Source: a virus
Virus record (IMG/VR): IMGVR_UViG_3300043772_002854
Coordinates: 1-34,472 of that record
Direction: 5' to 3' (one strand)
DNA: 34,472 nucleotides
The notes under the pieces: generated by a model
Told to the model about the DNA's origin: nothing
The model's input: only the letters and a program-made list of their open reading frames with translations
The model's database searches: none
Translations under genes and position numbers: made by a program
Shown here: positions 1 through 34,472 of the stretch, piece by piece
How the letters are laid out: every line of letters starts with the position of its first letter
How positions within the stretch are numbered: position 1 is the first letter of the stretch

Positions 1-25
1 TAAATAGCTGTTACAATTTTGTTGT

Positions 26-448
26 TTAATATTCCACATGTATTTTTTCTTGACCCAAAGTATCTTGAATTTGGGAGATAATTCTAGGTATTAATTCACG
101 AATATCAACAGTATAACGAACTCTTTGTGGATAAACATTTCCAGTAAATCTTCTAGTACCAATAACTCTTTCGTCTATTCTAATTTCAAAATCAAAAATA
201 TCTTCTTTGTCATAGATTGGAGTTCTATTGATTTGGTCTTCTGTTTGTTTTTCATATGCGTTGTATTGACTCCATAAGTGTTCTAAAGATTTTTTCTTTA
301 ACTGACCTTGAATCATTTCAACACAATCGTTGACACAATAAATAAGGTCTAAAGAATTAACAGATTTTGCATTAAAGTTTTTAACAGCAAAATATCTTTG
401 ACAAATGATATTACCGTTAATTCGTAGTATAAACTCAAATTTTTTCAT
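26..448 (-). CDS. Hypothetical protein with internal domain duplication (140 aa)
   Basis: I do not recognise a family. The protein appears to be two copies of one ~50-residue alpha/beta unit. Residues 4-53 begin FEFILRINGN and residues 85-135 begin FDFEIRIDER. Each copy has a two-strand start with an R-x-F motif, then an amphipathic helix (SLDLIYCVNDCVEMIQ versus TVDIRELIPRIISQIQ). A charged linker joins them. It is the last gene seen in the minus-strand gp32-UvsX-exonuclease run, starting 6 nt after the exonuclease stop codon, so it is probably co-transcribed with the replication genes. A role in DNA metabolism is only inferred from position. Confidence 0.75.
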   Translation of the reverse strand: MKKFEFILRINGNIICQRYFAVKNFNAKSVNSLDLIYCVNDCVEMIQGQLKKKSLEHLWSQYNAYEKQTEDQINRTPIYDKEDIFDFEIRIDERVIGTRRFTGNVYPQRVRYTVDIRELIPRIISQIQDTLGQEKIHVEY

Positions 449-454
449 ATTTTA

Positions 455-1477
455 TTATTTAGTTAATTGTTTAAAATTATTTTTTTCTTTTTTTGATAAT
501 TTGATGAATGGGTCTAAAAAACTTACGTAACCATTTTCACCCCCAGGGATTGCGTACATAATCCCATCATCAAACATCATTTTTAAAACGTTTTTATAAT
601 CACGTCCTTCAGGGTTTAAAGGTAAATTTATAAGATTTAAAACTTCTTCTCTAGCCTCATCGGTTAGAAGTGGTTGATGTAAATCAATTATAATTTTATT
701 TATCTCATAAACATTACCTTTGTGTGTCCCTTTAGTTTTACCTTCGATAATTGAATCGAATACTTTTAATTGTTTTTCTTCTTTTAAAACTTTAGACTTT
801 TCAATAATTTCTTCCAAAGTCATTTTTCTGTCTTTTATTTCAGGAAAATGTGTAATAAGAGTATTTTCAGTCACACCATCAATACCTTTTATATTATCAG
901 TGGAACAACCTTCAATAATCTTAACTAAACCAGCATTTTCATAGTAATGTTGGAAGTACCATGAATAGTTACCAATACCAACTAAAACTTTTTTATCAGC
1001 TAGGTATAAAGTAACATCTTCAGAAATAAGTTGACATAAATCCCTGTCATTAGTGTATATAATAACTTCTTCACTCTTTCTTTTGTTCAAAGCATAGAAT
1101 GAAAGTAAATCATCTGATTCACAATCAGGGTGTTCGTATTGTCTTAGGAATAAGTCTTCAGCGTAAGCTTTAACTTTTAATTTTTGAATTTCGTAGTTTT
1201 CATCGAAGAATTTTGGTCTATTACCTTTATAGTCAGGATAATAATCAAGTCTTAAATAACCACCTCTTTCACCATCCCACATAACAACAACTTTATCAAC
1301 TGATAATTCAACGATAAGTTTTCTTAATGTAGTGTAAAATTGGAAGATTCCTCCGATATGAACTTCTTTGTAGAAAACGTTCTTAGCTCCGTTGTAAGAG
1401 CGTTTCATAAGAACGTTTCCATCAATAAGAAGTGTTTTGGTTTTTTCTTTTTTCCTAGTTACCTTCAGGCCCGTCAT
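455..1477 (-). CDS. rnh: T4 RNase H-like 5'-3' exonuclease (PIN/FEN fold)
   Basis: A 5'-nuclease that in T4 removes RNA primers and flaps from Okazaki fragments. The metal-binding motifs of the FEN/PIN fold are present in order: LLIDGNVLMKRS near the N-terminus, WDGERGGYLRLDYYPDYKGNR, a CESDDLL acidic pair, YTNDRDLCQL, and the helix-hairpin-helix GCSTDNIKGIDGVTENT. At about 340 aa it is close to the T4 enzyme in length. I placed the start at the ATG at 1477, which overlaps the upstream small gene by 23 nt. An in-frame ATG at 1504 would add nine residues that do not look conserved. It lies downstream of UvsX and gp32 in the same direction, as expected for a recombination/replication operon. 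Confidence 0.9.
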   Translation of the reverse strand: MTGLKVTRKKEKTKTLLIDGNVLMKRSYNGAKNVFYKEVHIGGIFQFYTTLRKLIVELSVDKVVVMWDGERGGYLRLDYYPDYKGNRPKFFDENYEIQKLKVKAYAEDLFLRQYEHPDCESDDLLSFYALNKRKSEEVIIYTNDRDLCQLISEDVTLYLADKKVLVGIGNYSWYFQHYYENAGLVKIIEGCSTDNIKGIDGVTENTLITHFPEIKDRKMTLEEIIEKSKVLKEEKQLKVFDSIIEGKTKGTHKGNVYEINKIIIDLHQPLLTDEAREEVLNLINLPLNPEGRDYKNVLKMMFDDGIMYAIPGGENGYVSFLDPFIKLSKKEKNNFKQLTK

Positions 1478-1700
1478 TACCCATAAAATTAAAGGGTTTA
1501 ACAATTTTTTTTTCTTCTTGATTTTCAGGTTCTAGTACACCTACTTGGGTTAGAAAATTAATGTACTCGTTGGCTATGGTTTCGCCACCTAAGTATCTTT
1601 CAAGACCTGATTGTATGAGGTAAAAACAACTCATTTGCCCACTATCAGCGGTTAAAGCCTCTTTATTTAATTCTACTAATCTTTCGTAGTTAACTTTCAT
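1455..1700 (-). CDS. Small hypothetical protein between UvsX and exonuclease (81 aa)
   Basis: The sequence begins MKVNYERLVELNKEAL and looks mostly helical, with an acidic C-terminal half (VLEPENQEEKK). I do not recognise a family. It starts one base after the UvsX stop region and overlaps the exonuclease start, so it is translationally packed between two DNA metabolism genes. In T4 the interval between gp32 and RNase H carries gp59, gp33 and dsbA, so a small helicase loader, late co-activator or DNA-binding protein is conceivable. No motif here proves any of these. Confidence 0.75.
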   Translation of the reverse strand: MKVNYERLVELNKEALTADSGQMSCFYLIQSGLERYLGGETIANEYINFLTQVGVLEPENQEEKKIVKPFNFMGNDGPEGN

Positions 1701-1701
1701 A

Positions 1702-2736
1702 TTATTCTAATCCTTCTAAATCAATATCTGTTTGTGAGCCTTCTAAAGCGAAGTCTTCACCTTCTTTAACTTCTAAACCGTTTTTAATAAACATGTCGGT
1801 CCAAAATTCAGAATATTCTTTTTTGTAAGCCTCTTCAGCTTCTTTTGTGTCTTCAATAAAACCGTGTGGTGTTACAATTACTTTACCATCTTCGTAACCG
1901 ATACCGTTTACGTGGTTTTTAAGAATAGAGATTTTAGTACGAGTAGCGAACTTAATCTTTCTACCGTTCTTGGTTGCCATAATCTTATTTGTTCCAGCAC
2001 CTTTTTGATTACCGTAAAGGAAAATCAAAGTACTGTTAAGATAAATAGCCTCACCACCTTTCATCTTAATTTTTGGTTGACCCATTGGAGAGTCAGGTAA
2101 TTCAACCCAAGGTTGATTAACGAAGACAATAGTATTTGTATACTTACTTGTTTCTTTTCTTGAGGATGTAATTCTACCGTTTAATCCCATACCTATTTTA
2201 TCGGCTAATACAGATGCGTTATGCATCTTACCACCCTTACCATCAAAGGTCATTTTACAAGGGATAGAACCAACAGAATCCCAAAAAAATACAATGTCAT
2301 AAGGGATATCACCTTTTGCTTGTGCATCCAATACTTCATTAATATAATCTGTGATTTGTTCGATATAATCAAAATCATCACGGAAAAGGAAGAATCCGTC
2401 CCACTCACCTGGGTTAGCCTCTTTAGCATCTAATCCCATTAATTGAGCGTGACCAAAACTCCATTTCTTCTCGGTGATAATAAAGATTGGTAGAATACCA
2501 TTTTGTTGACACCAAATAGCAGATTTTAATAAACCTGTTGTTTTTCCAGTGTCGGAATGTCCCAAGAAAACATTTAAATGTCCAAGAGCAGGACCAGGAA
2601 CACCTGTTGCTTTTTGGAAGGCTTCACCCAAGTCGATAAATTTGTCAGCTTTGTATTTAGTTTTTGTACTAAACTTATCCTTCAAACTATCAAGTGAGAA
2701 TTCTTTTTTACCTATTGCTTTCTTTGTTGTAGACAT
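1702..2736 (-). CDS. uvsX: UvsX, RecA-like recombinase
   Basis: The T4-type recombinase forms filaments on single-stranded DNA and drives strand exchange and recombination-dependent replication. The 344-residue protein has a Walker A loop, GHSDTGKTTG, at residues 59-68, and a Walker B segment ending FFWDS at about 150-154. A conserved NTIVFVNQPW stretch near 201-210 corresponds to the RecA-fold strand leading to loop L2. The acidic C-terminus is also typical. It follows gp32 by 10 nt and probably shares its transcript. In T4, uvsX is not adjacent to gene 32, so this pairing is a rearranged but functionally sensible arrangement. Confidence 0.95.
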   Translation of the reverse strand: MSTTKKAIGKKEFSLDSLKDKFSTKTKYKADKFIDLGEAFQKATGVPGPALGHLNVFLGHSDTGKTTGLLKSAIWCQQNGILPIFIITEKKWSFGHAQLMGLDAKEANPGEWDGFFLFRDDFDYIEQITDYINEVLDAQAKGDIPYDIVFFWDSVGSIPCKMTFDGKGGKMHNASVLADKIGMGLNGRITSSRKETSKYTNTIVFVNQPWVELPDSPMGQPKIKMKGGEAIYLNSTLIFLYGNQKGAGTNKIMATKNGRKIKFATRTKISILKNHVNGIGYEDGKVIVTPHGFIEDTKEAEEAYKKEYSEFWTDMFIKNGLEVKEGEDFALEGSQTDIDLEGLE

Positions 2737-2746
2737 ATTCTTTTAA

Positions 2747-3580
2747 TTAAAATGGCATTTCATCATCATCGTCAGCTTCATCCTCAACGGCTGGAGCTTT
2801 GTATTTAGCACTTGTAGTACTAGTTTCTTTCTTTACAGTTTCTTCACCTTTAGCAACAAACTTTTCTAATTTCTTATCCCAAACAGGATTTTCACCGTTA
2901 GCGATAATTTCAAGATACTCAACAGGAGATGCTTTGTAAATTTCTTTCCAAGACATTGTGTCTTTCACCCAAGCTTTAGCTTTTTCTTTGTTCTCTGTTA
3001 ACATTGAAGGGTCTTCTGCCATAATAGAAGTAATCTTGGTGTTGTTCTTATCACCACGACCTAACATTAATGTAAGGTCACGACCTTCTCTACCATCTGC
3101 AAGATTTCCTTTTTTAGTAAACAAAGGAATCATTTTATCTAACTCACCTTCACCTTTGTAATTGTGACGGAAACGCCAGATTTTAACACCGTCTTCTTCT
3201 TTAGAACGGTCAATTACACGAACAAGATAAAACTTACCTGCCTTATAGGTCTTAGCGATTTTTTTATCTTCTTCACTACCTGTTGCTTTTAAAGCTTTTT
3301 CAACTTCACACAACGGACAGGTATCTCCATCATTGTGTTCTCTGCAATAGAGTTTTCTCCATTGTCCATTAACCTGCATTACGTGGAAATATCCTTCTTC
3401 AAAAGGTGATGCACCTTCTTTAGTCGGCATTAAACGAATGGTTACTTCACCATTCTTTTCTCCATCTTCTAAACGTGGGTTAAAGTACTTTGAGAAATCT
3501 TTTTCTTCAAAAGATTTTCCTCCACCAGAGTTTTTGTTTTTTTCATACTGCGACATAATCGCATCTAATACATTACTCAT
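2747..3580 (-). CDS. 32: gp32, single-stranded DNA-binding protein
   Basis: Cooperative ssDNA-binding protein of the T4 replisome. At 277 aa it is close to T4 gp32 (301 aa). The zinc site matches the T4 pattern of one His followed by three Cys: H66, C79, C88 and C91, within FHVMQV and LYCREHNDGDTCPLCE. The tail ends in EDEADDDDEMPF, the acidic C-terminus that recruits recombination and replication partners. It heads the operon with uvsX. A host-type promoter (minus-strand TATATTTG, positions 3621-3628) lies 40 nt upstream, so early or middle expression by host polymerase is likely. Confidence 0.95.
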   Translation of the reverse strand: MSNVLDAIMSQYEKNKNSGGGKSFEEKDFSKYFNPRLEDGEKNGEVTIRLMPTKEGASPFEEGYFHVMQVNGQWRKLYCREHNDGDTCPLCEVEKALKATGSEEDKKIAKTYKAGKFYLVRVIDRSKEEDGVKIWRFRHNYKGEGELDKMIPLFTKKGNLADGREGRDLTLMLGRGDKNNTKITSIMAEDPSMLTENKEKAKAWVKDTMSWKEIYKASPVEYLEIIANGENPVWDKKLEKFVAKGEETVKKETSTTSAKYKAPAVEDEADDDDEMPF

Positions 3581-3620
3581 TTTGTTTTTGTTTAAATTGT
3601 TTAACTTAAAATACTTGTAT

Positions 3621-3654
3621 CAAATATAATAAATAATTCAGTTGTAGTAAACAA
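3621..3654 (-). promoter_or_regulatory. Bacteroidetes-type promoter for gp32-uvsX operon
   Basis: Read on the minus strand, TATATTTG (3628 to 3621) matches the TAnnTTTG -7 element of Bacteroidetes primary sigma factors. A TTG (3654-3652) lies 23 nt further upstream, at the long end of the usual spacer. The TTG falls in the T-tract of the preceding terminator. The leader to the gp32 ATG is about 40 nt. Confidence 0.6.
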
Positions 3655-3677
3655 AAAAGGGGGATAGACCCCCTCTT
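3653..3677 (-). terminator. Rho-independent terminator after the acidic protein gene
   Basis: On the minus strand, GAGGGGG-TCTAT-CCCCCTT forms a tight GC stem followed by a run of T. It lies just past the stop of the acidic protein gene (3709) and before the gp32 promoter, so it separates a putative late unit from the replication operon. Confidence 0.8.
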
Positions 3678-3708
3678 TATTTTTTTACCTTTATTATTTA
3701 ATTTTTAA

Positions 3709-4488
3709 TTAAGGAACAAAAGATTTTTTAATATCAACAGTACTGAAATCTTTAGCCTCATTTGGGTCTAATTTCCAAACTTTAACTTGTCCATCTTCAC
3801 TTTCAGCATCAGGTGTTCCACCATTAATCTCGTAATTAGCTTTTATTTTTTCATCATTCCAGTAATCAGTAAGTTTTACATTAAAAGGATATGAATCTAA
3901 AGAACGTAATTCTAATTTTTCTTTTGGTTTTTGAGATTGAATATCTTTTTTAATTGATTGGATTTCATTAGATACTGTATCTATTTTAGAAAGGGATGAT
4001 TGTAATGCCTCAAATTTAGTCATTAAATCTTGAATCATATTTTTACCTTCTTCAGCAGCACTTACAGCTTTTTCAGCGTAACCTTTAGCATCGTCAGCTC
4101 TTTTTACAATATCAGTAACATCAATTTCTTCTGTATCAGAATCTTCTTCAGATTCAATATCATCAGCCGCACTGAATTCATCAGCGGTTCCAAACTCATC
4201 ATCTGTTTCTTCTTCACCACCTTCTTCTTCACCAAAACCTTCGTCCCCGCCTTCTTCTTCAGTTTCCTCTTCACCACCAAAATCAAAATCTGGATTATCT
4301 TCACCTTCTTCAGCTCCTTCTTCAGTTTCTTCTTCATCACCTTCAGCATAATCAGTGTTGTCAGCTAAATAAGAATGTCTATCCCTTATTTCATTTAAGG
4401 AAGAGGTTCCTTTACTTGGGTTATACCCTAAAAGTTCTCTATGTCTTTTTAGAGACTCTTGTAATTCTTTAGATAAATTATTTTCCAT
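3709..4488 (-). CDS. Acidic protein with central Glu/Asp-rich segment and coiled coil (259 aa)
   Basis: I do not recognise a family. From the ATG at 4488 the protein starts MENNLSKELQESLKRHRELLGY, an amphipathic helix resembling terminal tags on other proteins in this window. A long Glu/Asp/Gly-rich low-complexity region follows, then a helical coiled-coil stretch (roughly KAVSAAEEGKNMIQDLMTKFE through IQSIKKDIQSQ), and a short globular C-terminal region. The start is one base after the stop of the preceding gene, with AAGG just upstream. The late-type ATATTTATAA element at 4701-4710 precedes the two-gene unit, so a virion or assembly role (scaffold-like or internal) is possible but unproven. 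Confidence 0.8.
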   Translation of the reverse strand: MENNLSKELQESLKRHRELLGYNPSKGTSSLNEIRDRHSYLADNTDYAEGDEEETEEGAEEGEDNPDFDFGGEEETEEEGGDEGFGEEEGGEEETDDEFGTADEFSAADDIESEEDSDTEEIDVTDIVKRADDAKGYAEKAVSAAEEGKNMIQDLMTKFEALQSSLSKIDTVSNEIQSIKKDIQSQKPKEKLELRSLDSYPFNVKLTDYWNDEKIKANYEINGGTPDAESEDGQVKVWKLDPNEAKDFSTVDIKKSFVP

Positions 4489-4489
4489 G

Positions 4490-4687
4490 TTACCTTTGTG
4501 TATATTCACTTAATAATTGACGACCATCGTTTGTGATGATTTTCTTATTTTCTCTTTTAACAATTTCTTCAGGGTTGTTCATCAAACATTCTTCATCTTG
4601 ACACCCTTGTTTGTTGTTTGATAAAAAGGAATCAAGTTTTGACTTAATTTCTTTTTCAGATTTTTGTTTATTTCTATCTGTAATCAT
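4490..4687 (-). CDS. Small charged hypothetical protein (65 aa)
   Basis: It starts MITDRNKQKSEKEIKSKLDSFLS at the ATG at 4687. An upstream in-frame ATG at 4738 would place the late-type ATATTTATAA element inside the coding region, so I prefer 4687. The protein is lysine- and glutamate-rich with two cysteines (GCQDEECLMNN). No family is recognised. It is directly followed by the acidic coiled-coil protein gene, one base apart, so the two form one unit. Confidence 0.65.
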   Translation of the reverse strand: MITDRNKQKSEKEIKSKLDSFLSNNKQGCQDEECLMNNPEEIVKRENKKIITNDGRQLLSEYTQR

Positions 4688-4700
4688 AACTTCTTTTTTA

Positions 4701-4710
4701 TTATAAATAT
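4701..4710 (-). promoter_or_regulatory. ATATTTATAA element (candidate late promoter)
   Basis: An exact copy of the recurring 10-mer on the minus strand, 13 nt upstream of the ATG at 4687. It presumably drives the 65-aa and acidic protein genes. Confidence 0.6.
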
Positions 4711-5114
4711 CAAGATTCAGATAAAAATATCCTTTCAATTGTATTTATCTCAAGACTTTCACCTTTCAATAAAATAATTTTGTTTTTAAACTTCTCCCAA
4801 TCTATTTTATATTCCTTATAATTAACATTACCACCCAAACCACTTTCTTGTTCAATAAGTTTGTTTAAAGCATTAATAGTAAAAATGGTATCACCTTTTT
4901 TATGTACTTGAATTGTTTTTGGTAGTTCTTTTTTAATGTTGATTTTGTGTTCAACATCAATGTGTACTTTATAAGTTAAAATAAAATCTTCTTCTGTTTT
5001 AAAGAAAAAAACATTTTCTTTTTTAACCCCAAATTTTTTTTTAATCTTGTCTAAGAAAGTATCTAGATGTTCGGCCTTAAGGAACGAGGCTAAAAGTAGT
5101 ATTTTTTGTTGCAT
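4710..5114 (-). CDS. Hypothetical protein (134 aa)
   Basis: It begins MQQKILLLASFLKAEHLDTFLDKIKKKFG and reads as a small alpha/beta protein with many lysines. No family is recognised and no catalytic motif is evident. Its first 38 nt overlap the 3' end of the preceding 205-aa gene, which implies translational coupling. The pair sits between the replication-side genes and the plus-strand zinc-ribbon gene. Confidence 0.7.
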   Translation of the reverse strand: MQQKILLLASFLKAEHLDTFLDKIKKKFGVKKENVFFFKTEEDFILTYKVHIDVEHKINIKKELPKTIQVHKKGDTIFTINALNKLIEQESGLGGNVNYKEYKIDWEKFKNKIILLKGESLEINTIERIFLSES

Positions 5115-5694
5115 CTTTATATATTAAGTATGGCAAATATTTTATATCTAAATATTTAAGTTCATTCTTAAAGTTTTTTAACTCCCAATCACAATCAGAA
5201 AAGTTAGTTGTTTCTTTTAATGAACTTAAAATTATTTTTCTATCAAAACCAATGAAATCTAATAATTCAAGGTCAATAGAATAAATAATAAAATTGTGAT
5301 ATACGTACACAATTTTATTTACATATAAATATGTAAAACCACCTGCAACGATACTTAATTTACTTAATAATTCATCAATAGTATTTATTTTATAAATTAT
5401 CGGGTCTATATTGTAAAATTTTATATTTTTAATATAATCTTTATAAGATTTATCTATATATTTTTTTAAATCATTTTCAAATACACTTCTTTTTTCTGTT
5501 GGTGAAAATGTCCAATAAAGATTGTCTTTAATTTTTTTTCTTAAAATAGAAGCTTCGGAATATAATGTTTTAGTTAATTCCCATCCAATAATTAAATTAG
5601 GTGTTTCAGTTGTTAATACAGTTTCATGAATATCAAAATTATTCGGTATCCCCGTTATACTTTCTTTTGTAATTATATTGCCAACTGTAATCAT
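5077..5694 (-). CDS. Hypothetical protein (205 aa)
   Basis: It begins MITVGNIITKESITGIPNNFD. There is a conserved-looking block (LIIGWELTKTLYSEASILRKKIKDNLYWTFSP..) and a Tyr/Phe/Ile-rich centre (YLYVNKIVYVYHNFIIYSID) that looks like beta strands rather than a membrane anchor. I do not recognise a family. It is divergent from the zinc-ribbon gene at 5727 across a 32-bp gap, and overlaps the next gene (134 aa) by 38 nt. Confidence 0.75.
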   Translation of the reverse strand: MITVGNIITKESITGIPNNFDIHETVLTTETPNLIIGWELTKTLYSEASILRKKIKDNLYWTFSPTEKRSVFENDLKKYIDKSYKDYIKNIKFYNIDPIIYKINTIDELLSKLSIVAGGFTYLYVNKIVYVYHNFIIYSIDLELLDFIGFDRKIILSSLKETTNFSDCDWELKNFKNELKYLDIKYLPYLIYKDATKNTTFSLVP

Positions 5695-5707
5695 TTTTGT
5701 ATCTTTG
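5678..5707 (+). promoter_or_regulatory. Bacteroidetes-type promoter for the zinc-ribbon gene
   Basis: TTG at 5678-5680, a 19-nt spacer, then TATCTTTG at 5700-5707, an exact TAnnTTTG. The start codon is 19 nt downstream at 5727, leaving a short A-rich leader with AAGAGA. It overlaps the 5' end of the divergent gene. Confidence 0.7.
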
Positions 5708-5726
5708 TTAAATATAAGAGATAAAA

Positions 5727-6182
5727 ATGGAAAAAGAAACTAAACACCAACTTACTTCTGAAAGCTTAAAAGATTTTATCTTTGCAGGTACAGCTATTTT
5801 TACTGTTGTAAATGAAGCTACTAATAATCGTTTTACATTTAGAGTTCGTAAAGCCGGTTGGGGTACTTCTGATGTTAAATCAGATATTTTCTATGTTTCA
5901 GTTTTAACAGGTTCCGACAACAACTCTTGTTATACTTTTTTAGGTAGTTTTTTTGGTGGTAAAAATCAGTTGTATAGACATTCAGCAAAAAGTAAAATTG
6001 GATTTTCTGCAGTTTCAAATAAAGTTATCGAATGGTTTTTTCAACATTATTTTAAAAACCCAAATGGTTATAAAACTATTAAAGTTTATCACTCAGGTAA
6101 ATGTGGAAAGTGTGGAAGAAAACTAACCACTCCTGAATCAATCAAAAGTGGTTTAGGTCCATATTGTGGAAAAAGAAATTAA
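5727..6182 (+). CDS. DUF6011-type zinc-ribbon phage protein (151 aa)
   Basis: The C-terminal 30 residues (SGKCGKCGRKLTTPESIKSG followed by LGPYCGKRN) form the short treble-clef-like Cys cluster seen in DUF6011 phage proteins: C126, C129 and C147, with H122 as a possible fourth ligand. The N-terminal 110 residues are beta-rich, with an ATNNRFTFRVRKA pattern also common in that group. The function of the family is unknown; nucleic acid binding is inferred from the ribbon. It is the first of four isolated plus-strand genes in a mainly minus-strand region and has its own host-type promoter. Confidence 0.75.
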   Translation: MEKETKHQLTSESLKDFIFAGTAIFTVVNEATNNRFTFRVRKAGWGTSDVKSDIFYVSVLTGSDNNSCYTFLGSFFGGKNQLYRHSAKSKIGFSAVSNKVIEWFFQHYFKNPNGYKTIKVYHSGKCGKCGRKLTTPESIKSGLGPYCGKRN

Positions 6183-6203
6183 AAATTTACACACCATTGT
6201 CTT

Positions 6204-7196
6204 TTACTTCAGAGATCCAGCCCTACTTGCAACTTGTGTTCTACTAATATTAGTTGTAAGTGGTATACCACTATCTATTAAAGATTGTTCAAAAATTAAT
6301 AACTCTTTAAATCTATCTCTAAAAGGTATTGTATTTGGGCTGTTACTTAATAAATAAGCATTATTAGGCGGAACGTTTGTAGCAAAACTTAAATTAGAAT
6401 TTACGTTTTGGTTAATTAAACCTCTTGTTGAATAAACTTCGTTTGAAAATGTGGTAGGTTGTTTTAACGGTGTATCTAACCTATTTTTAATTAATTCAAT
6501 TCTTTCTTGTGGTGTTTTAAGATTAGCTCCCACAAAATAGGCTAAAACACTTAAAAAATCACCGGCATTAATTTCTTTTTCATACTCAGGACTAGTTCCA
6601 AATCCAGCTAAACCAGTTTTTAGTTGGGGTGGGACTAAATTAACCGAATCCCCTTGGTTACCACCGAAATCGTAAAAAGCGTATTTATAATTGTTTTTTT
6701 TGTTTGGATTTTCTTTTGTGACAAAAGCGACATGCCCTTCTCCTATGTTACCATAATGTACTGTATCCATACTTTTTACACTATTAAATGCGTCATTACC
6801 CGTTAAAGTTGTTAATCCATGTTTTTTTGTAAATAATTCTAAACTTGAACTCCAATGTCCTGTTGGGGAAATTCCTGCCATGTTTAAAATAAAACTTGCG
6901 TAACAAGCACACCATGGTGTTGATTCTTTACCGTTAAAATCGTTTTCTTGTATTTTTTTATACCAAACAGGACTATTTGCGGCTCCTGAAGGGTCAGTAC
7001 AAGAAAAATAAAACATATAAATAAATAGATTACCGTTAGTTTCGGAAACCCCTTCCATTTGTTTATTTAACAAAAAAACAGCGTCTCTTTTGGTTATTTT
7101 TGTTATTTTGTGTTTTTTAATTGCATCTCTAAGAACTTCGTAACCGTTCTTATTTTTTTCTTCTAATAATTTAGGGTTTATGTCTGATAAAGCCAT
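6204..7196 (-). CDS. Tail-associated NlpC/P60-CHAP-like cell wall hydrolase (TIGR02594-like)
   Basis: The central domain has a Cys-His-Asn arrangement: PWCACYASFILNMAGI (C96), GEGHVAFVT (H155) and FGGNQGDSVN (N180). These match the papain-like peptidoglycan peptidase family typified by TIGR02594. The region before C96 is helical. The ~110 residues after the domain lack recognisable motifs and may attach it to the baseplate. The gene follows the giant hub-like gene by 12 nt and ends the tail cluster, which fits a virion-borne enzyme that opens the cell wall during injection. No signal peptide or holin neighbour is seen, so a lysis endolysin is less likely, though not excluded. Confidence 0.75.
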   Translation of the reverse strand: MALSDINPKLLEEKNKNGYEVLRDAIKKHKITKITKRDAVFLLNKQMEGVSETNGNLFIYMFYFSCTDPSGAANSPVWYKKIQENDFNGKESTPWCACYASFILNMAGISPTGHWSSSLELFTKKHGLTTLTGNDAFNSVKSMDTVHYGNIGEGHVAFVTKENPNKKNNYKYAFYDFGGNQGDSVNLVPPQLKTGLAGFGTSPEYEKEINAGDFLSVLAYFVGANLKTPQERIELIKNRLDTPLKQPTTFSNEVYSTRGLINQNVNSNLSFATNVPPNNAYLLSNSPNTIPFRDRFKELLIFEQSLIDSGIPLTTNISRTQVASRAGSLK

Positions 7197-7208
7197 ATTT
7201 TATTTTTT

Positions 7209-10200
7209 TTAATTAATGTAATCATCTAATCTTTTAGGGTTTCCACCACTTGTACTTCCAACCGGTATTGTTATTTGTGATGTACCACCAATAGAACCAC
7301 CACCACTACTAGTACCTGCGTTAGTAATACTACCAGCGTTTGGATTTGCTTTAATATCTTTTAAAGTAATTGTCATAGCTACTGCAGCATCCGTTACAAT
7401 AGGTATTGTTGCAATTGGTTGTCTTGTACCTTTAAATGTGGTTGTAGCATGGTTTGGTTTAAAGTTGTGTTTTACCTCTGTTATGAGATAAGCCCCATTA
7501 AACATAGGTACGCCAAATAAATCAAAGTACATCATTGGTTGTATCATCATGTTACCTAAAGATTCCATTGTACAAGAATAAGAACGTGTTAAGTATACGG
7601 AATTTAAATTTTGTCCTTTTGTTGCTTGGTCAGTGCCTCCTTGTTGTGATAATTTATCTACAACTAATAAAGATTCAGCCGTCTCACTAAATTCTGTTTG
7701 GTCTAACTGAATATTTTTAAAGTGATTTTGGTTTTCTAAACCATAAACAACTTTAAATGCTGTAAATCCAGGGGTACTATTATTATTTGTGTTAGTACCT
7801 AAAAATTCATCTGGTTTTTCAATACCTTCAATACTTAAATTAAAACTATCATTGTCAAAATTAGGTGTAATATCTGCAGGACAGTTAGAGGCTGCTTTAA
7901 AACTTAATTGTCTTGAATTTCCGCCAACATACATTGATAAAAATAATGGTCCACAACTTACTTTTTCAAAATTTAACGAAGGTCTAAACATGTCTAACAA
8001 ATCATTATCATTTTTTTGTAACCCATTTGAGGCTAAATTAATATAAGCCGGTAAAGGATAAAACATGTATTCATTTTCAGTTAATAAATCAGAAATATAT
8101 TGATAAAGTGTGATTTTAATATTGTCTTTGAGTTGGTTTAATTTTGTAATATCTATTACCGCATCATTCCCGATATCACCCATAACTCTATTTACGTATT
8201 GGAAATGTGCTGCTAAAACTCCACCATTACCGTTTTTTCCGTCACCAGCATTAAACCCACCACATTTACCATCAATACCATTACCTAAAATATTAAAAAA
8301 CAATTTACCTTGTCCTGGTGACGCTGAAATCCATTTATCGGTCATTGATTTAAATGTACGATATAAAGATAATTTAATGTCGTCATCTTCTAAAGATGAT
8401 TGTCCATACCCTTTATCATTTTCAGCGTTTTTATCTGTAATGTTTTTTACCGCTTTGTCATTATTAACTACTATCGTTTGGTAAAAACTAGTTAAATAAC
8501 TTTCAAAAAGTTTTGTGTCTACACTAAAATCATTTGTAAATGTTTCTTCACCATACCATATTTTAGGGGTTGAATTTACTATGTATACCTCTGTACCTAA
8601 TAAATTTGTAACAACATTTTGTACAGCAGATTCACCGCTATTTAAAAGAAAAGCTACACCTTTAGTTTCATCTAAAGCTTCTTGTTCAGTTACATCAGTA
8701 TAATAAGTACTCATTTTTGTTTCAGGTTTACCAAAATTTACTGGATCAATAACTTCTAATATACCACCCCAATTATCATTACCTTCACTTGTAGCCCAAT
8801 TAACAAAATAATCTATTATTTTGTTTTTTACTTTATAAGGTAAATTTCTTATAATATAACCTAAATTGCCATCTTTTGTTCTACTTCTTTGTGTGTATTT
8901 TTTATCATTAGGTAAAGATGTAGTTGTGTGTTCATAATAAGTATTTCCCTGTCTATCCACAGGCATTAAAGTTTGGTAGTCTAATTTTGGTCCATTTTTT
9001 TGAAAAGTATAAGCATTTATAAGTGCGTAACTTTCAGGTCCACCAACCTCAAGTGTTCCGTCATAAAAAACTATTGGGTGTATGTAAGGTATATGATGTG
9101 GAGCTATATATTGTACAGGCCATGAATAATATAGTGTACCTTGTTCTAATCTATTGGCACCATTGTCAACATAAGGAAAAGGTCTATTGTTACCAGGAGC
9201 GGAAAGAGTAGTTCTACCCCAATCATAATTGTTTGTGTCATTAAGAAAAATTCTGTCTTTGTATTTTTCAGCACTACCAACTTGTGGTCCTTTTCCTGAA
9301 TTAGTTACAATACCATAATAATCAAAAGCAAAAGTAGTAAATTTTCCGTTTGGTGCTATAAGTCCGTCTGAAGACCCTATGTTGAATTGTCTAACATTAC
9401 TGGTAAGGCCAAAAGTTGTAGTACCAAGATCCCAAGTTGCTTTGAAATCAGTAGGTCCATTAAAATTTGTATTAAAAACACTTTTTTGAATTTTAGAACT
9501 CCAAGTATTTGTACCGTATACTCTATTTAAATAATTTACATACTGATTCCTATCTATCCCGTCATAAATTTTTGAAAAAGTGTCACCTCCTATATAATTA
9601 TAACCAGGTTGTGCTAAAGGGTCAAACCCTGTTGGTATGTCCCCCGCGGCAATAAGATCACTTTTTAAAGGTTTTTTCCAATCCCCAGTATTTTGGTCCC
9701 ACCCAACAAAACTTCTCCACCTCCATAATTGAGACCCTAAAGCTAATAACCACGCTTTAGGTACTTTTACTACTCCACCGGATATATTAAAATTTTTAAT
9801 TGCAAATAATTTGGCTGGATAATCTTTTTCATCGTAATTTTTAGTGTCGTTCCACAAAAAATTAAAATCTTTATTTGTTCCCCTAACTACAAGTGGTGTT
9901 GTTTTTAATAAATTTAAAAACAAATAAGCTAAATTACATTTTTCTGTTTTATTAATAGCTATTTCTGGGTCGGAATCCAAACCTGGTACTGCTTTAAGTC
10001 TATAATTAGTTCCTAACACCTCCCTAAATTTATTTACGTTATCCATCCAAGTTGGCGTGGTAACAAAACTGTCAATGCTTGATTGATAATCTTCAAAGGC
10101 TTTAACACTATAAACAGTATTATTAGCGTCAGCGATAATATCATTCCCAAATGTTATATCATGTTGGGTTGCCCCCACACTTAATTGATAAACTTTTTCT

Positions 10201-13148
10201 TTATCTTTTATGTTTGTATTTCTATATCCAGAAAAAGATTTTATGTTAATTGGTTGATATTCTTTTGCATTAGTAGTGTCAATACACGTAAAGTAAGTTA
10301 AAAGATATGGTTTTATTTGAGAAGGTGTTCCGCTTTTCCACCAAGAAGTGGGTTGAGCACCACTAGAATATAAATTAAGCTTTCCTGGTTTATATTCAGT
10401 TAACCCTAATACAATAAAATTTCTAGCGTCACTAAAATAAGGTACTTGATTTTTTGAGTCTAATGTGGTTTTAGAATCTAATTTAAATTCATTTTGTCCA
10501 CTTTCTAAACCTATTATAGTTGGTAGTTTATCTGAAAGTGCCTTTGTGTAACTATCTAAAACTTTTTTAAAATCTTTACCTATTTCGGTTGTGTCAACAA
10601 TTTGTATTCCAAAACTACTTTCATAATCTTCTTTTTCTTTTATGTCAAATAAATTGTCAACGTCCATTTTATTTGGGTCACCATATATTACAACTGGAGG
10701 TTGTATTTCAGGATCAGATATTATTATCCCATCATCTTTAGCATATTCATATAAATTACCTTTTAAATTTTCACCACCTTTTGTGTTTTGAAATGTATAT
10801 GCTCTAGTAGTTAATTTTAATTTTGTTTTAACTTTTTCTATAAAAGCACTAGCATTCACCCCCATCTGTGAAGGTAATCCTTGTATAACGGTGACGGCGG
10901 AACTACCTTCTTGTGCGTTAATTAAATTCCACGCATCTATTTGGCCTAAAATGGTTGATAAGTCTTGGTTAATAGTTCCATTGACAATAAAAGGATTCCA
11001 TTTATATAACGGTAAATCAAATCTTGTTAATCTTTGCCAATTAAAATTAGTATGGTCCAAAGATATAAAAACTCTTTCCCCAATTGTTTTAATTAATTCT
11101 TCTGTTCCTCTATTACCTATATTTTTATAAACTTGTGGGTTATCTTTAAAAAGTATTGGTGATTCTAAAACACTTATAGGAGCATAATTATCAAAACCAC
11201 CCCTACCTTCTTTTTTTTCGTTTATTAAATCAATATCTTTTAAAAAAGATATATAAGCGTTTATAAAATCTTCTACAAATCTAACTTCTACCCAATTACT
11301 AAAATTAGCGTCTTCTCCAGGAAATACTTCTTTTGTACCTTGTGGTTGTCCCCCACCTTTTTTAGTTGTATGGTTTTTTTTATAAACTGTAGGCCAAGCA
11401 TAAACAACGGGTTTTGTTACCCCTTTTGTGTTTGCAGATATACGAGTGATTGGTGCACTTGACGTATTATCTGTGTTTGTTGTACTTATATATTGTTTAT
11501 AACTTTCTGCGTTATCTAAATGATATTGTTCAGCCTTTATTGCTATATTCAAAAGAATTTGCATAAAAGCATCTGTATTACAAAGTAAAACAGTAAAAAC
11601 ATTTCTTATTGATGGTTTAAACCCAATTCTTTCTTCTATTATTTTATTTAAAGATTCTGTGACAACTTGTTTTTTAGATGTAATAACATCATTTAATTTT
11701 TGATAATCTTCTTTAATTCCATTAATTAAATAACCAAAATCTATAAAATATTCAGTACCACCAGCATTTTTATAACCGTAATCAAACAAAACTATGTTTT
11801 GAAAATCAGACCCTATTTGATTGTATATTTTTTCTACAGCGGCCGGTGGTGGGGCGTTAAAAACATCCGCTTTAGCATCTGTAAGTACGTCAACTATGTC
11901 TGAACCGGTTGTTGAGTCTGTTATTTTTTGTGTTTTTATGATTGAAATATTTGAGGCTAAAGACCCATTTGTTTTATCAAAATATTGTACAATCAAATCC
12001 CTAAGCTTAGGATCACAATTATCCGAAACATTAGAACCTTTGGCACAAGGTTTGGTTTTAAAGAATAATTTAAATAAACTATTAGTTTGTCCATTAGCCG
12101 TTGAGTTTCTTTGTTCTGAACTTATATTTTTTAAATCTCTAAAAACTTTTTGAATGGCGTCATCGTAATTGTTATAATAATTTTTTAAACCGTCAAGATT
12201 TTGTAATTCTGTCCACTCTGGACTTCCTTTAACATCGGGTAAATCTTTTGTTTGTAAATTTTTAACAGCTTTAACTAAATCAAATATTGTTGTACACCTT
12301 TCTGGTACAACTTTATTTCGACACCATGGATTATTTGTTTCGGTACTATTAATTATAGGGTTGTTGGGGTCAGTATAAAACTTCCAAGTATTTTCATATT
12401 TATTTTCTAATATGCTATTTGGTGTGTAAATATTTTTGTCTAAGTACTGTGAAGCGGTAACATAACTAACTATTGTATCAGATAAAAAAGCAAAAGACCA
12501 ACCAACAAACTCAGCACGACATTCCATGTTGCCAGTGTCAGAATTAAATTTAGCATTAAACTTAAGTAAATTTAAATAGTATTTTACAGGTCTACCGTAA
12601 TAACCTTTAAGTGTTAATTCAAAAATAGGGTAAGGTAATGTAAAAAATAAACCATACGGTGAACAAGAACCTTGTTCAAATAATGTTGCACCACGAACAT
12701 CTACAAAATCAATTACAACTTTAGGTACGGTCTGACTTTTAATTTCAATATCAATATTGGTTATACCAAATGTTTCAAAATCATTACCTATTTCACCTAA
12801 TTTTGCTTGATTGGGGTTGCCTCCAATTTGGGTCCAATCGGTTGTTAAAAAAGGTTTGTTAGAAAATAATTGGTCCGCTCCAAATTTTTGTTGTGGTACA
12901 GTCATTTCAATAGAACCACGAACATCGTTATTTAAGTTATATATACCCCCAGTAGTATTTTGGGCTTCTGTTAAAACACTTTTTGATTTTTGTTTAGCCT
13001 TTAAACTAACATAAATAAATAAATCTTCTTGTGGTACTATTTGACCCATTGGGTTGGGATCAATAATTTTAATATTACTATTTAAACCAGTATCAGTTAA
13101 AATTATAGGTGTGTAATCACTTTGTTGAAATGGGTTTCCGTTAGACAT
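7209..13148 (-). CDS. Giant baseplate hub-like structural protein (1979 aa)
   Basis: The N-terminal ~220 residues contain a pattern typical of phage hub/tail proteins: YGLFFTLPYPIFELTLKGYY, then GRPVKYYLNLLKFNAKF and EFVGWSFAFLSD. The C-terminal region (MMIQPMMYFDLFGVPMFNGA, YLITEVKHNF, TTTFKGTRQPI) resembles the closing segment of gp27/gpD-type hub proteins. It ends in a Gly/Ser-rich tail. Some 1500 residues lie between, with no motif I can name, many aromatic and Asn/Asp-rich. T4 gp27 is only 391 aa, so this would be a greatly expanded version or a fusion. It is 2 nt from the gp53-like gene and followed by the hydrolase. Structural assignment is firm; the exact baseplate position is inferred. 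Confidence 0.75.
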   Translation of the reverse strand: MSNGNPFQQSDYTPIILTDTGLNSNIKIIDPNPMGQIVPQEDLFIYVSLKAKQKSKSVLTEAQNTTGGIYNLNNDVRGSIEMTVPQQKFGADQLFSNKPFLTTDWTQIGGNPNQAKLGEIGNDFETFGITNIDIEIKSQTVPKVVIDFVDVRGATLFEQGSCSPYGLFFTLPYPIFELTLKGYYGRPVKYYLNLLKFNAKFNSDTGNMECRAEFVGWSFAFLSDTIVSYVTASQYLDKNIYTPNSILENKYENTWKFYTDPNNPIINSTETNNPWCRNKVVPERCTTIFDLVKAVKNLQTKDLPDVKGSPEWTELQNLDGLKNYYNNYDDAIQKVFRDLKNISSEQRNSTANGQTNSLFKLFFKTKPCAKGSNVSDNCDPKLRDLIVQYFDKTNGSLASNISIIKTQKITDSTTGSDIVDVLTDAKADVFNAPPPAAVEKIYNQIGSDFQNIVLFDYGYKNAGGTEYFIDFGYLINGIKEDYQKLNDVITSKKQVVTESLNKIIEERIGFKPSIRNVFTVLLCNTDAFMQILLNIAIKAEQYHLDNAESYKQYISTTNTDNTSSAPITRISANTKGVTKPVVYAWPTVYKKNHTTKKGGGQPQGTKEVFPGEDANFSNWVEVRFVEDFINAYISFLKDIDLINEKKEGRGGFDNYAPISVLESPILFKDNPQVYKNIGNRGTEELIKTIGERVFISLDHTNFNWQRLTRFDLPLYKWNPFIVNGTINQDLSTILGQIDAWNLINAQEGSSAVTVIQGLPSQMGVNASAFIEKVKTKLKLTTRAYTFQNTKGGENLKGNLYEYAKDDGIIISDPEIQPPVVIYGDPNKMDVDNLFDIKEKEDYESSFGIQIVDTTEIGKDFKKVLDSYTKALSDKLPTIIGLESGQNEFKLDSKTTLDSKNQVPYFSDARNFIVLGLTEYKPGKLNLYSSGAQPTSWWKSGTPSQIKPYLLTYFTCIDTTNAKEYQPINIKSFSGYRNTNIKDKEKVYQLSVGATQHDITFGNDIIADANNTVYSVKAFEDYQSSIDSFVTTPTWMDNVNKFREVLGTNYRLKAVPGLDSDPEIAINKTEKCNLAYLFLNLLKTTPLVVRGTNKDFNFLWNDTKNYDEKDYPAKLFAIKNFNISGGVVKVPKAWLLALGSQLWRWRSFVGWDQNTGDWKKPLKSDLIAAGDIPTGFDPLAQPGYNYIGGDTFSKIYDGIDRNQYVNYLNRVYGTNTWSSKIQKSVFNTNFNGPTDFKATWDLGTTTFGLTSNVRQFNIGSSDGLIAPNGKFTTFAFDYYGIVTNSGKGPQVGSAEKYKDRIFLNDTNNYDWGRTTLSAPGNNRPFPYVDNGANRLEQGTLYYSWPVQYIAPHHIPYIHPIVFYDGTLEVGGPESYALINAYTFQKNGPKLDYQTLMPVDRQGNTYYEHTTTSLPNDKKYTQRSRTKDGNLGYIIRNLPYKVKNKIIDYFVNWATSEGNDNWGGILEVIDPVNFGKPETKMSTYYTDVTEQEALDETKGVAFLLNSGESAVQNVVTNLLGTEVYIVNSTPKIWYGEETFTNDFSVDTKLFESYLTSFYQTIVVNNDKAVKNITDKNAENDKGYGQSSLEDDDIKLSLYRTFKSMTDKWISASPGQGKLFFNILGNGIDGKCGGFNAGDGKNGNGGVLAAHFQYVNRVMGDIGNDAVIDITKLNQLKDNIKITLYQYISDLLTENEYMFYPLPAYINLASNGLQKNDNDLLDMFRPSLNFEKVSCGPLFLSMYVGGNSRQLSFKAASNCPADITPNFDNDSFNLSIEGIEKPDEFLGTNTNNNSTPGFTAFKVVYGLENQNHFKNIQLDQTEFSETAESLLVVDKLSQQGGTDQATKGQNLNSVYLTRSYSCTMESLGNMMIQPMMYFDLFGVPMFNGAYLITEVKHNFKPNHATTTFKGTRQPIATIPIVTDAAVAMTITLKDIKANPNAGSITNAGTSSGGGSIGGTSQITIPVGSTSGGNPKRLDDYIN

Positions 13149-13150
13149 AA

Positions 13151-13477
13151 TTAACTTTTAATTCCGTATAAAGCGTCAAACCTATCTATTTCTTGTTGAT
13201 AAGCTTGTAAAGCATTAATTAATGGATAAGGTACTCTTAATATAGACCCAACTGGTATGTTAAATTCTAACCCACCGTATATTGGGTTTGCTTGTAAGAT
13301 TAACCACCCATAATAAGGTACACCATAATACTGTTGTGACAAAATGTCAAGTCTACTATTAGTGGTATATTCAGCCGAAATATCGTTTGTCGATATAGGT
13401 ATTTTTATAAATGGTAAAGGTTTAATTTCATTGTTAACCTTAAATTTTTCATATCTATCGTAATATAGTTTACTCAT
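13151..13477 (-). CDS. gp53-like / LysM-type baseplate wedge protein (108 aa)
   Basis: The body NSRLDILSQQYYGVPYYGWL, then ILQANPIYGGLEFNIPVGSI and LRVPYP, matches the short LysM-like tail protein X / T4 gp53 pattern (D-x-L-A-x-x-Y-Y-G ... W-x-I-x-x-A-N ... L-x-x-G-x-x-L-x-I-P). This fold helps close the baseplate around the tail tube in contractile machines. It is wedged by 2-nt gaps between the 1712-aa and 1979-aa structural genes, a normal baseplate context. T4 gp53 is longer (196 aa); this is a minimal version. Confidence 0.75.
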   Translation of the reverse strand: MSKLYYDRYEKFKVNNEIKPLPFIKIPISTNDISAEYTTNSRLDILSQQYYGVPYYGWLILQANPIYGGLEFNIPVGSILRVPYPLINALQAYQQEIDRFDALYGIKS

Positions 13478-13479
13478 TT

Positions 13480-16400
13480 TTACATGTTTGCTGTAATTTG
13501 ATTTAATAATAGTATTAAAGATTTATTTGATGTTTTAACACCGTTTATTTCTATTGTTAGTGGTACTTTACCATCTGGTTCTATTTTTTTATCGTATTGT
13601 CCAAAGTTATAATAAGTACCACTTCTTATAATTTTAGCACCCTTAATATTTTCTGACTGATTTGAATATCCGTAAGTTCTTATAAAATTAACCACACCAC
13701 CTTCTAAAAACTGTACAAATAATCTTGATCCTAATAGTAAATTACTGTAGTTTTGATTAGCGTTGTTAATAGCCACACTTTTAGTTACATAATCTTTATA
13801 ATAAAACCCAAACCCAACAACCCCTTTAGGTGTTGCATTTTGATCATAAACGGTTTTATTTGCTGATATAGGACTAAGAGATTTATTAAAACTACCTATA
13901 GTCCAGTTTCCACTAGTAAAGTTTTGACTACATTCAAATCTAACATTTTCTAATTTATTTCCAACAACAGTTGTTGCTGGTTTATTAGCCACCGCCGATT
14001 TTTTAACATCTGTTTTTTGGTCTTGTGTGGTTGCTGAAACAACTGCTGGTGACGTTTGTGCGTTTGTAGATGGTACATCTACGGCTTTAGGTTGTGGTGT
14101 AACAGTATCAGTTTTCTTATCGGTCATAACACTACTTTGTTTTATTACATCATATAAAGCATTTTCTTGACCTGGTGTAATATAACCACCGTATACCACT
14201 TTTTTCTGTAACGCTCCTTCTCTTTGTGCTAAATAATTATCAACTGCTCTAGCTGTATTGTAAATTCCTGTGTTCGCAAAAAAGTTAAATGAAACAGCAT
14301 TTTGTAATTGTTTAATAGGTCCACCTAATGAACTTCCACCAATAAATTTAAAACCCATATCTACTTTAACTACCATGGGTTGTACACCAATACCTTCAGG
14401 GTTTAAATCCCACTGTACTGGTTCAAAACTAAAATTAACACTGTCTATAACAATTTTTGTGTGATAAAAATCACCTATCTTTAATACACAAATAGGTGGT
14501 CTACCAAAAATCATATTTTGTGGACTATTAATATCTATTAATTGTGGTCCTTGTCTTGTACATTGTTGTAAAAAAGTTAATCTAGAGTTAAAACCTTCTG
14601 GGGTTATAGCGTGAAAGGCCGGGTGAAAATTATCTAATTTTTCACCTAAAGTATTATAAATAAAACTATCTGATTTTTTAAGTGCCTGAAAATAATCACA
14701 CTCCCCAATATAAGACTTAGCAACACTATCAGCTATACTTTGTGCAGCCTCTTTTTTAGCCTGTTCTTCTTTAGTTTTTTCTTGAGCAACAATTTGATTT
14801 TCGTTATTAATTTGTTCAGATATTCTAGTAGAATTTAAAGGGTTTTTTATTAATCTAACTTCTACAAATCTTGCTTGTTTAGAAGCTAAACTATCAGGAC
14901 TATTTTGATTTGATGTACAAGGGTCTTGTCCTGTTGTATCTTCTTTAGCCCACTCTTCGTTAGTTGAGTTTGGATCTGATGCACTATCACCTAAACTATA
15001 AAACTCCCATCTTAAACCTTTTTGACCTGATTTAATAAAATCGTCAAAACCACCCCTTAATGTAGTTTCAGCAGGATAAGTTTTATCACTACCACCAAAT
15101 TTAACAGGGTCACCGTTTTCAATAGACTCCATATACTGTATCATCCAATTATAAACAGACAGTATTCTATCATGACTTAATTTAAGGTTATAATTTTTAT
15201 TAGCTGCTCCAGAACAATAACCATATAACTGTATGGTGTAATTTTTTCCATCTTCTTGTTCTTCGTATTTTTGATTAAATATAGGTTGACTAGGTGATTG
15301 AGGGTTTATTAATAAACCACTTTTACCAACTAAAAATTGGCATGTTTCAGCTAATTTATTTTCTACAAGTTTATTTAATCCAGGTCTAGAATTTCCATTA
15401 CAAACTAAATCATTTTCTTCATAAGTAAAACTCAATGTTCTACCTTGACTTGTAGTGTTTATATATTGAACACCTTTACATTCTTCATATTGACCTGTTT
15501 GTTTATTTCTAGGACATTTAGAATCACTAAACGCGTTATCAAAATAAACTTTAAAAGATGTGTAAGGTGGGTCGTTAGGTTCTTTAGGTTTAACTACTTC
15601 TGGTGTTATAACACCAGTGTTAGGTATTTCGATAGTACTATCTTTTCTTACAGGTGGTATAAAATCTCTATACGCATCTGTATTCCCACAACCCGCAAAA
15701 AATGAATGGTACACATCATCAAATATATTTTCAGCGTAATCTTTTCTTAATTTATTTAATACGGAAGGGTGATCAACTACAATTGAAAAACTTAAACTAC
15801 CCGACCTTTCGGTGTTGTTGTAAGTATAAATTGGTTCTCCTCTTCCTACCATAGTTGTTGGATCCCAATTAACACTAGTGCTTTCACTAAAATCTATATT
15901 GTAAGGTGGGAACCACATAATTCTACCACCATTAGGTCCTTTTTCACAAAGTGGTAAGTAAGCTGATTGTGGAGCATCTACCCAAGCTAAATTTTCAATT
16001 GAAAACATATAAGGTATTACTTTAGGTTTAAATCCGGCTAAGTTTTTTAAAGCATCAACAGCAGATTTACCTTTAGATTGGCTTTCGTAATCTGTGGTTA
16101 TTTGTAGTTCTCTAACACCATCTTTTTCCCAAGCTATTTTTGGCATACCCACTTCATTCAGTGTCATCAAATCACTGTAATTACTAGGTACGTCAGAACC
16201 AAGTACATCAGCGGGTTTAGTTGTTAACCACCAATTTTTTTCACCTCTAATTAAGTTTTCAAAAGAAGCGTACTTTCTTTTAGATGACCAAGAACGACAA
16301 TAATATTCACCTGTAGAATCTTTTGTTGTATTACCTTTTGAAGGTAAATTACCCGGTAATTTTATTGTACCACCTAAAGGTGTGGTTATTTCTTTTTGTC

Positions 16401-18618
16401 CAGTAGCATGTCCGTGTTTGTCAAATTTTTGATTATATTCTTTATTACCACCAAATGCTTTTGGGGAATCAAAATAACCGATGTAACTACCAACATCGTT
16501 TAAACCTTCTGACTTGTTTACAATCTCTTGTGTGTATTTAAGTAAACCTCTTTTAAAAGGGTTAACAGTTTGGTTACTATTACTGCCAGCTATAGTTCTT
16601 GGTGTCCAAGAATAGTTTTCCGTTGTAAAACCTTCATCGATGTTTTCACCAAAAGTTCCTTGATATTTTGTGTCGTATCCTGCATTTAATTCAAGTCCAA
16701 GACCCAATGGGCCATCCAAATCTTGGAATCCTAAAAGATCTGATTGTGATTTTGAATTTAAAGCTCCAGCTGTTTCTGTTTTACCAAAAAAACCTTCAAC
16801 GGCCGGACTTGTTGTATAACCTTCTTGTGGGACAGGTCCACCTTTTTCTGTTTCTGATGGGAAAAAATAATTTCCTTGGTTATATTTTGCGTAATTATTT
16901 TCTAAGGTAGGTCCGTATTTGTTAACATTAACCGTGTCAATAATTAAATTTCTGGTATGTTTACCCGTTTGGTCTAATAAATTACTACTAATATCAACTT
17001 CTTTGTAATTTACCCTATTTTCAGTAATAGCTCTACCTACTTGAATTGATTTCTCGTACTCTAATAAATTAAAGTCACCCGCGTCTAATATAGAATTAGG
17101 GTTATTAAATCCTGTTAATTTAGCTAAAAATTCTGCCGCTTTTCCAATGGCTGTTTTACGTGAAGTAATAGAATAATTTTTAATAATTAAATCTTGTCCT
17201 GTTAACAAACCAATCGGGCTTGTATTAATTACGCCAATTGTGTTATCAGTAAAGTTTAATTTAATTCTATTTAAAACTTCTACACCCCTTCTTTTTCTAG
17301 CTATTGTATCTAATTCCGAAATGTTTGTACCATCGGGTTTGTAATTTATACCTGAACCTATAGTGCTAAAAGGGATTACACCAACACCTAAAGTTCTACT
17401 AAATAGTTGGTCTCTAAAATCTCCTTGAATACCCGGATTATAAGATACAAATCCTGTACGGTCATTTAATAACACATCACCTGCAGTTCCGTAAGAAATT
17501 ATCTGTGTCGGTCCGTATTTATTATTTGCCTTTGTTAATAAGTCTCTGTCTCTAATTTCCCTAGTTGTTATAACTTGTCCACCAGGTTTAACCCAAGAGT
17601 TAATATTACCAGCAAAACTTAATTTTAAAGTTTGTGGAACCCCATATGGTGTATTATAATCTCCCGACCATTGTTGATAAACTGCAGCAAATTCAACAGG
17701 ATACCAATTTAACAAGTCTTCTTCTGTAGGATTTAAGGCTAGATTATCTGGTCTAGGTTGTGTAAAATTGTTTATCGTACTAGATATCTCTGATGCTTCC
17801 TGTACAGAAGGTAAATCAAGATTAGCAACATTTGAGTTAAACAAAGAAGTAGCGTCTTGTCCTAAACCTGCCTGTTGTGGTGTGGTTTGTCCTAAAACAT
17901 TGGCAACTTGTGGATTTATATCTTGTAAATTTTTATTAACGTTTAACTGTCTAGGATTGGTTAAATTATTATAAACCGAAGGTGTATTTGCCACAGTTTG
18001 TAATCCAGGTACATCTATATTAGATGTATTTGAATTAAATGTTGCGTCATTACCTTGTCCAGCATCTTCAGGGGTTGTTTGGCCTAAAACATTAGCAACT
18101 TGTGGATTTATATCTTGTAAATTTTTATTAACGTTTAACTGTCTAGGATTGGTTAAATTATTATAAACCGAAGGTGTATTTGCCACAGTTTGTAATCCCG
18201 GAACATCTATGTTTGATGGGTTTTGGTTAATTTGTGTTGAAGCGTCTGTCCCTTGTCCTGCTTGTATTGGTGTTGTTTGTCCAATATTGGCCTGAACCTG
18301 TGGGTTAATATTTTGTAAATTACTACCAACATTTACCTGTCTAGGATTGGTTAAATTATTGAAAACTGAAGGTGTATTTGCAACTGTAGTTAAATTGGGT
18401 ACATCTATAACGTTAAAAGTACTTTGGCTAACATCATACTCTGTTCCTCTATCAGCCCAAGGGTTACTTAAAACACTACTAATAACTGGATTTGGTGTCC
18501 CTAAATTATGTGTAAGAAGATAATCTCTAAAATTGGTATCGGTTATCGGTCCTAAAATACCACTATCAAACTTATCTATATTGTAATTGAAAGGATTTAT
18601 TTGTGGAATGTTGGGCAT
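13480..18618 (-). CDS. Large baseplate/tail protein with N-terminal tandem repeats and OmpA-like domain (1712 aa)
   Basis: Residues ~69-300 hold three near-identical repeats of about 64-66 aa plus a degenerate fourth (core VANTPSVYNNLTNPRQ). A long beta-rich body follows, with YYCRSWSSKRKYASFENLIR as one distinctive block. Around residues 1085-1160 there is an OmpA-like segment (TIQLYGYCSG, NYNLKLSHDRILSVYNWMI), a fold that binds peptidoglycan. Residues ~1380-1450 (FEPVQWDLNPEG, VDMGFKFIGGSSLGGPIKQL, AVSFNFFANTGIY) resemble a block common in phage baseplate proteins. It follows the tape measure gene after a 119-nt gap with its own ATATTTATAA element, and leads into the gp53-like gene. I infer a baseplate component that contacts the cell envelope. 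Confidence 0.75.
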   Translation of the reverse strand: MPNIPQINPFNYNIDKFDSGILGPITDTNFRDYLLTHNLGTPNPVISSVLSNPWADRGTEYDVSQSTFNVIDVPNLTTVANTPSVFNNLTNPRQVNVGSNLQNINPQVQANIGQTTPIQAGQGTDASTQINQNPSNIDVPGLQTVANTPSVYNNLTNPRQLNVNKNLQDINPQVANVLGQTTPEDAGQGNDATFNSNTSNIDVPGLQTVANTPSVYNNLTNPRQLNVNKNLQDINPQVANVLGQTTPQQAGLGQDATSLFNSNVANLDLPSVQEASEISSTINNFTQPRPDNLALNPTEEDLLNWYPVEFAAVYQQWSGDYNTPYGVPQTLKLSFAGNINSWVKPGGQVITTREIRDRDLLTKANNKYGPTQIISYGTAGDVLLNDRTGFVSYNPGIQGDFRDQLFSRTLGVGVIPFSTIGSGINYKPDGTNISELDTIARKRRGVEVLNRIKLNFTDNTIGVINTSPIGLLTGQDLIIKNYSITSRKTAIGKAAEFLAKLTGFNNPNSILDAGDFNLLEYEKSIQVGRAITENRVNYKEVDISSNLLDQTGKHTRNLIIDTVNVNKYGPTLENNYAKYNQGNYFFPSETEKGGPVPQEGYTTSPAVEGFFGKTETAGALNSKSQSDLLGFQDLDGPLGLGLELNAGYDTKYQGTFGENIDEGFTTENYSWTPRTIAGSNSNQTVNPFKRGLLKYTQEIVNKSEGLNDVGSYIGYFDSPKAFGGNKEYNQKFDKHGHATGQKEITTPLGGTIKLPGNLPSKGNTTKDSTGEYYCRSWSSKRKYASFENLIRGEKNWWLTTKPADVLGSDVPSNYSDLMTLNEVGMPKIAWEKDGVRELQITTDYESQSKGKSAVDALKNLAGFKPKVIPYMFSIENLAWVDAPQSAYLPLCEKGPNGGRIMWFPPYNIDFSESTSVNWDPTTMVGRGEPIYTYNNTERSGSLSFSIVVDHPSVLNKLRKDYAENIFDDVYHSFFAGCGNTDAYRDFIPPVRKDSTIEIPNTGVITPEVVKPKEPNDPPYTSFKVYFDNAFSDSKCPRNKQTGQYEECKGVQYINTTSQGRTLSFTYEENDLVCNGNSRPGLNKLVENKLAETCQFLVGKSGLLINPQSPSQPIFNQKYEEQEDGKNYTIQLYGYCSGAANKNYNLKLSHDRILSVYNWMIQYMESIENGDPVKFGGSDKTYPAETTLRGGFDDFIKSGQKGLRWEFYSLGDSASDPNSTNEEWAKEDTTGQDPCTSNQNSPDSLASKQARFVEVRLIKNPLNSTRISEQINNENQIVAQEKTKEEQAKKEAAQSIADSVAKSYIGECDYFQALKKSDSFIYNTLGEKLDNFHPAFHAITPEGFNSRLTFLQQCTRQGPQLIDINSPQNMIFGRPPICVLKIGDFYHTKIVIDSVNFSFEPVQWDLNPEGIGVQPMVVKVDMGFKFIGGSSLGGPIKQLQNAVSFNFFANTGIYNTARAVDNYLAQREGALQKKVVYGGYITPGQENALYDVIKQSSVMTDKKTDTVTPQPKAVDVPSTNAQTSPAVVSATTQDQKTDVKKSAVANKPATTVVGNKLENVRFECSQNFTSGNWTIGSFNKSLSPISANKTVYDQNATPKGVVGFGFYYKDYVTKSVAINNANQNYSNLLLGSRLFVQFLEGGVVNFIRTYGYSNQSENIKGAKIIRSGTYYNFGQYDKKIEPDGKVPLTIEINGVKTSNKSLILLLNQITANM
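17700..18414 (-). repeat. Tandem coding repeats of 192-198 bp in the 1712-aa gene
   Basis: Two copies (near 17890-18020 and 18082-18212) are almost identical at the DNA level with a 192-bp period. A third, more diverged copy lies 198 bp further upstream, and a partial fourth lies downstream. All periods are multiples of three, so the reading frame is kept. Confidence 0.85.
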
Positions 18619-18634
18619 GGTTTAAATTCTTTTT

Positions 18635-18644
18635 TTATAAATAT
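18635..18644 (-). promoter_or_regulatory. ATATTTATAA element (candidate late promoter)
   Basis: An exact minus-strand copy of the recurring 10-mer, 16 nt upstream of the ATG of the 1712-aa baseplate gene. The rest of the 119-bp gap (18645-18737) is AT-rich, with repeated AAGCTT/AGCTT words. I see no strong terminator there. Confidence 0.6.
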
Positions 18645-18737
18645 TTACTTCTAAACTTTTTATTTACAATATTAGCGCAGATCTCAATAAAGCTTAAAAT
18701 AATATAGCTTATATAATAATAAAGCTAGCAAGTAAAA

Positions 18738-21566
18738 TTATCTTGGTTTTCCACCGTTTCTATCACTACTCTTTGAGTATTCGATTAATTCTTTTAATTT
18801 TGAAACGAATATAGGGTCTTTTATCCAGTCGGTACCTGTTTTTCCTCCGGCTTCTCCTTTTAAAACAATTGAACCGTCTACCGTTAAATTTTCTTCAAAT
18901 TTAATTGTTGGTGATGCTCCTATTAAAGAAAACCACATGGATAAATCTTTTAAAGCATCTAATTTATTTTGGTCTACAGAATTGATTGCGTTTACGGCCT
19001 TTTCTATACCTTCCCCACCACCACTTGCAGCTAACGCTGTCGCAGTTTCTGTTAACATTGAAGTAACTCCACCTAACATTATTAAACCAGGTAAAGCTAA
19101 AAGTGATGCCGCTCCCATTGCAATTAAAGAAAGTGTTAATACACCTATTCCAGCTGCCATAGCCAAAAACCCTAATCCAGCCTGAAATAAACCTGAACCG
19201 TTTTGACCAATTACAGCAAACATTTTTGTGAAAGAATCTATAATTAATGAAACACCCATAGAGACCAAATATATAGCCGCCCCAAAAGCAACCATTGCAA
19301 CCGATAAGGCTAGGATAACTGCAACACCAATCCAACCACCTGCCGTAGCCGCAGACCCTAATGCCTCCAAACCAACCGCTAATCCCACTAAACCAAGTCC
19401 TGCTGCCTCACCAAAAAAAGCAACCGCCATCAACCCTACGGAACCAACAGTCATTAACGCAAAAGCAACAGAGGCTAAAATTAAATTACCAATACCCTTA
19501 GTAACACCCGGCATTCCCATACCCGCTGGACCTAAACCTAAAGCCATTGCTTTTAAGTTAGGTATTAACTGTATAAGACTTACTTTACCTAAAAATAATA
19601 ACGAAGGTATTGCCGCTAACATTGCTGTAAAACCAATGGCTGCCGGTACTAATAACATAGTACCTTTAGTCACACCAGGTAAAGTACCCATAGAAGATAA
19701 TCCAGTCGCCATACTAGTCAAACCAGCACCTGAACCTCCAGCGGCATTATTTACGGTACCACCTATTTTTGAAGTTATGGAACCAAATAAACTTTTAAGT
19801 CCACCACCAGCACTAATCAAAATACCTTTACCAGCTGCTAAACCAAATGCTAAACCGGCTATCACTTGTTGACCAACCCAATACGCGGCAAAACCAATAG
19901 CGGCCCCGATTAATAATTCCTTCCAATTTCCTTGTAAAAAATTCCATACATTCATAAAAACACTTTTAATTTGTTCCATGATTTGTGGAAAATTATTACC
20001 TATATATGTCGCCCATCTTTTAATTGTTTCAGCAAATTTTGTACCCCAATCACTTAATTTTGTAAAAACATCATTATCTGTAAAATATTTTTCTATTGAC
20101 ATAAAAAGTGGATAAACAGCGACTTGTAATTGATTTAAAAAATTTGTCCATCTTTCTGAAATACCTGTTGCTTGTTCCGCAGCCTCTTTCGCACTTTTCT
20201 TTTCATTTAAAGCTTTTAATAACTCATTTTTACTAAGTTGTGACAATTCTTTCATTACAGGTTTTGCGTTTTTACCCATATCTATTTGAATTTGTGCTTT
20301 ACCGTCTACCATTTGACTCATCACAGCGATAGCATCTTGTTCTTCGGGTGAAAGACCTTTACCACCTAACATTCCTTTAAACATGTTGATTTTAGCTCCC
20401 GTTTTTGCCTGTTCAACTAAGTTTTCCATAGATTGTCCAGTTGCCTCAGCAACAACACGTAATCTATCTATTTCCATAGCATTAACTTGAAACTCTCCTG
20501 TTTGACTATTAAAAGTAGCTGATTCAGCAGCCGCTTTTGCCATATCTTCGGCAAATTTTTCAGGATTATTACGAGCTTTATACATTAATTGAAACGGGTC
20601 TCCTAAACTAGCCATCGCACCACCCATTACCTGTAATTGAGCCGCCATTTCAATAGCACCTTCAGGTGAGAAAGCTTTTTCAGATGCACTTGCAATACCA
20701 TTCATGTCTATTTTATATTTCTCACTTAACTGAGCCATTTTTTGTAGACCTTTGATTCCGTTTTTAAAATTTAATTTATTTAACAGACCAATATTTTCTT
20801 GAAATTTTTTAATTACTTTACCTGCATTTAATCCCATGGCTGTTGAATCCGAATACATAGAGTATATCATATTAGCCGAATCTTCAGCCCCAAGGCCAAA
20901 TTGTTCCATTTGAGCCGTTAAACCTGCCATACCCTGCATACCAAGACCAGTTGCTTTACCAATCATGGCCATATTTTCTAATGCCGATTGGGTTAAAATA
21001 ACTGAACGACCCAACTCATCAGAATAAGCTTGTTGTGCCTCAAGAGCATCGGTAACACCAACACCATATCTGGCCATTTGTACACCAGCTTGTTGAATGT
21101 TACTTTGCATCATAAACATATTATTAGAACTTAAACCAATTTGAGCAGCAACATCTTTTGTTTTTTGACTAAATTCTAAATAACCTGTTAAAGCCTGACC
21201 TAAGTAAGTAACAAGACCACTAAGACCCATTCTAACAACACCACCAAGGGAAGCCATTTCTTTATTAATAGCCTTTATTTGGTCACGTTCTTTTTCAAGT
21301 TCCTGTACATTTTGTCTTAAAATTTTAGCTCTTTCTCTAGCCTCATCAGTACCTTCGTTTTCTAGTTTATTAATTTCTTTATTAAGGTCTTTTATCCTTG
21401 AAGAAACTTTTTGCATTTCACGATAGTTGGCAAGAATAACCCCTGTATATTTACCGGCACTTGCTAAACTTTTTCCAGTATCCCTTTGAGCGTTACGAAT
21501 TTGTTCTTGTAATTCTAAATACTCTTTTTCGTCTTTTATATTTCTATTAATATTATTGTCAGCCAT
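18738..21566 (-). CDS. Tail tape measure protein (942 aa)
   Basis: Residues ~40-110 form a coiled coil (SSRIKDLNKEINKLENEG and onward). A long helical region follows with Met/Gln/Ala-rich stretches (MQGMAGLTAQMEQFGLGAED). From about residue 555 to 870 there are multiple hydrophobic segments rich in Gly/Ala/Leu (LLIGAAIGFAAYWVGQ, LLVPAAIGFTAMLAAI, ILALSVAMVAFGAAIYLVSM) that could insert in the host membrane at DNA entry. This layout is typical of tape measure proteins, and T4 gp29 (590 aa) is the functional counterpart. It is downstream of the tail assembly chaperone and the 423-aa gene, as expected for the chaperone-tape measure order. It is 12 nt from the upstream gene, so the two are probably co-transcribed. 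Confidence 0.85.
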   Translation of the reverse strand: MADNNINRNIKDEKEYLELQEQIRNAQRDTGKSLASAGKYTGVILANYREMQKVSSRIKDLNKEINKLENEGTDEARERAKILRQNVQELEKERDQIKAINKEMASLGGVVRMGLSGLVTYLGQALTGYLEFSQKTKDVAAQIGLSSNNMFMMQSNIQQAGVQMARYGVGVTDALEAQQAYSDELGRSVILTQSALENMAMIGKATGLGMQGMAGLTAQMEQFGLGAEDSANMIYSMYSDSTAMGLNAGKVIKKFQENIGLLNKLNFKNGIKGLQKMAQLSEKYKIDMNGIASASEKAFSPEGAIEMAAQLQVMGGAMASLGDPFQLMYKARNNPEKFAEDMAKAAAESATFNSQTGEFQVNAMEIDRLRVVAEATGQSMENLVEQAKTGAKINMFKGMLGGKGLSPEEQDAIAVMSQMVDGKAQIQIDMGKNAKPVMKELSQLSKNELLKALNEKKSAKEAAEQATGISERWTNFLNQLQVAVYPLFMSIEKYFTDNDVFTKLSDWGTKFAETIKRWATYIGNNFPQIMEQIKSVFMNVWNFLQGNWKELLIGAAIGFAAYWVGQQVIAGLAFGLAAGKGILISAGGGLKSLFGSITSKIGGTVNNAAGGSGAGLTSMATGLSSMGTLPGVTKGTMLLVPAAIGFTAMLAAIPSLLFLGKVSLIQLIPNLKAMALGLGPAGMGMPGVTKGIGNLILASVAFALMTVGSVGLMAVAFFGEAAGLGLVGLAVGLEALGSAATAGGWIGVAVILALSVAMVAFGAAIYLVSMGVSLIIDSFTKMFAVIGQNGSGLFQAGLGFLAMAAGIGVLTLSLIAMGAASLLALPGLIMLGGVTSMLTETATALAASGGGEGIEKAVNAINSVDQNKLDALKDLSMWFSLIGASPTIKFEENLTVDGSIVLKGEAGGKTGTDWIKDPIFVSKLKELIEYSKSSDRNGGKPR

Positions 21567-21578
21567 TAATTAAACATT

Positions 21579-22847
21579 TTATAAAACTATTTGTAATTCA
21601 GCTTTAACTGGTTTACCAAAAGTATCATTATCCATAGGTTTCTTAGAAACTTCAACATTTATTTTATCTTGTAATTTAAAAGATCCTGTCGGTATTTTAC
21701 AAACAACAGCCTTATTATTTTTAAGACCTATAACAATTGTATTATTAGAACTAAAATTTTGACTTTTTCTAACTGTAGCTTTGTCTTTATATTGATTACC
21801 GTTGAATTGGTTTTCAACCTCTTTTACGGCCATAGGGTCTGCAGAGGTATCTGTTATTTTAAGAATAACCTTACTAACTTCTACAGGATCATTTGTTAAA
21901 TTTTTTAAATTACCGTCCCATTTAGTTTGACCTTGTTGTGATTGAGCCACTTTTTTTGTGTACTCATCCATTTCTAAACCCGCTCTTGTTCTTGCTTTAG
22001 GTCCTAAAACAATTGATTGTATATAAATTTTTCCATTTAAATTTTTGGTTTTAGTTGGGTCAACATTTTCTTCTTCTTCCTCTTCTTTAATTAATATAGT
22101 ATTTTTAGCTATTTGATTAATATAAGATTCTACAGTATTTTTAGGTTTTTCTTTTGGGAATAAATTTGGTGCAGCTAGTCTTCTATTATTATAAGTAAAT
22201 TTAAAAAATCCAGCTAAGTCATTGAATAATTCTTCTTTACCCTTTCCACCTTTATTACTTTCACCTACCTCTTTACCATCTTCACCTTCACCCTCCTCAC
22301 TCTCTTTATCTTCTTCTTTTTCCTTCTTAATCACTTCAATAACATTTTTAGCATTACTAAATTCTATCGTATAAAATTTACCTTTTCCGTCATCAGATCC
22401 AGTAACCAAGGCCATAACTTTATTACTTTTACCAATTATGGGTTCTTTAGTACCGGGTAGTTGGGTAATCAATTCTTCCTCTTTAGTGAAAATCATTTTA
22501 AATAATACCCCTTCTTTTGTTTTAAGTTCTAAGGTTAAGGGTTTTTTTTCTATTACACGAGCTAAAGTATAAACTGGTCTTGGTTTTGGTAAAGAAAGGC
22601 CTTCTATGTCACTATCAACAACCTGTAACAAAAAGTTAAACTTAAAAGGTTCAATACTTAATTGGTCTATTGTCTTAATAGAATCTAATCCAGGTATTTT
22701 ATATACACCTATTGATTGAAGTCTATCTTTAGCTTTTTCTAAACTACCTCGAGCTTTAGCAATATCAAGAGCTGCTTGGTCACCAGAAACAGGTGCTTCT
22801 TTTAATAAAGACCTAAATTTATTCTTGTTTAATAAAATTACTGACAT
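21579..22847 (-). CDS. Virion-like protein with N-terminal tag and shared LFNDLAGFFKFTYNNR motif (423 aa)
   Basis: The start at 22847 (MSVILLNKNKFRSLLKEAPV) is chosen because the ATATTTATAA element lies 11 nt upstream of it; an in-frame start at 22901 would swallow that element. The N-terminus contains L-L-K-E-A, a plausible prohead-protease-type site. The middle is a Lys/Glu-rich linker (DKESEEGEGEDGKEVGESNK) followed by LFNDLAGFFKFTYNNR, a motif repeated in the 850-aa protein at 28092-30644. The C-terminal third is beta-rich. No known family is recognised. It lies between the tail assembly chaperone and the tape measure, so a tail or injected protein is likely. The function is unknown. Confidence 0.75.
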   Translation of the reverse strand: MSVILLNKNKFRSLLKEAPVSGDQAALDIAKARGSLEKAKDRLQSIGVYKIPGLDSIKTIDQLSIEPFKFNFLLQVVDSDIEGLSLPKPRPVYTLARVIEKKPLTLELKTKEGVLFKMIFTKEEELITQLPGTKEPIIGKSNKVMALVTGSDDGKGKFYTIEFSNAKNVIEVIKKEKEEDKESEEGEGEDGKEVGESNKGGKGKEELFNDLAGFFKFTYNNRRLAAPNLFPKEKPKNTVESYINQIAKNTILIKEEEEEENVDPTKTKNLNGKIYIQSIVLGPKARTRAGLEMDEYTKKVAQSQQGQTKWDGNLKNLTNDPVEVSKVILKITDTSADPMAVKEVENQFNGNQYKDKATVRKSQNFSSNNTIVIGLKNNKAVVCKIPTGSFKLQDKINVEVSKKPMDNDTFGKPVKAELQIVL

Positions 22848-22858
22848 TGATGTTTTAT

Positions 22859-22868
22859 TTATAAATAT
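22859..22868 (-). promoter_or_regulatory. ATATTTATAA element (candidate late promoter)
   Basis: An exact minus-strand copy of the 10-mer, 11 nt upstream of the 423-aa gene and directly after a terminator hairpin. It probably starts the tape measure transcript. Confidence 0.6.
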
Positions 22869-22878
22869 CAAGTAAATA

Positions 22879-22903
22879 AAAAATGGGGCTAGTAGCCCCA
22901 TTA
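22879..22903 (-). terminator. Rho-independent terminator after the chaperone extension
   Basis: On the minus strand, ATGGGGCT-AC-TAGCCCCAT forms a perfect stem followed by TTTTTTATTT. It begins just 3 nt past the stop codon of the frameshifted extension (22906), so the chaperone transcript is built to include that extension. Confidence 0.85.
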
Positions 22904-22905
22904 AA

Positions 22906-23094
22906 TTATCTTCTTTTTGATTTTGCCTTATCGTATTCTTTTTTTTGTTCTTCTAGTTCTCTTTGCCATAAATCAAGATAAATACGTCTTTCCCATACAG
23001 GCATATTTTGAACGGATTCATAAGAAAATCTCATATGTTTTACCATATAATAAATTTCTCTTTTAATACTCAAATTATATTCTGACGTTAGGCC
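22906..23094 (-). CDS. Tail assembly chaperone C-terminal extension, probably translated by frameshift
   Basis: This 62-residue open frame is +1 relative to the gp26-like gene and has no good start of its own: a TTG lies at 23073, and ATGs at 23046 and 23034 have weak ribosome sites. Read through from the T7 run at 23095-23101 it continues GLTSEYNLSIKREIYYMVKH, then SYESVQNMPVWERRIYLDLW and a Lys/Glu-rich tail. The NMPVWERRIYL block matches the hallmark of tail chaperone T-domains (short helix, then M/L-P-x-x-x-R-x-x-x-[IL]). Translation by +1 or -2 slippage would give a fusion of about 312 aa. Independent translation as a 46-aa protein from 23046 is the alternative. Confidence 0.75.
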   Translation of the reverse strand, partial: GLTSEYNLSIKREIYYMVKHMRFSYESVQNMPVWERRIYLDLWQRELEEQKKEYDKAKSKRR

Positions 23095-23845
23095 AAAAAA
23101 AGTTGAGTCCGAGGGTAACTGGAGCTTGAAATGTACCTGTCGGTCCCTCCACTTCGGCCGACATATCTATACCTGGTTCAATTGAGTCAGAATATTCTCT
23201 GAATTTAAGCGAATCATAAGCTGGCATTACATTAACAAATTGTTGGATGTAGTTAATATCTCTATTACCATCAACCTCTTTAATCTGAGCTTGTAGTCTA
23301 TAGGTTAAAGCGTTTGAAATTTGAGATTTTGTTGCTTTTTCATATTTTTCAGTTCTACTAACAATAGATTTTTCATCACCAACAGTTAAAAGGCTAAATT
23401 TAATTTTCTTTTTACTTCTTGGTAATAAAAAAGAAAATTCTCTTTTTTCATCTGGTTCAACACCTTCTGGTAGTTCTTTTGTTTTTAAAGTAGATAAATC
23501 TATTTCAGTTTCAAATTCAACACCACTTGTTGGGTCAGTTAATTTAACAGGATACATTTCACCGTAACCTGTAGCACGTAACCAAATCATGATTGCATTT
23601 CTATCACCAACTAATAATTCTTCAAAAGGTACTGGAGCCTCTTTAACTTTTCTTTCCAATAAAACATCAAGAACTTTCCCACTTTTAATTAAATTGGGTG
23701 ATGTTAAAATATTTTCATCCATTGCGGTCATATATTCCACTTTTACAGCACCTTGTTGTCCAGGGTATAAAAGACCTTTAGATGGCAAAGGAATAACATC
23801 GAATGGGGCTTGAAATTGAATTTCTTGTGTTTGTTGTTTTGACAT
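23075..23845 (-). CDS. 26: gp26/T4-baseplate family protein, tail assembly chaperone (G-like)
   Basis: The 256-aa protein has the pattern of the T4_baseplate family (T4 gp26): FDVIPLPSKGLLYPG near the N-terminus, EYMTAMDENILTSPNLIKSG, LVGDRNAIMIWLRATGYGEM, and a helical KYEKATKSQISNALTYRLQA. In T4 gp26 acts in hub assembly. Here the gene sits between the tail tube side and the tape measure, the place of tail assembly chaperones in other tailed phages. The last codons (AAC TTT TTT TGG) contain seven T in a row, followed in the +1 frame by an open extension. I infer it is the short product of a frameshift pair. No clear ATATTTATAA copy precedes it; CATAAATAG at 23920-23928 is only a weak variant. 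Confidence 0.85.
   Translation of the reverse strand: MSKQQTQEIQFQAPFDVIPLPSKGLLYPGQQGAVKVEYMTAMDENILTSPNLIKSGKVLDVLLERKVKEAPVPFEELLVGDRNAIMIWLRATGYGEMYPVKLTDPTSGVEFETEIDLSTLKTKELPEGVEPDEKREFSFLLPRSKKKIKFSLLTVGDEKSIVSRTEKYEKATKSQISNALTYRLQAQIKEVDGNRDINYIQQFVNVMPAYDSLKFREYSDSIEPGIDMSAEVEGPTGTFQAPVTLGLNFFWPNVRI
23095..23101 (-). other. T7 slippery run, candidate programmed frameshift site
   Basis: On the minus strand the seven T cover the in-frame Phe-Phe codons and the first base of Trp, eight codons before the end of the gp26-like frame (stop included). Phe-tRNA re-pairs perfectly with TTT after a +1 slip. A -2 slip of the A-site tRNA also keeps TTT. Both enter the extension frame. Confidence 0.65.
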
Positions 23846-23978
23846 TATAAAAACTTTTTTTTAAATTTATTATTCTAATTAACCTTAAAACTTATTTTTT
23901 AATAGTAAAGATTATACCCATAAATAGGTTTATTTTAATTTTTCCTTAATAAAATTTTATTATTAAATAAAATCTTCT

Positions 23979-23986
23979 TATATTTG
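23979..23986 (+). promoter_or_regulatory. TAnnTTTG promoter element for the metallopeptidase
   Basis: TATATTTG ends 4 nt before the ATG at 23991, so transcription would begin at or next to the start codon. The -33 region is TTTTAT rather than TTG, so the promoter is incomplete. The rest of the 145-bp divergent gap (23846-23978) is AT-rich with no clear feature. Confidence 0.55.
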
Positions 23987-23990
23987 TAAT

Positions 23991-24974
23991 ATGAAAATGA
24001 CACAAGATAAATTAACTCGATTAACTGAAGTTCTTTCAGTACCGACTCACTCTCGTAATGAAAAACTTATGATTGAGTATTTACAAAAAGTTTTAACCCA
24101 AAAAGGGTATGAACACTATACTGATTCACACGGTAACATTTATGTTACAAAAGGTGTTAGTAAAAACTTCCCTTGTTTTGTTGCACATACTGATACAGTT
24201 CACCCTGTTAATATGAACATGATTGTTGTACAAACAGAAGGTGAAGATGGTGTTATCTTAACAGGTATGGACAAAGTAACTAAAAAGGCATCGGGTATTG
24301 GTGGTGATGATAAATGTGGTGTTTTCTTAGCACTTGAAATGTTAGATACATTACCAAATGTTAAAGCAGCATTCTTTGTATCAGAAGAAATTGGTTGTAA
24401 AGGTAGTATGTACGCTGACCCTAAATTCTTTGAAAATATTGGTTACGTTATTCAATACGATTCTCCAGGTGGGGCATCCATGAGCTTAACTTTAATGGGT
24501 CGTTACTTATTCAATCAAAAATCACAATTTGCTGATAAGGTAACAGGGTTAATTAAAGAACACGGTATTGTTGATTGGGCATACCACCCATACACCGATG
24601 TTTGGCAAATTATGGAAAAATTTAATATCGCTTGTTTAAACTTGGCAGCTGGTTACTACCGTTACCATACTGATAATGAATATGTAATTGTTGATGATGT
24701 TCAGAATGGTTTTGAACTTGGTTTAAAACTTGTTGAAGAATTAGGTGAGAATAAATATGAAAATCCAAAAGAAGATAAAAATTATAATAATTTAAGTACT
24801 TATTGGGGTGGTAGTTCTAAAACTAAAACAAAAGAAACAAAAACACTTTTGATTGAAGATGATGAAGATGAGAACGATATTTTTAATAGTGGTGAGTATG
24901 TTTATTCAGACCGTAAAAATAATAATTATTACAGTCGGAGTTGGAATGATTGGGACGAAGATTATGATTGGTAA
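23991..24974 (+). CDS. M20/M28-like zinc metallopeptidase (327 aa)
   Basis: All expected di-zinc residues of an M20/M28-type aminopeptidase fold are visible: VAHTD (H66, D68), GGDDKCG (D106), SEE (E132, E133), QYDSPGG (D157) and YRYHTDNE (H226). PepT-like enzymes are about 400 aa and carry an inserted dimerisation lid; here the catalytic domain runs nearly uninterrupted to about residue 255, so the lid is missing or reduced. The C-terminal 70 residues are low-complexity, acidic, then Tyr/Asn/Trp-rich (NNNYYSRSWNDWDEDYDW). It is an isolated plus-strand gene between late minus-strand genes, with a host-type promoter and a shared terminator. It looks like acquired accessory cargo. The substrate is unknown; a small peptide is likely. 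Confidence 0.85.
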   Translation: MKMTQDKLTRLTEVLSVPTHSRNEKLMIEYLQKVLTQKGYEHYTDSHGNIYVTKGVSKNFPCFVAHTDTVHPVNMNMIVVQTEGEDGVILTGMDKVTKKASGIGGDDKCGVFLALEMLDTLPNVKAAFFVSEEIGCKGSMYADPKFFENIGYVIQYDSPGGASMSLTLMGRYLFNQKSQFADKVTGLIKEHGIVDWAYHPYTDVWQIMEKFNIACLNLAAGYYRYHTDNEYVIVDDVQNGFELGLKLVEELGENKYENPKEDKNYNNLSTYWGGSSKTKTKETKTLLIEDDEDENDIFNSGEYVYSDRKNNNYYSRSWNDWDEDYDW

Positions 24975-24978
24975 AAAT

Positions 24979-25004
24979 AAAGGGGACTTAACGGTCCCTT
25001 TTTT
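24979..25004. terminator. Bidirectional terminator between convergent genes
   Basis: AAAGGGGAC-TTAAC-GGTCCCTTTTTT forms a stem with A-tract and T-tract on its flanks. It therefore can stop the plus-strand peptidase transcript and the minus-strand transcript ending at 25006. Confidence 0.85.
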
Positions 25005-25005
25005 G

Positions 25006-25485
25006 TTAATCAGGTTCTTTTAACCTAACATCGTATTCAACACCACCTTTGTCAAAGTAAGAAATTTCAACATTATCAAGGGCAGCGGGATAATCAGAAC
25101 CAAAGACAAAATCAGACATATCTTTTGGTGTACCATAAACGTTTTCACTATCATAAGAACCTAAAGCCAAACCAACACTTTTAGCTAATGTTGATACTTC
25201 TTTCCATCTACCATAACCACGTTCGTCTAATAAAACTAAATAAAATTTACAAACATTAACAAAGGTTTCAAAAGAACTTGGGTCTTCCATATTAAAAACA
25301 AATTCTTCTCTAAGATAGGCATCACCATATTCCCAACCTGTTTTCATAACAAAAAGATTTGACTTTGCTGGTCTATTCATCGGGTTTTTGGCAACCTCAA
25401 ATGGTAAGTCTACACCACTAAATTGATTAGATAAATCATCCAACCAATCAGATTCTCTTAGTATTCTTTTTATTAACGGTTTCAT
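25006..25485 (-). CDS. Tagged hypothetical protein, MKPLIKRILRES N-terminus (159 aa)
   Basis: The N-terminus MKPLIKRILRESDWLDDL belongs to the same tag type as the genes at 25448 and 25968. L-R-E-S fits an [LI]-x-E cleavage pattern. After the tag the protein looks globular alpha/beta (LFVMKTGWEYGDAYLREEFV, KFYLVLLDERGYGRWKEVST). No family is recognised. The start overlaps the upstream gene's 3' end by 38 nt, so the two are translationally coupled. I infer a capsid-internal or otherwise virion-targeted protein. Confidence 0.75.
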   Translation of the reverse strand: MKPLIKRILRESDWLDDLSNQFSGVDLPFEVAKNPMNRPAKSNLFVMKTGWEYGDAYLREEFVFNMEDPSSFETFVNVCKFYLVLLDERGYGRWKEVSTLAKSVGLALGSYDSENVYGTPKDMSDFVFGSDYPAALDNVEISYFDKGGVEYDVRLKEPD

Positions 25486-25936
25486 TTAACTGACTTTCTA
25501 ATTCTTCTATACGTGATTTTAAATCTTTTATTTCTGATTCAGATTCTGATCTAGCATCGTCTAGACCTCTTCCGTAACCTTCTTCATCACCTTCTTCTTT
25601 TGCTTCTCTAACAGCGTCACGATGGTCACTATAATAAACATAATCATCACAACAACCTTCACAGTCACAAGATTCTCGACCACTATCTACACCTCTTTCA
25701 TAAAGACTGTTAACCTCGTCATAAATAAAACTTCCGATTTCTTGTAACTTATCAATATCTTTAATACCTGCATCAACCAACATTTGATATAGTTCTAGAC
25801 CCTCAAAATTATAGTCATATTCAGCACTATAAAACTTTTTTTGAATTTGTTTTTCAACATCCTTGGTATCAAAACCACGAACCCATTCAAACTCGTCGTT
25901 TTCTTCTTTTAATATTTTACGGATAAGATTTTTCAT
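25448..25936 (-). CDS. Tagged coiled-coil protein with Cys cluster, MKNLIRKILKEE N-terminus (162 aa)
   Basis: Starts MKNLIRKILKEENDEF, a basic amphipathic helix ending in L-K-E. Residues ~80-100 hold ESCDCEGCCDDYVYYSD, four cysteines in a C-x-C-x2-C-C pattern that could bind metal. The last ~50 residues are a charged coiled coil (SEIKDLKSRIEELESQL). No family is recognised. The ATATTTATAA element lies only 3 nt upstream of the ATG, implying a near-leaderless mRNA if it is the -10 element. The next gene (159 aa, same tag) overlaps it by 38 nt. Confidence 0.75.
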   Translation of the reverse strand: MKNLIRKILKEENDEFEWVRGFDTKDVEKQIQKKFYSAEYDYNFEGLELYQMLVDAGIKDIDKLQEIGSFIYDEVNSLYERGVDSGRESCDCEGCCDDYVYYSDHRDAVREAKEEGDEEGYGRGLDDARSESESEIKDLKSRIEELESQLNETVNKKNTKRI

Positions 25937-25939
25937 TTA

Positions 25940-25949
25940 TTATAAATAT
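25940..25949 (-). promoter_or_regulatory. ATATTTATAA element (candidate late promoter)
   Basis: An exact minus-strand copy, 3 nt before the ATG of the 162-aa tagged protein. It probably serves that gene and the overlapping 159-aa gene. Confidence 0.6.
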
Positions 25950-25967
25950 CAGTTAACTTACATATTT

Positions 25968-27461
25968 TTAATCAATAAACGTTCCAGTAGGACTTTGATG
26001 TTTAATTTTAGTATTAGGGTCTAAATCGAATTTTTGACGTAAAAAATCTAAAAATTCTTTACCATATAAAATTTTGTTCATATAAGGTTCATTGTCAAAA
26101 AGACCTATCTTCATCCATTCCGGTGATACTTTTGCCGTAATATCTTTTGGTAAATTAGGGTTTTTAAACCATTTAATTCGGGTTATATTTTCAATTGGGT
26201 TATTTCCACCAAATGATTTATTCAAAATTTGACTTGTTAGTTTTAATTCAGCGTCGTTGACACGTAAACTTAACACCTTACTATTTTTTTTATCTTTATA
26301 TAAATAACATTTTTGTTTTTCAAATTCAGGGTAAAAATTTTCTGTATTTTGATATTTCTTTAGTGTAATTTTCATTGCCTTAGTATAACAAGGTATTTCC
26401 TCTGCTTTTGTAATTGTATTAACAAATTCTTTTGCTTTCTCCAAGTAAAAAGTTTTTTCTTCAGGTTTTAAAATTCTAATGTTTTCACGTTGAGAATCGG
26501 CATATAAATTTTTTTGTAAACAATAATAACCACCCACGTCAGGACCATTTATTTCTGATAAAATAGAATCAACAGTTTTTTTAAATTCTGGTCGACCATT
26601 TCCATACATGACATTATCAGAAATTAAAATAAAATCATCGGGATTATTGTCATTAATATAAGGTTTAATGTTTAAAACAGCTAATGGGTTGTTAATGTTC
26701 TTATCCGTTTTTTTAATTAAATAAGAAATTAAAGAACCTTCTTTAACATCATGAATTAAATATTTTGCATTTTCACCCGTTTCTTTACGGTCATTAATTT
26801 CATCTTGAAGAACACGTATTTTACCATTTAATTTAATTTCAGGACTGTTCCACGTTAAATTACCCTTACCTTGCTCAAATTCTTTATACCAATTTGGGTT
26901 ATCTTTGGTCATATCCTTTAATCTTTGTTTAAGAGCATCCAACTCCGTTTGTATTTTTTCAATACGTTTTGACCCAGCATGACCCAAGGTCATACAATTG
27001 GTCCAATTTCTATCGGTATCAGAACCTGCAATATCATAAGGATGACGAGAGATAACAACCATTAAACTTTCAGCATCAGAGGTTAAAGCTTTTCTCGATT
27101 CGTCAGAAACAAATTTTTTCATTAAATCTTCTGCTCTTAATCTTGTTAAAGCCTTACCAATAGTTGTTGTGTTTTTGGAGTCACCAAACTTTGCAACACC
27201 TTTAATATAATCCAAAACTTGGTAACCATTTTGAGTTAGAAAATCTGTAATTTCTTTTTCAACGTTAGAGATGGGCCCAGATTTTTCTTCTTTACCTAAA
27301 GGAATATAAATACGATAGTAATTTCTATCATGTTCATACTTATCACCTAACGATTTAAAAATATCATTGTATCTTTCACGGTTAAAGGATTTAACATACT
27401 TTCTAAACTGTGAAGGTTTTAAAGCCTCTTGTAATAATATTTTACGAATAATATTTTTCAT
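25968..27461 (-). CDS. Large tagged virion-like protein, MKNIIRKILLQE N-terminus (497 aa)
   Basis: The N-terminus MKNIIRKILLQEALKPSQF carries the shared tag with L-Q-E-A. A distinctive conserved-looking core follows: VISRHPYDIAGSDTDRNWTN, then CMTLG, and later YLIHDVKEGSLISYLIKKTD with NPLAVLNIKPY. Similar R-x-W-x-x-C-M-x-L and D-I/V-x-x-G-[ST]-L-x-x-Y-L blocks occur in uncharacterised phage proteins, but I know no function. Helical linker ~170-230; the C-terminal 150 residues are Lys/Asn-rich. It has its own ATATTTATAA element 4 nt upstream and lies next to the tail tube gene. I infer a protein packaged in the head or delivered with DNA. Enzymatic activity is possible but no catalytic set is identified. 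Confidence 0.75.
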   Translation of the reverse strand: MKNIIRKILLQEALKPSQFRKYVKSFNRERYNDIFKSLGDKYEHDRNYYRIYIPLGKEEKSGPISNVEKEITDFLTQNGYQVLDYIKGVAKFGDSKNTTTIGKALTRLRAEDLMKKFVSDESRKALTSDAESLMVVISRHPYDIAGSDTDRNWTNCMTLGHAGSKRIEKIQTELDALKQRLKDMTKDNPNWYKEFEQGKGNLTWNSPEIKLNGKIRVLQDEINDRKETGENAKYLIHDVKEGSLISYLIKKTDKNINNPLAVLNIKPYINDNNPDDFILISDNVMYGNGRPEFKKTVDSILSEINGPDVGGYYCLQKNLYADSQRENIRILKPEEKTFYLEKAKEFVNTITKAEEIPCYTKAMKITLKKYQNTENFYPEFEKQKCYLYKDKKNSKVLSLRVNDAELKLTSQILNKSFGGNNPIENITRIKWFKNPNLPKDITAKVSPEWMKIGLFDNEPYMNKILYGKEFLDFLRQKFDLDPNTKIKHQSPTGTFID

Positions 27462-27465
27462 TCTA

Positions 27466-27475
27466 TTATAAATAT
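27466..27475 (-). promoter_or_regulatory. ATATTTATAA element (candidate late promoter)
   Basis: An exact minus-strand copy, 4 nt before the ATG of the 497-aa tagged protein and directly after the tail tube terminator. Confidence 0.6.
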
Positions 27476-27484
27476 TTGTGTAAA

Positions 27485-27515
27485 CAAAAAAATCCCCATC
27501 TTTTGAATGGGGATT
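27485..27515 (-). terminator. Rho-independent terminator after the tail tube gene
   Basis: On the minus strand, AATCCCCATTCAAAAGATGGGGATT forms a stem-loop followed by TTTTTTGT. It isolates the tail tube gene as a single-gene transcript. Confidence 0.85.
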
Positions 27516-27539
27516 GAATATAAAATTTGTAATAAAATT

Positions 27540-28028
27540 TTAAAAAACATGGATAGCCCGATCAAAGCGCAGGGTCCCAGTAATCTCAGCGATATCAGAA
27601 GATGAATAATCTAATGAACCAAAGTCAACGTTTGTTAACATTGTTCCTTGAAGAATCCATTTTTCAATTACAACACCTGTTGGGTCAAGTAATTCAAGTT
27701 CAATATCTTTTTTATAACCTGCTGCATAACCTTGACGACCTGTAACAGATTCAGAGTGAAGACGAACCCACTCCATTAAAGCTTGTGCCGCAGAAGGACC
27801 GATTGGGTCACGGAATGTAACGTCAATAGTATCCCAAGTAAAACGACCAATTACCCACGTAGAAGTATTTAAGAATTGAATCTCAGTTTCTTCTTGAGAA
27901 ATTTTTGGTCTTGATGATGATTTCACAAACCATTCTTGAATTCCTAATGGTGAAGGGAATCTAAGGATAAATCTATTTTGTTTTTTTGGTTCGTAAGGAA
28001 TCGGCATCCTCATTAATAAATCTGCCAT
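27540..28028 (-). CDS. 19: Tail tube protein, T4 gp19 family (162 aa)
   Basis: Length matches T4 gp19 (163 aa). The features of the tube fold are present: KQNRFILRFPSPLGIQEWFV at the N-terminus, then TSTWVIGRFTWDTIDVTFRD, ALMEWVRLHSESVTGRQGYA, and LELLDPTGVVIEKWILQGTM ending in a beta-rich TGTLRFDRAI. It forms the inner tube of the contractile tail. It has its own ATATTTATAA element and its own terminator, consistent with a need for high expression of this multi-copy protein. The sheath gene is not in this window. Confidence 0.93.
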   Translation of the reverse strand: MADLLMRMPIPYEPKKQNRFILRFPSPLGIQEWFVKSSSRPKISQEETEIQFLNTSTWVIGRFTWDTIDVTFRDPIGPSAAQALMEWVRLHSESVTGRQGYAAGYKKDIELELLDPTGVVIEKWILQGTMLTNVDFGSLDYSSSDIAEITGTLRFDRAIHVF

Positions 28029-28061
28029 AATATTTTTGTTTTTTTAAGTTGTTATCTTTTA

Positions 28062-28071
28062 TTATAAATAT
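28062..28071 (-). promoter_or_regulatory. ATATTTATAA element (candidate late promoter)
   Basis: An exact minus-strand copy, 33 nt upstream of the tail tube ATG, the longest leader in the set. Confidence 0.6.
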
Positions 28072-28091
28072 GCTATAATTTTATTTTTTAT

Positions 28092-30644
28092 TTAAATCTT
28101 ATTCATTAAAGTTAAAATACGTTTAACCTCTTCTTTTAAAAATTTATTTTCAGGTTTTTGGATTGATTCTTGTTGGGGTTCAACTTCTTTTTTCTCACTA
28201 CCCTTTCTTTTAATTTCACCAGTTTTTTGTTCTCCTTTACCAGAAGAAAGTTTACCTTGTTTTTTTAATTTAGCCATATATTGGAACATATTCATAAGTT
28301 CGGTAATAAAAGCAATCATATTATTTTTAAGGTCACTTTTAGCTTTTGCTTTCTTGCCTTTTCTTTCAGTTAAATAAGATTCACCCATTGAAACTTTATT
28401 GATGTTGCCACCACCTAAAGTACCCATTTTACTAACCATACCACCAGCATCTTTAAAGGTCATACCTCTAAAATTACCTTTGTATACAATCTCAATTAAA
28501 TCATTAATAAAACTACCCATCGCTTCAACATTTTGAGGATTACCTGAATTTACATTAAATGTTTTGGTAAAATCTTTACCCATGATTGGGTTTGATTTAA
28601 GTTTTTCTACAAACTTATCAAGTACATTATCACCCGTATTACCCATTTTTTTAACTTTGTTTCTGATGATTTCTACACGAGTCATGAAACCTTCAAAAAA
28701 TTTAAGTTTGTTGGCGTCAATACCTGATTTTTGTTTTAAAATTTTTATTACTTCTGGGTCTTTTATAAATTTACCTTCAGAAATTAAATTGTTGTTTGAC
28801 ATTTCGTTTATTAATTTACCTTTGTTAATCATTGATTCAGAAAGTTGGGTACATCTTACAGCGTAAGTGCCACCGTCTTCTCTTTTAACTTTAATTTGAC
28901 CTTTTTCTATAGTACTATCTTCTGTACTATTTGCAATAACCTCAACGGTTTTACCAGCCTTTGTTTTTACTTTTTGACCTTTTGTAAATTTACTACAAGG
29001 GTCACTTGATTCTTTTTTATCACCAAAAACATCAGGAGAGGCCATTTTTCTATTATTATATGTGAATTTAAAGAATCCTGCTAAATCGTTAAAAAGAGTT
29101 TCTTTATTAGCTTTTCCACCACCTTCTCCTCCACCAACAGGGTTCTGTTTTGGATTTGGTAATACTGGAGGTAAAGTAGACTCACCAGCTTCAATTGGTT
29201 GTAAAGATTGTAATAAATCATTAAGAGTTTTTGCTCTAGATTGTTTTTGACCTTTAACCCTCATCAATTTAACTAAAGCTCCGGCTGCTACCAAACCAAT
29301 ACCTATTGGTCCTAAAACAGCTCCAAAACCTTTAGCTATTGCGTAACCAGCACCTACTTTTACAGTAGTTTTCATTATTATTTTTGGTACCGCAGTAACA
29401 ATAGTTTTAACTATTAAACCTTTTAGTGTACCACCAGGAACAGTAACTAAAGTGTCACCCATTGATTTTCCTGTACCTGCCCATTTACCTTGAAATATTT
29501 CACCTAAATTATCACCATGTCCGTGTGGGTTTTTAACAATTTCAGTTAGAACGGCTTTTGCGTCATCTGGTGTGGCACACATACCTCCTTTAGCCGTAAT
29601 AGCGTCAATACCGGCTTGAACATTACCTCCACCTAATTTTTTTAAGGCCTCGATAAAATCTTCGGGTGAAGATTTTGGTGTTAAAAATTTCATTCCCTCT
29701 AGTGAATCTGGGCGGGCATTGTTAACCACATTCATTACTTGGGTTATACCTTGACCTGGTTTAACTGAGGCGAAAATATCTGATTTAGTTTCAACAGTTT
29801 TTTTAATGTATTCAATAGAAGGGTTTTGTGTTACGGTTTCAAATAAACTTTTAAACCATTCAGTATTCACCAACCAAGAAAAAGCCCCTAACGATGCCCC
29901 TACACCGGCTAATGTCATTGGTAATTTATTGGATTTTAATCCTTCTTTACCCATTCTTTTGGTATCATATTCTTTACCACCTTTTTTTGCTTGTAACTTA
30001 GCTCTAACATCGGCAGCCTCGTCTTCATTAATATCTCCTACTTCATCGGCTAACAATTCTTTACCATCTTCATCACCTACTTTTTCTTCTTCGGAATCCA
30101 TAACTGTATAAGCAGCTGCCAAATCAACATCTAAGAATTTTTGAACATACTCTGCCAAATCAGCAATTATAGAATTGGCAGCATCTGTTGGTAAATAACC
30201 TTCTTCTTTAGGGTTCTTTTTTGCTGCTTCAACGAGTGAATCGTAAACTGCAGCTATCTCCATTACAGTTTTTAAAAATTGTTCACCTTTTTCATTGTTA
30301 GGAAAATCAGGGTTTTCTTGTTTAATTGTATCATTAAGTTTTTTAATAACTTCATTACCCTTTTTATCCAAAATGGATTGAATTTTAGCTCCAGCCTCTT
30401 GGTCTATCTTACCTTTACCGAAAATTTTACCACCAGCTTTATAACGACCTAATTTAGATAAACCAAATTTTATCTTTTCCCAAAGGCCTTCTTGTAGTAC
30501 TTGATACTCTTGGTTAGATAATTGGTTCTCCACCAACATTCTATTACCTTTTAACATTAAATCAGCAGATTCCACTAATTCATTTATAGTGTTTTGGTAA
30601 TCTCGATTTAAAGCTCTTTCTATGTCTTGTTCTGTTAAAATCAT
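28092..30644 (-). CDS. Large virion/internal protein with terminal tags, membrane-like segments and the LFNDLAGFFKFTYNNR motif (850 aa)
   Basis: I chose the ATG at 30644 (MILTEQDIERALNRDYQN) because the longer start at 30734 would overlap both the clpP start and the late-type element. The N-terminus has L-V-E-S and L-Q-E-G sites. Two hydrophobic regions occur: GVGASLGAFSWLVNTEW, and a longer one with GYAIAKGFGAVLGPIGIGLV. A Gly-rich linker precedes LFNDLAGFFKFTYNNR, which is shared with the 423-aa protein. A small beta segment (KGQKVKTKAGKTVEVIANST) resembles an SH3/KOW-like unit. The protein ends LKEEVKRILTLMNKI, similar to the end of the 137-aa protein. Unknown function; the features suit a structural or ejected protein. 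Confidence 0.75.
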   Translation of the reverse strand: MILTEQDIERALNRDYQNTINELVESADLMLKGNRMLVENQLSNQEYQVLQEGLWEKIKFGLSKLGRYKAGGKIFGKGKIDQEAGAKIQSILDKKGNEVIKKLNDTIKQENPDFPNNEKGEQFLKTVMEIAAVYDSLVEAAKKNPKEEGYLPTDAANSIIADLAEYVQKFLDVDLAAAYTVMDSEEEKVGDEDGKELLADEVGDINEDEAADVRAKLQAKKGGKEYDTKRMGKEGLKSNKLPMTLAGVGASLGAFSWLVNTEWFKSLFETVTQNPSIEYIKKTVETKSDIFASVKPGQGITQVMNVVNNARPDSLEGMKFLTPKSSPEDFIEALKKLGGGNVQAGIDAITAKGGMCATPDDAKAVLTEIVKNPHGHGDNLGEIFQGKWAGTGKSMGDTLVTVPGGTLKGLIVKTIVTAVPKIIMKTTVKVGAGYAIAKGFGAVLGPIGIGLVAAGALVKLMRVKGQKQSRAKTLNDLLQSLQPIEAGESTLPPVLPNPKQNPVGGGEGGGKANKETLFNDLAGFFKFTYNNRKMASPDVFGDKKESSDPCSKFTKGQKVKTKAGKTVEVIANSTEDSTIEKGQIKVKREDGGTYAVRCTQLSESMINKGKLINEMSNNNLISEGKFIKDPEVIKILKQKSGIDANKLKFFEGFMTRVEIIRNKVKKMGNTGDNVLDKFVEKLKSNPIMGKDFTKTFNVNSGNPQNVEAMGSFINDLIEIVYKGNFRGMTFKDAGGMVSKMGTLGGGNINKVSMGESYLTERKGKKAKAKSDLKNNMIAFITELMNMFQYMAKLKKQGKLSSGKGEQKTGEIKRKGSEKKEVEPQQESIQKPENKFLKEEVKRILTLMNKI

Positions 30645-30655
30645 TTTAAAATTTT

Positions 30656-30687
30656 TTTGACAATTTATTTTATTATAAATATCATTG
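30656..30687 (+). promoter_or_regulatory. Bacteroidetes-type promoter for clpP
   Basis: TTTG at 30656-30659, a 20-nt spacer, then TATCATTG at 30680-30687 (one mismatch to TAnnTTTG). The ATG is 22 nt downstream. It overlaps the divergent ATATTTATAA element, so the two directions may compete. Confidence 0.55.
30673..30682 (-). promoter_or_regulatory. ATATTTATAA element (candidate late promoter)
   Basis: An exact minus-strand copy, 28 nt upstream of the 850-aa gene start. Read on the plus strand it contains TATAAATA (30674-30681), identical to the T4 late promoter core, facing clpP. Confidence 0.6.
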
Positions 30688-30709
30688 TAGAAACAAAATT
30701 CATATACAA

Positions 30710-31393
30710 ATGACAGAATTCGAAAAATTTGCAATCAAAGACCAAGGTATTGGGTCTAACACTTTACACAGTTACCAAAATTTTATGTCCCAAATACCAA
30801 ACGTACAAGGTAGTATGACACCTTATGTATTGGAAGAAAGAGAAATGAGAGCCACTCAAATTGACATCTTCTCACGTTTAATGATGGACCGTATCCTTTG
30901 GGTTGCTGGACCTGTTAACGACAGAATGTCAACCGTGGTACAAGCTCAATTACTTTTCTTGGACCAACAAGATTCTAAAAAAACAATTACAATGCACATT
31001 GATTCTCCTGGCGGTTCAGTTAAATCAGGTCTTAGTATGGTAGACGTAATGTCTTACATTAAAGCACCTATCGCAACTGTTAACACAGGTATGGCAGCAT
31101 CAATGGGTTCCGTATTGTTAGGAGCAGGAACCAAAGGTATGAGAAGTTCTTTAAGATTCTCAAAAACAATGTTACACCAATCAAGTGGTGGGGCAATGGG
31201 TAACATCCAAGACGCTCGTATAACAATGCAAGAATGGGAAAAAACCAACCAAATTCTTTTTGAATTACTTGGTGGTTATTGTGGCAAAACTGCTGAACAA
31301 GTAGCTAAAGACGCACAACGTGATTTATGGTTATCGGCTGATGAGGCATTAAAGTATGGTATTATTGATGAGATAATTAAACCTAAAAAATAA
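30710..31393 (+). CDS. clpP: ClpP-like serine protease (227 aa)
   Basis: A full-length ClpP, the proteolytic barrel subunit that works with Clp ATPases. The catalytic triad is intact: S131 in GMAASMGSVLL, H156 in TMLHQSSGG and D205 in QRDLWLSADEALKYGIID. The oxyanion-loop motif HIDSPGGSV and the ILWVAGPVNDRMSTVVQAQL head segment are also typical. Host ClpP is usually about 195-225 aa, so nothing is missing. No Clp ATPase is in the window, so it would need a host unfoldase or act alone. It is an isolated plus-strand gene with a host-type promoter and terminator. A role as prohead maturation protease is an alternative, since some tailed phages use ClpP-fold enzymes, but its similarity to cellular ClpP argues for modulation of host proteolysis. 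Confidence 0.9.
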   Translation: MTEFEKFAIKDQGIGSNTLHSYQNFMSQIPNVQGSMTPYVLEEREMRATQIDIFSRLMMDRILWVAGPVNDRMSTVVQAQLLFLDQQDSKKTITMHIDSPGGSVKSGLSMVDVMSYIKAPIATVNTGMAASMGSVLLGAGTKGMRSSLRFSKTMLHQSSGGAMGNIQDARITMQEWEKTNQILFELLGGYCGKTAEQVAKDAQRDLWLSADEALKYGIIDEIIKPKK

Positions 31394-31398
31394 ATATA

Positions 31399-31423
31399 AA
31401 CCCCTTAATAGGGGTTTTATTTT
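31399..31423 (+). terminator. Rho-independent terminator after clpP
   Basis: AACCCC-TTAATA-GGGGTT followed by TTATTTT, starting about 6 nt past the clpP stop. The end of its T-tract overlaps the -33 element of the next gene. Confidence 0.85.
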
Positions 31424-31451
31424 GCCTGTTTAATATTTATCTATATATTTG
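31421..31451 (+). promoter_or_regulatory. Bacteroidetes-type promoter for the small membrane protein
   Basis: TTTG at 31421-31424, a 19-nt spacer, then TATATTTG at 31444-31451. The ATG follows after only 4 nt, so the mRNA should be leaderless or nearly so. Confidence 0.7.
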
Positions 31452-31455
31452 ATGT

Positions 31456-31743
31456 ATGGAAAATGATATAGAAATAGAAGACACTTTATTATTAGAATTA
31501 AAACAATTCAATAAAAAAATTAACTTTGTTAAAGTTATAATCGGTATAATAATGTTTATAATACCCTCAATCCTATTATGTAACATACTTGAATTGTTAG
31601 GTGATTGGGTAACAGTTATATTGATAACAATTTCTTTTGTTGGTTTAATTTACTCTATTAGAGTAATGAACTTAACTAAAATTTTATGTAGAACACATCT
31701 TTTTCTTTTGGATTGTATGATAAATAAAAAATCCATTTTTTAG
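31456..31743 (+). CDS. Small membrane protein with two transmembrane segments (95 aa)
   Basis: Residues 1-22 are acidic then basic (MENDIEIEDTLLLELKQFNK). Two hydrophobic stretches follow: VKVIIGIIMFIIPSILLCNI and WVTVILITISFVGLIYSI. The C-terminus is short, with two cysteines. No family is recognised. It has its own host-type promoter and is closed by a bidirectional terminator, so it is an independent unit beside clpP. Possible roles include host membrane modification or superinfection exclusion; neither is shown by the sequence. It lacks the usual order and late promoter of a holin. Confidence 0.7.
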   Translation: MENDIEIEDTLLLELKQFNKKINFVKVIIGIIMFIIPSILLCNILELLGDWVTVILITISFVGLIYSIRVMNLTKILCRTHLFLLDCMINKKSIF

Positions 31744-31753
31744 ACATTGGCCC

Positions 31754-31790
31754 ATAAAAAAACCCCTTGTTTAAAAGGGGTTTTTTATTT
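31754..31790. terminator. Bidirectional terminator between convergent genes
   Basis: AAAAAAACCCCTT-GTTT-AAAAGGGGTTTTTTATT is a strong stem with A and T tracts on both sides, between the plus-strand membrane protein and the minus-strand gene ending at 31807. Confidence 0.88.
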
Positions 31791-31806
31791 AATATATATT
31801 TTTAAA

Positions 31807-32391
31807 TTATCCACCAACAGGACCAGCTGGTCCACCTAATTTAGTACCTTTTTTAATAAATTCACCATTTTCAGCGTCCCACTCAAGAGCGTTAGCACCG
31901 GCAAATATTAAAGTTTCACCACCAGTTTCCATCATAGCTTTAATTATAGCTTTTTTCATTGTTTCAGGGTCAGAATTAAATTTTTTAACTAAATACGCCA
32001 AATTTTTTCCTTTATATCTTTTTTCAAAAATTCCATTAGCTTTTTTACTACTCATGGTAGTACCAATTATGTTACCAAAAAAACCCTCTTCAATTTCTTC
32101 TTCTTTCATAACATTAGCTTTGTTGGTATGTTTCATACCACCCTTTGTCATGTATTTTTTAGCGTCAGCAGCTTGAGAAAGTTTTTTCTTCATTGGAGTA
32201 ACTGATGGCATTCCTTCGGATTGATCTACCATATTACCTGACATTTTATTTTTAACATGTTTTTTAGCTTCAGCACCTTGAGAAGGAATCATGTTTTTAA
32301 CTGGAGCTTTCTTAGATTCAATTGAAGCCTCCATTACGAAGTTCTCAACGATTCTTTCTAATTGTTCTTTGGTTACTTTATATCTAGCCAT
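31807..32391 (-). CDS. Tagged hypothetical protein with internal repeat (194 aa)
   Basis: The N-terminus MARYKVTKEQLERIVENFVMEAS is an amphipathic helix with V-M-E-A, like the tags of other proteins here. Residues ~33-90 contain two imperfect copies of a Met/Lys-rich unit (SQGAEAKKHV and SQAADAKKYM). The C-terminal 90 residues form a compact domain (YKGKNLAYLVKKFNSDPETM and beyond) with a Gly/Pro tail. No family is recognised. It follows the 137-aa gene by 7 nt and shares its late-type element. The very basic N-terminal half could bind DNA in the head; this is inference. Confidence 0.75.
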   Translation of the reverse strand: MARYKVTKEQLERIVENFVMEASIESKKAPVKNMIPSQGAEAKKHVKNKMSGNMVDQSEGMPSVTPMKKKLSQAADAKKYMTKGGMKHTNKANVMKEEEIEEGFFGNIIGTTMSSKKANGIFEKRYKGKNLAYLVKKFNSDPETMKKAIIKAMMETGGETLIFAGANALEWDAENGEFIKKGTKLGGPAGPVGG

Positions 32392-32398
32392 TTTTATT

Positions 32399-32812
32399 TT
32401 ATTTTTTATATGTGTAATTTGATAGTTTATTGAATCTTGCCAACTCTTCGTTGATTAAAGATTTGTTAGAAGATTTTGATTCCATCGCATCAATTCTTTG
32501 ATCTCTTATTTCTTTGATAAATTTATCTATATCAATAGTAAAAAAAGTTGCTAATTCCGCATCTGGTTCTGTTTGTAACAATTCTTGTAAATAAGATTTA
32601 ATAGTTTTTAATTTATTAATATCACCTTCATTTTTAGCATCTAATATTAATTTTGTTATAACACGATCATCCCAATCTTCAATAACAGCTTTTCTAATAT
32701 CCGATTCAAAATCTTCTTTTATCATTTTCTTTTTAGGCACTTCAATACCAGCCTTTTCTAAAGTACTTTCAATAAGTACATCAAGGTCTTTCTTTTTAAC
32801 TATTTTTGACAT
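32399..32812 (-). CDS. Tagged helical hypothetical protein (137 aa)
   Basis: Begins MSKIVKKKDLDVLIESTLEK, with L-I-E-S in the position of the putative cleavage motif. The body is helical (WDDRVITKLILDAKNEGDIN, LKTIKSYLQELLQTEPDAEL). It ends INEELARFNKLSNYTYKK, related to the C-terminus of the 850-aa protein. No known family. It leads a two-gene unit with the 194-aa gene behind an ATATTTATAA element. A virion or assembly role is inferred from the promoter and tags. Confidence 0.75.
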   Translation of the reverse strand: MSKIVKKKDLDVLIESTLEKAGIEVPKKKMIKEDFESDIRKAVIEDWDDRVITKLILDAKNEGDINKLKTIKSYLQELLQTEPDAELATFFTIDIDKFIKEIRDQRIDAMESKSSNKSLINEELARFNKLSNYTYKK

Positions 32813-32825
32813 GATTAGTTTTATA

Positions 32826-32835
32826 TTATAAATAT
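32826..32835 (-). promoter_or_regulatory. ATATTTATAA element (candidate late promoter)
   Basis: An exact minus-strand copy, 13 nt upstream of the 137-aa gene start. Confidence 0.6.
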
Positions 32836-32888
32836 GTTTATTTTAGAAAAAGAGCTTACTTTTACATAAGTTATTTTAATAATAAATA

Positions 32889-34382
32889 TCAGACATTATA
32901 ATAAAATTTCATATTACCACAATCCCATATTCTATCAAAATTTCTTTCTTGCATAATTCCCCATTCAGTTTTATTAGAATCAAAACCTTCGGATACTAAT
33001 TTAGATTTTCTAAAGTTAAACCTATAAAATCTTTTTATTTGTGAAGACGGTTTAAAATACCAATAATTAGGTGATGTAACTTCTATAAATTTAAAATTAT
33101 TTTTATAATAAACAGTTTTGGTATAATCTAACCCAGACCATCTACAATCGGCATACGTTATAAAATTTTTTATATTATTATTATTTAAAGTATGTGATAA
33201 TAGTTTATTAAATCCACCCCTAATGGAATGATAATTTTTATTACAAAACCTAATCAATTCCCAATTAGTTTCTCTATTTGAACCCGTAATTTTTCTTTTA
33301 CCAAACGTGATTATAGAAACAAGTTCTTCTTTATAAAATAAACCGTATCTTAATGTATCTTTACAATCACCTTGTAAATGGTTGTCATCTAAAAATTGTT
33401 TTTTAAGTTTTGAAGTAATTTCTTTAACAACACATTTTCTAGCGTCAATTTTAACAACGGTATTTAATTTTAACTCATTAGATAGTTTTGATAAAACAAT
33501 TTCTTTTTGATTTAAAATTTCGTCCTCAAATATTTGAATTAATTTAATACTATTTTTTTCTGCCATTTTAGATTTATTAACATGATAATTTTTATCCTTA
33601 CCATTTAATTCACTGTGATAATAAAGCCCATGAACTTCTATTCCTAAATTATAATCAGGTAAGTAAAAATCTATTTCAAAAGGAGAAATAATTTTTCTAT
33701 TGTTTTGGATATATTTAATATTATTTTGATTTAAAAATTCTTGAATGAACAATTGTGGTTTAGAATCTCTCTGTGATGGATGACATTTACCACATCTCGG
33801 TATTACACCACAACCTAATAAAGTGCTTGTAAATTTATGATTACAAACCAAACATTCAAACTCATAAGATATTGATGTGTTATTGTTGTGGTCTTTATTT
33901 GTAGTGTAATTTGAAAGTAATTTTAAACTGTTAGATTCTAAATTGGGTATTAACTTTGATAAAGTTTTTTTACGGACAGTTTCTTTTTGTTTATTAATAA
34001 TAACTTCCATATCTCGACTGTTTATAGTTTTTTGGTGTACGTCCTTAATATTCCAAACATGAGATACACCGTATTTTTCTTGTACAGTTTTTTTAATAGA
34101 TACTAATCTTTTTTCTTTAACATCACCTCTTTCACCCCATTTAATTCGACACTCATCGGAACACATTTCTTTTGAATGTTTTTTCTTAACCTCAAAATCC
34201 TTACCACATACCTTACATTCTCTAAATTCTCTTATGGTTTCATCTTTGTTTCTACCCATTTTTGTCTTACCGTTTCTAACGTCTTCAAAATAACAATCCC
34301 TAGAACAAAATTTTTTGTCTCTAAATTTAAATTCGGTTTCAAAATGTTTATTACAACATTGACATGTTAACTCTATTTTCAT
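32889..34382 (-). CDS. Free-standing homing endonuclease, Vsr-like (EDxHD) type with zinc fingers (497 aa)
   Basis: Residues 7-30 and 56-78 are two CxxC...C-x3-C zinc fingers, and a third Cys cluster lies at 177-200 (CLVCNHKF..CGKCH). Between them, KYGVSHVWNIKDVHQKTI resembles NUMOD-type DNA-binding modules. Residues ~208-260 form the nuclease core: QLFIQEFLNQ (E215), FEIDFYLPDYNLGIEVHGLY (D238, E249, H251), the Vsr-like fold of EDxHD homing enzymes such as I-Bth0305I. A C-terminal domain (~310-470) with YGLFYKEELVSIITFGKRK and FITYADCRWSG is commonly attached to such nucleases. The start at 34382 (MKIELTCQCC) is preferred over an in-frame ATG at 34436. It is a mobile gene, with no sign of truncation. 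Confidence 0.85.
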   Translation of the reverse strand: MKIELTCQCCNKHFETEFKFRDKKFCSRDCYFEDVRNGKTKMGRNKDETIREFRECKVCGKDFEVKKKHSKEMCSDECRIKWGERGDVKEKRLVSIKKTVQEKYGVSHVWNIKDVHQKTINSRDMEVIINKQKETVRKKTLSKLIPNLESNSLKLLSNYTTNKDHNNNTSISYEFECLVCNHKFTSTLLGCGVIPRCGKCHPSQRDSKPQLFIQEFLNQNNIKYIQNNRKIISPFEIDFYLPDYNLGIEVHGLYYHSELNGKDKNYHVNKSKMAEKNSIKLIQIFEDEILNQKEIVLSKLSNELKLNTVVKIDARKCVVKEITSKLKKQFLDDNHLQGDCKDTLRYGLFYKEELVSIITFGKRKITGSNRETNWELIRFCNKNYHSIRGGFNKLLSHTLNNNNIKNFITYADCRWSGLDYTKTVYYKNNFKFIEVTSPNYWYFKPSSQIKRFYRFNFRKSKLVSEGFDSNKTEWGIMQERNFDRIWDCGNMKFYYNV

Positions 34383-34413
34383 GGTAAAATATTTATATAA
34401 GTTATTCCTACAT

Positions 34414-34423
34414 ATATAAATAG
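34414..34423 (-). promoter_or_regulatory. Degenerate late-type element upstream of the homing endonuclease
   Basis: CTATTTATAT on the minus strand matches the 10-mer ATATTTATAA at 8 of 10 positions, 31 nt before the ATG at 34382. It is weaker than the eight exact copies. Confidence 0.35.
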
Positions 34424-34435
34424 TTATTAAAAACA

Positions 34436-34466
34436 AAAAAGTCCACCGAAGTGGACTTTTTATTTA
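34436..34466. terminator. Terminator at the right edge of the window
   Basis: AAAAAAGTCCAC-CGAA-GTGGACTTTTTATT is a perfect GC stem with A and T tracts on both flanks. It probably ends the transcript entering from the right, before the homing endonuclease unit. Confidence 0.85.
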
Positions 34467-34472
34467 TTATTT

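What the first reader, a model, noticed from the sequence alone, without database searches (positions are those of the whole stretch)
22906..23845. Probable programmed ribosomal frameshift making a G/GT-type tail assembly chaperone in a T4-like phage
The gp26-like gene ends ...AAC TTT TTT TGG CCT AAC GTC AGA ATA TAA. Seven T in a row (23095-23101) span two Phe codons. In the +1 (or -2) frame the reading stays open for 62 further codons, giving GLTSEYNLSIKREIYYMVKH and then NMPVWERRIYLDLW with a charged tail. That block has the form of the T domain of tail assembly chaperones. The extension frame has no convincing start, and it ends 3 nt before a strong terminator. The gene lies between the tail tube side and the tape measure, the location of lambda G/GT. 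Known pairs use -1 (lambda), -2 (Mu) or +1 shifts. A slip at a pure T7 run in a T4_baseplate/gp26-family gene would link T4 gp26-type hub proteins to this chaperone class.
Basis: partly seen in the sequence, partly recalled or inferred. Interest (0 to 1): 0.88.

Follow-up and report, generated by a model that had tools for sequence, protein, structure and literature searches.

The report
Forward frameshift in phage tail chaperone
This phage gene almost certainly uses a deliberate ribosome slip, most likely one base forward at a run of Ts, to make a short and a long form of a tail-building helper protein; the two-form trick is known in T4-like phages, but in this large lineage the slip goes to the opposite frame from that of the T4-like cyanophages.

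Summary
The 256-aa gp26-like ORF ends AAC TTT TTT TGG CCT AAC, and the +1 frame stays open for 62 codons to a stop 3 nt before a terminator. That extension is homologous to the C-terminal (T) domain of T4-like gp51 (phrog_634 E=9e-8; profile-profile E=1.7e-8).

In 30 distinct close relatives TTT TTT TGG CCT AAC is invariant while synonymous sites elsewhere differ about 45%. The extension evolves as protein only in the +1 frame and lacks a conserved start codon. Across 79 broader relatives the T domain is in the +1/-2 frame in 75. In 79 of 79 cyanophage relatives it lies in -1, on a classic T_TTT_TTC heptamer.

So this is a tail assembly chaperone pair (TAC-N and TAC-NC, like lambda G/GT) made by frameshifting. 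That T4-like phages have such chaperones (T4 gp26/gp51), and that several groups frameshift, was published by Vladimirov et al. 2022, known here only through citing papers and my memory. What I did not find described is the direction: +1 by comparative evidence, with -2 not excluded for this genome, shared by a deep lineage, with two switches to -1 nested in it. Verdict: real; a new variant of a known kind. No protein evidence is available here.

The parts
23075..23845 (-). TAC-N gene (gp26-like), 256 aa, 0-frame product
   Evidence: PF12322 T4_baseplate 2.5e-9; phrog_150 baseplate hub 1.7e-10; AlphaFold2 model pLDDT 88.7 matching T4-like baseplate hub/assembly proteins in BFVD
23095..23101 (-). 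T7 slip site, read AAC TTT TTT TGG; a +1 slip takes Phe-tRNA from UUU to UUU, next codon GGC
   Evidence: T7 in 30/30 distinct close relatives; Phe codons at the site TTT 147/147 versus 518/652 elsewhere in 75 relatives
23087..23110 (-). nucleotide-conserved block GGACTCAAC-TTTTTTT-GGCCTAAC around the slip site
   Evidence: synonymous-difference O/E 0.07 in the last 10 codons versus about 1 over the rest of the gene
22906..23094 (-). T domain (gp51-like C-terminal extension) in the +1 frame, 62 codons plus stop
   Evidence: phrog_634 baseplate hub assembly catalyst 8.9e-8; pN/pS 0.40 against 0.95 and 1.50 in the other frames; hhalign to cyanophage/T4 gp51 C-termini Prob 95.4, E 1.7e-8
22906..23845 (-). 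predicted frameshift product TAC-NC, 312 aa by +1 (313 by -2), ...GLNFFGLTSEYN...
   Evidence: inferred, no protein evidence
22882..22902 (-). intrinsic terminator after the T domain (9-bp stem, then T-rich tail)
27540..28028 (-). tail tube protein, presumed partner of the T domain
   Evidence: phrog_4542 3.4e-31
18738..21566 (-). probable tape measure protein (942 aa), presumed client of TAC-N
   Evidence: position after the chaperone as in Immuto and LIS04; no family hit, so inferred

Best explanation
The gene encodes the tail assembly chaperone of a T4-related contractile-tailed phage. Most ribosomes read the 0 frame and make TAC-N (256 aa, gp26-like), which probably coats the tape measure protein. 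A minority slip one base forward when Phe-tRNA sits on the second UUU of AAC-UUU-UUU-UGG. It re-pairs with the overlapping UUU, translation resumes at GGC, and TAC-NC is made: TAC-N plus a 62-residue T domain that probably recruits tube subunits, as lambda GT does. Shown by comparison: gene identity, T-domain homology, conserved +1 frame, invariant slip site. Inferred: that the slip happens and how often, its +1 rather than -2 step, and the roles of the two products.
For: TTT TTT TGG CCT AAC is invariant in 30 distinct relatives while synonymous codons elsewhere differ 45% of the time; O/E 0.07 in the last 10 codons. The +1 frame is open for 63-68 codons in every close relative with no conserved ATG/GTG/TTG ahead of the domain. 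pN/pS is 0.40 in the +1 frame against 0.95 and 1.50 in the others. T domain in the +1/-2 frame in 75 of 79 wider relatives, in six diverged phages including Flavobacterium Immuto, Microcystis Mel-JY01, Bacillus SP-15, Listeria LIS04 and Streptococcus GXN1, and in 25 of 27 scored Thornevirus-type loci. Homology to T4-like gp51 T domains. For +1 over -2: TTC TTT CGT sites (GXN1, L229, L234, L240; TTC TTT CGC in L232) and AAC TTT CTA (LR756508) let Phe-tRNA re-pair UUU to UUC after +1 but not after -2.
Against: No proteomic or ribosome-profiling evidence. At this genome's own T7 site, +1 and -2 re-pair equally well. No clear stimulator was found: a hairpin overlapping the slip site pairs fully in 26 of 30 close relatives but in only 10 of 52 wider T7 sites. 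A few relatives (L241, L245, L248, L252) lack a good UUU-Y site and may slip elsewhere.
Confidence: 0.87

Rival explanations
1. Same gene pair and same fusion, but reached by a -2 slip (as in phage Mu), giving FFF-G at the junction.
For: In the T7 run Phe-tRNA re-pairs perfectly after -2 as well; the frame alone cannot tell the two apart.
Against: Sites TTC TTT CGT and AAC TTT CTA in the same lineage fit +1 re-pairing but not -2.
Confidence: 0.12
2. Transcriptional slippage: RNA polymerase drops one U (or adds two) in the T7 run, and a fraction of mRNAs encode the fusion.
For: Homopolymer of seven in an AT-rich genome; T7 conserved in the close clade.
Against: The frame relation persists where the run is broken: TTTCTTT in Immuto and L070, TTCTTTC in GXN1, AACTTTCTATTC in LR756508. 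Seven other T7 runs lie in coding sequences of this window.
Confidence: 0.04
3. The T domain is a separate small gene with its own start (TTG at codon 9 of the extension frame, or ATG at codon 18), perhaps translationally coupled.
For: A TTG and several ATG exist in the window frame; annotators call fragments as separate genes in Immuto, SP-15 and Mel-JY01.
Against: No start codon is conserved: the TTG at codon 9 is absent in the relatives, ATG18 is missing in L016, L026, L028 and L030-L042, and the conserved domain begins upstream of both. Independent starting would not explain invariant TTT TTT TGG or the fixed frame relation across variable spacing.
Confidence: 0.03
4. Sequencing or assembly error in a homopolymer, or a decaying in-frame fusion.
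For: Homopolymer runs are error-prone.
Against: The same frame break occurs in dozens of independent contigs and in isolated, sequenced phages; the extension is under purifying selection.
Confidence: 0.01

Closest known systems
Tail assembly chaperones of T4-like phages (T4 gp26 = TAC-N, gp51 = TAC-NC; cyanophage gp26/gp51), Vladimirov, Gautam and Davidson 2022
   Same: Same N-terminal family (PF12322/phrog_150) and homologous T domain (phrog_634); T4 gp51 is a TAC-N paralogue carrying the T domain in one ORF.
   Different: In T4 the two forms are separate, divergently oriented genes. In the cyanophages the T domain lies in the -1 frame on T_TTT_TTC, 79 of 79. Here it lies in +1 (or -2).
Phage lambda G/GT
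   Same: Short and frameshift-extended chaperone, minority long form (PMC5009743).
   Different: Lambda shifts -1; no sequence similarity was found or claimed; the TAC-N fold gave only a weak, non-significant match to the HK97 chaperone 2ob9 (E 1.7, prob 0.44).
Vandenendeviridae/Andersonviridae TAC locus (Pseudomonas phage Adele)
   Same: T-rich slip site at the end of TAC-N and open extension frame across genera (PMC12846349).
   Different: -1 shift at GTTTTT there.
Haloarchaeal myovirus HSTV-2 chaperone (very likely +1) and bacterial prfB (+1 at CUU-UGA)
   Same: +1 direction; the CTT TGG C site of Immuto and L070 resembles prfB's CUU U (HSTV-2 and prfB from PMC5009743 and PMC10274946).
   Different: prfB shifts at a stop codon with a Shine-Dalgarno stimulator (own knowledge for the latter); here the A-site codon is a sense codon (UGG, CGU, UAC) and no stimulator was found.

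Membership tests
Tail assembly chaperone pair (TAC-N/TAC-NC) of T4-like phages | TAC-N belongs to the gp26/T4_baseplate family | tested here: met
   PF12322 2.5e-9 above cut-off; phrog_150 1.7e-10; structural matches to T4-like baseplate hub/assembly proteins
Tail assembly chaperone pair (TAC-N/TAC-NC) of T4-like phages | Extension homologous to the gp51 T domain | tested here: met
   phrog_634 8.9e-8; hhalign Prob 95.4, E 1.7e-8
Tail assembly chaperone pair (TAC-N/TAC-NC) of T4-like phages | Located between tail tube and tape measure genes | tested here: met
   Tube 28028-27540, chaperone 23845-22906, 942-aa tape-measure-like ORF 21566-18738, with intervening genes; clean tube-TAC-tape order in LIS04
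Tail assembly chaperone pair (TAC-N/TAC-NC) of T4-like phages | Both short and long proteins are made; absent from mature virions | not testable with these tools
   needs proteomics
Programmed ribosomal frameshift, generic | Conserved slip site with synonymous suppression and conserved second frame | tested here: met
-1 frameshift class of T4-like chaperones (X_XXY_YYZ heptamer) | T domain in the -1 frame on a heptamer such as T_TTT_TTC | tested here: not met
   -1 frame ends almost at once (NFFLA*) in the window and close relatives; T domain is in +1
+1 frameshift by P-site re-pairing | All junctions of the class allow P-site tRNA re-pairing one base forward | tested here: inconclusive
   met for nearly all junctions (UUU-U, UUU-C, CUU-U); poor for L241/L245/L248/L252; -2 not excluded at T7 itself
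prfB-type +1 frameshift | Stop codon in the A site and Shine-Dalgarno-like stimulator 3-6 nt upstream | tested here: not met
   A-site codon is UGG; the only GGAG-like stretch is about 50 nt upstream
Lambda G/GT family | Homology to lambda or HK97 chaperones | tested here: inconclusive
   no sequence hit to a chaperone in PDB; fold hit to HK97 2ob9 has the highest probability of the list but E 1.7

The most novel reading that the evidence does not exclude
A large, deep lineage of T4-related phages (with members recorded on Flavobacterium, Microcystis, Bacillus, Listeria and Streptococcus, plus large metagenomic phages) makes its tail chaperone by a +1 P-site slip on UUU-U or UUU-C at a sense codon, without stop codon or Shine-Dalgarno stimulator: a natural class of bacterial +1 shift sites not described in what I could read. 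The frame used has changed between +1 and -1 at the same Phe-Phe motif at least twice within it (L093; L109/L122/L131).
Probability: 0.65. Interest if true: 0.6.

Novelty: new variant of a known kind. Interest (0 to 1): 0.47.

Why it matters
Tail chaperones set how tail tubes assemble on the tape measure, and the ratio of their short and long forms is fixed by recoding. In this protein family the slip-site motif (Phe-Phe near the end of TAC-N) is shared, while the frame used for the T domain differs: -1 in cyanophages, separate genes in T4, +1 in this lineage, with nested reversals. That makes it a natural experiment on how frameshift direction evolves, and gives dozens of variant sites for testing what a bacterial +1 slip at a sense codon needs. 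Practically, the T domain is missed or annotated as short unrelated ORFs in several sequenced phages (Immuto, SP-15, Mel-JY01, S-WAM2).

Tried and rejected
A downstream hairpin UUUGGC-CUAAC-GUCAGA looked conserved (alifold z about -8 to -13 against column shuffles), but it overlaps the slip site, lies in dual-coding sequence, and is complete in only 10 of 52 wider T7 sites: not taken as a general stimulator. An upstream GTGGAG stretch is nearly invariant in the close clade, but its distance varies in diverged phages, so a Shine-Dalgarno stimulator is not claimed. My first idea that CTT TGG sites exclude -2 was wrong: a Leu-tRNA can re-pair with UUC through a G-U pair. Rfam gave nothing relevant. 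The paper of Vladimirov et al. 2022 is not held, so whether it already mentions +1 cases could not be checked. The automatic site finder misplaced the site in L074, L091, L095, L096 and L102 (it chose a downstream codon pair); their sites can be read. One tool call was sent with a placeholder query by mistake and one on a wrong alignment type.

Full report
The observation. The minus-strand ORF 23845-23075 (256 aa) ends AAC TTT TTT TGG CCT AAC GTC AGA ATA TAA, with T7 at 23101-23095. Skipping one base opens a 62-codon extension whose stop is at 22908-22906; a 9-bp terminator stem begins 3 nt later at 22902. The window is a 34,472-base IMG/VR virus record. T7 alone is not rare here: eight such runs lie inside coding sequences, and some other genes have long +1 frames past their stops, mainly neighbouring genes. 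The case therefore rests on comparison.

What the two parts are. The 0-frame protein hits Pfam T4_baseplate PF12322 (2.5e-9) and phrog_150 (1.7e-10). The 62-residue extension hits phrog_634, baseplate hub assembly catalyst, that is gp51 (8.9e-8). A profile of such extensions aligns with the C-termini of cyanophage gp51 and T4 gp51 at Prob 95.4, E 1.7e-8. T4 gp51 itself is a full gp26-type domain plus this C-terminal domain: phrog_150 2.6e-84 and phrog_634 1.2e-23, consistent with gp26 and gp51 being the short and long forms of one chaperone. In T4 the two genes are separate and divergent. An AlphaFold2 model of the 256-aa protein (pLDDT 88.7) matches SP-15 and other T4-like baseplate hub/assembly proteins. 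Its only functionally relevant PDB match is the HK97 tail assembly chaperone 2ob9, at a non-significant E of 1.7.

Conservation of the shift. Forty-seven related viral contigs were found. In the 32 printed, TTTTTTTGGCCTAAC is retained with an open +1 frame; the -1 frame ends at once. In 30 distinct sequences the synonymous difference rate is about 0.45 per codon for diverged pairs, but observed/expected falls to 0.07 in the last ten codons, and TTT TTT TGG CCT AAC is invariant. Part of that suppression is expected from dual coding, but the Phe codons precede the extension. The extension has pN/pS 0.40, close to the 0.33 of the main domain; the two other frames give 0.95 and 1.50. No start codon is conserved ahead of the domain.

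How widespread. A profile search gave 80 loci (five of them repeats of close relatives). In 79 with a recognisable T domain it is in the +1/-2 frame in 75 and in -1/+2 in four. The site is TTT TTT followed by TGG, TAC, TAT, CGT or CGG, occasionally TTT CTT TGG or CTT TTT TGG; Phe codons at the site are TTT 147 of 147 against 518 of 652 elsewhere in the same genes. Related sequences are not independent, so no probability is attached. Six diverged phage genomes share the +1 relation: Immuto, Mel-JY01, LR756508, GXN1, LIS04 and SP-15. A search from the last three gave 25 of 27 scored loci in +1; several of the T-domain hits there are weak. By contrast 79 of 79 scored cyanophage relatives have the T domain in -1, on T_TTT_TTC in the examples printed.

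History. In a maximum-likelihood tree of the N-terminal domain (51 rows, quick method), cyanophages with T4 separate from the rest at 98% support. The +1 state fills the other side, with -1 nested in it for L093 (whose site has become GAT TTT TTT TTC, a classic -1 heptamer) and for L109/L122/L131 (TTC TTC TGG, no longer a good +1 site). The very long PA5oct branch is not placed reliably. The frame has thus changed within the family; which state is ancestral is not settled.

Direction and mechanism. The frame cannot separate +1 from -2. In this genome's T7, Phe-tRNA re-pairs fully either way. TTC TTT CGT or CGC (GXN1, L229, L232, L234, L240) and AAC TTT CTA (LR756508) fit +1 (UUU to UUC) and not -2, so one mechanism for the whole lineage is +1. 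Transcriptional slippage is unlikely because the frame relation persists where the T run is broken. No general RNA stimulator was found.

Prior knowledge. Lambda G/GT and the wide conservation of such frameshifts are reviewed in PMC5009743, which also names one haloarchaeal myovirus as very likely +1. PMC12846349 describes a -1 shift at GTTTTT in Vandenendeviridae chaperones and cites Vladimirov, Gautam and Davidson 2022 for -1 poly-T signals in T4-like TAC-N genes. PMC10274946 cites the same paper for T4-like phages that carry a short gene and a longer fusion instead. That paper is not held; from memory its abstract states that frameshifting is conserved in several T4-like groups and that T4 uses genes 26 and 51. 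The +1 class I did not find described in the papers I could search.

Verdict. A real frameshift-made tail chaperone, a new variant (direction) of a known kind.

Noticed in passing
window 21579-22901 and 28092-30734 (-): The 440-aa ORF after the chaperone and the 880-aa ORF upstream of the tail tube share a near-identical segment, LFNDLAGFFKFTYNNR(R/K)xAxPxxF.
   Followed up: no
window 25448-25936, 25006-25485, 25968-27461, 21579-22901 (-): Several proteins start with a similar basic/hydrophobic helix ending in (I/L)-L-x-E, such as MKNLIRKILKEE, MKPLIKRILRES and MKNIIRKILLQE; possibly head-targeting propeptides with a T4-like LxE protease site. A ClpP-like gene at 30710-31393 hits phage head maturation protease families (phrog_94, 7e-41).
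   Followed up: no
window 13480-18618 (-): A 1712-aa ORF in the tail/baseplate region carries an OmpA-like (peptidoglycan-binding) stretch at residues 1121-1163 (PF00691, 2.1e-6).
   Followed up: no
window 23991-24974 (+): An M42/M20-like peptidase gene sits on the opposite strand between the tail tube and chaperone genes.
   Followed up: no
L093 3196-3260; L109 2255, L122 3217, L131 2525: Relatives in which the T domain has moved to the -1 frame: L093 on T_TTT_TTC, and L109/L122/L131 with TTC TTC TGG, where the actual shift site is unclear.
   Followed up: partly
L048 2333-2443, L053 2255-2374, L050 2234-2470, L060 1501-1626: In Immuto, SP-15 and Mel-JY01 parts of the T domain are annotated as small hypothetical proteins with differing starts, and in S-WAM2 it is not annotated at all.
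   Followed up: yes
window 23087-23165 (-): The last 96 nt of the gene are richer in G+C (46%) than the rest (31%) and hold an almost invariant GTGGAG and an invariant upstream TTT in the close clade; cause unknown.
   Followed up: partly

Follow-up and report, generated by a model that had tools for sequence, protein, structure and literature searches.

A likely capsid-targeting tag heads many unrelated proteins of uncultured T4-like phages

Introduction

Why would three neighbouring phage genes encode proteins that begin almost identically and are otherwise unrelated? The genes lie on the minus strand, flanked by genes for the tail tube and the baseplate hub, in an IMG/VR fragment of 34,472 nucleotides (IMGVR_UViG_3300043772_002854), the whole of which we call the window. 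UvsX, gp32, gp19 tube and baseplate genes mark the window as part of a T4-like myovirus; the fragment contains no head genes. The original prediction, made from sequence alone, was that the three products may be packaged and injected proteins that carry a common zip code. In T4, the leaders of the internal proteins (IPs) are capsid-targeting sequences of 10–19 residues that are cut after L/I-x-E (PMC9026906). What the prediction stated about T4, namely core-targeting leaders and their cutting by the prohead protease, was correct (PMC9026906).

Results

Three adjacent genes share an N-terminal tag

The three proteins start with MKPLIKRILRES, MKNLIRKILKEE and MKNIIRKILLQE (Table 1). The claim that MK-x-[LI]-I-[RK]-[KR]-I-L heads all three held, and the open reading frames, coordinates and N-termini given for them were all correct. 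The tag is basic, amphipathic and 11–12 residues long in the window; one detail required correction, in that the Glu of the 497-aa protein is residue 12 (LLQE) rather than residue 11. The bodies were also unrelated as claimed, with no Pfam or PHROG family in common and membership of separate body clusters. The tag is encoded by different codons in the three copies, and that of the 159-aa gene is encoded within the 3′ end of the 162-aa gene in a different frame.

Looser versions of the tag had been proposed for four other genes of the window. Two of these, LLKE/A in the 423-aa protein and LIE/S in the 137-aa protein, held and match [LI]-x-E. VME/A in the 194-aa protein is a poorer fit, with V at P3 and VME/S or VKE/N in the relatives from G008, G009 and G010. 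For the 850-aa protein, LQE/G at residue 52 is better conserved than the LVES site originally named. Two side observations concern the same region: the 423-aa and 850-aa proteins have a common internal segment, LFNDLAGFFKFTYNNR (phmmer E 4e-11), and the opposite strand within the tail cluster encodes a ClpP protease at 30710–31393 (+), matched by PF00574 with E 1e-58.

Table 1. Tagged genes, looser leaders and promoter-like motifs of the window; a slash marks the presumed cut.
Feature	Position	Strand	Leader or remark
423-aa gene	21579–22850	−	Leader MSVILLNKNKFRSLLKE/A at 22800–22850; relatives carry MDIKKIIKQELKE/A instead
159-aa gene	25006–25485	−	Leader MKPLIKRILRE/S at 25453–25485; tag kept by orthologues in L013, L015 and L249
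162-aa gene	25448–25936	−	Leader MKNLIRKILKE/E at 25904–25936, then an EFEW stretch
Promoter-like ATATTTATAATA	25938–25949	−	Abuts start of 162-aa gene
497-aa gene	25968–27461	−	Leader MKNIIRKILLQE/ALKPS at 27426–27461; orthologues have other leaders, same body
Promoter-like ATATTTATAATA	27464–27475	−	Directly upstream of 497-aa start
850-aa gene	28092–30644	−	Probable 52-residue leader ending VLQE/GLWEKIK (30489–30644)
194-aa gene	31807–32391	−	Looser leader MARYKVTKEQLERIVENFVME/A at 32329–32391
137-aa gene	32399–32812	−	Leader MSKIVKKKDLDVLIE/S at 32768–32812; LIE/S also in G008 and G009

The tag is confined to N-termini and heads many unrelated proteins

Short starts rich in basic and hydrophobic residues are common in AT-rich phages, and the motif might be a chance resemblance that has been over-read. 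A tight regular expression for the tag, composed after the tags had been seen, matched 38 of 778 gene N-termini and none of 5,637 interior 35-aa windows in eight relatives or fragments, a set that includes the overlapping pair G001 and G008. A degenerate DNA pattern of the tag returned at least 120 rows from IMG/VR, and the reversed pattern had no match in its 2.9 million contigs. The pooled set comprised 168 distinct tagged proteins in 57 body clusters. The existence of a look-alike family, MKxFIKKIFGIxKIE, speaks for chance; the empty interior and reversed-pattern controls and the 57 body clusters contradict it, and we regard this explanation as virtually eliminated. Searching relatives for the tag, a check that the original prediction had proposed, was thus favourable: the observation is real and far larger than first described.

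Because a pattern that includes Glu would return Glu, we also used one that did not specify it. Among 68 distinct matches at ORF starts, 46 had E at position 11 and one more had E at position 12, and the remainder was mostly the MKxFIKKIFGIxKIE family. Glu-11 is therefore not an artefact of search design. The look-alike proteins, which lack Glu at 11, are about 120–150 aa long (L290, L291, L295, L297, L306 and others).

In 257 Gb of prokaryote genomes, convincing tag matches were confined to one 64-kb phage contig. This contig (L419, QCKH01000009.1), found in a Prochlorococcus single-cell genome, is the 63,985-base IMG/VR record G043, and its co-occurrence with that genome makes Prochlorococcus a possible host. 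Judged by the tail tube, the nearest cultured relatives are phages of Microcystis, Rhodothermus and Flavobacterium. As tblastn against cultured phages, with both the bare tag and longer tag queries, gave no usable match, the exact tag could not be linked to any isolate for which proteomics exists.

Codon usage and a promoter-like motif at tagged genes

Ile-8 is encoded by ATA in 90% of tags as compared with 39% in bulk, and codons 7–9 (AAA ATA TTA) are more uniform in DNA than the protein demands. Thus, shared descent or 5′-end recombination contributes to the likeness of the tags.

Exact copies of ATATTTATAATA occur six times in the window (4699, 25938, 27464, 28060, 30671 and 32824), all on the minus strand, and five of the six are just upstream of tail-cluster or tagged genes. 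In the Flavobacterium phage immuto, TATTTATAAT is found upstream of the terminase, portal, sheath and tube genes, and a tagged gene within the replication cluster has its own copy. We infer that the motif is a late promoter. Its position relative to tagged starts peaks 11–16 nt upstream, a spacing that might suit leaderless or nearly leaderless late messages. The motif and an N-terminal [LI]xE were associated when all genes were pooled (OR 2.2, p 2e-7); the genes are not independent and single genomes were mostly not significant, such that the association is clear only in the pooled data.

These results bear on a second explanation, in which recombination has copied a DNA cassette consisting of late promoter, start codon and first codons for the sake of expression or translation, with the peptide as a passenger. 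The use of AAA ATA TTA at codons 7–9 far above bulk levels and the upstream motif peak favour it. However, codons 3–6 vary freely while the amino acids remain constant, the tag of the 159-aa gene is embedded in a different gene, uses different codons and has no motif at its start, and most tagged genes have no motif at two mismatches or better. In addition, the leaders of other lineages described below differ in both DNA and peptide yet retain [LI]-x-E. We consider the cassette explanation very improbable.

Leaders are exchanged between lineages while the site is kept

A search for enriched N-terminal patterns, carried out without a preset motif, identified other leaders in other lineages. MKYLKLFENF heads about 28 genes of G007, MKFIITESKLENII about 16 genes of G004, MKFLITENKLDNII about 9 genes of G003 and MNIKKIIREEI(D)DFDW about 18 genes of G023, with 0–2 interior matches for each pattern. 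Immuto has its own tag, MENFDLKKFLVEN, on four genes. The feature common to these different leaders, and to those of T4, is [LI]-x-E close to the leader end, the motif after which gp21 cuts (PMC9026906).

Orthologues of the 497-aa protein allowed the junction itself to be compared. Those in IMG/VR begin with MKNIIRKILLQE, MIRDIIKQTLLSE, MGKFLITEEEKKHILSLYNIDE, MRLRLTEPELKKVIIKMVNE, MKHLNSFKNFNE or MKYIKTFE, each abutting a shared body that starts with ALKPS or a close variant directly after the leader. The Glu preceding the body is an invariant alignment column, even though P3 is F or T, and not L/I, in the last two of these leaders. A cultured orthologue, gp394 of Atu_ph07, starts with MQYTDLIE/ALKPS; such a site is missing in Dickeya and Erwinia jumbo phages. 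In the DHH family, the junction [LI]xE/[SGT]G[IL][RQ] was present in 11 of 11 members behind leaders of 7–19 residues, and the 850-aa family retained its site in 7 of 7 relatives behind leaders of 28 or 52 residues. Two further families keep the site at the body border (5/5 and 12/13). Support from a HAD-like family is weaker, since [LIVFM]xE lies upstream of the body in 36 of 37 members but at varying spacing. One general count of [LI]xE was partly circular, as most of its regular expressions contain Glu; the tests that do not demand Glu are the Glu-free tag pattern, the preset-free leader search and these family junctions. We conclude that leaders are swapped whole between lineages and that [LI]-x-E stays where the shared body begins.

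A gp21-type protease accompanies the tag

A further proposed check was whether the prohead protease of the genome is T4 gp21-like. The outcome was favourable, but in relatives carrying head genes; because the window is a fragment without them, the test rests on these relatives. Of the tagged contigs, 15 have an intact gp23 gene (phrog_138), and every one of these also has a Peptidase_S77 (gp21-type) gene. Tagged contigs without the protease also lack intact gp23, and its absence from them is therefore uninformative. The 16 proteases that we aligned retain the family His and SSRG and have [LI]xE near their own start. The column of gp23 Glu-65, the T4 maturation Glu, is invariant, with FLTE/A in T4, LISE/A in Mel-JY01, IVSE/A in immuto and LINE/T in G008 and G023. 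Protease specificity was judged only from these conserved gp23 and gp21 sites.

The tag also appears among the head genes. On several G023 genes that lie between gp21, scaffold and gp23, the tag is longer but has the same core (MKKIIKLNENDIENLVKKIIKEE); the corresponding place in T4 is that of the core genes and contains genes 67, 68, 21, 22 and 23. A tagged SprT-like protein gene lies between protease and scaffold in G002 and G008. Short gp23-like pieces in several reading frames were observed in G009 (41748–42216), G020 (185587–186055), G031, G034 and G042, away from the intact gp23 gene where the genome has one.

Tagged bodies and residues beyond the site

Most tagged bodies belong to no known family. 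Matches were obtained to a tRNA nucleotidyltransferase with a 2H-like C-terminus, SprT, DHH, GIY-YIG, GP88 and ParB-like families, together with a weak ADP-ribosyltransferase match. There were no replisome, shell or tail families among the named matches of tagged bodies, and no IP or Alt family among the Pfam and PHROG matches of the 57 cluster representatives. The cluster scan also matched Acb1, 2-5 RNA ligase and tRNA_lig_CPD; these matches probably represent one protein, the tRNA nucleotidyltransferase with its C-terminal 2H-like domain, and hence no anti-CBASS claim is made. One such tagged fusion with a 2H-like phosphoesterase (L099 15606–17138, in G002) adjoins the gp21 gene.

The original prediction singled out the 497-aa protein as a possible effector. 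This was not supported, as no known fold or family was found. The AlphaFold model had a mean pLDDT of 62 and a pTM of 0.48, no solved fold was matched (the best PDB match was GNAT-like, E 0.055) and comparison with viral models returned only its own homologues. A domain with a W-[TNC]-C-[MT] motif recurs across tagged architectures (L099 5111–7882, L408 2313–2861 and the 497-aa gene of the window, 25968–27461), and phrog_17056 matched this domain in the 923-aa and 497-aa proteins.

Glu occupies P1′ in 100 of the 168 tags. A DFDW-like stretch, [DE][FLYD]xW[VIA..], occurs within residues 11–34 of 37 of the 168 tagged proteins (22%) as compared with 4 of 1,021 interior windows, and is strongest in G008 and G023. 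It may constitute a second element or signal.

A third explanation is that the amphipathic helix sends proteins elsewhere, such as to the membrane, the replication site or a host or phage regulator, with [LI]-x-E being part of the helix rather than a cut site. The basic, amphipathic character of the tag, the predominance of Glu at P1′ and the resemblance of several cargoes, including the tRNA nucleotidyltransferase and GIY-YIG bodies, to ordinary intracellular enzymes are in its favour. It leaves unexplained why unrelated leaders of other lineages share only [LI]-x-E, why the site is fixed at the body border despite leader exchange and why genes with longer tags are grouped in the gp21–gp23 interval. 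We judge this alternative unlikely.

Discussion

Our data establish that the leader exists and heads unrelated bodies, that its site is conserved, that the protease co-occurs with it and that the promoter-like motif is associated with tagged genes. The explanation that we favour is that the tag is a lineage-private form of T4-type capsid-targeting sequence that acts in both targeting and cutting, to which we assign a probability of about 0.77; core binding, cutting and presence in the virion are inferred. According to this model, an amphipathic leader such as MKNLIRKILKE would bind the prohead core during head assembly, and every protein so equipped would be drawn into the prohead with it. Cleavage after [LI]-x-E by the gp21-type protease would then release the cargo inside the head, and at the next infection the cargo would exit together with the DNA. 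As nothing but the leader would matter, unrelated genes could acquire it, and each lineage would drift to its own leader while retaining the cut site. Injection and action on the host are more weakly inferred than targeting and cutting. The predicted packaging and injection under a common zip code is supported to this extent, with virion presence, cutting and injection all resting on inference.

The N-terminal restriction of the tag across 57 body clusters, the absence of reversed-pattern matches and the swapping of leaders around a kept site support capsid targeting, as do the gp21-type protease, the invariant gp23 Glu-65, the longer tags of the gp21–gp23 region and the structural-gene promoter motif. 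Several points count against it. P1′ is mostly Glu, whereas the T4 sites examined have Ala; the DFDW-like stretch after the presumed cut is not explained by a purely disposable leader; some bodies resemble intracellular enzymes; and the uniformity of codons 7–9 means that the likeness is partly due to descent or recombination. Head genes are absent from the window itself, and the highest number of tagged genes in one phage far exceeds that of T4. We found no virion proteomics for any tagged phage. Virion mass spectrometry of Atu_ph07 exists (PMC6102473), and the main text of that study does not mention gp394 by name.

A bolder reading is that, across a large group of uncultured T4-like and jumbo phages, each virion carries many different proteins, among them RNA-processing enzymes, proteases, a possible ADP-ribosyltransferase and many families of unknown function, which are addressed by lineage-specific leaders that can be exchanged and by a second signal, DFDW. 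The injected repertoire could then be listed from the genome. We consider this reading somewhat less likely than not. Virion cargo is normally identified only by proteomics of cultured phage. If the leaders are capsid addresses, the proteins carried into the host could be read from metagenomic sequence, and phages that have never been grown would yield many candidates for host-takeover and counter-defence proteins. The T4 address system would then also prove to be general and to drift fast, with a changing leader and a constant cut site.

Comparison with known systems

Encapsulin and other cargo-loading peptides are short terminal peptides that load unrelated cargo into a protein shell. Unlike the tagged leaders, encapsulin-type peptides are usually C-terminal and are not removed by a maturation protease. 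The head-protein propeptides of SPN3US and phiKZ are processed by a protease related to that of the tagged phages, and in the paralogues gp53 and gp54 the first 15 residues are identical and include x-E sites (PMC5694885). However, these propeptides are mostly longer than 100 residues with A/S-x-E type sites, whereas the tagged leaders end in [LI]-x-E and are usually 7–22 residues long, one family having leaders of 28 or 52; the tagged leaders therefore do not fit this class.

The closest comparison is with T4 IPI–IPIII and Alt. The leader of IPII and IPIII is MKTYQEFIAE/A, and that of IPI is longer. Pfam and PHROG matches gave no relation of the tagged bodies to IPI–III or Alt, and as homologues of these proteins they do not qualify. 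The leader sequences also differ and are lineage-specific, a phage has far more cargoes than T4, with a maximum of 28 tagged genes, P1′ is mostly Glu where the T4 sites examined have Ala, and a DFDW stretch follows the site. On the other hand, membership was met for a short N-terminal leader common to otherwise unrelated proteins, with an MK start; for a leader end at [LI]-x-E, with Glu at 11 or 12 although the search pattern left it free; and for a gp21-type (S77) protease in the relatives, with a gene order around gp21–gp23 similar to that of T4. Capsid-targeting sequences of T4 were already known; what is new here are these tags, the breadth of their cargo and a possible second DFDW element.
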